Shown here in pieces: positions 1 to 52,162 of a stretch of DNA of 52,162 bases (positions are counted from its first letter, which is position 1; each line of letters starts with the position of its first letter). Position numbers and translations under genes: made by a program. The stretch is taken from contig RQSC01000630.1 of NCBI GenBank assembly GCA_013416795.1, positions 298,576 to 350,737 of the forward strand, read 5' to 3'. The notes beneath the pieces were generated by a model. It saw only the letters and a list, made by a program, of their open reading frames with translations. It had not been told where the DNA came from and did not search any database. The stretch is from Prasinococcaceae sp. CCMP 1430. Taxonomy: Eukaryota > Prasinodermophyta > Palmophyllophyceae > Prasinococcales > Prasinococcaceae.

Positions 1-3000
1 GCGTCGCCGGCGGCGACGCCCTGGCGGCAGACGCGTGTCGGCGACGCATACCAGTGCTGCACGCTGCCCGCGGCGCGGCCGCCGCCGGGGGGCGACACGG
101 GCGGCAGCGGGCAGACGGCGGCGGGGGACGCGGCGGGGGACGGAGGGGAGGATGCCGAGCGCCTGGCGGAGCTCTCCTTTGTCGGAGAGCGCGCCAAAGT
201 CAGGCGCAACGGCGACGGCGAGCGGCCCGATGACAGGGCGTGGAGCACCGAGGAGGAGGACGCGTTTGCGCTCGCAATGAAGGTGCGTCGTGGGCGCAGG
301 AGCGCCTAAAAGAGGGACGGACCGGTGCCAGCGCCCGCGGGCGTTGCTCTCGAGGCGCCCCCAACCCACCCTGCCTGAACTCCCACGCGCAGCCCACAAA
401 TGCACCTCTTGCGCCGACCGGTGCCCCCGCGGCCGCGTCCTGTGGGCCCCGTGCACGCGTGCCACACCGACGCCCCTTTTTGGGCGGGGGCGCACGCCTT
501 GGCGCCCCTTTTTTGTCCATGTGCCTGGCAGGCGTTCGCTCCGCTAACTCGTTGGCGCCGCAGCTCTTTGGCAAGAACTTCACGTCGGCGAAGTGCATGC
601 TCCCAGGGCGGAGCACATCCGAGCTCGTGCGCCACTTCTACGACACCTTCAAGCACTCGACCTCGTATCGTGCCTTCCGCTCGCTCGAGGAGCAAGGGTT
701 ACTGGTGCGTGCGGCGCTGCCGGCTCTCTCGCGCGTCGTGCGTCCCCGCGCAGCCACCGCGAGCAGTGGCGGCGGAGAACACATCAAAACACGCGCGCCG
801 CCTGTCCGGGCGATCTTGCGACCCCGCCATTGCGGTGGGCAGGGCGGATGCAGAGGACGGGCGAGCGTCCGCTCGCGAGAGCGGTGCACGCAGTCTTGTT
901 CGTCTGCGATGGGCGCTGACCCCCGCGCGCGCTCCCGCACACCCCCGGCCGGCGTCGCACCGGGGTGCTCCTCGCAGGGTTCGTCGCTGATCGACCGCGC
1001 GCGGCGGCGGCTGATACTCACCGAGATGATGGTCACAGACGGGCTGAGCGAGGCGCAGAAGGCGGCTGCTAAGAAGCTCTCCCTCTCCCTCGCATCGCTG
1101 CCAGAGCCGCCGACGGCGGTGGCGCCGCCGCCTAATGCACGTTCGCGATCGGCGGGCGATCTCGTGTCGATTGATAAAGGCGGCAGCGCGCCGTCGACGC
1201 CTGCGGCTGTGACGCGCACGAATTCCGACACCGCGGTGGGGTGCATCACCGTGGGGCGCAGCGGGCGCGCCGAGGTCAGCGCACTGGTCAACCAGCGCGT
1301 GCAGGTGGAGGCTTTTCCCGAGGGCTGGACGGTCGAGGGCAGACAGGAGACCATGCGCGTCATCAAGATTTACTACGCGCCGGACGGGCGACGCTTTCGT
1401 AGCTTCAGGGCCGCGCTCATGGCGGCAGAGAAAGACTCTGGGACCACCATCGCGACGTCCGCCCTGCCACCAGCGGGCCAGAGGACGCCCGGCTCCGGTC
1501 CGGCGGAAAGCGCGGGCCTGACCTCGCCGACCAGCCAGGCTCTGTTTGGCCAAACGCCACCGCCGCCGCTGCCCCAGCGGATGCCATCGGCGCCACAGCG
1601 GCAGCCGAGCGTGAGGGTCTGTGACTGGTGGCGCAGCGACCCCTACCTTGTGCTCCGATGTGAGCCGCAGCTTTCGCCGACGCGGGCAAGCTGCCGTGGG
1701 GTCGTTTTCGCGCGAGACACTCGCTTCTGGCAGGCGCACGCGCTGAGCGGCGGCAAGCTGCGACTGCTGGGTCGCTTTAGATCGCGCGCTGCAGCGGCAC
1801 GGGCGTACGACCGCGCGGCGATGAGACGCGATGGCGCTCGCGCAGTGACGAACTTCGATGACTACGACCGCGTGGCGATGTTCGGCGAGCAGGCGGTCAC
1901 GGCTGCTGCGACGCCCGCGGTGAAGCTGCTTGAAGCCGAGCGCGTGGCAGAGGAGCTGAAGAAAGCAGAGGCCGAAGCCGCTGCGGCTGCCACGGCAGCC
2001 GCTGCGGCCGGCGCGGGCGCAGGCAATGGCAGTGCGGGGGCGGATGGAGCTGGGCAAGCCAATGGCGACAGCCGCGGGGCTCTTGGCGAGGCGCCCTCCC
2101 CTGTCGATGCCGGGGTCGCCAGAGCGTTGCAGGGCGAGCCTACCGCGCGCGGTCTGCGCCGTCGCAAGGAAATCGACTACAACGTCGATCGTGCTTGGAA
2201 AAAGGCGGAGCAGATTGCGCAAGGCCACAGCGGGGGTGGCAACGGTATCGGGAACGGCACAGATGGTCCTGCGCGCCCGCGGACCCCAGGCGAGGAGGCG
2301 CAGGCGATCGAGCGTGTCATCGCGGAGGAGGAGGTAGCGCTGGCGTCGCTCGTCGAGATGCTGGGACCGCTTCCGACGGAGGAGCAGCTGGCTGCGGCGG
2401 TCCCAAGCGCGGAGGCGGCGGCGTATGCCCAGGCGGCCTCGGACGAGGCAGTCACGCGTCAGGGTGAAGACATCGATGGTGTCAAGGTCAAGGAGGAAGT
2501 CGTGGACGACTTGTCCCCTCCTGCGGCGGACGGCAACGGTGTGCGCGTAGAAGACGATGCACCCATCTACAGGGCCCCGACAGGGCAGGCCGCGTGCACG
2601 GATGCCGCCGTGGTCGAGTGCAAGGAAATGCTCGCACTCGTTGAGGACAGTGCTTCCCCAGCTACGGCGCCGCGGCCATCTGCGTTCTCCGGCGGTCCCG
2701 CCGGCGCTGTCGTTGGCGAGGCATGCCGTGTGTGCCATCGAGTGGACTTTTACTCGCGCATCATTCTGTGTGACCGATGCGACGCCGAATTCCACCTTCA
2801 CTGCGTGAAGTCGCCACTGCTGGCCCCTCCAGCGGGCGACTGGTACTGCGACCAGTGCGTCTCTGAGGGTTGCTCGCCTCCGCCAGAGCTCTGGGTTCCC
2901 GCAATGTGCCGGCTGGCAGGGGCGTGCTCAGCGCGCGTTTTCTGCGCCGCCGCGACGAGATTGGTGACGCAGGCCGTTGGCAGCGACGCCCAGATCGAAG

Positions 3001-4811
3001 CCGGGCCGCTCAGTCCCACTGGCAAGGGGGTCGCTCCAGGCGAGAAGGGCGGCTCGGCGCGCAAGATCAAGTCCTCGTCGAACACGGCATCCAAGGCAGC
3101 CGCAGCTGCTGCGGCGGCTGCTGCCAGCGCTGGATGGGAGACGACCTTTTGGAAGGTCGTGTGGCCCGCGCTGGCGTCGCGTGGTTGGAAGCTTGAGCCC
3201 GAAAGTGACGCAGCGGGCGCAAAGCAGCTCTTCGTACCGCCGGGGGTAGTGCGCGGTGCGCCTGGTGTGAAGAAGCGCGTCCACTACTTTGATTTACCCA
3301 TCGGCGTGCTTGCATACCTCAGCAGGCGGCCCGTGGTGTTGGGCGAAGGGAAGGCTGCCAACGAGGCCAAGGCTGCCGTCACCGCGGCGCTGGCTGCTGC
3401 GCGCGCCCAGGGTAGCTCGGGCGGCCACGGCTGCGCTCCGGTGAGAGCCGCCGCCGCGCCCAGCGATGGTGCTGCTGCGGATGCGGAAGGCGACGATGGC
3501 AACATCCAGAACGAGGATTGCAACGACGTCGGCTCCGATTGGGAGCAACCCTCTCGCGATGAAGCAATCTTCCTTGCATCCGTGAAGGCCGCCGACGCTG
3601 CGGGGTGCCGCCGGGGGACTTCGCGCTATTCTGCGTACCAGATTTTGCACATGGCGCGCGATGAGAGCCTGCCCGCGAGACGCATCGTTGCTCGCGCGCG
3701 CGCGTTCGGTCTTCCCCTGAACTCGTCCGCGGCGTACTCTCCCGCTACGCTCATGGCATCGGCACTCCGCCACCGGCTGTTTGTGAAGGATCCAGACGAG
3801 AGCGGCGGCTGTGTTCGGTACGCGCTCGCCTGCAACATGAAGACCTCAGCGAATGTTGCAACGTGGAGGCATGGGCAGTGGCACCTCAAACACGGTGGTG
3901 ACGCCAAAGTCGAGTCTGATGACGATATACCCCTCGGCCGAGAGCTTGACGTGCGCGAGGTCGCGCAGCCGTGGGGGGGCGTCTCACAGAGGACTATACG
4001 CCGCAAGCTCGAAGACGGCCAGGACGAGGCCCCGCACGTGAAGCGTGCGCGTACCGGCCCGGCGACACATCTGGCCGACCACATGTGCTGGCGCGATTCA
4101 ACTGCCAAGCAAGTGGTTTTGTCCAAGGCAACGGCTGAGGAGGCCGATGCGGGCGCAGCTGCTGAGCCCAAGTCAGACAATGCGAAGACCTCAACTCTGC
4201 AGAGGCAGAGGCAGAGGCAGATGCAGGTGCAGAAGGCGGCGGCACCGGCAGCTGCAGAGGCGCCCGCGCCGGCCACGGTGAAGAAGCCATCCGTCTTGAT
4301 GGAGGCTCCTCTAGACCTCGGCATTGGCCCACCTGTGGTCAACAAGTCTCCTATATCACGTCGGCCTTCCGTGCCCGCGAGTGGCCCTTCCGGCGACGCC
4401 GGGTGGACGGATCGGGCGCCGCCTTGGGCGGCCGCCACGCAGGCTCTGCCCGCGCCGGAGGCGCAAATCCAGGGGTACCCTAAGGATTCAGTCCCTGTGC
4501 GGGCGTTCCTGCCCGCGCCCTACCCCGTCGGCCGACCATCCGTCAGCCCGACGCTGCCGCCCAAGCTGCGCGCCAAATTCCTGGCAGCCTCGCCCGAACC
4601 GTTGCCCATGAATGGCAGCGGTGGCGCGGCCGTGGACACCGCCACCGAGGCGCCAGGGCCGAAGGCACCTTCGGGCGCTGGTCACGCGCACGCCAGCGGT
4701 CATGGGAACGGCGCCGCGAACGTCAGCGGTAGCGACGGAGATCAGACCCGCAACGACGCCATGGCCGCGTCGCGCGAGTTCTGGAAGAAGCGCCGCTTTC
4801 TGGCGACGTGA
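1..4811 (+). CDS. ELM2-SANT-MBD-like-AP2-PHD chromatin protein, 5' partial
   Basis: Likely nuclear chromatin/transcription regulator. Exons: <1-282, 564-704 and 978-4811 (stop TGA 4809-4811), all phase 0, donors GTGCGT and acceptors CAG. At least 1418 residues are visible and the 5' end lies off the window. Domain order: a truncated ELM2 (VGDAYQCCTLP), a SANT domain from WSTEEEDAFALAMK across intron 1 into LFGKNFTSAK (to residue ~140), an MBD/TAM-like segment (PEGWTVEGR...YYAPDGRRFRSF, ~251-291), an AP2/ERF-like domain (~376-437), and a C4HC3 PHD finger (CRVC...CDRC...H..C...WYCDQC, ~722-773). After the PHD comes a conserved-looking block (WETTFWKVVWPAL...YFDLPIGVLAYL) and a low-complexity tail with a QRQRQRQ run. 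ELM2-SANT is known from histone deacetylase corepressors and the PHD from histone-tail readers. The job of this particular combination is inferred. Intron 2 (273 nt) has no in-frame stop. Confidence 0.85.
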
Positions 4812-4875
4812 GGGCGCGCTTGCTGCGCGTAACGCCAAGTACATTGCACAGATCTGCTGATTTTACCCTACTTAT

Positions 4876-6273
4876 TCATGGCATCGCCTTAAGCACGCGC
4901 TTGAATGCCGGCAGCCAAAAGGAGACCTCGTCCCAGTACGTAGTAGTGAGCTTGGAGAGAGCCGCAGTGACAGCGGCCCCGTGCGCGCGCCCTGCGTCCA
5001 GTTCTGCGGCAATCTCCGCGAGCGCGCCGACCGCATCCTCGGAGAGGGTGTTGGTCGCGAGTTCGTACGCCATACCGCCGAGCTTCCTCGAGCTGCTCTC
5101 GCGCTCGCGCTTGCGCATCGGTGGAAGCTCAGCAGTGGGCGGCCCATACGCGGCCTCGAGCGCTCGCGCTGTGGCTGCGACGATCGCCTTTGCAGCATCC
5201 GACGCAGCATTCATATCCACGCTCTCGACGGGGCCCTCCGGCGGGCGGGGTCGCGCCTTTGGGGCCAGCCAAGCGCCTCCACTGCATCGCACCGCGTTTG
5301 TCGTTTGCAGGCTGCCCGGGACGAGAGATTTTGGCGGCTGCTGCGCCGTCGCAACACCTGCGCTCGGCGCAACAGGCGGCGGCGCGCCCACCGCAGTCGC
5401 AGCAGCTGCGGCAGGGTTCGGGATCGAAGTCGCGTGCGTGTGCGTGGAGTGGGGGAGCGCGGCGGAGGCAATTGGGGGCATGAGGGGTGTGGAAGGTGCC
5501 ACCGAAGGCGGCGCAGCGGGCGTCATCGCGACTGGCGCGGCTGCCGCAGGGGGAGCGACAACAGCGGGGGCAGCTGCGGGGGGAGGTGCGGGTTCCACAG
5601 CAAATAAGGGCTGCGCCGCTGCGAGAGGTGCCCCAAATCGGGTCACAGCCCCCGCGACCTGGGGCGGTGACCCCAGCGCGGGGGGTGCGGCGAGCGACGC
5701 CTGCGGCGACACCTTGGGCGATGCGATCACGCCCGCCCTTGATGGCACTGGCACCGCCGCCGGCCGAGGCGCCGGCGCCGCCGCTGGCACTAAGGCCGGC
5801 GCCGCAGCTGGCAAGATCTGTGCCTGCAGTGGGGAGGGCGGCATCAGCGCTTCTGGTGCACTCATGGGCACGGGCATCAGCCGTTGCTGTATCGGCAACA
5901 GCGGCTGCTGCATTGGCATCTGTGGCACGTCTGTGCCCTGCGCGGCGGGTGGCGCGGCGCTCCAGCTGGCATTCACAGACGCTTGCGGGGAGAGCGACGG
6001 CGGTGAGTATGTCGGCGATGCGTATGTTGCAGGCTGAGGAGGCTGTTGTTCCTGTTGTTGTTGGTGGTGCTGCCCCCACTGCTGCTGCGTCGGGTACGAC
6101 CCGTGCACCTGCTGATCGGACGCGGGCGAGGTGTGCGCGCGCCCTGGCGCGGCCGTTCGCGCGGGCACGGCCTTGGCCTGGTCCTCCCCGCTAAGCCAGC
6201 CCCATGCCTTGTTGAGGCCATTCACCGCCTTGCGCGCGATCGCGTCGACGTCGATGCCGCCAGTATCGTCCAT
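4876..6273 (-). CDS. Q/P/A-rich protein with SRA1/Sec31-type C-terminal domain
   Basis: Single exon, 465 residues from ATG at 6273. The reading frame stays open upstream, but that part is encoded by 17-bp repeats and looks non-coding. The N-terminus (MDDTGGIDVDAIARKAVNG...AWGWLSG) is followed by about 300 residues rich in Q, P and A (QQQWGQHHQQQQEQQPPQ). The last ~80 residues are helical and end with YWDEVSFWLPAFKRVLKAM. That pattern (alternating helices, then W-x-x-x-x-K-R-x-x) resembles the SRA1/Sec31 C-terminal domain, which is found in steroid receptor RNA activator protein and in the COPII coat subunit Sec31. There are no Sec31 WD40 repeats, so this is not a complete Sec31. It could be an SRA1-like protein or an unrelated helical bundle. 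It converges tail to tail with the upstream chromatin gene (64 bp apart). Confidence 0.6.
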   Translation of the reverse strand: MDDTGGIDVDAIARKAVNGLNKAWGWLSGEDQAKAVPARTAAPGRAHTSPASDQQVHGSYPTQQQWGQHHQQQQEQQPPQPATYASPTYSPPSLSPQASVNASWSAAPPAAQGTDVPQMPMQQPLLPIQQRLMPVPMSAPEALMPPSPLQAQILPAAAPALVPAAAPAPRPAAVPVPSRAGVIASPKVSPQASLAAPPALGSPPQVAGAVTRFGAPLAAAQPLFAVEPAPPPAAAPAVVAPPAAAAPVAMTPAAPPSVAPSTPLMPPIASAALPHSTHTHATSIPNPAAAAATAVGAPPPVAPSAGVATAQQPPKSLVPGSLQTTNAVRCSGGAWLAPKARPRPPEGPVESVDMNAASDAAKAIVAATARALEAAYGPPTAELPPMRKRERESSSRKLGGMAYELATNTLSEDAVGALAEIAAELDAGRAHGAAVTAALSKLTTTYWDEVSFWLPAFKRVLKAMP

Positions 6274-6372
6274 GGCACGCGGGCCGTGCGGCGCTTCCCG
6301 CCCCCGTCGTAGGCGCGCAGGCGTGGAGGAGGGCGCGCCTGCGCCGCTGCGCCGCGCGCCTTCACCTACGTG

Positions 6373-6420
6373 CTGCCACCCGCGCGCCACTGCCACCCGC
6401 GCGCCACTGCCACCCACGCG
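6373..6420. repeat. 17-bp tandem repeat, about 2.8 copies
   Basis: The unit ctgccacccgcgcgcca occurs at 6373-6389 and 6390-6406, with a partial degenerate copy at 6407-6420. It lies about 100 bp upstream of the SRA1-like start codon. Confidence 0.85.
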
Positions 6421-6572
6421 CGGCCACCCCGCTTGCCGTCGCGATGCGTGCTGAGTGGCCACACAGCCCTGCCCGTCCCCAAGAGCGTGTGAGCGCTCTG
6501 TCGGGCAAGGAGGCGCGGGCATGCGGTGCGCAGTGGTACCAGAGTGTCCACTACGCGTACGTAGCGGTACGA

Positions 6573-6580
6573 CCAATTGG
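6573..6580. promoter_or_regulatory. CCAATTGG palindrome (candidate CCAAT box in both orientations)
   Basis: CCAATTGG reads CCAAT on both strands and lies 300 bp upstream of the SRA1-like gene and 670 bp upstream of V-ATPase A. NF-Y binding is a possibility only; no other supporting site was seen. Confidence 0.3.
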
Positions 6581-7247
6581 TAGGGGTTGTGCTTGAGGCT
6601 ATGTGTTTGGTTGGGCGGCCGCGAGGTGGCGCGCGGGCGAATAGTAGTGTGGGACTACCGTGCTGTACCTGGGTACCGGTACTATCGCTCCGTCGGCGGG
6701 CGCTCTCTCCGCAGTTTCGCCTGGCGGCAGATCGCGCTTTCACTTTCGTGCGCGCGCTCCGTCGCGCGGCGCAGGGCAAGCAGCGCATGCCGGGCTTCAC
6801 GACGTCCCGTGGTCTCGCGCAGTTTCGCCGTGGCGCTCCGCAAAGAAACAACGGAAGAGAAAGAAGGAGGAGCCGCGGCATCGCAGCGGACATGTGTCAT
6901 GTTGGCGCCACAGCGGGCGGGGACCGCGGAGGCAGGGGCAGGCGACTCCGAGAACGACTGCTGCCACCCTTCCCTATCCCCCAACAGCCCGACTTCTGCG
7001 CCACATCCGCCTCCACTCCCCGCCGCGCGTCCCGCCCCACACGCCACAACCCTCCCACCCACCCCACCTACCTCCTTCACCCCTGCCCGCTCCTTCTGGA
7101 ACGGGCGGGGCGCGCGTGGAAAGGGGGCGGCGCGAGCGTGCGACGACCGTGCGAGGCGGGCGGACGCGTCGCTGAGGCAGGCCGGCAGCGAAGTGGGGAT
7201 AGGAGTGGGAAGAGCGCGCGCCGTAGGCATCTACACGCGCAGGCGCC

Positions 7248-9683
7248 ATGGTTGTATCCTTTGACGATGGCGTCAAGGAGTCGGAGCTGGGCTCCGTGAA
7301 GAAGGTGTCTGGACCAGTTGTGGTCGCCGAGAGCATGGGCGGCGCGGCGATGTACGAGGTGCGTCCACGCTGCGCAACGGCGCGACTACCGCGTTCGTCA
7401 TTGGCGGCGAGATGTGCTGCGCGAGCGCTCACGTGGCGTTGGTATTCTGGCTGTGGATGTCGATCGCGCCATAGGGCCGGTGGCTGCGGCGATCGCGTGC
7501 CGCCCTCTAGGCCCACCGCGTTCTGCTCATTCGGACACAGGCGCCAGCCCTCGTGCCATTTTTGTGCGCGCCACGCGTCGGCGCTCGCAACACCCGCGTT
7601 ACTGCAAGCGCTGCGGCCTGTCCCCGCCCAGAGCGAAGTGCGGACAGATTGAGGCGCGGCATCCGCGCTGACGGGGACGCCGACGCTTGTGACCCTCGCC
7701 TCGCTTGGCCTCACCCAGCTCGTGCGTGTCGGCACTGACAACCTCATTGGTGAGATCATCCGGCTCGAGGGCGATACAGCCACAGTGCAGGTGTACGAGG
7801 AGACCAGCGGCCTCACAGTGGGCGACCAGGTCGTGCGCACTCGCCAGCCGCTCTCTGTGGAGCTCGGCCCTGGCATCATGGGCAACATTTTCGATGGTAT
7901 CCAGCGCCCGCTGCAGACGATCGCCCAGGTCACGGGGGACGTATTCATCCCGCGTGGTGTTGCAGTACCGCCGCTCGATAAGAGCAAGATGTGGGAGTGG
8001 CACCCGGGCAGTACCGTCAAGTCCGGCGACCCGCTCACCGGTGGTGACATCTTTGGCCACGTGCACGAGAACAGGCTCTTGAAGGAGCACAAGATCATGC
8101 TCCCGCCTGGTGCGCGTGGCCGCGTAACCTATGTGGCCCCCGCTGGTGACTACACGATCAACGACACGGTGCTTGAGCTGGAGTTCGAGGGAGTGAAGAA
8201 GGAGTACACCATGATGCACACGTGGCCCGTTCGCTCGCCACGCCCAGTGGCACAGAAGCTGGGCGCGGACTACCCGCTTCTCACTGGCCAGCGCGTTCTC
8301 GACGCCTTCTTCCCATCGGTGCTGGGTGGTACGTGTGCCATTCCTGGCGCTTTCGGCTGTGGCAAGACTGTCATCTCGCAAGCACTCTCCAAGTACTCCA
8401 ACTCGGATGGGATCATCTACGTCGGATGTGCGTGTAGCGTTCCGTCATCGCCTGCCGCCATCGCCCATTGTGCGCCAACCCACACGCCCACCCACACCCA
8501 CACCCGTACCCACACGACCACTACACACACACATGCACCCACCCACCCACCCACCCAGTCCTCCCCCAGGCAGCCATTACCGCGTGCGCAGCACTCGCCT
8601 GCAGTCAAGCTGACAAGCCCACCGCGTTCGTCGGCATGCACGCGTGCTATAGGTGGCGAGCGTGGGAATGAGATGGCGGAGGTGCTCATGGACTTCCCAG
8701 AGCTCACCATGACCATGCCCGACGGCAGCGAGGAATCGATCATGCAACGCACCTGCCTGGTGGCGAACACTTCGAACATGCCAGTGGCGGCGCGTGAGGC
8801 GTCAATATACACGGGCATTACGCTCGCGGAGTATTTCCGCGACCAGGGCATGAATGTGAGCATGATGGCCGACTCGACAAGCCGCTGGGCTGAGGCGCTT
8901 CGCGAGATTTCGGGTCGCCTGGCAGAGATGCCCGCAGACAGCGGCTACCCTGCGTACCTCGCGGCGCGGCTCGCCAGCTTTTACGAGCGCGCTGGCAAGG
9001 TGAAGTGCCTGGGCGGGCCGAACCGTGAGGGCTCCGTCACGATTGTCGGAGCCGTGAGCCCGCCCGGTGGTGACTTCGCCGACCCGGTGACCTCGGCAAC
9101 CCTCGGCATTGTGCAGGTGTTCTGGGGGCTGGACAAGAAGCTGGCGCAGCGCAAGCACTTCCCCTCGGTGAATTGGCTGATCTCGTACAGCAAGTACACG
9201 CAGGCTCTTGAGAGCTACTACCAGGGCTTCGATCCGGAGTTCCTGACACTGCGCACTAAAGGTCGTGAAGTGCTTCAGAAGGAGGACGATCTCATGGAGA
9301 TCGTGCAGCTCGTCGGCAAGGACGCGCTGGCGGAGAGCGACAAGATCACACTGGAGACAGCGCGCCTCCTCCGCGAAGACTACCTGCAGCAGAACAGCTT
9401 CACTCCGTACGACAAGTACTGCCCCTTCTACAAGAGTGTGTGGATGCTGCGCAACATAGTGGCCTTCCACACGTTGGCAAATGCCGCGGTAGAGCGCACG
9501 GCGGGCGAGGAGCGCAAGATTACCTTCAACGTGATCAAGGCGCGCATGGGAGACCTTCTGTACCGCATCTCCTCGCAAAAGTTCGCCGATCCGTCCGACG
9601 GCGAGGAGTCGCTGGTGGCGCAATTCAAGGAGCTCAACAACGACCTCGCCGAAGCCTTTCGCCAGCTCGAGGAGGAAGACTAG
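7248..9683 (+). CDS. VMA1: V-type proton ATPase catalytic subunit A
   Basis: Catalytic nucleotide-binding subunit of the V1 sector, which hydrolyses ATP to pump protons into vacuoles and endomembrane compartments. Three exons: 7248-7358, 7719-8427 and 8653-9683, giving 616 residues, the normal family length. Start ATG 7248 gives [20 protein letters not shown]. Splicing restores [16 protein letters not shown] and a phase-1 junction [13 protein letters not shown]. The P-loop GAFGCGKT is near residue 247, followed by [29 protein letters not shown] and the C-terminal helical domain. Intron 2 (225 nt, CA-rich) separates the P-loop exon from GERGNE, is a multiple of three and has no in-frame stop. 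A retained-intron form would insert 75 residues beside the active site, so it is probably not functional. Identity is essentially certain. Confidence 0.97.
8479..8557. repeat. CA/CCCA-rich simple repeat in V-ATPase A intron 2
   Basis: A run of CACA, CCCACC and ACAC units fills the middle of intron 2. It leaves the intron pyrimidine/CA-rich and without in-frame stops. Confidence 0.85.
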
Positions 9684-9984
9684 ACACGTGCCTACAAACA
9701 CGCTTGCGCGGCGCCTGAATGGGCCGCATTTTTATATTCGAGAGGCATGCCTGCTTGCGCGCAGGCGCGCAGGTACCGAGCCCGCCAATACGCCTCTGCT
9801 TGGTCAACTATGAAAGCGCAGGCCTCAGTCGTAAACATTTCGATGATGGCATTCGCGCGTGGACAACGAAGTGCCTATATGCACGGGTTCGTTAAGGTCT
9901 GCGCGCGTCCGACGAGCGAACCGGTGATGTGGAGCCGCGCGTGCACGCTACCGCGTTTCCGATTGCTGAGTCCCTGGGGCGATG
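9684..9984. other. Convergent 3' intergenic region
   Basis: Lies between the 3' ends of V-ATPase A (+) and RBBP5 (-). Apart from a small AT patch near 9730, nothing gene-like was seen. It presumably holds both polyadenylation regions. Confidence 0.5.
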
Positions 9985-11517
9985 CTATCTGCCGGGCTCG
10001 GGCAGCAGTGGCAGACACGTCAGCGCAGACTGGTCGCGTACGAACACAGCTGGCGTGCCAATGTCGAGATCCTCGTCGTTCTCGTCGATGCACTTGCTCG
10101 ACGCGAACCCCATCGGCAGGCTCTTGCCATTTGCCGCCCCCGCCTCATCGTCCTCCCCGCAGATGTCGAACTCGTTCTCTTGCTCGACGTACTCCTCGTT
10201 CTCTACGAGCTCTTTGAAATCAGGCGCGAAGGCCGACCAGCGTTCGAGCGCATTTTTGGCCCAGATGTACGCGACACCCGTCTGCGCTATGGACACAAAC
10301 TGCGCTCGCACAGGGTGCCACACGATGTCGACCACGCCCTCCTTCGGCCCCTCAAGCACCTTCGCCTGCTCCTTGCTGTCCACGGACCAAACGTAGATGT
10401 GGTGCTCCGCTTTGATGGCCGCTGCAGCGGCCACGTACTCGCCCCCCTCGCTAAAGCACACGGACCGCCACTGCAGGCGGTCAACTACATTCTGAAACTC
10501 GCCCAAGCAGTCCTGCGGCAGCTGCACCTCTGGCGCACCCACAGGCGTCGGCGTCGCCCGACCGCTAACGCAGCCGTTGGCGTTGACGATGTCGGCTTTC
10601 TTGTCCTCCTCAATCAGCGTCGGCCCGGCCTGCGCAACAGCCTGCGCCCCGCCGATCGCCGCGCCGGCCGACCCACCGGCAGTCGCCCAACTGGCGGCCC
10701 CTTCGGCGGTGCTGCGCTCGGGGCATGCCATGAGCGCATCGACGGGCACCGTCCTGATGATCTTGTCCGTAGAGTTCACAAGGAGCGACTTGCCATCGTT
10801 GGAGATGCTCAGCCCCTTCACAGCGCCCTGGAAGCCCGGCATGCGCGCGCGCGCAACGATGGCGCCGCTCGTGGCGTCTACCGCCAACAGCGTCCCCCTC
10901 TGCACGTTCGCATACAAGGTCTCGCCGCTCGGCGAGAACACTGCGTAGAAGGCGATCGCCTTCTCGCCGGCGGCGGGGGCTTCGGCCGCACCACCAAGCG
11001 AGAGGGGCGAGAGAGTCGCCGCCGCGTCGGCGCCCGCGCTGGGTTGCCACGCTGCCGGCGCGCCTTTTGCATAGCATACGAGCCACGTGCCCGGCGCGCC
11101 TGGACGTTCAGAGATACTAGTCACCGCCTCGGCTGTGCCGGCCGCACGCGCCTGCACCTCGCCCGTTGCTGCGTCGCGCAGCCGCAGCGTGCCGTCCTGC
11201 GAGCCACTCGCCACGCGGAAACCATCCGCGGAGAAAGCTAGAGCGGTTATCTTGTCCGCGTGCGCCGCTCGTGCGCCCTCGCGCGCCAAGCCTCCGCCAT
11301 GGGCGCCTGTGTCGCCAGCGGCCTGCACATGCAGGTCGGGGGCGTGCGCGCGCGCGAGCCCGCGTGTGTCCATGTTCCACAGCAGGACCGTGCCGTCGAG
11401 GCAGCCGGCGGCGAGCACAGTACCCCACCTGTTAAAGGCGGCCGAGCACATGTGCGTGTCGTCGTGATCGAGCCACTCGTCGATGCACGCGGGCACATCG
11501 CCCATCACATCGACCAT
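9985..11517 (-). CDS. RBBP5: RBBP5/SWD1-like WD40 subunit of COMPASS H3K4 methyltransferase
   Basis: Nuclear scaffold of the MLL/SET1 (COMPASS) complex that methylates histone H3 Lys4. Single exon, 510 residues from ATG 11517 (MVDVMGDVPACIDEW). The frame is open upstream, but that part is arginine-rich without conservation. An N-terminal WD40 propeller is visible (FNRWGTVLAAGCLDGTVLLW, FSADGFRVASGSQDG, LLVNSTDKIIRTVPVD, VNR-type LQWRSVCFSEGGEY, VDIVWHPVRAQFVSIA). It is followed by the diagnostic family motif ALERWSAFAPDFKELVENEE and acidic EFDICGEDDE, the region that in RBBP5 contacts ASH2L/MLL. The long metazoan C-terminal tail is absent. It is transcribed divergently from the H2B-like gene across 710 bp. 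SWD1 is the yeast name. Confidence is high because of the ENWSAFAPDFKEL-type motif. Confidence 0.93.
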   Translation of the reverse strand: MVDVMGDVPACIDEWLDHDDTHMCSAAFNRWGTVLAAGCLDGTVLLWNMDTRGLARAHAPDLHVQAAGDTGAHGGGLAREGARAAHADKITALAFSADGFRVASGSQDGTLRLRDAATGEVQARAAGTAEAVTSISERPGAPGTWLVCYAKGAPAAWQPSAGADAAATLSPLSLGGAAEAPAAGEKAIAFYAVFSPSGETLYANVQRGTLLAVDATSGAIVARARMPGFQGAVKGLSISNDGKSLLVNSTDKIIRTVPVDALMACPERSTAEGAASWATAGGSAGAAIGGAQAVAQAGPTLIEEDKKADIVNANGCVSGRATPTPVGAPEVQLPQDCLGEFQNVVDRLQWRSVCFSEGGEYVAAAAAIKAEHHIYVWSVDSKEQAKVLEGPKEGVVDIVWHPVRAQFVSIAQTGVAYIWAKNALERWSAFAPDFKELVENEEYVEQENEFDICGEDDEAGAANGKSLPMGFASSKCIDENDEDLDIGTPAVFVRDQSALTCLPLLPEPGR

Positions 11518-12227
11518 CGCCGCGGTGTGCGGCAACTGCCGCCGCTGCTTGCCCCCGCCTGCGGCCCGCTGCCAAGTGCTGATCGGCGCAAGCGCGGCCC
11601 TGTTGCACCGCCTCTCTCCCAGGTCACCGCACCAACCCTCGCAACCGCCCTCAGCACGATCGTAGCCAACTCCACGTCCATCCCCCCACCACCACCACTT
11701 CCCACCACCGCGTACCACGTGAGCAGCTTGGAGAGCGTCACGGTCCGTTTGGCCTCCCTCCCCCCTCTCCCCCGCACACACCTGATGCACGCGGAGTGGC
11801 GCGAACTGCCGCGACCGGTGCGCATGCGCGCGTGCGCGGACGAATTTTCGTGTGCGCGCGCGCGCGCGTGCACGGTGCGGGGCGATGCGCACCGCAGTGG
11901 CGCCGCAGCGGGCGGGCTCGCGCGCCGCTGCATGGGCACGGCGCACAGCCTCTCCCTGATGCTGATGATGACCCTGCATCGCGCGCCCCTGTCTGCGTGC
12001 GCCCGCCCGTGCCACACCCTGCGGCGCGGCGGTGCACACCTCCTCGCGAGTGCCGTGGGCGGGGGGGTGAAAGAAGGCGCGCGTGCGGGCAAGGGGCGAT
12101 AGGTGGCGCACACACGCCGCTGTCGGGAGTGGCCCAGAGGGGTGAGCTAACTGGCGGGCGGGCGGGTGGCCTTTCCCAGTCGGAGCGCGTCGTGCCAAGC
12201 ACAGCCCGTCCACACCCGCCGTTTCCC
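11518..12227. promoter_or_regulatory. Shared divergent promoter region, RBBP5 (-) and H2B-like (+)
   Basis: This 710-bp interval separates two start codons facing away from each other. It contains GC-rich and CG-alternating runs (near 11857-11870) and a C/A-rich tract near 11680-11710. No recognised protein is encoded. Promoter function is inferred from the gene arrangement only. Confidence 0.5.
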
Positions 12228-13468
12228 ATGGACTACGGGGGCGCGAGCCTGTTCAGCCTGCCAGCCGAGGGGAGCGGCTCGGAGGGTGGCCTCTTCGCCG
12301 AGCCGGCCTCCGGCGCCGTGGCAGGCCTGCGCTGCGAGCATGAAGTCACGCAGGGCATTTCTGCCTGCGCTGCGGCCGAGCAGAGCAAGCAGGCGGGCTG
12401 CGGAGGACTAGAGGGCGGAGCACAGACACACGTTCACCCCACAGGGAGGCCTGCCGAGGCGAGGGGAGAAGGAGCTGCCGCGGGCAGCGATGGGGGCGGC
12501 GACAGGGATGGCGGGGGGGGCGACGGCGTTGGCGGTAGCGCCCAAAGGGGCGCCCCTGGCGCTGCTGGCGACGCAGGTGGCGCTGCAAACCTGCCCAAGG
12601 GCAGTGAGTGCACCGGCATCGTGGATGACGAAGAAGGCGAGATGGCCGCATACCTGAGGTCACTCGGTGCCGCCACGCAGCCGGACCTTGAGCTCGACTC
12701 GAGCTCCCTGCGCGCAATGGACGCACTCTTCGGCGAGCTCGTCTCCGCCGTGATGTCCAAGGCTCAAGCGTTAGCAGCCGAGAACGCGTCGCCGTGCGCG
12801 CGTGGCCTTGGAATCCCGGGCGGCAAGCCCCGCATCGGACGCAAGAGTGAGTGCGCGCTGTGCGACGCGCGTGGGGCACTGCTGCATTCGTTGCCCCACC
12901 CACACATTGTGCGGGCCGCGCTCACGCCTTTCTGATGCTCGCGCGCTTGCAATATTCCCCCCACACCACCACGGACGTGGCGCCCGCAGGCAAAGATGGC
13001 CCCAAGACGGTGATAACGTCGCTCGAGGTACAGCGAGCGGTCAAAGCGGTCCTTCCGGGCTCGGGCGAGCGCCCCGAGGCCGACGGCAAGCGCGTGCCGC
13101 TCCGCCCCCCACCGCTGCCTGCTGTGGTGAAGCGAGCGCGGCAGATGGACAAGGTGCGGTTGTGTGCACTTGTCGCCGGATATGCTGGCGTGCTTAGCCG
13201 CGGCCTGCGAGCGAACAGCTCGCCCAGCCGTGCTGCCCTCGCATAGGTCCTCTTGCTCCCCGGCGTCTCCGCTCGTGTCTGACGACGGCAACAAACCTGC
13301 CCGCGTCCCACCCCGCCACGCGTGTCGTAGGCGTCGATCAAAGGGCTCAAGAGCCGCGAGAAGCGACGACACAACGACGCGGCGGACGCGGCCGTTGCTG
13401 CAGGCGCCCTCGCTGGCCTCGCCTCAGGCTCTGGCGATCGAGGCGGAGGCAAGAGTGCTTCCGAGTAA
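12228..13468 (+). CDS. Divergent histone H2B-like histone-fold protein with long N-terminal extension
   Basis: Three exons by splice consensus and phase: 12228-12846 (donor GTGAGT), 12990-13153 (donor GTGCGG) and 13331-13468 (stop TAA), 306 residues. Residues 1 to ~140 are low-complexity, Gly/Ala-rich. The segment QPDLELDSSSLRAMDALFGE and what follows aligns gap-free over 33 positions with the H2B alpha1-L1-alpha2 region (HPD...SSKAM...SFVNDI...A..LA). After an insertion of about 24 residues in the loop 2 position, where intron 1 falls, comes KTVITSLEVQRAVKAVLPG, matching H2B STITSREIQTAVRLLLPG. The H2B alphaC helix is replaced by a proline-rich linker and a basic KRARQMDK/GLKSREKRRH segment, then an Ala/Gly tail. 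This is seen in the sequence; assembly into nucleosomes is inference. It could instead be an H2B-family transcription factor subunit. Head to head with RBBP5. Confidence 0.75.
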
Positions 13469-14803
13469 GGCGCCGCCGGCGCGACTCGTGCGCACCGCGT
13501 CAAGCACCCACGCCGCGCCGCGCCACCCTCGTAGCTAAGGCGCGCGATCTGCGCTCGTCGCTCTGCGTGCCACGGGTACGGTACAGGCACATTTACACAC
13601 AAGCTGGTACAACATCGGCCACGATGGGCTTTGGGGGGCCGAGCCTGCGCGGGCACACTTGCCAAGCCGCAGTCGGCGATGGCGCTCATCGCATCAGTGC
13701 GCCCATCTCCCCTTGCAAATGCGCGTCGACCGCAGCGCAGTTTGGCCGACGCGCGGCGAGTCTGGGTCAGCATCGCGCCGGGGAAGCGCAAGAGCGCGGC
13801 GGCGGGTCCAGAGCGAGGAAGGTGCGCCCGTGTGCGCATGTGTACGCGCGCACAGGGCGGAAGGTGGGGGAGGGGCAGGGCGCGAGGATTTGCGACGGTT
13901 TTGGTCCCTCGTCGTGCTGTGAACACAACTTGGGTCCCCGCCGGGCCAGGCAGCACCGTCAACGCGTAGGGGGAATGGCCCTTGCTACGCTCTGGCGCCC
14001 AGCCGCGGCGGCCGCGTTGGGATTCGCTCTTCCAGCAACTTCTGACGGGTGGCACTATATGTATTCGCGCCCTCGTGAGCTTGACTAGCGCTGGGTCCGG
14101 CGCGCGCGAGAGAGAGGGTTGGGGGGGTGGAGGGATGAGAGGGTAAAAGGGGAAGGGCCGCGGAGAGAGGGCGAGGGCGCGCGCACCTTGTCGACGCTGG
14201 CGCGCGCGGCAGGCCTCGGCACGCGCGGCGCGCGCTCTGTGGCGCGACGCGACGCCTTACACCGCCCCGTGCCCTGGGCGAGCGCGCCCCGCTGCGGGCC
14301 GGCGCCGGCGCCCGTCGCAGCAAATGGAGTCATTCATCAAATCGCTTGCGTCCGCGCGCACGCCCGTCCGTGGGCGTTGGGGTGCGCGCTGTGCCCGCAC
14401 CCCTGCTGGCTGGCTGGGCCGTGCGCACGTGCGCCAGGGCCCCGGCGGCGCGCCCTCGAAATTGAATTTGGTTTGTCCCTGATGACCGACTAATGACGCA
14501 CGCCAAAGGGCGGCGGTGCCTTTGCGCGGCCACCAACGGCAAAGGACTGTGACTGCCAAAAGCGCGGAGACGCGCGCGAAAAGTGCACAGCCAAAAAGTG
14601 CACCCGAAAACGAAAAGCGAACGCGCGCCGGCCGGGCCGTGGCAGGCCGGCTCGGGGCTGCGCATGTGTGCATTCGCGCCTCCGGGCGGCCACCCCAAAC
14701 AAACAAAGGGACCGACCGACCGCGCCCGAGCGCGAGGAGCGAAGACGAGTCTACTGACTGAAGGGGAAGGGTGAAACGAGCTGCACCGGCCCGAGCGAGA
14801 GCA

Positions 14804-14835
<32 letters not shown>

Positions 14836-15134
14836 TTGGATGTTGATTGACGTTCGGTCGGTCGGGCGGGCGGAGGACGCCGCACTGTCTGTGCCTCTCT
14901 CTCTCCGCCTGTGTGCGTCGCCGGCGGCCGCGCGCGCGGGCGCGCGGCCGCCACGCCCCCTCCCGCCCCTCGCTCTTTTGCACCAGCGCTCGCGCCGCCA
15001 CGATCTGCTCAGGGCGCTCGCCCGCCCAATCGGGGGATCGGGGTGGGTGGGGTGGGGTGGGGTGGACCCCGCCGCTCCCCCGCCGCAGCCTCCGACGCAC
15101 TGCCCGGCCGGCCGGCCGTGCCGCGGCGCGCGCC
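13469..15134. other. 1.67-kb region without recognisable genes
   Basis: Lies between the H2B-like gene and UMP synthase. Open frames on both strands are GC artefacts lacking family motifs. It holds AG-rich runs near 14110-14170, a direct repeat aaaagtgcac at 14579 and 14594, and a (CTGG)8 tract. The UMP synthase promoter and 5' UTR must lie at its right end. Confidence 0.55.
14804..14835. repeat. (CTGG)8 tetranucleotide microsatellite
   Basis: Eight perfect CTGG units, about 300 bp upstream of the UMP synthase start codon. Confidence 0.95.
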
Positions 15135-16592
15135 ATGGCGAGCGGGAGCGATGCCAGGCTGCGCGAGCTCACGCTCCGCCTGCATGACATCGAGGCCTTC
15201 AAGTTCGGCTCGTTCACGCTCAAGTCTGGCCTGGAGAGCCCCTTCTACATCGATCTGCGCGTGCTCGTGTCGTACCCGGACGTGCTCGCGCTCGTGTCGG
15301 AGCTCATGTGGGAGAGCCTCGTCGCGGGCGGCGCCAAATTCGACGTGATGTGCGGCGTGCCATACACCGCGCTGCCCATCGCCACGGCAATGACGCTCCA
15401 ATCCAAGGTGCCCATGCTCATGCGCCGCAAGGAGGTGAAGGACTACGGCACCAAGAAGGCCATCGAGGGCGCCTTCTCCAAAGGCCAGACCTGCCTCATC
15501 GTCGAAGATCTGGTCACCTCAGGCATGTCCGTGATGGAGACGGTCCAGCCGCTGCAGGACGTGGGGCTCGTGGTCAAGGACGTCACTGTGCTCGTCGATC
15601 GTGAACAGGGCGGCCGCGCCAACGTCGCCGCGAACGGGCTGCAGCTTCACGCGGTGCTCACCATCTCGCAGGTGCTCGAGCACCTCCTAGACGCTGGGCG
15701 CATCGACCAGGCGATGGCCGACAGGGTCAAGGGCTTCGTGGCAGCCAACCAAGTGAAGACGGTGGTCACCGACAATGGCGTCAGCGCCGAGAAGGCGCCC
15801 TCCGCGGCGCCCAAGCGCCGGACGTACGGCGAGCGCGCGCAGCTCGCGCAGAACGCCAGCGCCCGCCGACTGCTCGAGCTGATGGAGCGCAAGAAGACCA
15901 ACCTGTCCGTCGCGGCGGACGTGGGCACGTGCGCCGAGGTGCTGCGCATTGCCCGCGCAGTCGGCGAGCACATCTGCGTCCTCAAGACCCACGTCGACGT
16001 TCTCGATGACTTTGAGCCCTCCTTCACGAAGGAGCTCAAGGAGATCGCCGCCCAGCATGACTTCATGATCTTCGAGGACCGCAAGTTCGCCGACATCGGC
16101 AACACCGTGTCCATGCAGTATGGCGGCGGCGTGTACAAGATCGCCGACTGGACTGACTTCACCAACGCGCACATCGTGCCGGGGCCAGGCATTATCGACG
16201 GCCTGAAGAAGGTCGGCGGCGACAAGGGGCAGGGCCTGCTCCTCCTCGCGGAGATGAGCTCGTCCGGCACTATGGCGGAGGGTAAGTACACGGCCGCGGC
16301 GGCAGCGCTGGCGGAGAAGAATCTCGACTACGTGATGGGCTTCATCTCGACGAGCCCGGCTACGTGGGAAAAGCCCACCAGCCCGGGCCTCGTGCACATG
16401 ACCCCGGGCGTGCAGCTGTCCAAGGGCACAGACGCGCTCGGGCAGCGCTACAACACGCCAGATAGCGTGATCGGTGAGCGTGGCAGCGACGTCATAATCG
16501 TTGGGCGTGGCGTTATCAAGGCCGAGGACGTTGCGGCGGCGGCCGCCGAATATCGCGAGGCTGGCTGGAAGGCGTACACCGACGCCCTGTGA
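15135..16592 (+). CDS. UMPS: Uridine 5'-monophosphate synthase (OPRT-OMPDC fusion)
   Basis: Catalyses the last two steps of de novo pyrimidine synthesis: orotate plus PRPP to OMP, then decarboxylation to UMP. Single exon, 485 residues from ATG 15135 (MASGSDARLRELTLRLHDIE). N-terminal orotate phosphoribosyltransferase: FGSFTLKSGLESPFYIDLR near residue 30 and the PRPP-binding loop LIVEDLVTSGMSVMETV near 121-137. C-terminal OMP decarboxylase starts around residue 235, with the catalytic EDRKFADIGNTV near 314-325 (Lys and Asp present), GLLLLAEMSS and a closing IIVGRGVI phosphate-binding motif. The OPRT-first order is that of plants and animals; stramenopiles and kinetoplastids have the reverse. 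In-frame codons upstream of 15135 are low-complexity. It converges on CWC22 with 250 bp between the stops. Confidence 0.97.
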   Translation: MASGSDARLRELTLRLHDIEAFKFGSFTLKSGLESPFYIDLRVLVSYPDVLALVSELMWESLVAGGAKFDVMCGVPYTALPIATAMTLQSKVPMLMRRKEVKDYGTKKAIEGAFSKGQTCLIVEDLVTSGMSVMETVQPLQDVGLVVKDVTVLVDREQGGRANVAANGLQLHAVLTISQVLEHLLDAGRIDQAMADRVKGFVAANQVKTVVTDNGVSAEKAPSAAPKRRTYGERAQLAQNASARRLLELMERKKTNLSVAADVGTCAEVLRIARAVGEHICVLKTHVDVLDDFEPSFTKELKEIAAQHDFMIFEDRKFADIGNTVSMQYGGGVYKIADWTDFTNAHIVPGPGIIDGLKKVGGDKGQGLLLLAEMSSSGTMAEGKYTAAAAALAEKNLDYVMGFISTSPATWEKPTSPGLVHMTPGVQLSKGTDALGQRYNTPDSVIGERGSDVIIVGRGVIKAEDVAAAAAEYREAGWKAYTDAL

Positions 16593-16842
16593 GCGCGCGC
16601 CAGACGTTGAGGCTGCTACCCGCGCGTGCCCGGTGGTAGCGAGCGGAACGCCTCGAACACGGGCGCGCATAAAAGTCTGCTTGCGTGCCGAGCTTAATGA
16701 TGACAGGACGCTGCGCCTGTCGCGGCGAAGCGCACACGCGCGCCTTTTGGCTAGGCTCAGGCGACTCTCCCAGCGTCACAAGCGCGCGCCCTTATGCATT
16801 TACGGCCAAGTCGACCGCTGAGACGCGCGTGCCGCGGTGCGT

Positions 16843-18912
16843 CTATGGGCGCGGCGGCGTCTTGCTCCTGCCGCTGTCACCGGAGCTGCGGCTGTCACTG
16901 GCAAAGCTTCGCGAGCTCTGCGAGTACGACGACGCCGAACCACCGCTCTGGGATGAGGACGATCGCGACGAGTATGATCGCGATGTGTACGAGCGCGAGT
17001 CAGTCGACCTGCTGGTGTATGAGCGCGACGTGTACGTGCTGCGACTGCTCGTAGGCGAGTCCCGAGCGCGAGCCCGCGCGCGCTCCTCTTCCTCCTTTCT
17101 CTGCTGCGCCAGCAGCGCAGGTAGATTTTTCAGGTGCTCGCGCAACTCATCGGTGAGGCCACCGAGTCCGATGGACGTGTAGAAGTTGATGGCGAAGCGC
17201 ATGTTGGGCGCGGTGTCCCTCGGGAAAATGCCGCCGCAATGCTCAGCGTTCGACGCGAGGCGGTCGCGGAACGTGCGCAGCCCAATCTGCTCGGCGATCT
17301 CTTGGAAGAGGATCTTGATGAAGATTCGGCTGGATGAGGACGTGTCCGCCTCGGTGAGGCGCACGTAAGCCATCACCGTCCACGGAAGCGCGTTTGTGCA
17401 GAGCAGATGGGCGTAGAACTTGCCCACGTTGCGGAGCTTGTTCGTCTCAAGCCTGTGAATCATCGAATACTGGCGCGCGAAGAGGTCGTCGAAGATGTCC
17501 CTGTACTTGCGGTCGATCTCGCATAGGCGCTGGCCGAGCAGGCCATAGTAGCGCAGGTACGTGCGCTCCTGGCTGCAGCACTCGAGCAGCATGGTGCACA
17601 GTTCCACCTCCTCACCAGGAAGCAGCCGTATTTTCATGAGCTTGTGGCCCGCCTCCTCGAAGTCCATGCTGCTCATGATCGTCAGGTAGATTGTGCGCCG
17701 TAAGTTTGTGAGGTTGGTCTCTGTCATGTCGGTCACCGGTCCGCCGACGCCCGCCCCGGGGCCCGCCGCCGCTCCTACCCCGGGCTCCTCCGGCACGCGA
17801 CCCTGCACAATCTCGCCCCCCCCCACGCCGCCGGCGCTTCCGCCCGCGTCGGCGTCACCGGGCGGAAGCTCCTCTCTCTCGTCGCCCTCGCCTCCCTCGC
17901 TACCGAGAAGGCTCTCCCGAATGGCCGCGTACTTCGCCTCGTTTGCCTCGTACTCCGGATCGGCGCTGAACACGTCAAGCTCGACCATCGCGTCTAGCTC
18001 GTCGTCAAGTCCCACATCATGCGTGATCTGGTCCTCCGCCTCGACGAGGTCGAGCTCTTCCGGCACCGCGGGGAAGTCGGCGAAGCGGGTCTTGCGCACG
18101 GCAAACAGGCCCTCGATGACGAATTGCACGCGGCGATCAATCTGGCCCTCGTGCAACACATTCCTCAGCCGCTCGAATATCGAGTGCAGCCCCTGCGGAG
18201 ACAGCGAGTGCAGGCACGCGCCGCACTCCTTGGTGAATGCGACCGCGATCTCCACCGACACGTCCGTGGGTTTTTCGAGCAGCAACATGAGGAGCTGGAG
18301 CGCGAGGATCTCGTGGGCGACGTGGTGGTTCACCAAGTGGGCGACGAACTTGGCCAGCGCCAGGCAGGCCTGTTTGTCGTTCCGTCGGTACGCGCGACGG
18401 AACTGCAGAACCACACGCCCCAAGAGAAGTTCGCCAATCTCGGGGAACTTGGTGTTGATCACTGCCATGAGCGCCGCGAACGTCGGTGTATAGCCCGGGC
18501 TTCCCAGCTGTGCACGCATGAGCGCTTTCACCAGGAGCCCGCGTCCGCGCACCACGTTGTACTGGAAGAGCTCCGGGAGCACCTCGCCGATGTTTGCTGC
18601 ATTCACCTTGTTCACGATACCATTGAGGCTACGGCGCAGCGCCTCCCATGCCTCGCGCTGGGCAGCGACGCCGTCTGAGTCTCCCGCGGCGGCGAGCCTC
18701 GCGCGTTTGTGCGGCGGCATGTACGCGCCATTGGCAGCACCCCCGCGAGGCGCAGCGAGCGCTCCTCTCGAGCGGTTGGGCGAGCCGCCAAGTCCGCCGC
18801 CGATGCGCCCGCCGCTGCCCGGGGACCGCTCGCGCTTCGACACACCACGCTCCGCGCCGCCGTCGTGAAGATCGGCCCTTCGGACGTCGTTCTCAGGCTC
18901 GGATGCGCCCAT
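16843..18912 (-). CDS. CWC22: Pre-mRNA-splicing factor CWC22
   Basis: Spliceosomal protein that in other eukaryotes escorts eIF4A3 to the spliceosome and is needed for exon-junction-complex loading. Single exon, 689 residues, ATG 18912. A basic Gly/Arg-rich N-terminus leads into the MIF4G domain (~85-280: SLNGIVNKVNAANIGEVLPE, ALMRAQLGSPGYTPTFAALM, FVAHLVNHHVAHEILALQL). After an acidic, Gly-rich linker (~330-385) comes the MA3 domain (~390-510: NLRRTIYLTIMSSMDFEEAG, then LLGQRLCEID). The following block (DTAPNMRFAINFYTSIGLGG) is typical of CWC22. The tail (610-689) is an RS domain of SRSYTSRS repeats. The gene sits 430 bp downstream of the PBP gene on the same strand. Confidence 0.95.
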   Translation of the reverse strand: MGASEPENDVRRADLHDGGAERGVSKRERSPGSGGRIGGGLGGSPNRSRGALAAPRGGAANGAYMPPHKRARLAAAGDSDGVAAQREAWEALRRSLNGIVNKVNAANIGEVLPELFQYNVVRGRGLLVKALMRAQLGSPGYTPTFAALMAVINTKFPEIGELLLGRVVLQFRRAYRRNDKQACLALAKFVAHLVNHHVAHEILALQLLMLLLEKPTDVSVEIAVAFTKECGACLHSLSPQGLHSIFERLRNVLHEGQIDRRVQFVIEGLFAVRKTRFADFPAVPEELDLVEAEDQITHDVGLDDELDAMVELDVFSADPEYEANEAKYAAIRESLLGSEGGEGDEREELPPGDADAGGSAGGVGGGEIVQGRVPEEPGVGAAAGPGAGVGGPVTDMTETNLTNLRRTIYLTIMSSMDFEEAGHKLMKIRLLPGEEVELCTMLLECCSQERTYLRYYGLLGQRLCEIDRKYRDIFDDLFARQYSMIHRLETNKLRNVGKFYAHLLCTNALPWTVMAYVRLTEADTSSSSRIFIKILFQEIAEQIGLRTFRDRLASNAEHCGGIFPRDTAPNMRFAINFYTSIGLGGLTDELREHLKNLPALLAQQRKEEEERARARARDSPTSSRSTYTSRSYTSRSTDSRSYTSRSYSSRSSSSQSGGSASSYSQSSRSFASDSRSSGDSGRSKTPPRP

Positions 18913-19030
18913 GTCGCGCGGATCGCCACAGGGCTGCCCTCCTGCGGCGACGGCTCAGGGCGCCCGAGGGGCGAGCAAGCGGGCTGGCGCGGAGAAGCAC
19001 CGCTTCCGCCCCCCCCTCCCCCCCCCCACC

Positions 19031-19061
<31 letters not shown>

Positions 19062-19343
19062 CCCGGTCAAAGGCGCGCGGCGTGACCCTTTCCTCTCGTG
19101 GTGCCGCCGCCGCCTTGGCGCCAGCAAACCTCGCCCCACCCTGACCGCCAGCACCTCTGCCCTCGCACCCCCCCGGGGCGCGCGCACTGTGGGCGCGCGG
19201 TGCGCGGCGCGCTCTGTGGGCGCACCGGCGCGACGCCAACTGTAACTGGGCCGCGCCAAATCGACAGGCGCAGGTAATTTCGAGCCCAGACAAAAATGCC
19301 AGAGGCGTGGGTACGTACATGGGTGTGTACTAGGCTGCGCCTA
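18913..19343. other. Intergenic, with C/CA-rich tract
   Basis: Lies between the CWC22 start and the PBP stop, both on the minus strand. It includes a poly-C/CACC/CA tract at 19008-19061. No gene was seen. It presumably contains the CWC22 promoter. Confidence 0.6.
19008..19061. repeat. Poly-C / (CACC)n / (CA)n simple repeat
   Basis: A C-run is followed by CACCCACC units and (CA)6-7, about 100 bp upstream of the CWC22 start. Confidence 0.9.
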
Positions 19344-21423
19344 TCACGACTTCTCGCGCCAGCGGCTCGTGCGCCGCCGGTTGGAGGACTTGTCCACGCT
19401 CACGCCCGCCCCCTGCGCCGACTTCATGAATCTGGCCCACAGCGGCGCGGCCACGATGGCGCCAGCGCCCAGTAGCGACTTGTTGTCGTCGTTGCCAACC
19501 CACACGACCGTCGCAAGGTTCGGAGAGTAGCCGCAGAACCACGCGTCGCGATAGTCGTCTGAGGTGCCCGTCTTTCCAGCGATGTTTGAAGACTGCCAGC
19601 CCTTTGCCGCCGCCCTACCCGTGCCCCTGGTCACAGCAAGCCGCAGCATCTTGTGCACCTCCCGGCACGCATCCTCAGGCACAGCGGCACGCCGCTGACT
19701 CTTGTGTCGGTACAGCGTGTTGCCATTTTTGTCGCGCACGCGCGTCACCAGGTGTGGCTTCGAGTACACGCCTCCCGCGGCAATGGTGGCATACATCGCC
19801 GCCATCTCCATCGGAGTCACCTCACACGCGCCGAGCGATAGCGACAGGACCGACGGCAGATCGGACGTGATGCCCACGCGGCGAGCCATGTCCTTGACGC
19901 GATCGATGCCGATCATGTCCGCAATCTTCACCGTGGGGATGTTCAGCGAGTACACGAGAGCTTCGCGCAGGGTGACCTCGCCCTTGAAGTTTTTGTAGAA
20001 GTTCTGCGGCGTGTACTCGTCCTTGGTGTCAAATTGCGTCTCCTCGTCCTCCAGCAGCGTGGTGGGCGTGACTGCGCCCTCCGCGAGCGCCGCCAGATAT
20101 ACCACCGGTTTGAAGGCAGAGCCGGGCGAGCGCTTTGCAAGCACCGCTCGGTTGTAGGGCGATGAGCCGAAGTCGCGCCCCCCGACCACGACACGCACCG
20201 CGCCGCTCTGGGGGTCGATCGCAACGATCACCGCCTCGCCCGCTTCTTTGGGCGTACCGCGGGAAGGTTTCTCGCCGTCCTCGCGCGCGAGTTGCTCAGC
20301 GCGCTCCTGCAGCGACAGGTCCAGCGTTGTGTGGATCTGCAGGCCGCCCCGGCGCTGGAGGTACTCCCCACACATGTCACGCAGCTGGTAGAGCACCTCG
20401 GAGACGAAGAACGGCGCGCGGTAGGGCGTCACCCCGAGCGACACCCCGCGTTTCGCCTTGTCGTCGAGCAGTGCAGCCCCCGGCGACAGTGCGAGCGTGG
20501 ATGGCATTCCCTTTTCCTCCACATCTGCCCGTTCCTCCTCGGTGATGTAGCCAGTGTCCACCATGCGCTTGAGCACCGTCGAGCGCGCGCGCAGCGCTGC
20601 CGAGGGTGACCTGTAGGGCGACAGCGCCTCGGGCGCGGGCAGCATCGCAGCAAGCAGGGCCGATTCCCCGAGGTTCAGGTCCTTAGGCATCTTGCGGAAG
20701 AAGGCGGCAGCAGCGCTCGTCACGCCGTAGATGCCGTGCCCCCAGTAAACGTTGTTGAGGTACTCCTCCAGCAGCTGCGGCTTGGTGAGCTTGCGCTCTA
20801 TTGCGACGGCCAGCCCCATCTCAACCACCTTGCGCGTGATGGTGCGATCCTGCGAGAGCAGCATGTTTTTGACCAGCTGCTGCGTGATGGTGGACCCTCC
20901 ACCGCTGGTCCCGAGCGTCAAAATGGCGCGCGCGATGCCGCGCACGTCGACGCCGGGATGGAAAAAGAAGCGCCTGTCCTCCGAGGCGACCACCGCGGTC
21001 CACATGTGATCCGACACGTCGTCGAGCGCCGTCGACTCGCCTCTCAGTGTCGCGACGACGCGGCCCTTGACGTCGTATATTACCGTCGGCTCCGACCCGA
21101 TTGCGTCCTCGACCGTCGACTGGCTCGTCGACGCGAGCTTGGAGATGCGCTCGAGCGTGTCGGGCTTTATTGAGCCCACGCAGAAGCGCGTGATGTCGTA
21201 CGCGACGAGCACTCCGGCCATGCCCGCGGCCAGCCAGCCCATCGACTGCGGGGTCGTATACGCGCCCGCCACCGATTGTGCCGACGCGGCCATCTCCAGG
21301 ACGCGCGCCTGCGCGATGCGCACCTCCTGCCGCAGCCGCGTGCGCAGCGAGCGTCGCGGACGCCGCGGCCCGCTCCCGCCGCCTCCGCCGCGGAGGCTGC
21401 TCTGCGCGCCCACGTCGCGGCCG
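19344..21423 (-). CDS. Class A penicillin-binding protein (glycosyltransferase-transpeptidase), 5' partial
   Basis: Bifunctional peptidoglycan synthase; in an algal nucleus the expected site is the plastid envelope or division plane. About 692 residues are visible and the N-terminus falls in the N gap. Order: a membrane segment (MGWLAAGMAGVLVAYDITRF), GT51 motifs (ASEDRRFFFHPGVDVRG; GGSTITQQLVKNMLL; RKLTKPQLLEEYLNNVYWG), then the transpeptidase motifs SxxK (KRSPGSAFKPVVY, ~20105-20145), SxN (YSLNIPTV) and KTG (AGKTGTSDDYRDAWF, ~19540-19585). All catalytic motifs are intact. Codon use and GC match neighbouring genes, which argues against bacterial contamination, and a eukaryotic CWC22 gene is 430 bp away. 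Green algae and streptophytes with peptidoglycan enzymes are known. The transit peptide cannot be seen. Confidence 0.93.
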
Positions 21424-22062
21424 NNNNNNNNNNNNNNNNNNNNNNNNNNNNNNNNNNNNNNNNNNNNNNNNNNNNNNNNNNNNNNNNNNNNNNNNNNNNN
21501 NNNNNNNNNNNNNNNNNNNNNNNNNNNNNNNNNNNNNNNNNNNNNNNNNNNNNNNNNNNNNNNNNNNNNNNNNNNNNNNNNNNNNNNNNNNNNNNNNNNN
21601 NNNNNNNNNNNNNNNNNNNNNNNNNNNNNNNNNNNNNNNNNNNNNNNNNNNNNNNNNNNNNNNNNNNNNNNNNNNNNNNNNNNNNNNNNNNNNNNNNNNN
21701 NNNNNNNNNNNNNNNNNNNNNNNNNNNNNNNNNNNNNNNNNNNNNNNNNNNNNNNNNNNNNNNNNNNNNNNNNNNNNNNNNNNNNNNNNNNNNNNNNNNN
21801 NNNNNNNNNNNNNNNNNNNNNNNNNNNNNNNNNNNNNNNNNNNNNNNNNNNNNNNNNNNNNNNNNNNNNNNNNNNNNNNNNNNNNNNNNNNNNNNNNNNN
21901 NNNNNNNNNNNNNNNNNNNNNNNNNNNNNNNNNNNNNNNNNNNNNNNNNNNNNNNNNNNNNNNNNNNNNNNNNNNNNNNNNNNNNNNNNNNNNNNNNNNN
22001 NNNNNNNNNNNNNNNNNNNNNNNNNNNNNNNNNNNNNNNNNNNNNNNNNNNNNNNNNNNNNN
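21424..22062. other. Assembly gap (639 N)
   Basis: The run of N hides the 5' ends of two divergent genes: the PBP (left, minus) and the esterase (right, plus). A shared promoter, the PBP transit peptide and the esterase start codon should lie here. Any reading frame spanning the Ns is an artefact. Confidence 0.99.
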
Positions 22063-23502
22063 GCCGCGGCGGCGGCGGCGCTTGCGGCGCTCGCCGCGCT
22101 CGCCGCGCTCGCCACGCTGACCGCGGCAGAAAAGGACGGCGAGTGGTCGTGCGCCAACGGGTACTGGCAGGTGGACGGTTGGAAGACCGAGTTCACGTGC
22201 GATAGCAGCGGCGGCGATGACAGCGGCAAGGGCGACACAGGCATGGACAACTGGGCCGAGAAGAGCACCACGTGTACGCGCTCAGAGGACAGCGGCATGC
22301 CCGAATCCTTCCCGCGAACGTGCATTCTCGGCCCGCCCGACGGTGGGCTGCGATGCTGGTGGACGTACGTCCCGGACGCGGTCAAGATTGCGGGCGCAGG
22401 CATCAAGGTGCCGCTCGTCATTGACTTGCATGGCGGTGATGGATGCGCATCGAGCCAGGTGGGCGTGGACGGTGGCGGCTCGGGGTTCAAGAGTCTCTCC
22501 GACACCTTGGATGGCAGTGAGACCTACATCACTGTTTTCCCCCAGGGATATGGCTCACAGTGGGGCGATTGCGGCTCCACCTGCGCCGAAGCGAGCGAGG
22601 TGCATGACGGCAAGGAATTGGCTACCCAGGACGACCTGAGCTTCCTCACCAGCATGATTGCGCACATTGTCAAAAGCCAGGACGGTTCCAACCCGTCCAG
22701 GGGGCGCGTCGATGCCGAGCGTGTCTATGCCACAGGTTTCAGCATGGGCTGCATGATGGCTCACCGTCTCGCGCTAGAGCGCAGCAGCATCGTCGCGGGA
22801 GTCGGATGCCACGGCGGGACTCTGACGTACCACGCACTCGACGACGAAAGTTCTGACCTCCGAGTCGACGAGATCAAGGAGCGTTTCGACCTGCAGCCCA
22901 TCCCTGTCTACATGACCGGGGGCAGCGAGGACGATTGGTTTAGCTCGGCTGAGAGGGACCTGGGCGCGTGGGCTGCCTGGAACGGCTGTTCTGAGGAGAT
23001 TATTGTGTCTGATGACGTAGCTTTGGCCTATGCGAACGGTCCGAAGCAGGAGCAGAAGAAGAAGAAGAACAAGAAGAAATCCAGGACAATGACGAAGAGC
23101 GGCGGTGACAGTGCGACGTTGAGAGTACGCACGTCTTGCGACGCGGGCGTCGAGGTGGCAACGCTCAAAATCGATGGCGGGTTTCACGTCCACGATCCCC
23201 GCATGGCCAACTACACGTGGGAATTTGTGAAGCGCTACTCGCGCCCTGGGGCGCTCGCCGCACTCCCGGCAGACCCGGGCGCTGCCACAGAGGCAAGCCA
23301 CGAGAACAAGACGAAGAGCAAGAAAGGCAAGAAAAAGGGCAAGAAGGGCAAGAAGGGCAAGAAAGGTAAGAGAGCGGCGCCCAGGCTGTCGAAGAAGGCC
23401 GTCAAAAAGCTCTGCAAGGGCGCGAAGAGCAAGAAGCAGTGCAAGAAGGGCGACGCCAAGAGGCTGTGCGCCTTCAAGAAGAAGAGGTGTGCGCCGAAGT
23501 AG
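22063..23502 (+). CDS. Secreted PHB-depolymerase/feruloyl-esterase-like (CE1) hydrolase with Lys-rich tail, 5' partial
   Basis: 479 residues are visible up to the TAG at 23500-23502; the start is in the N gap. The first ~20 residues (AAAAALAALAALAALATLTA) look like the end of a signal peptide. An alpha/beta-hydrolase follows: oxyanion region VPLVIDLHGGDGC, nucleophile elbow YATGFSMGCMMAH (GxSxG), acid-bearing YMTGGSEDDWF, and histidine-bearing GGFHVHDP. This matches the PHB depolymerase/LpqC/feruloyl esterase family. Unusual parts: a KKKKNKKKS insertion just before the last catalytic segment, and a C-terminal tail of about 70 residues made of KKGKK repeats and then Cys-spaced KKLCKGAKSKKQCKKG...LCAFKKKRC. 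The tail has four cysteines among lysines. Substrate is unknown: polyester, plant phenolic ester or acetyl group. Tail function is inferred as binding to an anionic surface. Confidence 0.8.
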   Translation, partial: AAAAAALAALAALAALATLTAAEKDGEWSCANGYWQVDGWKTEFTCDSSGGDDSGKGDTGMDNWAEKSTTCTRSEDSGMPESFPRTCILGPPDGGLRCWWTYVPDAVKIAGAGIKVPLVIDLHGGDGCASSQVGVDGGGSGFKSLSDTLDGSETYITVFPQGYGSQWGDCGSTCAEASEVHDGKELATQDDLSFLTSMIAHIVKSQDGSNPSRGRVDAERVYATGFSMGCMMAHRLALERSSIVAGVGCHGGTLTYHALDDESSDLRVDEIKERFDLQPIPVYMTGGSEDDWFSSAERDLGAWAAWNGCSEEIIVSDDVALAYANGPKQEQKKKKNKKKSRTMTKSGGDSATLRVRTSCDAGVEVATLKIDGGFHVHDPRMANYTWEFVKRYSRPGALAALPADPGAATEASHENKTKSKKGKKKGKKGKKGKKGKRAAPRLSKKAVKKLCKGAKSKKQCKKGDAKRLCAFKKKRCAPK

Positions 23503-23540
23503 AGCACACTCGCACACTGCACAAAAAAAAACGCTTGGAT

Positions 23541-23549
23541 AAACCCTAA
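23541..23549 (+). promoter_or_regulatory. Telo-box-like element AAACCCTAA upstream of RadA
   Basis: AAACCCTAACCCTTAA-like sequence 140 bp upstream of the RadA ATG. In plants AAACCCTAA is a promoter element of many housekeeping, translation and replication genes. It may equally be a short interstitial telomere-like remnant. Confidence 0.4.
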
Positions 23550-23688
23550 CCCTTAACACGAGCCCGAATCCCCGGGGTGGTGACGAGGCGCTGGCAGCGC
23601 TCGTTTGGCGAGGCGACGTCGGGGCGGGTGCCACAGCGCCTGCGCGAGGCGCCTCGCGGGCGTGCGCGAGGGGCGAGGGGGCGGGTCG

Positions 23689-25500
23689 ATGATCGCGCTC
23701 GCGCTCGCGCGCCGTCGGTCCGCGCTCGGACCGCGCGCGCGCGCGCGGCGGGCGGCAGCGCGCGCTGCGGGGGACAAGGTCGCGTACGTCTGCGGGGACT
23801 GCGGCTGGGACAGCGCGCAGTGGGTCGGGAAGTGCGGTGGCTGCGGCGCGTGGAACACGCTCAAGGCGTTTAGGACGGAGCCTGCGGCGGCGAAGAAAGG
23901 ATCGGGGGGCGGCGGGGGCGCTCGCGCCGCACGTGCGGCGCTCTCCGGCGCGGGAAGACGTGAGGGGGGCGCGAGCGTCCGCAGCAGTAGGGGCGGATGG
24001 CTCGACAGCGGTGACGACGCGGGCGGCCCGCGCTCGCTCTCAGACGTCGGGGACGAAATTGCCGACCGGAAGCGCGACTTCAGGCGGAGTACTGGCGCAG
24101 GCGGCTGGCGCACCCCGTTGGCGGGCGCTGAGGGCGCGGAGCTCATGCGTGTGCTCGGCGGGGGGGTGGTGCCGGGAAGTCTTACACTCGTCGGCGGAGA
24201 GCCTGGCGTTGGCAAGTCCACTCTCCTGCTGCAGCTCGCCGCGATGATGACACGGATGACGCCTGATTCGCAAGCGCGCGAATCGAATGCAGGCGGAGAG
24301 GCGAACGGCGCGGGGAGCGAGTCTGGGGTCGAGGCGCGCGATGCCAGTGGCACCGACGACGCCGGCAAGCAGGTGCTGTACGTGAGCGGCGAGGAGAGCG
24401 AGCAGCAGATTCACGACCGCGCTACGCGCTTGGCCGCGACGACACCCGATGCACTCACCCGCATGCTGGTGCACAGCTCGACGTCGGTGGACGAGGTGCT
24501 GGAGGCAGCGGTCGAGCTGCGGCCCGCGGCCATTATAGTCGATAGTATCCAGACGGTGTACCTGGATGGCGTGTCGGGGTCGGCCGGGAGTGTGACGCAG
24601 GTGAGAGAGTGCGCTGCGGCGCTCCTCCGCGTGGCGAAGAGCGAGGGCATTCCCATCATGCTGGTAGGCCATGTTACGAAGGGCGGCGAGATTGCGGGCC
24701 CGCGCGTGCTCGAGCACATCGTGGACACAGTGCTGTACCTGGAAAGCGACGCGAGCGGCGGCAGCTGTCGCATGCTGCGGGCGTTCAAGAATCGCTTCGG
24801 CCCCACCGACGAGGTGGGCCTTTTCGAGATGGGCGCCGCAGGCGTCCGCGCCCTGCCCGACGTGTCGCGCCTCTTCCTCAGCGACGCGAGCGCGTCGGGT
24901 AGCTCTCCCTCTGCAGTGGTCGCCGCTCTTGAGGGTAGCCGTGGAATGATGGTCGAGGTGCAGTCGCTCGCGAATGAGCTGCCGGAGTACTATGATGGGC
25001 CACCGAAGCGCGTAGCGACGGGTCTCGATCACAATCGAGTGCACATGATGCTTGCGATCATGGCAAAGTCAGCCAGGCTGCCCGCATACGGCTACGAAGT
25101 GTACCTCAATGTCACAGGCGGCGCCAAGCTCACAGACCCTGCGTCTGACCTTGCGGTGTGCGTGGCTGTGGCCTCTTCGATGAGGGACGTCGCGCCCGCG
25201 CCGCGCGTGGCGTACTGTGCCGAAGTTGGCCTCGGCGGCGAGCTGCGACCCGTGAGCCAGCTCGCGCGTCGCCTCAAGGAGGCACAGCGCATGGGCTTCG
25301 ACAAGGTGATCGTGGCCGGTGGTGCGGCCGCGGCAGATGCGCGCGCTGCCGCCGAGGAGCTCGGGGGGGATGGGATCGAAGTGGTGCCGTGCGCGAGGCT
25401 CATCGATGCGCTTGCCATCGCGCTCGATGGCGGCGGCAGCGCGCATTCGTCCGCGAGTAAGCCACGAGCAAGGAGACCCTACCGCAAGCAGACGGGTTGA
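23689..25500 (+). CDS. radA: RadA/Sms-like DNA repair ATPase, organelle-targeted
   Basis: Branch-migration ATPase that in bacteria processes recombination intermediates; plant homologues act in organelles. Single exon, 603 residues from ATG 23689. An in-frame ATG-like start further upstream is less convincing. The N-terminus (MIALALARRRSALGPRARAR) is basic and hydroxyl-poor, consistent with an organelle transit peptide. Zinc finger CxxC...CxxC at about residues 34-51 (YVCGDCGW...GKCGGCGAWNT). Walker A GGEPGVGKSTLLLQLA near 170. The RadA-specific KNRFG motif (AFKNRFGPTDEVGLF) near 367. The C-terminal Lon-like domain includes GGAKLTDPASDLAVCVAVAS. Two low-complexity insertions are visible: a Gly/Ala/Ser-rich one between zinc finger and ATPase, and one just after Walker A (SQARESNAGGEANGAGSESG). 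It converges on the nucleotidyltransferase-Pierce gene. Confidence 0.95.
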   Translation: MIALALARRRSALGPRARARRAAARAAGDKVAYVCGDCGWDSAQWVGKCGGCGAWNTLKAFRTEPAAAKKGSGGGGGARAARAALSGAGRREGGASVRSSRGGWLDSGDDAGGPRSLSDVGDEIADRKRDFRRSTGAGGWRTPLAGAEGAELMRVLGGGVVPGSLTLVGGEPGVGKSTLLLQLAAMMTRMTPDSQARESNAGGEANGAGSESGVEARDASGTDDAGKQVLYVSGEESEQQIHDRATRLAATTPDALTRMLVHSSTSVDEVLEAAVELRPAAIIVDSIQTVYLDGVSGSAGSVTQVRECAAALLRVAKSEGIPIMLVGHVTKGGEIAGPRVLEHIVDTVLYLESDASGGSCRMLRAFKNRFGPTDEVGLFEMGAAGVRALPDVSRLFLSDASASGSSPSAVVAALEGSRGMMVEVQSLANELPEYYDGPPKRVATGLDHNRVHMMLAIMAKSARLPAYGYEVYLNVTGGAKLTDPASDLAVCVAVASSMRDVAPAPRVAYCAEVGLGGELRPVSQLARRLKEAQRMGFDKVIVAGGAAAADARAAAEELGGDGIEVVPCARLIDALAIALDGGGSAHSSASKPRARRPYRKQTG

Positions 25501-25656
25501 CTCGGGCGACGCTCACACTGTGGGTCCTAGCTAGCGTTGGCTTGTCTGGCTGGTGGCTCAGCGCGGGAGCTGTAAATCTTTGTGATCAGTACGAGTACCT
25601 GCGGACCTCGCGCCCAGCGGGCTCGCCACGCTATCAGCTGCACCTCGCCCACTATT

Positions 25657-27251
25657 CTACCCGTCGAGCGAGCGATGCACGTTCGAGGTCGTCCTGCTGC
25701 AGTTGAAGCCTGTGAAGCGATACTTGTAGCCGTCACCGAAGGACTTGGAAAAATCGCCGTTGGTGCCCGCCCAGGTCAGGGGCATCTCCTGCTGCGTCAC
25801 TCTTTTGTAGCCGTAGACATTGTTCGAGGTCTGGTACACCGGGTGCTGCTTCCTCGGGTTGTGAGCGAACTTCGCGGAATCCGTGAAGCGACCAGGGAGC
25901 GGCCTCGCCCCCGCTGCCGAACCCGTCGCCACCTGGCGGGCGGCGACCGTGTCGCGCCAGCGTTCGTCGAAGCGGCGCGTGGAAATCTCCAGATCGCGCG
26001 CCTGACGTCCACTGCCCATCAGCTCCGCCTGGCGCGCCTCGGCGTGCACCAGCCGCGCGGCAATGTCACGCGCTGAGTGGAGCGAGGCAAAGTCCAGAGA
26101 CGAGTCTGTGTCGGCGATCTTCGCCTTGAGCTGCGTCTTGCGCCGCTCGATCTGCCAAAACGACACGAATGCCTCGGTGCGATAGACCTCGCCGAGTGTG
26201 GCGAGCCCGAAGGCACTCTCCAGGCGCATGCCGTAGAGAGGCATCCCCGATGACGCGAGGTGGGCTGCAATGTCTGGAAGCACTGCGGTCGGATGCTCCT
26301 CGCAGAACGCGCGCGCGAGCGGAACGCTCGAAGCGCGCAAAAATACGAGCGGCGCGGCAGCCAGCATGCCACCTTGCCGCCCCGGCTGCATGCCTGTCAC
26401 CACCGGATTGAAGAGCTTGTCCTCGCCCTCCTTGAGGTCCACCGAGGCAACCACCTCGGGCATGCCGTAGGGCTCTACGCAGGCAGGTGAGTAGATGCCT
26501 AGGGCGTTTTGAGCGCGCGTGGACGCGCCCTCGACGATGCGGGTGAAGGGGTAGCCCGGGTGTGGCATGTGCTCGGTGTCGATGAGCAACAGTGAGTCGG
26601 GCACATCATCATCGTGAACATCGTTCCACGCCATAAACGCTGCCACGTCGCCCGCCACGCCACGGTACTGGGTCGGGTGGCTCGCGCTGTTCGACACGAT
26701 GTTTGACAGGGGAAATCCAGCCTGCCCCATCACCGTCCGAGCACCCTCAGACGCCCACGCGCGCAGCATCCCCAAGTTGCGGTCATTGCACACGATGACA
26801 ACCTTCTGCTCGAGCGGCAACATCCTCGGGCATTGCGCGAGCTGGGCTAGCCATGCGTTGAGCGCCGCGCCCTCGCCGATCTGTGTGAGGCAGGGCACCG
26901 CGAATTGGTTGCCCTCATCGCCGTGGATGTAACTCTCACGCTGCTGCAAGTGCTGGCAGTCCGCCACGAGTCGCTCGCCGAACCCGCCGGCAAGCAGAAC
27001 CGCCCTGCAATGTGTGCCACCGCGCAAATGTCAGCGATCGCCAGCGACCGCGCATGCCAGCCAGTGGACACGACTGTGCACGCACGCTCCTACAGCACTG
27101 CGCGCAGCCGAGCGCGCGTCCACCCGCGCGCGACTGCAGGCGCGTTGCCACGCGCTCGGCGCGCTTCGCCCGCGCGCGCGCTCTAGGCGCGTGCATCTAC
27201 CACGCACTTGAGCTTGGTGATGACCGGGGGCGGCCTCTGCGACGAGTCCAT
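25657..27251 (-). CDS. Nucleotidyltransferase-like domain fused to ciliary Pierce-type domain
   Basis: Two exons: 27208-27251 (MDSSQRPPPVITKL plus two bases; donor GTGCGT) and 25657-27004 (acceptor GCAG), 463 residues. Splicing yields ITKLKAVLLAGGFGERL, a clean nucleotidyltransferase signature loop (LxAGGxGxRL) at residues ~15-27; the body contains VVIVCNDRNLGMLRAWA and SLLLIDTEHMPHPGYPF. A charged helical linker follows (~290-375). The last ~80 residues (PVYQTSNNVYGYKRVTQQEM, then FSKSF...YRFTGFN) match the Pierce1/Pierce2 family of small microtubule inner proteins in ciliary doublets (F-x-NP...Y-x-TSN-x-x-YG...EMP...FS). Both parts lie in one uninterrupted exon, so the fusion is not an annotation artefact. 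Whether the enzyme domain is active is unknown; the canonical T of GTR is E here (GER). Confidence 0.8.
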
Positions 27252-27975
27252 GGCGCGCGCGCGCACGCCCACGCCGGACCACGCGCGGCGAGTGGGCGCC
27301 GGCGACCAACGCGCCGCCGCCGCCGCCACGCGCGCCCAAATGCGGCCTCGCGCGCGCGGGGGAACGGCGCCGTATCAAAACGCACCCGGCGCGCCCCCCC
27401 GCCCCCTGCGGCCGAATGCCTTTTGATGGCCCCCGCAGGTGAACCTCGCGTCTAACTGCAACGTCTCGGCGCCCAGAGCCCCTCATCGCGCGACGGCTGC
27501 GCACAATGGGATCAATTTACTGCATTACGCAGGGCAGATAGCGTTTCTCATAGACAAATACTCTTTTGTCGTCATCATTACCCACGGGAGAGAATTCTGA
27601 CGGACGGTCATATTAGGGTTTACAATGATGCGCTCGCGAAGTTCATTTCAGCTGCGCATATGCTCGACCTGTGTTTGGGTTTTGGTGTCAAATCCCCATA
27701 CTTGGCGCTCATCGTCATCCGCCGGGTGTTGCCACCTGCCTGGGCTGTGCCAGGCGGCGGTCGAGTGGGGGGGCGCGGAGTCGACTGCAACGCCACCGGC
27801 GGTCGCCGGTGCTCGCCTGCAGTTTGACGGGGTCGGCACCAACGCCGCTCGCAGGCGCCGACGCGCCAGAGTCGGTGGTGCCACGCACCGATAGCCAGAT
27901 CCTCGCCGCTGGCGTCGCTCGCGTCGCGGACGTCCAATCACGCCCTCTGCGAGCAGGGACCAGAGGGGCGCCTTA
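27252..27975. promoter_or_regulatory. Promoter region of the nucleotidyltransferase-Pierce gene, with AT-rich island
   Basis: The stretch 27480-27640 is strikingly less GC-rich than its surroundings and carries TTAGGGTTT at 27613-27621 (telo-box in reverse orientation). No gene was recognised. Short open frames here lack motifs. Confidence 0.5.
27613..27621 (-). promoter_or_regulatory. Telo-box-like element (reverse orientation)
   Basis: TTAGGGTTT is the exact reverse complement of AAACCCTAA and lies in an AT-rich island about 360 bp upstream of the nucleotidyltransferase-Pierce start codon. Confidence 0.35.
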
Positions 27976-28446
27976 TTAGAACTGCATCCAGCCGGGCGGC
28001 GCGCGTGAGGGTGGGTCCAGTTGGCGGCGATGCGCCTGCTTCGGCGGGGCGGCCGCGGCATCGACGCGCGCAATGAGGCCTTGCAGCGCCTGCTCGCGCA
28101 GCGAGCCCGGCAGGCGCAGGGTGCGCGTCAGTTGGTGCAACGGCGGCGCGCTGGCGGCGAATCTGCGGCGGGAAGGAGGCGAGACGGGGGAGCTCCTCAC
28201 CTTGACTGCGTCTTTTCGTGCTCGTCGAAAGGTCGCGAGCTCTGCCTCCGCCTGAGGAGGATCGACGCCATCCAGGGAGAAGAGCTTCTTCTCCAGAGCG
28301 TCAACGAGGCCCGCAGCCTCGTTCGCCGCCGGCGCCGGCCCGATGGGCGACGTCGCCTGCCGCTCCAGCGCCATGACACGGTCCTCGAGCCGCTCGGCGC
28401 GACACGCGTCAACGACTGCCTTGATGCCGGCGAGGCCCGCCGGCAT
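27976..28446 (-). CDS. Small hypothetical protein, helical N-terminus
   Basis: 156 residues from ATG 28446 to TAA at 27976. Not recognised. The first half has a heptad-like pattern (AERLEDRVMALERQATSPIG; VDALEKKLFSLDGV) suggesting a short coiled coil. The second half contains LPGSLREQALQGLIARVDAA and ends PPGWMQF. A GTGAGG following DAVK could be a donor, but the nearest acceptor would make a 38-nt intron, shorter than any other seen here, so a single exon is preferred. The reading frame extends upstream without clear coding character. The non-repetitive, balanced composition of the first 70 residues supports a real gene. Confidence 0.45.
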   Translation of the reverse strand: MPAGLAGIKAVVDACRAERLEDRVMALERQATSPIGPAPAANEAAGLVDALEKKLFSLDGVDPPQAEAELATFRRARKDAVKVRSSPVSPPSRRRFAASAPPLHQLTRTLRLPGSLREQALQGLIARVDAAAAPPKQAHRRQLDPPSRAPPGWMQF

Positions 28447-29280
28447 TGTCGCGCCGCGCCGCCCCGCCCGTGTGCGCCCCTTCCCCTCGGCCGACGGCTG
28501 CGCCGCCGCCGGCCCGCGCACGTGCCCAAGCCTCGCGCTCCTTTCCGAGATCTTGTCCCCTCTTTCTTTCCCTCCTTCCCTCCTTCCCTCCCACACGCGT
28601 CGTTGGCCGCCCGCCGATCCCTCTGCTGCGCCGCTCGCGCGCCGCTCGCGCACTGGCGCCGCCACGAGCGTCACACCCCCGCGCCCGCGCCGGCGGCACG
28701 TGCGCGCGCGCGCCAACCGCCTCGCGGCCTGGCCAGGAAAAAAAAAACGCACCATTTTCCACGTGAAATTATCGCGGCATCATTTCGCGCTTGATACCAT
28801 TTCGAAAAGGACATCGGATTTCCAGGATTTTTTCAATTCAGAGACATTCGCGGTCACGCGGTGGTGTATCTTTCGGAGCCGGGAAGCGGCAAATTGTTTT
28901 TTCGTGGGGGGTGCGGCTGCTCGCGGGTCAAGATCGGCGCACACGCGGGGGGGGTCTGGGCTGTTGGCGCCGGCGTGCCACACCTCGCGCCGGCGCGGCG
29001 TGCAAGGGGAGGGGGAGGGGGCGTGTGGCGTGTGTGGTTGAGGTGCGAGGGAGGAGGGCCCAGGCGCCCCGGGCGTGGCGATCGGGAGCGTTAAGGGCGC
29101 CGCGCCGCGCCGCGTGTACCCCTGCTGCAGCCGCGGCTGGCCCGCCGACCAGGGCAAGGCCGGGGAGCGGAGAGGAGGGGAGCCGCGCCAGGCGCCGGGC
29201 GCCAGGCGGGGCGTGCCGCAACATCACGGGTCACGGGGGTGGCGATCGTGAGGTGTGGACAGTGGTAAGGCTGGGGGGCG
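28447..29280. promoter_or_regulatory. Divergent intergenic region (hypothetical protein / RER1), AT-rich island
   Basis: Contains a pyrimidine-rich stretch (28550-28600) and an AT-rich island at 28740-28870, then GC-rich sequence up to the RER1 ATG. No gene was recognised. It probably holds both promoters. Confidence 0.45.
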
Positions 29281-30006
29281 ATGGCGATGTACGGCAATGA
29301 CATGGCAGACAGCATGGGGGATTCGGGGTTCTTTAGCCCGTTCATGCGCAACGCTTCGGTGGCGTCCTCGCGTTGGCAGCAGCTACTGGACAAGATGACG
29401 CCACACCCGCTGCCTCGCTGGCTGGGTACCTTAGTGCTCGCGCTGATGTATGGATTGCGCGTGTACGTGGTCCAGGGGTTTTTCATCGTCACGTACGGCC
29501 TCGGCATATACGTGCTCAACCTCTTTATCGGCTTCCTTACACCGCAGGGGATGAGCGCCGATGTCGACACCGATGAGCCGGTGCTGCCCACCAAGGACAG
29601 CGAGGAGTTCAAGCCGTTCGTCAGGAAGTTACCTGAATTCAAGGTGAGCCCGCGAGCTGGCTGTGGGTGCGGTCGGTATGCAATGACGCTCGCCCCGCCC
29701 GCTCGAGCCGCTTGCGCTGGGCGGCGAGATGCGCTGCTGACCGGCGCGTCCGCTGCCCCGACACCCCACTCCCATCCTTCTTCGCAGTTCTGGTATTCGA
29801 TCAGCAAGGCGTTCGTCATTGCTTCATTCATGACGCTATTCCCTTTCTTCGACATCCCCGTTTTCTGGCCCATCCTGCTCATGTACTGGCTCTTGCTCGT
29901 GGGGATGACGATGAAGAAGCAGATCAAGCACATGCTGAAGCACAAGTACCTTCCGTTCACCACGGGCAAAAAGAAGTTCACTGGGGCGAGCAAGAATGCT
30001 AAGTGA
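29281..30006 (+). CDS. RER1: RER1, retrieval receptor for ER membrane proteins
   Basis: Golgi membrane protein that returns escaped ER membrane proteins via COPI vesicles. Two exons: 29281-29643 and 29788-30006, phase 0, 193 residues (human RER1 is 196). Family landmarks: RWQQLLDKMTPHPLPRWLGT, a first hydrophobic pair (LVLALMYGLRVYVVQGFFIV), LNLFIGFLTPQ, the conserved DSEEFKPFVRKLPEFK immediately before the intron, then FWYSISKAFVIASFMTLFPF and FWPILLMYWLLLVGMTMKKQ, with IKHMLKHKYLPFTTGKKKF at the end. The intron is 144 nt, a multiple of three and without stop, so unspliced reading gives a false 241-residue protein. A second ATG two codons in cannot be excluded. Confidence 0.97.
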   Translation: MAMYGNDMADSMGDSGFFSPFMRNASVASSRWQQLLDKMTPHPLPRWLGTLVLALMYGLRVYVVQGFFIVTYGLGIYVLNLFIGFLTPQGMSADVDTDEPVLPTKDSEEFKPFVRKLPEFKVSPRAGCGCGRYAMTLAPPARAACAGRRDALLTGASAAPTPHSHPSSQFWYSISKAFVIASFMTLFPFFDIPVFWPILLMYWLLLVGMTMKKQIKHMLKHKYLPFTTGKKKFTGASKNAK

Positions 30007-30156
30007 CGTCGTTGTAAAGCAATTCTTCGTCGCCAATGGCACGCGTGCTGACGGGGTTGTCGCCTGCGGCGGGAGCATCATTAGTGTGGTATTACATGGG
30101 GAATGTACAGCCTTCGTGCAGCGTGCCTCGTGTCCGTTGGGCTCGCTCGCCCACGA

Positions 30157-33100
30157 TCACATGAGCACCCTGTACTGGCAGATGGTCTGGTCGCTGCCGC
30201 CGACGGTGATGAGCGCCGAGTCATCAAATAGGAACCTCGTGCCCACGACGTTGTTGGAGTGTCCCCCGTACTGTTTCCTCCCGCAGCCCTCGTGCGCAGG
30301 GTACGGGTACAGGCTCACCACACCGAAGTCGTCGCCTGTAGCGACGCACGTGCGCGTGTGCGAGCGGTCCGCCGTGTTGACGTCCATCCCATTGGTGTGC
30401 GAGGGCCAGATGCCCTGCACAGGCCAGCCCGAGACCGAGGTCCATGTCGACCAGTCGAGGTTGCGCGTGTCCGAAGCGTACTTGATCTGCTTGCCGCTCG
30501 GCATCTCCCAGAACATGAGGTCGAAGTCGCCGGAGATGGTCTGCAGGACGGTCGAGTCGGAGGACCAGTCCAGATGGCGAATGAAAGAGCGGTGGCCCTT
30601 GCACACGGCAACACGCCCATAGTGCCGTGAAATGTCGTAAATGTCCACGTAGTTGTCGTACGAGCCCACCGCAAGATACAGGCCATTAGGCGAATACTTG
30701 AGGTCGTGGATGGGCTCCTCGCGATCGCGCTTTGTGTGGATGGTGTCGAGCGAGTCCGATGAGATGATCGCCACCCCGCCATTCACCAGGCCGATGGCGA
30801 TCTGCGAGCCGTCGGGATGGTACGCGCAAGAGCGCCCTTTGGTGCCCAGGTCGCGGATCATCACCATGCGCCTGCTGGGTACGTGCCACACACGCACCGT
30901 GCCGTCGTCGCCGCACGTCACGAACTGGTGCTCGCTCGGGTGCGTAGCCAAACCCCAGACGTCACCCATTGCGTGGCCCTGCAGTACCAGCGCGAACGAG
31001 TGGCTCGTCAAATCCATTTCATAGATTTCCGAAGTGCGTGTCCCGATCAGGAGCACGTCGGCACCAGGAGAGGCATGCAACGACTGCGCAGGTTGGCATT
31101 TGACGCGGGCGTGTACGCGGGCGCGCCCGGGGGCGCATTGTCAGTGCGATGCGCATGCGCCGACAGGCTTCCTAGAATAGCGCACGCGGTGCGCACCTTA
31201 ATGCACGAGCCCAGCGCCTGCGGGTTGCCTATGGCCACCTGGCGATAGCATTGGCTCAAGTCCGATGCCCAAAACTTGACGATACCCTCCTTGCCGCCCG
31301 AAATGATCATTTCCTCCGTTGCCGTTACGCTCTGCGTGACTTCGTGGCACTTGCGCATGTTTGTCGCCAGCTGGTAGCCCTTGAAGAGGTACAGCGATCC
31401 GTCCTGCGTGCCCACCACCGTCGTATCCGGCGCGGGAAAGGCGACGCATAGCGTCGTCTGCACGTGGCCCCTGCGCGAGAACACGGCCGCCTTCGACTTT
31501 AAGGGCTCCGTCGACCAGAAGGCGAGGTGCTTGACGCCCGCGGTGACGACATAGTCTTGGAATGGCGACCAGCGCACCTGCACAATCTTGTCACGCGACA
31601 CGGGCGAACTGGCGAGCAGCGCACCTGTCTGCCAGCGGTAGAGGACCAGCGTGAAGTCGATGTCCGCACCGATGGCCGCCAGCAGGTGGCCGTCGCGCGA
31701 GAACGTCAGTGACGAGACTGCACGTTTGAGCATCCCCTGCAGCACGATGAGCGGCCCCCGCATGTCTTCTGCGGACCACACCAGTATGCGTGGTGACTTG
31801 GCCACTTCGCCTGTGGCAAATATGCTGCCGCTCGGGTGGCGCGCCATGGAGACAATGTCACCCCGGTGTCCGGTGGGCGAACGCGCGTTCGGATCATCGA
31901 TGAGAAAACGCTGCGTGTTGCTCTCCTTGTTGTAAGCAACACCCATCGCGGCCGTGTGATAGACAATCTCGCCCTTGGCATTGAAGAAGACGTTGTCGCG
32001 TGCGTCGTGCGCACGCGCCCCGTACACGAATTCAAGCTCCAGATTCTCTAAAGGCGGTGCGAGTGCGTCAGATTCGCGCGTGTAGCCATCCGGAGCGAAA
32101 ATGCTCGGTGCACAGGGCCAGTACGCGAGCCTGGAGTTTGGATCCAGGCCCGTGTCCCTCGGGATGTCCAGCCACGGCTTCGCCGTGACTGCCTGCAGCG
32201 GGGTGAACACCGGCGCGCCGTTGTCGTAGCCCGAGAGCACCATTTGCAAAGTCTGGTTGGCGACGTTGGCCACGTCGTAGGCATCCATCGCGTCGATGAC
32301 CTCCTCTTCGACGTCCGAGGTCATTTCCTCATCAATTTCGTCCGGCGAGTAGTGGCGCCACTGTAGCACGCAACGATCTCCACCGCCCGTGCTCAGCACG
32401 TACATGTCATTGTACGAGAAGCGCACGTTCGTGACGTGATGCGCGTGGCCCACGTAGCCGTGGTAGTCAGCTCGCCCGACATCGCACGGGAATCGGAAGA
32501 GCTTAATCATACCGAAGTCTTCAGCGACCACCACAGCCGATTCGTCTGTGTGTGCCCTGTCGCACGCAGAGATGTCGGTGCCATCTGCGTGCTTGGGCCA
32601 CACACCCTGCACAGGCCAGCCTAGCGGACACGTCCACGTTGCCCAGTGCACGTCCTTGAGTGCAGACGGGAACTTAACTTGCTCACACGAAGGCACCTCC
32701 CAATAGAGCAGCTCGTAGTCGCCAGAATTCGTCTGCAGCAAGCGTGAGTCGTCCGACCAGTCCATATGCGTGATATAGCTTGAGTGGCCCTTGCACACAC
32801 CAACGCGCTTAAAGTTACGCACGACATCATACATGTCGACGAAGTTGTCGTGCGAGCCCACAGCGAGCCAGCGGCCGTCGGGTGAGTACTTCACCTGTGA
32901 AATCTCCTCACGCCTGTGCTTCTTGGAGGCCAGCAGGTTGCTGGTGGCCGTATCGAACACCATGAAGCCGCCCCTGTGCAGTCCGACCACGGACTGCTTA
33001 CCGTCAGAAGAGTACGCGCAACAACGTGCGCGGCTGGGCAAATTTCGAGAAGATACCATCACGCGCTCCTGCATGTCCCACACGCGCACGGTTCTGGCAT

Positions 33101-34867
33101 TCGGGACGCCCGTGCGCGAGTTTGTGTTGCTTGTGTCAGCACCTACTCGTAGGTGGGGTCAGGCGCGCATGCAAGCGCCCAGAGCACGCGCGGTGGGGGC
33201 TACACACGGGTGCCAGGCGCCAGCGCGCTTCGTACTTGTCGTCGCCCGCCGTCATAAAAATCGGCGCGAATGGATGCACCGCCAGCCCCCACAGCTCGCC
33301 GTTCGTCTTGAAGCGCGCCTTGTCATAGGACACCACGTGGCCCTGCGTAATCAGTTTCCTGTTCGTCTTCCAGCTTTCCTCGGTGGACATGTCAAACTCG
33401 TGGATCTCACAACTGCGCGTGCCGACCAGCAGGCGCACGCCCTCCATACACACAGCCTTGACGCATGGCGAGCGCGCGTCGTAGAATGCCAGCGGCTTCC
33501 CCTGCGAGTCAGTCATCGCCTCCGACACCTTCGCCATGTCGATGGAAAAGACTTCCTCCAAGCTCGTCGTGAAGAATCGGACCTTGCCGTCCTTACCGCC
33601 CGTAATAGCGTATTCCTCCGTCGTCCAGATGTCGTGCACGGGACCCTGGTGAATCGCGTCGAACCTGTCCAGACAGTGCTCGCCTGTGTCTTCCCACTGG
33701 TAGATGGCGCCGCCCTGCACGCCCGTCAACGTGGTGCCGTCTGGCAGAAACGCAATGCTCAGCACCGTACACGGCGCGCCGAAGCGGCCCCACACGGCCG
33801 GGCGCCCCATCAGATAGGCGCCCTCCATCTCCCAGAATTTGAGGTGACGCACGCCCCCGGTGACCAGTCGGCCGTCGTACGGGTTGTACGCGCAGCTGAA
33901 GATTCTAGACTCGTCGCCTTTTGAGTTGGCCACCAATTTTCGCCCGCCCCAATCATACACTGCCACGGAGTGTTCGTCATCCAAGCCAACTGACCCCAGG
34001 TACTTGCCAGTGCCGTCAAAGGACAGCGAGACCACCGCGCGCTGGTGGAATCCCTTTAGCTCCGCGAGGAGCTCGCGCGTGGTCGAGCGCCACACACAGA
34101 TGGTCGGATCCCTGCCGACCTGGCCAGTGGCGACGACGTCGCGGTCCGGGTGCATGGCCATGCACACTATGTCGTCGGTGTGCTGCAGGAAGTGCCCCTG
34201 TGTGTGCAGCTCGGAGTCATAAACGATACCCACGGCGGCGGCGTGGTAAACGACCATGCCCTCGCGGTTGTAGCACACGTTGTGACGCGCGTCGTGCGAG
34301 CGGTAGCCGTACACATGATCGAGGCGCAGCGTGTTTCCCGGCTTTTCGTGCGCGTCGTGGCGCGTCTGGTACGCGCTCGGCGCGAAGATAGCCACTCTGC
34401 ACGGCTGGCGCGCCAGGAATCCCGTGTCGGTGTTGCGGTCGATTGGACCCTCCGGGGGCTTCGTTCGGCGCGTGTGGCGCTCGTTCTGCTCGGCCTCGAT
34501 CTCTGAATCGACGCCGTCGTTGTTAACGCCCATCCCAACCCCGTCGCCTGCGCGAGAGCAGCGCGTACGAGAGCGTGAGCGCCAGCGCGCACGGTGCACG
34601 CACCGAAGCGCACGCGCACGCTGACCAGCCCGGGACGTCCGCGCGGCTGCACAGCGCACACACAGCGCGGCTGCCGTCCTGATACGCACCTCCCGTCGTC
34701 CCCTCGGCACCGAACCCGAAGCCGGGCGACGCGCCCCCGTACCCAGGCGACCCGCCGCCGTACCCAGGCGACGCGCCGTCATACGCTGCGTAGCGCGAGC
34801 CAGCCGAGCCGTACCCGGGGGGCTTGCCCGGCGGCGGCGGCATTTTGGTCGACGCACCTGCCCCCAT
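30157..34867 (-). CDS. EML-type microtubule-associated protein, two tandem HELP-WD40 modules, N-myristoylation signal
   Basis: Four exons: 34690-34867, 33236-34547, 31197-33093 and 30157-31083, phases 1/2/0, giving 1437 residues. Each junction restores family sequence (GDDK|TVRVWDM; GSCIK|SLHASPGADVLLIGTR). Two copies of the EML unit are present: a HELP motif (module 1 YGYRSHDARHNVCYN; module 2 VYGARAHDARDNVFFN) followed by tandem WD40 blades ending in DW...ILQT-type and GWPVQGVWP repeats. EML5/6 have three such modules and EML1-4 one. Known EML proteins bind microtubules and several are axonemal. The short first exon encodes MGAGAST, a good N-myristoylation site (Gly2, Ser6), then a GYG/SPGYGG repeat linker. 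The same bases also contain CAG|GTGCGT, so an alternative donor in exon 1 is possible. It converges on RER1. Confidence 0.9.
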
Positions 34868-35689
34868 CGCACCACTCCTGTTCTAACGCCGCCCCCTACG
34901 GTACTCTCACACGCGGGCGAGGGCGAGGGGTCGCGGGGGCGGGCGCCCCGCCCCGCACCACACGACGCACCTCCCCGCCCTGCCCCAGCGCGCCCGCTGT
35001 GGCGCGCACGGCGTTGATTCGAACCTTCGAAGTTCGAACGGTCAGCCCACATCGCAATCGCATATCACTTCGCATGGGGTGAATGAGCTGAGTCATCAGT
35101 CTCCCGTGTGTTACTTTAAACTGTTTGTAGATGTAGTGATAGAAGATATACGAAAGGTGTACTGATGGGTCGCGTCGGCAGAAAAAAGCGCACGCTCTGC
35201 GCGGGAGAAACGGGTGTTGGCAGCGGGGCGGCGGGCGCCACAGGGCGCGCCCCTTTCCCCCCCCCTCCCCCCCCCTCTTTGCCTCCCCCGCAAGTCGAAC
35301 GATCAGCAGAGGCGCCATTGGGGCGGCCCGCGGGGCACGCAGCGGGCGCGGCGGCGGGGCTGTGCGCTCGCGGCGGTGACGCGCGGCCCCCGCCATCACC
35401 GTCGGACCGTGACATTGTTGGCTTCTTTTGCGGCCCACTGTGTGGGTGCGCGTGCGGGCCGGCAAGTGCGGCCCATACACGCGCGGCACGCGCATGGCGG
35501 CAGGACACGTCCCGTAAGAGGCTGGCGGCGCGTGCGGAGGTAAATTCTCTTCCGCCGCTGACTGTGGGGGGACGCTCTGCCTTGGGAAGGGAGCATCGGT
35601 CGGTAGAGGTTTCCTTCGACGCCTGCGATCGATCGCAGTGAGAGAGGGCTGTTGTCGATCGATTGTAGCGCAATCCCTCAGGCGAGACC
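34868..35689. promoter_or_regulatory. Divergent promoter region of EML and F-box-kelch genes
   Basis: GC-rich near the EML start, then an AT-richer island (35015-35165) with three TTCGAA palindromes. The stretch from 35200 on is GC-rich with poly-C runs. No gene was recognised. Confidence 0.45.
35018..35038. promoter_or_regulatory. Triple TTCGAA palindrome cluster
   Basis: TTCGAA occurs at 35018-35023, 35026-35031 and 35033-35038, spaced by 2 and 1 bases. It contains one GAAnnTTC heat-shock-element half pair. It lies 150 bp upstream of the EML ATG. Confidence 0.4.
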
Positions 35690-38200
35690 ATGCGCGGACG
35701 CAGCCCGAGCTCAGAAGTGGCGACGCCGCCTGTGGGAAGGGCAGCCTCTGCAACAGTGACTCACGCTGTGCAGAAGAAGGACGCGAAAGGCAAAGAGCCC
35801 GCGGACAGCACTGTCGCCGCGACGGCGGCGCGTTCGAGGCCGAGGGTCGACGGCACTGGCGGCGCGGGTGGTTCCTCATGTGAGGCTGGCGCGATCATGA
35901 TCGCAAGGGATGACGAGGAACCCCAGTGGCTGCTTATGCCAGCGATTGCTGACAACGTTATGGCTCGTGCCACAGCGCAGTCGCTTGCAGCTCTGGAATG
36001 CACTGCCAAAGGCCTGCGCGGGCGCACCGAGGCGTATGCCAAGCTGCAGGTGCTCGAGCGCCATCCTGGCGTGAAGCCCCCTCCTAGTACTACAGCCCTG
36101 CCGGCGTCGTCTTCCGTGCCTCGTCAGACGAGGTATCGCACGCGCCGCGTCACGCGTGAGGCGGCATCGGTTGGCAGCTCGGCGAGCTCGCCACCAGAAG
36201 CCCCGCCGTCGTGGTCCTGGAAGCGCGCACTTCGCGCCATCGAGCTTTGTTCCAGCAGTGCGGTCGTCGTTGGCGGCTTCAACAAGAATTGGGGATCGCC
36301 AAATCATTGCATGGCGTCCACTGAGCTGCTGGTTCAGCTCGAGACGGGCCGGGCGTCGGGACTGCCCATCGGCATGCCAAGCGACGACGAGCTGCGACGC
36401 CTCGCCGGAAGCGAGCGCCTGCTGCCATCACCGGGAACGGCCGAAGAGCCGTTGCCTGACACGCAGACACAGACGCAGTCGCAGTCTCTCCCCGATCTGG
36501 ACTTGGGTAGCAGCTGTGACGACGAGGATGAGGAGTTCATCCGCACTGCTGCCGCGCGTCACCACGCGCGCCAGCTGCGCAAAGAGCTCGTCGCCACAGC
36601 GCGGGCGCGCCTCGGAAGGGGCAGTGCCGTCTCGCGCTGTGACCGTGACGGCGCTGGCCCCAGCGCCTGGGCTTCGAGTGGCGACGACAGCGAGGATCGC
36701 GGCGGTGTCGAAAGACTCGCCACTGGGGACCCCACTGCGCCGCTGCCGCTCCCAAGCATCGACGTCGAGTCTGCGGTTGCGAAGATGCGCGCAGCCGCGA
36801 TGCTGCGCGAAGAGCAGTACACTGCTGCATGCGCCGAGGAAGACTCTCCGGCACCTTGCGGTGAGTTTGACACAGTCGTATCGGTGCTGCGCGCGCCGTC
36901 CTCTGCCTCCGACAGTGCTTTACTTGACCGTCTGAAAAAGGCTACGGCGCGCCACGATGTCATTGGCATCGCGGCGGCAGGGCGCCAATTGCGTGCGATG
37001 TATCACCGCATGATTGGATGGTTCGGCAAGTACAACTTCTCATGTGGCCTCCAGGACAAGCTGCTCACCATGTCCATCGAGCATGGTAGCGAGCGGCGGG
37101 AAGGCGAGGGACACGCTGGTCTCGGTCCGCCAAGCAGCAGCGCCCGCCTCGCAAGCTTTGCGCCGCCGCCCCTTGGCGATGACGTTGCCGACATTTCCGC
37201 ATCCCGCCTTGGCCGACACGTGCTTGTCATCGGTGGCCGCAACGGCACACATGACCAGGACTCCGTGCGCGCATGGGACCCAGCGGGCTTTTTGGGTAGC
37301 GGGTGGATTAAGCTGGCGCCACTGCCATCCCCGAGATCCTGCCTGGCCACAGCTACGGTGTCTGGCACAGCGGGTGCCGAAATTGCTGCTATGTGCGGGG
37401 CGCTCAGATACGAGCCCCACGTAGCCACCCACCATGCGGGTGCTGAGCCTGACGGTGCTCTCGGTCCGCGCTACGGCCCGGCTGCAGGTGTGCTCGACGC
37501 GCAGGAAGGTGCGGGCGTTGTTGCGGTTGGTGGATGGCAGCGCCAGCACGATCCCAACATGATAGGCCTCAGCGAGGCGCTCCTGTACGACGCGTCAGCG
37601 GACGCGTGGCGCCGGCTCCCGGACATGCGCTTCCCGCGCCTGTTTTGCACGGCCACCTCGGTGCCATGCGATGACGGAAGGCTGCATGTCGTGGGCGGCA
37701 TCGCCGTCGCCAATGGCTCGTTGGATCCCGAGCGGCGGCTTGAGGTCTTTGATGCCGGGTCCGGCCGCTGGCTCAGCCCTGATCTGGAAGAGGGCCGGCA
37801 CAACGGCGACCGCATTGTCAGCTGCCGCTGGGGGGCGGCGTCCTGCGCCATGCCCGACGGGCGGCTGCTGATCGCTGGCGGTGGCATATTCTCCCATGTC
37901 CCCGGCTTTGGGAACAATGGAGCAGCGCCGCTCGCGACCCACTCACCCGTGACAGCAAGTGCCATCGCGGTTGACCCACGCGTCCGTCCGTCCGATGCCA
38001 CCACAGAGCTGGAGGACCTGCCGAACATGACATGGGGGGCCGGGGCGACAACTGTGGGGGACAGCGTCTTCGTGATAGGTGGCAACAACACCAAGAACGG
38101 AAACTCTTACCCGCACATCTACACGCTTGACGCCCGCATGCCTAAGTGGCGCTACAGCGGCGCCATGAACGTCGGACGCTGGTGCTTCGGCTGTTGCTGA
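35690..38200 (+). CDS. F-box-like kelch protein, reading frame interrupted by TGA near the 3' end
   Basis: 836 residues from ATG 35690 to TGA 38198-38200; an alternative start is ATG 35897. An F-box-like segment (LLMPAIADNVMARATAQSLA then ALECTAKGLRG) lies near residues 80-125. A long Ser/Ala/Arg-rich spacer is followed by kelch repeats from ~37200 on: HVLVIGGRNG, VVAVGGWQRQ, LHVVGGIAVA, LLIAGGGIFS, VFVIGGNNTK. F-box-kelch proteins are usually substrate adaptors of SCF ubiquitin ligases; the target is unknown. The last repeat begins MNVGRWCFGCC and is cut by TGA. The same frame then continues GTVPPPLIVSGGHQQLL to a TAG at 38327, and the IVSGG is exactly what a kelch blade should contain. So the true protein may end at 38329 (readthrough, selenocysteine, or a nonsense/sequence error). 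Confidence 0.75.
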   Translation: MRGRSPSSEVATPPVGRAASATVTHAVQKKDAKGKEPADSTVAATAARSRPRVDGTGGAGGSSCEAGAIMIARDDEEPQWLLMPAIADNVMARATAQSLAALECTAKGLRGRTEAYAKLQVLERHPGVKPPPSTTALPASSSVPRQTRYRTRRVTREAASVGSSASSPPEAPPSWSWKRALRAIELCSSSAVVVGGFNKNWGSPNHCMASTELLVQLETGRASGLPIGMPSDDELRRLAGSERLLPSPGTAEEPLPDTQTQTQSQSLPDLDLGSSCDDEDEEFIRTAAARHHARQLRKELVATARARLGRGSAVSRCDRDGAGPSAWASSGDDSEDRGGVERLATGDPTAPLPLPSIDVESAVAKMRAAAMLREEQYTAACAEEDSPAPCGEFDTVVSVLRAPSSASDSALLDRLKKATARHDVIGIAAAGRQLRAMYHRMIGWFGKYNFSCGLQDKLLTMSIEHGSERREGEGHAGLGPPSSSARLASFAPPPLGDDVADISASRLGRHVLVIGGRNGTHDQDSVRAWDPAGFLGSGWIKLAPLPSPRSCLATATVSGTAGAEIAAMCGALRYEPHVATHHAGAEPDGALGPRYGPAAGVLDAQEGAGVVAVGGWQRQHDPNMIGLSEALLYDASADAWRRLPDMRFPRLFCTATSVPCDDGRLHVVGGIAVANGSLDPERRLEVFDAGSGRWLSPDLEEGRHNGDRIVSCRWGAASCAMPDGRLLIAGGGIFSHVPGFGNNGAAPLATHSPVTASAIAVDPRVRPSDATTELEDLPNMTWGAGATTVGDSVFVIGGNNTKNGNSYPHIYTLDARMPKWRYSGAMNVGRWCFGCC

Positions 38201-38505
38201 GGCACCGTGCCGCCGCCCTTGATTGTCTCTGGAGGCCACCAACAATTACTTCCCTGCTATGCAGTCACGCTTGCACGCATGCATGCAACCTCGCACGCCA
38301 ATTCACACTTGAAGCGACGTCAGTATTAGTAGTTTACAATGACTCAGCACGCGGGATGGGCCTCGCGATCGGAACGCGACGATCGCCGCACGCCCCCATC
38401 GCGCGCGCACCAAGCGCCGATGATGCAGCACGTGCCACCACATAAATTGTACACATTGCACCTTCTTCCTTGTGGAAACAGCCGCATGGCGTGGCATGTC
38501 AGGGG

Positions 38506-39690
38506 TCAGCTGGCGGGGTCAGCCGTGCCTGCTGCTTCGCCTGTCCTTCCTGCGGGCAGCCGACTCCTCTTTCTGACGACGGGCGCGAGCAATGACTCCT
38601 TCGAGTCATAATTGCGCTCCTCCTCGTAGGATTCCTGCATGTACAGAATCTGCAAGAGGGGCCGCCGCACACCCTCGCTCGCATTGGCGAGCCCTCTGTG
38701 CATGCAGCGATAGTCGTAGAGCACGGCGTCGCCCACACGCGCCTCCATCTCCGTGGCGCATCCGAGCACGCTCGCAGCTCCGCCGAAGCCGAGCAACTGG
38801 TCATACGCGTGCGAACCCGGCCAGAACTGGGTGGCGCCTACGCCGCTCCCGAAACGCCGCCCGGCGGGCGACAACAGAGGCACGAACGCACACACGGCGT
38901 ACGGCGGCGCGCACGCTTCGAAATGGCTGCCGTCGTCGTCGCATGCGTCCGCATCGTCTGTCATCGCTCCGCTGTCGGCGTGCGTCGTCGCTGCGGCCGT
39001 GTCCCACCCCGCGGCCGCGCCACGATGTGGGCCGTCGCTGTGCCACTCCTGGTTGGTCGTGCCGGGGCGACTCTCAACGATTGAGCACTGGAACATGATA
39101 GGCTCCTCGTCGCCGAGAGCGAGCCTGACCGCTCGTGCCCATGGCGCGCCGCACGCCAGCGCCTCGACATCTGGGGCGGCATCGAGGTCAATGAGCAGGT
39201 CAAAGCGGTGGCCGCCGCGCGATGCCACATCGGCATAGGTAAACTCCTGAAACGCACCGCCGCCCAGCGCGCGCCCAGCAGCGATGGCGGCACGCTCAAA
39301 TGCCGCCACACGCTGCATACACGCGTCAACCGCCGCCTCGAACAAGGCCCGCGAGCCGCCGCTGCCGGCGCTGTCGCCGCCGCAGCGGAGCGCGGCGACG
39401 CCGGCGCGCCGCAGCGTGTGCGCGGCCCGCCCGCAGTCGTTCGAGGTAAGCTCCGCGCAGCTCCACGTGCGCGTCGGTACTGGCACGGGTGCAGTGAGCA
39501 GCACCTCCACCATGTCGTCGACCCACTCCTCGTCCTCGTCCTCCTCGTCAGAGTCGCCCCCTCCTCGCGGCGCTGGCCGCACGAGCTCCTCCCTTGCCTG
39601 GGCGGCCGCTGCGCGGACCGCCGCGGCAACGGCCACCTCCGCGGCCCCCAAGTCATTGGGACTGCACACGACCGCCGCCGATACACGCAA
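38506..39690 (-). CDS. Phytanoyl-CoA dioxygenase (PhyH)-like 2-oxoglutarate/Fe(II) oxygenase, 5' end uncertain
   Basis: Stop at 38506; the frame is open up to a TGA at 39835-39837. No ATG was found at the 5' end; 39690 is only a TTG, so at least one 5' exon is unresolved. The conserved core begins near RTWSCAELTSNDC and FQEFTYADVASRGGHRFD. Iron ligands: EWHSDGPH (H-x-D, ~39040) and the distal histidine in DYRCMHRGLANAS (~38695), followed by RRPLLQILY, whose Arg is placed to bind 2-oxoglutarate. All three metal ligands are present. A DDDADACDDD-like acidic insertion separates them. The family includes phytanoyl-CoA hydroxylases and many oxygenases of small metabolites; the substrate cannot be inferred. 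It converges on the kelch gene. Confidence 0.75.
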   Translation of the reverse strand: MRVSAAVVCSPNDLGAAEVAVAAAVRAAAAQAREELVRPAPRGGGDSDEEDEDEEWVDDMVEVLLTAPVPVPTRTWSCAELTSNDCGRAAHTLRRAGVAALRCGGDSAGSGGSRALFEAAVDACMQRVAAFERAAIAAGRALGGGAFQEFTYADVASRGGHRFDLLIDLDAAPDVEALACGAPWARAVRLALGDEEPIMFQCSIVESRPGTTNQEWHSDGPHRGAAAGWDTAAATTHADSGAMTDDADACDDDGSHFEACAPPYAVCAFVPLLSPAGRRFGSGVGATQFWPGSHAYDQLLGFGGAASVLGCATEMEARVGDAVLYDYRCMHRGLANASEGVRRPLLQILYMQESYEEERNYDSKESLLAPVVRKRSRLPAGRTGEAAGTADPAS

Positions 39691-40124
39691 CTCAGAGCCC
39701 CCTGGCCCGCCCGCAGCAGCTTCCAGCCAGCGCTCAATCGTAGCTGCTGCGCTGTCGCCGTGGTGGCCGCCTTTGCCGCCGCTGCCGGCCGTCGCCGCGC
39801 GCAGCGCGTCCGCAACGCGCGCTGCGCGCGAATTTCACGAGCGGTGCGAACCGCAACGCGCGCTGCGCCCTGGGCGCCGCTCGCGGCGGCGGCGCGCGCG
39901 CACACGCAGAAGCGCCGCGGCGCCAGGCAGGACGCCATCGCGGACGCGCCCCCCCGTCGCCGGGGCGGCGCCCGCGCGCGGGCTCTGACGCAGCAGCACC
40001 GCCCGTGGCAAGAGCGCACGGGCCAAGGAAACGGTCGCCCCAAAACGGCGCCGGCGGCGTGCACCGGGGAAGCGAGCGCGCCCCTCCTCACAACTCAGAC
40101 CAATGAACACGGCGTCCTTATGTA

Positions 40125-42587
40125 TCAGAGCACCGTCATGTTGCGCTCTGGCACGAAACCGGTGCGCTTCCGCGACGGTGTCTTCGCTGGCGTCGACGCG
40201 TTGCTGCCGCTGCTGAGCGTGCCTGTGAGTGCGTGCGCGGGCGACAGCTGGGCGCGCGCACGAGCGTCCACGCTCACGTCTGCGGTCGGGCGCGCGTCCG
40301 CGCCAGTGTCTCCGTCTGTGTCTGTTCCCTCGCTTGCGTCCGTGGGCAACGGTAGTGCGAGTGGCGTGCCTGCCTTCAGAATTCCAACCCCACGCAGTGG
40401 TGGCAGCTCCTTCGACTTGTGGCCAACACCGTGACTGTGTGCGGCGCGTATGGGCGTGCGCGTGTGCGGGTCAGCACATCGGGCGTGCGCATGTGTGTGC
40501 ACATAGGCACTAATGTCCATGCCAGTGTTTGTGTGTGCTAGAGCATGCCGTGATGCTCGCGGCTGCGCGCGCTATCTCACCTTCCATCCTGCAGCGGCGG
40601 CAGGGCTGTTGCCGGCTTGAGCGGCGGCGCTGCCAACGCGCTCGCCCGCAACACTCGCTCCTCGTCCTCCTGCTTCTTCTCTGCGTGACTGCGCTCCTGC
40701 TCAAGCGGCTGTCGCAGCAGCGTTTGGTTGCTCGCCGAGGACGTGTCTGATTGCCTATGCTCCCCGGTGGTCGACGTGGGCGACACCTTTGGGTAGCACG
40801 CCTCGTCGCCCGCGCCAGATGGCGGACCAACTGTGGCTGGTCTTGGCACTGTCTCCCGCTTTGCCTCCTGCGCCTCCTGCGCGCGCGTGGCCGGTTTGGG
40901 CGCGCTCATCGAGGTCGCACCGCTCTTTCTCCCGCCCCTGTCGCCACCACAATGGCGATCCTCTGTAGAGCAGGAAGTGTCGCCGCCGCCACCCAATTCC
41001 GCTGGGGCTGGCATCGGCGCGGAGCCGTCCTTGAAGCGTGTCGGCGACTTGCCGAAGCCCACGCTCGCCCTGGCGGTCGAAGTAGGAGTCGTAGGAGGAG
41101 TCGCAGTCGCAGGATTGCCCATGTGGTACTCCTGTACTAATTGTCCCAGCACTGGAATCATGGCCACGTGGAAGCCGAAGAACTTCTCGCGCGCGTTGCC
41201 CACGTACAGCGTACCCTCCGCCGCCCCGAGCGTGAGCGCACAGATGGCCGCCTCGACCCTGCAGCATTCCACGGTCTTGTGTGGATCGTGCAGCACGCAC
41301 GCGGGCGTGGGCACGCGTCCGACATCGTGTCAGCCACAAGCGCGCTCCGCGCGTGCCTTCGCATGGCCATGTGCGCTCGCACCTTGACTTCCGCTCGCGC
41401 CTCTCCCTCGCCGCCGGGGTCCGCTTCCTCGAGCTGCTTGTAGTCGTACCATGCGCGCACGGTGTTGTCGTCCCCTCCGCTATAGAGCACGCTCAGTGCG
41501 GAGGACCAACCGAGGGCGTTCACCGCTGCGCCGCCCGCGTGCGCTCGCTCGCACGTGTGCGTGCGCACCAGCAGCCAAGACGAGGCGTCCCAGAATACGA
41601 TGCGGCCATCTGTGTCGCCCGAAGCGAAACGCGTGCCACCCAGCGAGCACACGCACAGAACACGCGCCGTCGCGCCCGCGCCGGGGGCCTCGTCCGGGCG
41701 TGCATTGCATTGCGCACACATCTGAGAGCGGCAGGCACGGCCATCTTGCAATCGCCAGCCTGTCACCATGCCCTCGCCGCCGCTCAGCACCAGCCTATGC
41801 GGAGGGCCATCGTCGCCGTCGGCCATCCCCACCGCCACGCACAGGGCCGGGCTCACTCGTCGCCTGGAAAAGATCAACCGCCGGAGCTTGAGCTCCTCCG
41901 GCTGCGGGCCAGCCACGGGGTGCGATAGTCTGCTTCCGAAAATCCCCTTCACGAGCGCTCGCGCGCGCGCACACCGCGGCACGAAGGCGTTCGCGAGGTT
42001 CGTGTACTCCATCACGTCGCCAGACTCGTATCCGACGTACAGCGCGTCGCCGTCCGAGCTCAGCGCCAGCGAGCAATACCCGTGGCTGTTGCGCGTCTCC
42101 TTGGCCTCCCAGATGAGCTCGCATCTGTCTCCACTCATACTCCACGCGGCGAGCCTATCGCGCGTCGCCGCCAGCAGCACGTGCATGTTGGGGCAGTCGC
42201 ACTCGGCGGCCACGAGGGCACACGCGGGGTGGGCGTCGCATTTGAGAGAGGTGACGGCCACCACCGGGCTCTTTCCGACCTTGAGCTTGTCGACGGTCTT
42301 TCCCGTGTCCAACTGCCACACGCGCACGACGCCGGCGGCCAGCCCGGCGAACGCGAGCACGCCGCTGGCGCTGCGCACGTTGGGCGCGCGTCAGCCGTGT
42401 CAGCACGCGCGCGGCACCCCGATCCTCCAAGCACGGCACGCACGCGTCGCGTGAGTGCGGACCTTCCATCGCCAACGGCGTGACTTTCTGCGAGCGCGAG
42501 CGGCGCGCGCCTCGTGGCGACGTCGGCGGCCACGGCAGAGCGCGCGAGCACGCCGGCTTGGCCCGCCCTGGGCGCGCTCGCCGGCAT
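40125..42587 (-). CDS. WD40-repeat protein, not assigned to a family
   Basis: Four exons by consensus and phase: 42463-42587 (ATG 42587), 41383-42370, 40581-41275 and 40125-40434, 705 residues. Junctions join GDG|SASGVLAFAGLAAGVVRVW, AEVK|TVECCRVEAAICAL and PPLQDG|SHGVGHKSKELPPL. WD-type blades: LAAGVVRVWQLDTGKTVDK, LYVGYESGDVMEY, RFASGDTDGRIVFWDASSW, VLYSGGDDNTVRAWYDYKQL, EGTLYVGNAREKFFGFHVAM. A CxxC pair occurs in the middle (SQMCAQCNARPDE). The C-terminal ~280 residues are disordered and charged and finish GVGILKAGTP...SRKRTGFVPERN. I do not recognise the orthologue; a scaffold role is a generic expectation only. The AAG acceptor before TVECC is weaker than the others, so that junction is the least certain. 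Confidence 0.7.
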
Positions 42588-43258
42588 CGTCGCCGGCGCG
42601 CGAACAGCACCGCCTGGCGGGCGTGGGTTACGAGCGCGACCGATGAGCAGCAGCGTGCGGCATTCGAGGAGGTGTCCGCGCCGGCGCCATACCGTACCTC
42701 CTCCTCCTCCCCTCCCCCCAATCCCAAAACCGCTCGCGCTCGCCGCGGTACGTTCCCGCTCGCCTGCCGTCCTCGTCTCTTGCCCCGCTCCTTCCAGCTC
42801 CCCCTGCCCCCTCCTGGCGCCGCTGGCCAGGGCGCCGGGCGCACCGCGCCCCCCCAGTGGCCGCGCCGCGCGCCGGTGCACGGGCGCGCGCGCGGCGCGC
42901 GCGCGCGCGGCGCGGCGAGGGGGAACGTCGAACGCGAAGCTCGCGCTCGTCCTCAAACCCTCCACCCTAAAGAGCGCCCCTGGCTGAGCCCGCCGGCGCG
43001 AACCCAGCCGTCAGCACGCGGAAGCAGCGCACGACGAAGCCTTCGACGCACACAGGCCTGCCCCCAACCTCGCGCGTACCCACCGATGGTACACAGCACG
43101 CGGGGGCACGCACTCCCCTCCACCCTCTCCAGCCTCCGTCCACCGACACAGAAGCGAGCCCCCGCGCGCGGAGGCCGCCGACCAACAACGGCGGGCGAAC
43201 GAAGGGACGCGCGGCCGCAACCGCGCCGCGACCCTTCGCCGCGGAGCTGCTGGCGCGT

Positions 43259-43282
43259 CGCGCGCGCGCGCGCGCGCGCGCG
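43259..43282. repeat. (CG)12 alternating tract (Z-DNA-prone)
   Basis: Twelve perfect CG units. Shorter CG runs occur nearby (43380-43400, 43508-43526, 43685-43700). Confidence 0.9.
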
Positions 43283-43940
43283 GATTTCGCGCGGGGCAGA
43301 TTTTTTCGCTGCCGCGCCACCTCGGTTCGGTGGCGATCGCTGCTGGTCTCCCGTGGTTTTTGTTTGGTTTCGGTCGGAAGCGCGCTCGCGCGCGCGCGCG
43401 GGTCGCGGTCGCGGTCCGACGTCGGAGATTCGAATTCTGGGACCGGCTGTTGCTTAGGCGGAACCGCTCCCCACCGCTCGAACCGGAACACGGTCACATC
43501 GCGCGATCCCGCGCGCGCGCGCGCTGATTGGTTGATTGAGGCGCACGAAGGGTGTGGTCGCGGTGGTGGTGTTGGATGGATGCCCACCAGTCAGTGAGAT
43601 GCCGAACGAATTTCGGAATGTGCCTCGTCTTTGTCTTGGGTTGGTTGCGCGCGCCCGTCCCGGGAATCAAATCGAATCCGGGGCCGCGCGCGCGCGCGTT
43701 CGGATTCGGATTCGCGCGCGGTTCGGTTCGGGTTCGGTGTGATGTGCGCTTCGCTTTGCTTTGCGTCTGCGTTTTTTTTTTTTTGGGAGAGGGGGGCTCG
43801 CGGCCATGCGTTCTGATGGGCGCAATCGGAATCGGCGCAGCCTCAGAGCGACGCCACCACCACATTTTTGTGCCGTTCGCGCATCCGAGACCCGCCTGCC
43901 CGCGCGTGAGAGAACCACGAGGATCTAGAAACCATCTGAT

Positions 43941-44034
43941 CCGGTCTGGTGGGGTTAGATAACCCGTAGAGTTACGATTTGAACCCGGTCTTTCCTAGTC
44001 TAACCCGGTCTTGCGCCTGCGTGTGACCCGGTCT
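43941..44034. repeat. ACCCGGTCT direct repeats
   Basis: ACCCGGTCT at 43983-43991, 44003-44011 and 44026-44034, with a related CCGGTCT at 43941. Spacing is 20 and 23 bases, ending 19 bases before the ambiguous base at 44053. Confidence 0.7.
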
Positions 44035-44052
44035 GGCCATGAAGGGTGGGGT

Positions 44053-44053
44053 N
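44053..44053. other. Single ambiguous base, probable contig join
   Basis: An isolated N occurs at the 5' edge of a Nudix gene whose start codon cannot be placed in frame. A second isolated N is at 49996. Isolated single Ns in otherwise clean sequence suggest scaffold joins of unknown size. Confidence 0.6.
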
Positions 44054-44843
44054 GCGGCGCGCAGGCGGGCGGCCAGCAAAGCAGGCGACGGAGGCAGCGG
44101 CAACGCACGCGGGCGCGGGCGGCGGCGGCGTCCGGCACGAGGCTGGGAAACCGCACGCACAGCACGCCGCCGACGCAGTACCGCCGCGCCATCGGCCTGT
44201 GCATCGTCAACGACGAGGGGGAGGTGTTCGTCGCGGAGCGCCTCGACGAGCGCGGCGTGTGGCAGATGCCTCAGGGCGGCATCGATGTCGGCGAGAGCCC
44301 CATGGAGGCCGCGCTGCGCGAGCTCGAGGAGGAGACGGGCATCCCGCCAAACGCAGTGGAGGTGCTGCACGACAGTGACAGGTGGCTGTGCTACCACCAG
44401 AACATGACCGTGCGCAACTGCTTCGGCCGGGAAATCTTCTTCGTGGGCCAGGCGCAGCGCTGGTTCCTCATGCGGCTGAAGGTGCCCGGCGAGTCGGCGG
44501 TCGACCTGCACGGGGTCGAGCTCCCGGAGTTCGCAGGGTGGCGCTGGGCGCCCTTCGACGAGGTGGCATCCGGCACGGTCGACTTCAAGAGAGGTGCGTG
44601 GGTGGAGGCACGCGCGGGCCGCACGCCCCGCGGGCGCGCCGGCCACGGCGCCTGCGCGGCGGAGCTCTCGACCCCCCCCCCCCTCCTCTCTCGCATTGCG
44701 CGTGCTGACGCGAACGCCCAACGCGGCGCGTGCCCCCGATCCTTCTCGCGTGCGCAGACTTGTACGCTGCCGTGGTCGAGCAGTTCGAGCCCATTGCGAT
44801 TGCGCACTGCGCTCGCCTGCGGGAGCAGAAAGACTTGCAGTGA
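44054..44843 (+). CDS. Nudix hydrolase, RppH/NUDX26-like, 5' end unresolved
   Basis: Exon from the N at 44053 to 44593 (donor GTGCGT), then 44758-44843 (stop TGA). The splice gives VDFKR|DLYAAVVEQFEPIAI. The Nudix box GGIDVGES..EAALRELEEETGI is complete (GX5EX7REUXEEXGU). It is preceded by RRAIGLCIVNDEGEVFVAER and WQMPQ, and followed by GQAQRWFLMRL and PEFAGWRWAPFDEV. This layout is that of bacterial RppH and of plant organelle diadenosine polyphosphate / (p)ppGpp hydrolases (NUDX26 type). The Arg/Ala-rich N-terminus could be a transit peptide. ATG 44039 is out of frame with the domain unless the N hides a frame-changing number of bases. A paralogue lies 6.5 kb away. Confidence 0.85.
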
Positions 44844-45185
44844 GCGCCCGCGCCTCAAGACGCGGCCCGAGCGACTCCTCGCGAAAGCGCTGGCTGCCGC
44901 GCGCAGCGCGCTTTGGAGAGGCGTCGCCTGGCGCTGCTGGTGGCGCTGGCGAGCTCACTGCCGCGCGGGACCGCCGGCGGCGAATCGCTGGGCGTATTCG
45001 GTGAAGTTGGCGGTGACATGTACATGAGCGGGGCGCCGGCGTGCGCGCGATTGGAGGGAATCCCCGTGCCCCTCGACGGCGGCGGCTGTTCTTTTTTGGC
45101 GTAAACGCATCTTTCAGAGCGTGACTAAGCATGGCTTCGCCGCGACGCGGTCTGCACAGCGCGCTCGTGCCGCGCGCCACGGAGC
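44844..45185. other. Convergent 3' intergenic region
   Basis: Lies between the Nudix stop (+) and the epimerase stop (-). No gene-like feature was seen. Confidence 0.5.
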
Positions 45186-45983
45186 TCACACCGCGGCGGC
45201 ATCCAGAGCCCCTTGCAGCGAGCCTTTGAGTGCCGCGATGGTCGCCGCGGGGTCGGCGCTCTTGAAAACGGCGCTGCCAGCCACGCAGCAGCTCGCCCCC
45301 GCATCGGCCGCCAGGGCCACGGTGGTCTCGTTGACACCGCCGTCGACTTGCACGTGCACGTCGGGCCAGCGCTCGCGGCACTCGCGCACCTTGGGCATCA
45401 TGGCCTCCATGAACTTCTGCCCGCCGAAGCCCGGCTTGACAGTCAGTACCAGCACGAGGTCCGCTCCCGCGTCGACCGCTGCCGCCGCCGCGTCGGCGCC
45501 CGTCTCCGGCGAAAGCGCTACGCCAGCCTTCATGCCAGCGGCCTTGACCTTTGCCACCAGCAACGCCGCGTCGCTGGTAGCCTCCGCGTGGAAGGTAAAG
45601 ATGCTCGCGCCGGCATCGGACATCGGCGCGACGTAGTCCTCCGGGTTTGTCACGCACAGGTGGCAGTCAAGCACCGGCCCGTCGCCGAGCGCTTTGCGCA
45701 GCGATGAGACCACGCACGGCCCGATGGTCAGGTTGGGCACGAAGTGGCCATCGAAGACGTCCACGTGCAGCCAGTCGGCGCCTCCGGCCAGCACCTGGGC
45801 GGCCACACGCGCGCGGTCGTGAACGCGCCGGGTCAGCGCGCGGCGCGCGAGGCGCGGGGCGCGCCCCAGCGCAACCGCACCGCACCCACGCCGCGCGCGC
45901 CGTGTGACGCCCGCGAGCAGCGACGCGCGCGGCTCGCACGCGCGCGAGATGCCTCCCGGCGGCTGCGACACCGAATTCCACAT
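45186..45983 (-). CDS. RPE: Ribulose-phosphate 3-epimerase, N-terminus atypical
   Basis: Interconverts ribulose-5-phosphate and xylulose-5-phosphate in the pentose phosphate and Calvin cycles. The conserved barrel is clear from residue ~64 of the frame: VLAGGADWLHVDVFDGHFVP (metal-binding His and Asp), DCHLCVTNPEDYV, VLTVKPGFGGQKFMEAM, VQVDGGVN (catalytic Asp) and AGSAVFKS, ending at TGA 45186-45188. Upstream of VLAGG a perfect acceptor (CCGCCCAG) at 45795 suggests the family-like exon begins at 45794. The expected first strand PSILSAD, with its substrate-site Ser, is not recognisable in the remaining 60 codons back to ATG 45983; the nearest is RASLLAG followed by an Arg-rich stretch. Either an unusual N-terminus or an unresolved 5' exon is present. 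It lies 106 bp downstream of the Canopy-like gene. Confidence 0.88.
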   Translation of the reverse strand: MWNSVSQPPGGISRACEPRASLLAGVTRRARRGCGAVALGRAPRLARRALTRRVHDRARVAAQVLAGGADWLHVDVFDGHFVPNLTIGPCVVSSLRKALGDGPVLDCHLCVTNPEDYVAPMSDAGASIFTFHAEATSDAALLVAKVKAAGMKAGVALSPETGADAAAAAVDAGADLVLVLTVKPGFGGQKFMEAMMPKVRECRERWPDVHVQVDGGVNETTVALAADAGASCCVAGSAVFKSADPAATIAALKGSLQGALDAAAV

Positions 45984-46060
45984 TTCGCGACCAACCCGAA
46001 TATTTGGGGTATATGTACTCTACTATGTGTAATTTGATCTGTATAATTACGAACCCTGAT
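45984..46060 (-). promoter_or_regulatory. AT-rich promoter island of the epimerase gene
   Basis: This is the only AT-rich patch for kilobases around and sits directly upstream of ATG 45983. On the minus strand it carries TATA-like stretches (acatatacc; gtaattatac). Promoter role is inferred. Confidence 0.45.
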
Positions 46061-46089
46061 GCAGGCAGCGGCCGCCTCGCCGCCACCGA

Positions 46090-47587
46090 TCACAGTTCGA
46101 TGCGCCCCGAGATGTCGCTGTCGGGCGTGGCCTCCCACTGCCACTCGTACGGCAGCGCCTCGCCGGCAGGGCGCTCCCATGGGCGGTAGTACAGCGCGTC
46201 GTCGCGCGCCTCGCGGAGCAGCGCCGCCGCGCCCTCGGCGACGTCGCGCGTGGCGGTTGTCGTCGCAAGGAAGTACAGCAGGTCGTACAGCGTCAGGCGG
46301 CCCTCCAGAGCGCGGTTCGACATGAACTTGGGCAGGGTCTTGTGGCCACGGGGGTAGACCGCCAGCTGTGGTCCATCGACGTACTCGCCGTGCGGAGGTG
46401 CCAGCTCATTCGAGTCGACGTTGATGCGAACGAGCAGCACTGCGCCGCCGCCAAGCTTAGCCACAGCGCCCAGGCACTCGTCGCTCTTGCCGCACGTCCA
46501 TTCCAGCTCCTCCTCCGCGCCCCCGGCCAGCGCGCCAAGACGCGCGAACGCAGGCATCGCAGACTACGCGCGAGCGCCACCCGGGCGCTGTCAGCGTTGC
46601 GAGTCCGGCTGCGCGCGCGGCAGCGCGCGCAACCGAGCGCGATCGCACCTGATGGAAGTCCGCGTGGGTGCTCGGGAAGGAGAAGTACGCGAGCACGTCG
46701 GCGGCCTGTGCGTCCGCGGAGCCCTCGACGTCGTTCGCGAAGGTTCCCGCCACCGTCTTGCGCACCGCACGGCGCCGATCCCCTAGCAGCACGCCGTCGC
46801 CGTCGGACCACTTCGGCTGCGTCTCGGACATGTAGGGCGTCGCGCTCTCGCCGGTGTCGTCGTCACGGAACTCGGACAACGGCCTACTCGCGTACTCCTG
46901 CGTACACGCGCGCGTCGCCTGCGTGGTACCCACACGCTCGTGCGTCAGCGCGAGTTGGCGCGTGCTGCCGTGGCGCGCGACTGCGCGCGCGGGAAGGGAA
47001 CGTTTCGTTCTCTGGGCAGGGAGCGGGTCGGTGCGCTGCCGGCGGCGCAACATCCGTGCCGTCTGCGGCGTGCTTGCGGGCCGCGCGCCACCACTCACCT
47101 CCCTGCACACCTCCCAATTGGCGTCGAAGGGTGCGTCGATGGAGCGTTTACCATGCGCTACGTATGCGCCAATGATCTCTTCCTCGAATGCTTCCAGCAG
47201 CTTCTCGCACGCCTTGCGTGCCTGTGGCACGTGATACGTCTCGGCGTATCGGCACGCGCCCGCGACGCCCTCCTCCACAATATCCTCGAGCTCACCGTAC
47301 TTGGTGGATGTGACGGCGCCGGTGGCGCGCCGTTCGTCCTTTCGCGCGCGCACTGCTTTGAACTCGTCGATGCGCGGGAGAAGCTCACGCTCCATGTTGC
47401 CCACGATCTCATGGCAGCCGCGGCAGCGTGGCGGCCGCCCGAAGACGTCCACGCCGTTGGCGAAGAACTGGGTGGCGGACGTCTCGCGCGGCCGCGCCTC
47501 GGCCGCGCGCGGCGCGCCCACCGCGCACAGCGCGAACGCGAGCAGGGCGGCAGCGCACGCCAACGCGCCCCCTCCCCCCCCGCGCAT
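46090..47587 (-). CDS. Canopy/saposin-like domain fused to inactive thioredoxin-like domain, secretory
   Basis: Three exons: 47099-47587, 46649-46897 and 46090-46563, all phase 0, 403 residues. ATG 47587 starts a good signal peptide (GGALACAAALLAFALCAVGA); ATG 47683 would add a Pro-rich leader. The first domain (~50-165) has the Canopy (DUF3456)/saposin pattern: CRGCHEIVGNMERELL, YGELEDIVEEGVAGACRYAE, ARKACEKLLEAFEEEIIGAY and WEVCRE. Canopy proteins act in the ER on receptor folding. After a linker, residues ~215-345 read like a PDI a-type domain (KTVAGTFANDV, ADVLAYFSFPSTHADFHQ, VRINVDSNEL, GPQLAVYPRGHKTLPKFM), but the position of the WCGHC active site is FPSTHADFHQ, so no CxxC exists. It is expected in the ER lumen as a chaperone-like factor (inference). 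Intron 1 (201 nt) is stop-free in frame. Divergent from ATP11. Confidence 0.75.
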
Positions 47588-47919
47588 CGCCGCCGCGCCG
47601 ATCGCAGGCCCCGCGGCGCCCCGTGGCAGAGGCGCGCGCGCTGTGGCGCACGCGGGGAACGGCACCGCAGGTGGCGGATGCATTTCGATCTAAAATCAAT
47701 TTCAAAACCGCTTTCTCCCCACGGATGGAATGTTTGCACTTAATTATGCGGAGTTATCCATGTATCTCCGACGTTTTTTTGCCGGCGCCGGTATACTGCT
47801 GCGGCACCGGCACAGCGCGCCCTAGCGGCGGAGGGGAGGCAGAGGCGCCCTCCGCGGGGCGTCGGAGGGGCCGCCGAGCCGGGCGTGGGCTGCAATTCCC
47901 GCGCGGCAGAGGAGGGGCC
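47588..47919. promoter_or_regulatory. Bidirectional promoter between Canopy-like (-) and ATP11 (+)
   Basis: 332 bp between divergent start codons with an AT-rich core (47690-47790). From 47606 on it is part of the 375-bp duplication found again at 49997-50371. Confidence 0.6.
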
Positions 47920-47980
47920 ATGTCGGCGCTCGCGCGCACCCGCGGTGCGCGTCTGTTTGCCGCCGCGCGCGCCGCGCCCG
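47606..47980. repeat. 375-bp duplication, copy A (promoter plus mitochondrial presequence)
   Basis: Identical to 49997-50371 at a constant offset of 2391 bases, without indels and with one mismatch seen (C/A at 47963 versus 50354). It covers the AT-rich promoter core, the 5' UTR and the first ~20 codons of ATP11, and ends abruptly after codon ~20. Confidence 0.95.
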
Positions 47981-48893
47981 CGCGCACGGCGTTCTCGTAC
48001 CCGGCGCCGCGATCGCTCGACTCGGTCGTCAAGGTCGACATGCTGAGGGACTACGACGCGCAGAAGTGCGCCGCGCTGTGGGAGGAGTACCACAACATGC
48101 GACAGCTCGCGAGCACCACCATGGGTGCCAGGTTGTACGCGCTGTACCTGGTGAGAGCGGCGCTGGCGACCGAGCGCATGCGGGGCGCGCTGCCGAGCGT
48201 CCGGAGAAGCAGCAGCAGGGCGCACGTCTGGAGCAGAATTGTCGCTGACCTCGCGCCATACCCCAAACCGGCCCTGCCCCGCCCCATTCCACACACGTCT
48301 ATGCAGGAGCGCGCGCAACGCTCTCCGATGTTCGTCGTGCCGATGCGCGCCGACGAGGACAGCCCTGCTGACGGGGACAGCGCCGCCGACCCCGACGCCA
48401 GCGAGGCGCCCGTCGCGCCGCCGGCAGCAGCGCCGCCGCTCAACATCTTCGTGCAGCAGCAGGGCGCGCACGTGCTTTTCTCGGACCTCGAGGAGTACAA
48501 GCTGCTGGGCACTGAGGCGACGCCGCTGGCGACTCTGACGCACTACGCGGATCTCGCGGAGGATAAGGTGCGCCAGTGAGAGACGGAGAGAGAGAGAGAG
48601 AGAGAGAGACGGGGGCGGGGGGGGGGAAGAGCCACCTCCCCTCCTTCTGTAGAGCGCCAGCCGCGCCCATGTGCTGACTTGAGACCGCCTCCCTCGCGCA
48701 GGCCATCGTGCTCGCCCGGTTAGACGTTGTGCGGGAGAAAGCCTTTTCGCTCGCGCGCGCGAGGGAGCTGCTCGCGCTCACGCATCGACTGTGGGTGGAC
48801 GACCAGGCGCACGCGCTCGTACAGAAGTTCAACCACGAGCCCGGCAGCTTCGACTTTAGCGACGTGCTCGCGCTGCTCGGGCACGAGAAGTAA
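47920..48893 (+). CDS. ATP11: ATP11/ATPAF1, mitochondrial F1-ATPase assembly factor
   Basis: Chaperone that binds F1 beta subunit during ATP synthase assembly in the mitochondrial matrix. Three exons: 47920-48150, 48307-48567 and 48702-48893, all phase 0, 227 residues. The N-terminus MSALARTRGARLFAAARA is a basic, amphipathic presequence. The family core follows: SLDSVVKVDMLRDYDAQKC, ALWEEYHNMR, then PMFVVPMR, LNIFVQQQGAHVLFSDLEEY, TPLATLTHYADLAEDK|AIVLARLDV and FNHEPGSFDFSDVLALLG, matching yeast and human ATP11 throughout. An acidic/Ala-Pro insertion (ADEDSPADGDSAADPDASEA) lies in exon 2. Intron 1 (156 nt) has no in-frame stop. Intron 2 contains a GA tract. The presequence and promoter are shared with MRPS34 through the duplication. 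Confidence 0.93.
48586..48609. repeat. (GA)12 microsatellite in ATP11 intron 2
   Basis: A perfect GA tract 18 bases after the donor site, followed by a G-rich run. Confidence 0.9.
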
Positions 48894-49130
48894 GAAGCTA
48901 CTCATTCTTTTTGGCGCAGCGAGCGAACCTTGCATTGGTCACCTCAGTCCATCAAACCACGAGGTGCGGCGCGGGGGAGCACACATGCGCGCGCGCGCGG
49001 GCATTCTCCGCTGGGTGGACGGATCCATCGAGGCGTGTGCACAGCGCGCGGCGCTCTCGTTCTTTACGACGCCGCGCAGAGGGCATCGCCACGCTGCCGG
49101 CTCGCCGCGCGCAGGCGCCCACTTCCTGCG

Positions 49131-49514
49131 TCACATAAGGTGCCTCCACTCGTCGGGGAAGCGCGGGTACATCCTTTTGTACAGGCTGGCGCATACGGTG
49201 TCGTGCTGCATGATAGGAATGTCGAAGAGGCACTTCATGGCGCCGTGAGTACCCACGGGCTCGGTGATGCGCCCACGGCGCCCGTGCTTGGTCCACAGCT
49301 CCAACGGGCGGAACCAGCGCACGTCGTCGGGGTTGTGGAACATCCAGCGGATGACTGCCTTGCGCTTGTGCACTTTGAGCGGGTATCCGGTGAGGATGAT
49401 GCGCTTGAGGATGATGCGGTCGGGATCGCACCGGATGAGCGAGCCGCTGAGCGCCAGCTGGATGTCGCCACTCGCCGCGCCCGCGCGCGCGCCCGTCGTG
49501 AGGCAGGGCGGAAG
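49131..49514 (-). CDS. TSR1: TSR1 ribosome-biogenesis factor, C-terminal fragment only
   Basis: TSR1 is a GTPase-like factor on pre-40S ribosomes. Only the last ~127 residues are present. The exon starts at 49514 after an AAG acceptor; stop TGA at 49131-49133. Conserved tail: LPPCLTTG, CDPDRIILKRIILTGYPLKV, KAVIRWMFHNPDDVRWFRPL, ELWTKHGRRGRI, EPVGTHGAMKCLFD, QHDTVCASLYKRMYPRFPDE. Spacing from LPP to DPDR fits the family. Upstream (49515-49995) none of the preceding TSR1 domains (BMS1/TSR1 AARP2CN, GTPase-like) is found, and at 49996 there is an N followed by an unrelated gene. So either the gene was cut by an assembly join or this is a genuine fragment or pseudogene. Coding sequence of the fragment is intact. 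Confidence 0.85.
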   Translation of the reverse strand, partial: LPPCLTTGARAGAASGDIQLALSGSLIRCDPDRIILKRIILTGYPLKVHKRKAVIRWMFHNPDDVRWFRPLELWTKHGRRGRITEPVGTHGAMKCLFDIPIMQHDTVCASLYKRMYPRFPDEWRHLM

Positions 49515-49995
49515 CTTGTGCCATCAGCGCGTGACCGCGACGACGACGACGAAGCGCGGTGGCCGCCGCCGCCGCGGGCCGCGCCGCGCGCAGCGCCGCT
49601 CGCATCGCGGGCAGCGTCGGTAGTGGCACACGCCCCCCACTCCTCCCACCCGCCCTCCCCCACGTCTATCCACACTCGCGCGGCTGCAGCGCCGCTCACA
49701 CGCCGGCCACGCGCGCAAATGCATTCTGATATGTCTCGCCGCGGACATCAACGACATCAGGGGTTAGGGTCTACAGTATGGTTTTGTTCGGGGGGTACCA
49801 TCAATGGTACGCGCCTGACCACGGTCTAATCTTCCTAGGGTTCGCCTTTTACACGGGTCAGTTTGGCAGACCAACAACACATCGTTTTATGCGGGGGTGG
49901 CCCCGCGGGCGTCACAGCGCGTGCGCGCGGGCGGGGGCATGCCTGCTGCTGGCGGCGCCGCGGCGTCGGGCGCTCCTCCGGCCGCTCGCGCCACG
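49515..49995. other. Region upstream of the TSR1 tail, with AT-rich patch and inverted repeat
   Basis: No upstream TSR1 exon was recognised on the minus strand. An AT-richer patch (49735-49890) includes GGGGTTAGGG (telomere-like) and the inverted repeat at 49795-49810. A plus-strand frame from ATG 49778 (MVLFGGYHQWYAPDHGLIFL) has no recognised relatives. Confidence 0.5.
49795..49810. repeat. Perfect inverted repeat, 7-bp arms with 2-nt spacer
   Basis: GTACCAT-CA-ATGGTAC, a perfect palindromic hairpin within the AT-rich patch. Confidence 0.85.
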
Positions 49996-49996
49996 N
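49996..49996. other. Single ambiguous base at left edge of duplicate, probable contig join
   Basis: The N sits exactly where copy B of the 375-bp duplication starts, which is where assemblers break and rejoin contigs. Confidence 0.65.
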
Positions 49997-50371
49997 AGGC
50001 CCCGCGGCGCCCCGTGGCAGAGGCGCGCGCGCTGTGGCGCACGCGGGGAACGGCACCGCAGGTGGCGGATGCATTTCGATCTAAAATCAATTTCAAAACC
50101 GCTTTCTCCCCACGGATGGAATGTTTGCACTTAATTATGCGGAGTTATCCATGTATCTCCGACGTTTTTTTGCCGGCGCCGGTATACTGCTGCGGCACCG
50201 GCACAGCGCGCCCTAGCGGCGGAGGGGAGGCAGAGGCGCCCTCCGCGGGGCGTCGGAGGGGCCGCCGAGCCGGGCGTGGGCTGCAATTCCCGCGCGGCAG
50301 AGGAGGGGCCATGTCGGCGCTCGCGCGCACCCGCGGTGCGCGTCTGTTTGCCGCAGCGCGCGCCGCGCCCG
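49997..50371. repeat. 375-bp duplication, copy B (promoter plus mitochondrial presequence)
   Basis: Second copy of 47606-47980. It carries the same AT-rich promoter core, 5' UTR and first ~20 codons, here leading into MRPS34 instead of ATP11. The right boundary lies inside the coding sequence; the left boundary is the N. Confidence 0.95.
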
Positions 50372-50907
50372 CCGCGAGCGCGCTCGAGCGCGCACAGCGC
50401 TTCGCCGGCGACACGTACGGCGCGGACGGCGAGCTCGAGGACGTGCCGAGCAGCCGCCGCGGCGGCAACAAGCGTGGCGAGCCGGGGTGGAACCTGCTAG
50501 AGCTCGTGCGCCGGCTGCCTGACTATGGCAAGGGCTCGCGCGTCGCACAGGCCAGCGACCATGCGCAGACGTATTACGAGATCTCGCGCGTCAAGCCGTC
50601 GCCCCATGACCCCTCGCACGGCAAGGTGTGGGGCGTCAAGTACCACCGCGGCGTGGCGGAGCCGAACGAGCGCCCGCGGCCCATCAGACAGGTCCTGCGG
50701 AGGCCGTGGGTGGTGCGCGAAATGGCGCAGCCAGCTGTCGCCGAGGGCGAGGACGCTCCCAAGCCGTGGATCGACATGCGCGAAAAGTACGACATCAAAA
50801 CCGAGACTGCCAGGCGCTCCGCCGCGGCTGCAATGGCCGCTCGGGAGGAGGGCGCAGAGGAGGCCAGCGAGGAGGATGGCGAGGCGACCAAAGAGGAGGC
50901 GGAATGA
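50311..50907 (+). CDS. MRPS34: Mitochondrial small ribosomal subunit protein mS34 (MRPS34-like)
   Basis: Component of the mitochondrial 28S/37S ribosomal subunit. Single exon, 198 residues from ATG 50311, ending in an acidic tail (EEASEEDGEATKEEAE). The N-terminal presequence MSALARTRGARLFAAARA is the same as that of ATP11. The mS34 signature is clear: WNLLELVRRLPDYGKGSRVA (LL-x-LLGRLP-x-x-G-x-GR in animals), YYEISRVKPS, and HGKVWGVKYHRG (HGKAWGILTFKGK in human). The spacing of these three blocks matches the family. It converges on the second Nudix gene. Confidence 0.88.
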   Translation: MSALARTRGARLFAAARAAPAASALERAQRFAGDTYGADGELEDVPSSRRGGNKRGEPGWNLLELVRRLPDYGKGSRVAQASDHAQTYYEISRVKPSPHDPSHGKVWGVKYHRGVAEPNERPRPIRQVLRRPWVVREMAQPAVAEGEDAPKPWIDMREKYDIKTETARRSAAAAMAAREEGAEEASEEDGEATKEEAE

Positions 50908-51117
50908 AGGAGGTGCTGACAGCATTGCCTGAGACCAGCGCTTACAAACACTAATACAATTTTTTTGGGGATGTGACGTGTCTGAGCCTGTCAGCCTCAC
51001 GCCCGCGTCGCGCCCTCTTCCCCTCCCGCGCGCTGCCACATCCATGAGACTCAAAATGCACACGCACTCACACCGCGAGCGCGCACATTCGGTGGCGCAT
51101 GAAGGCAGATGAGAATC

Positions 51118-51824
51118 TTACACATTGCCGTCCCTGCCCGCGGCGCGCCCGGCGATGACAGGCTCGACGAGCGACGCGAGACGCTCATACACGGGCCTTT
51201 TGAAACCCACCATCGTGGGCACAAGCTCGTCGAAAGTCGTCCAACGCACGGCCTCAAACTCGCGCTTCTCGCCGCCGAGGCCACTCAGGTCGACGGACGC
51301 GTCGACGTCGTCCACATCGCCCTTGTACTCGAAGACGCTCCAATGCATCTCCTGCCCGCAGTAGCCCGCCTTCTCGAGCCATGTGCCAGGTGGCACGTCG
51401 TATGGAGTCGTCTCGGGGAGCTCGCCGATAAACTGGGCAGGTGCGCGCGCAGGACGCGCCGTCAGCGCGCGGGGGCCACCAGCTGTTGCGCGCCTGCGCC
51501 GCTCGCCAGCAGGCAGGAGCACGCAGTGGCGCTGCAGCGCACCTCAACAGCAGGTGGCCGCAGGCCCATCTCCTCGTAGAGCTCGCGCGCGGCGGCAGAG
51601 GACGGTGCCTCGCCCTCGTCAAGGCCACCCTGCGCAAACTGCCACTGCCCGCGCTTGTCCGAGCGCTCGCCGACGAGCACTCGCACGCCGCCGCTGCCGC
51701 ACGCGCTGAACACGACGGCGCCAGCGCACTGCCGGTAGCGAGGCGGCGGCGGCGGCGCGGCGGCGGCGGGCGGCTCCTCCGCGGGGGGGTGGGGGGCGTC
51801 GGCGCGGGCGGCAGCGCGGCGCAT
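51118..51824 (-). CDS. Nudix hydrolase, second RppH-like copy
   Basis: Two exons: 51543-51824 (ATG 51824 preferred, donor GTGCGC) and 51118-51432 (acceptor GCCCAG), phase 0 ([14 protein letters not shown]), 198 residues. The frame is open upstream through a hexanucleotide repeat but there becomes RVRVRV and is unlikely coding. The Nudix box [21 protein letters not shown] is complete. Flanking family features: [30 protein letters not shown] and [19 protein letters not shown]. The latter motif is shared with the Nudix protein at 44.1-44.8 kb, so the two are probably paralogues. The short Ala/Pro/Arg-rich N-terminus could be an organelle signal. Likely substrates are NpnN, (p)ppGpp or 5'-triphosphate RNA by family analogy; not determined. 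Confidence 0.85.
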
Positions 51825-52162
51825 GTGGACGTTGGCACGGACGTGGGCGCCGATGTCGACGCTGATGCGGACGTCGGCGCCGATGCGGACGCGGACGTGG
51901 ACGCGGACGCGGACGCGGACGCGAACGCGAACGCGAACGCGGAAGCGGCTTCTGAGCTGGACGGCGTCGGAGGTGACGGCGGCGGCGCGCATGACGAAGG
52001 TGACGGCGGCGTCGTGCACGACGACGGCGACGCGGCGATCGAGGACGCGGACGCGCTGCTCGTGGAGGGGGCGACGAGCGCAAGCCGGGCGGGCAGCGAG
52101 GGGAGGGAGGGGGAGCGCCCGCGGGCGCGGCGGGCGGCGGAGGCGGGGCGGCGGCACCGCGC
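51825..52162. other. Window end: hexanucleotide-repeat region, possible acidic coding exon on plus strand
   Basis: The plus strand is open from about 51795 to the window end in the frame reading [14 protein letters not shown], then [12 protein letters not shown] and [16 protein letters not shown]. That looks like an acidic disordered protein, but no start codon or domain is visible. The minus strand of the same stretch reads RVRVRVRV. Confidence 0.35.
51884..51945. repeat. (GCGGAC)n hexanucleotide repeat
   Basis: Imperfect GCGGAC/GCGAAC units for about 62 bp, with a looser version extending left to about 51840. Confidence 0.85.

Follow-up and report, generated by a model that had tools for sequence, protein, structure and literature searches.

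Background

The closest described counterparts of the locus analyzed here come from flowering plants, where unrelated mitochondrial proteins have been found to carry the same presequence. Among the cases given in PMC2631504, the presequence was copied from another gene, namely, from atp2 to rice rps11-1, from hsp70 to Arabidopsis sdh3 and from hsp22 to carrot rps10. The same source describes two related routes, the use of a common presequence via alternative splicing in maize and rice, and the gain of a promoter/5' UTR by recombination or from a transposable element in rice rpl27 and rpl6 (PMC2631504).

In the window, i.e., the entire 52,162-nucleotide stretch of DNA that we analyzed, two unrelated genes for mitochondrial proteins, ATP11 and MRPS34, are each preceded by a copy of the same 375-bp segment, and the second copy directly follows a seam in the assembly. 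Below, we describe the repeat and the genes, the further sequences that bear on them and the state of the assembly at this and other seams, and then weigh the explanations.

A nearly exact repeat at the 5' ends of ATP11 and MRPS34

The coordinates of the two copies (Table 1), their offset and their single mismatch, as reported by a first-pass annotation of this DNA, all proved correct upon direct comparison: over 375 bp, at an offset of 2391, the copies differ only at 47964 (C) versus 50355 (A), which is synonymous (codon 15, GCC and GCA, both alanine). The non-coding part of the segment (314 bases, 47606-47919 in copy A) shows no differences at all, and the identity extends one base past the 375 bp, to 47981 and 50372, respectively. 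The gene names assigned at first pass, with copy A running into ATP11 and copy B into MRPS34, are backed by Pfam (ATP11 and MRP-S34), and so is the notion of a common N-terminal leader: the first 21 residues of the two proteins are identical although the proteins belong to different Pfam families.

A search of the complete assembly (24,521,569 bases in 145 contigs) found the segment at two places only, and copy B matched copy A with 673 bits (E 2.3e-193 in the 24.5-Mb search), so that the repeat is far beyond what could be expected by chance. Self-comparison of the window together with 190.5 kb of its contig, C112 (at least 60 bp and at least 75% identity), yielded four pairs, one of them being copies A and B; the remaining three, at 76-91%, consist of adjacent or overlapping stretches. 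At the DNA level, neither a third copy nor a repeat family was detected in the assembly, nor did a 135-bp query covering the AT-rich core reveal another copy at E<=10. At the protein level, the matches to a 60-residue MRPS34 query were MRPS34 itself, ATP11 (E 6.7e-5) and four more at E 0.06-1.3, which we take as chance matches, judged by E alone. The mismatch is followed by 17 identical bases up to the end of the block, and this common tail occurs at these two places only among the 230,691 bases checked; the private difference within the block implies that copy B is not a plain copy of copy A. Whereas copy B abuts an N, copy A lies inside a contig, without any N within 2 kb. Weak BLAST similarity that might have extended the homology to the left across the N at 49996 was rejected, being as high in 129 of 1000 GC-rich random flanks and in 57 of 1500 unselected ones.

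Table 1. Features around the repeat (positions in the window)
Feature	Position	Strand	Remarks
Divergent gene	46460..47587	-	signal-peptide-like start; weak match to DUF3456, under the Pfam threshold
Copy A of the 375-bp segment	47606..47980	+	intergenic/promoter part 47606-47919 plus ATP11 codons 1-20
AT-rich core in copy A	47681..47780		24-56% GC in 25-bp steps; between divergent gene starts; putative promoter
ATP11 (F1-ATPase assembly factor)	47920..48893	+	exons 47920-48150, 48307-48567, 48702-48893 (manual reading); spliced product 227 aa; PF06644, 99.1 bits
TSR1, C-terminal part with stop codon	49131..49481	-	RIBIOP_C (PF04950) to position 291 of 291; convergent to ATP11; rest of the gene not adjoining
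End of the left contig, from the TSR1 part to the N	49482..49995	-	AT-rich stretch, orphan ATG 49605, Ala/Arg-rich start
46-bp exact match to C2:336649-336694	49507..49552		inside a CWC15-like gene on contig C2
Single N	49996		assembly seam; copy B begins at the next base
Copy B of the 375-bp segment	49997..50371	+	runs into MRPS34; leader backed by P0001
MRPS34/mS34	50311..50907	+	198 aa, intronless; PF16053, 35.1 bits

The common leader lies outside the conserved cores of both proteins, given that the ATP11 core starts at residue 27 and the similarity to mS34 at residue 44-61. Upstream of both ATGs, the reading frame remains open, back to 47362 for ATP11 and to 49819 for MRPS34, so the start codons are predicted ones; another protein sequence, P0001 (see below), begins at the same methionine as the predicted MRPS34 start. 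The leader contains four Lys/Arg and no Asp/Glu in 20 residues. Because the 18-residue hydrophobic moment of the leader alone is low (0.162, compared to 0.353 and 0.434 for longer starts), it is the identities of the two proteins that point to mitochondrial import, which the common leader would be expected to direct. On the other side of the segment, the ATG of the divergent gene (47587) is located 18 bases to the left of copy A, with a second in-frame ATG (47683) inside the copy, and the AT-rich core may function as a promoter.

Other sequences of the two proteins

The protein search with MRPS34 retrieved one entry, P0001 (source ENA, 11 member sequences, contig of 1929 bp), which is identical to the protein from the window at 196 of the 198 residues and starts MSALARTRGARLLAAARAAP, that is, with the same leader carrying one change. 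On the strength of this entry, the leader on MRPS34 is probably genuine. The two differences suggest that P0001 comes from another strain, and it is by virtue of these differences that it would qualify as independent. For ATP11, the best relative, P0002, is identical at 158 of 160 residues and begins at residue 60, P0003 begins later, and P0004, a distant ATP11 with 26% identity, has a different start; none of these three sequences covers the ATP11 5' end. In the protein searches, P0001, with its same leader, was the only close relative for either gene whose start is intact. Both differences between P0002 and the window (in 160 residues) fall within the 52 residues encoded by intron 1. Set against this divergence, one mismatch in 375 bp hints at less change than copies older than the strain split should show, the differences being too few for a test of gene conversion. 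A scan of GTDB with a 28-base promoter string, in a collection that is a poor place to look for a eukaryote, gave no matches, and the 12 stretches that matched MRPS34 in a scan of viral contigs, equally ill-suited to a eukaryote, included no relative.

The seam at 49996 and the broken TSR1 gene

TSR1 is an essential gene. In the window, it breaks off about 500 bases from copy B, and the missing 5' part should be located where the N at 49996 and copy B now stand. The sequence between the TSR1 fragment and the N (49482-49995) holds an orphan 5' end with the ATG at 49605, and the gene that owns it was not found; it also includes the 46-bp match to C2, where the gene containing it is, by our assignment from its sequence, presumably CWC15-like. 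A genome search with PF04950 yielded three places, on C67 (profile positions 41-290), in the window (186-291) and on C43 (2-194). On C43, the 5' part of TSR1 follows a single N (C43:166432) and joins Rab geranylgeranyltransferase alpha (RabGGTA) in frame, with no N between the two; locus L025 (C43:166370-170071) spans this fusion. A 300-residue query from C43, scored against the 7996 candidates with the most words in common, matched P0005 (eukprot:PRCOL_00003254-RA), all 461 aligned residues being identical. This public RabGGTA model, however, opens with MHNRPRPPPD, and its agreement with C43 begins at residue 11. Searches of the assembly for these first residues as uninterrupted codons gave no match (an intron-split start would escape both patterns), and splicing as the source of the differing start was rejected because the 60 bases preceding the join lack an AG. 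Because the start of P0005 differs, its codons were not found and no AG precedes the join, comparison of these sequences indicates that the TSR1-RabGGTA gene on C43 is most likely a false in-frame fusion.

The PRCOL prefix of P0005 we take to denote Prasinoderma coloniale. The published genome of this species has a size of 25.3 Mb; PMC7455551 gives 69.8% GC, PacBio reads and NextDenovo, with 22 chromosomes in a figure legend. The assembly that contains the window has 145 contigs and numerous Ns and seems to be different from the published one, and it is from the latter that P0005 would be derived.

Similar copies at other seams

Within 242.7 kb, there are 12 single-N sites, six of which were covered by whole-assembly searches; the best candidates were scored, so that the counts are lower bounds. 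At least three of the six sites abut a copy of 213-828 bp that is exact or nearly so, namely, 44053 in the window (213 bp, with C79), 49996 (copy B, with its local partner) and C112:97349 (828 bp, with C75); at C112:103902, 181275 and 189503, no N-ending copy was among the best candidates scored. The stretch ending at the single N at 44053 (43840-44052) is identical to C79:444182-444394, and the final 40 bases of this stretch occur on C114 as well, after a single N. The 828-bp stretch (L013:1521-2348), a glycosyltransferase-92-like fragment that ends at a single N, is identical to C75:314403-315230, and diverged relatives of it are present on C129 and C32. The upstream frame is suggestive of the C75 copy being the native one, with the qualification that the frame is open in both copies and the Pfam match falls within the repeat.

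The only other repeat pair open to judgement is a 924-bp exact repeat between C112 (L013:6221-7144) and C53 (L039). The C53 copy starts at a single N and carries the 5' part of TerC (3-148 of 178 profile positions), which continues in frame into an ABC1 kinase; the copy inside C112 is fuller, spanning positions 3-176, so that in this pair it is the copy away from the N that is the complete gene. TerC/ABC1 kinase on C53 and TSR1/RabGGTA on C43 display the same shape of join, with an N followed by a piece of another gene that is joined in frame to the next gene close to its start. Among the seams, the TerC and RabGGTA cases are the firm ones.

The N-abutting pattern alone does not prove an artefact because true exact repeats also break assemblies. 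Repeats occur away from single Ns as well: from C112:95001 onward, 170 bases past a 9.6-kb N run, 327 and 235 bp are identical to C72 and C73, and diverged repeat families are present in the assembly. In a 20-kb control stretch (24001-44000), the sole exact match longer than 100 bp was the part abutting the N at 44053. Systematic local overlap as the meaning of a single N was rejected, given that only one of the 12 sites, 49996, has a local repeat of at least 60 bp. Elsewhere in the window, there is a 639-N run (21424-22062), and approximately 410 bp near the right end (51752-52161, 390 exact) match C67:226262-226671 on the minus strand, stopping one base before a long N run that starts at C112:350738, just outside the window.

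Weighing the explanations

By our judgement, which is not a computed value, there is an even chance that MRPS34 and ATP11 share a mitochondrial leader by way of a real duplicated segment. A short segment, consisting of the AT-rich promoter core, the 5' UTR and the first ~20 codons, would have been duplicated, giving two unrelated genes a common presequence, rich in arginine and devoid of acidic residues, and, provided that the copy is complete, a common promoter too. This reading is favored by the single mismatch in 375 bp, by the private difference inside the block, by P0001 with the leader on MRPS34, and by the position of copy A within a contig, 2 kb from the nearest N and with the frame kept. 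It is also in line with the TerC pair, where the copy away from the N is the complete gene, and with the mitochondrial function of both proteins, the open frame in each gene and the location of the leader outside the two conserved cores; doubt is cast on it by the position of copy B next to the N, by the similar joins on C53 and C43, by the missing 5' part of TSR1 and by the low hydrophobic moment. Beyond the two copies in the assembly, the reading frames and the leader of MRPS34 in a second sequence, this reading infers a genuine ATP11 copy, a promoter included in copy B, a direction of transfer and mitochondrial import. The ATP11 leader, the putative common promoter, the near-identity and the 2.4-kb spacing are, so far, features of this one assembly, and, given the misassembly of the gap region, the 2391-bp spacing across the N is not credible. 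More tentatively, a local duplication that predated the split from the P0001 strain would have given MRPS34 (or ATP11) a full promoter/5' UTR/presequence module, with gene conversion, which is possible, keeping the copies nearly identical and one regulatory sequence serving genes for the mitoribosome and for ATP-synthase assembly.

The original proposal of a segmental duplication with promoter and targeting signal thus holds in part: two copies in the assembly and the MRPS34 leader stand, whereas the presence of both copies in the genome and a common promoter are not established. Likewise, the idea that MRPS34 carries this leader is borne out by P0001, but the role of MRPS34 as the recipient and the sharing of the promoter are not, and neither is the suggestion that the near-identity reflects youth or gene conversion. 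The doubt that the first-pass annotation itself raised over the N at 49996 was well placed, as the broken TSR1, the 46-bp foreign piece and the recurrent N-ending copies attest.

Less probably, in our judgement, the 5' end of ATP11 is chimeric, and there is a single real copy before MRPS34, perhaps between MRPS34 and the divergent gene. Two contigs would overlap by 375 bp, the left one bearing a wrong tail (ATP11, the TSR1 end and the orphan piece), which would make them unmergeable and leave one N. Such a chimera accounts for the one-base gap, the same strand, the close spacing and the missing 5' part of TSR1, and it fits P0001; moreover, N-free joins inside contigs do occur in this assembly, as TSR1/RabGGTA on C43 compared to P0005 illustrates. 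It requires, however, that a mitochondrial leader came to be joined, by accident and in frame, to a mitochondrial protein, even if GC-rich Ala/Arg codons make such joins likelier. The restriction of the 17-base tail to two places also speaks against it, as does the rarity of local repeats at single Ns, which indicates that contig overlap is not their usual cause.

It is improbable that copy B is the artefact, with gap filling or contig extension having placed the 5' region of ATP11 before a truncated MRPS34. The shape is that of the C53 and C43 joins and of the seams at C112:97349 and 44053, and copy B begins exactly at the N, but P0001, a differing sequence, has the same leader on MRPS34, which makes it unlikely that copy B alone is false, and the private difference inside the block argues in the same direction. 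A single leader serving both genes via alternative splicing, as in rps14/sdhB of maize and rice, would explain two proteins with one leader but can be practically dismissed, given that each gene is contiguous with its own leader copy and no GT donor is present at the point of divergence (47981/50372), the nearest GT past it being within 11 bases downstream in copy A, with none in that range in copy B. In our judgement, then, the choice is now between a real common module and a false ATP11 5' end, the latter fitting the one-base gap and a contig overlap.

Comparison with known systems

Literature searches on shared presequences and on the ATP11/MRPS34 pair brought up nothing on point among the matches listed. 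With chimeras produced at contig ends or by gap filling in draft assemblies, the locus has in common the N-abutting copy, the broken gene at the seam and the occurrence of several like cases in the same assembly; it differs in that a second MRPS34 sequence, P0001, keeps the joined leader. Should the duplication be refuted, the case would be a warning that this assembly yields convincing in-frame fusions at its seams, so that shared-leader and fusion-gene claims based on it need long-read support.

With presequence acquisition in flowering plants, the likeness is that two unrelated mitochondrial proteins have the same presequence. The plant cases, however, involve genes that moved from the mitochondrion to the nucleus, whereas MRP-S34 is, as we take it, specific to the mitoribosome, so no recent gene transfer is implied for MRPS34, and ATP11 and MRPS34 share, in addition, ~314 bp of non-coding 5' sequence. 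The rice rpl27 and rpl6 type is similar in that the 5' sequence comes from elsewhere; here, only two copies were found. If real, the arrangement would belong to the known presequence-duplication type, with a common promoter as an extra, and would be a new case, within a deep-branching green lineage, of a whole 5' module, promoter and targeting signal together, being copied from one nuclear gene for a mitochondrial protein to another, unrelated one.
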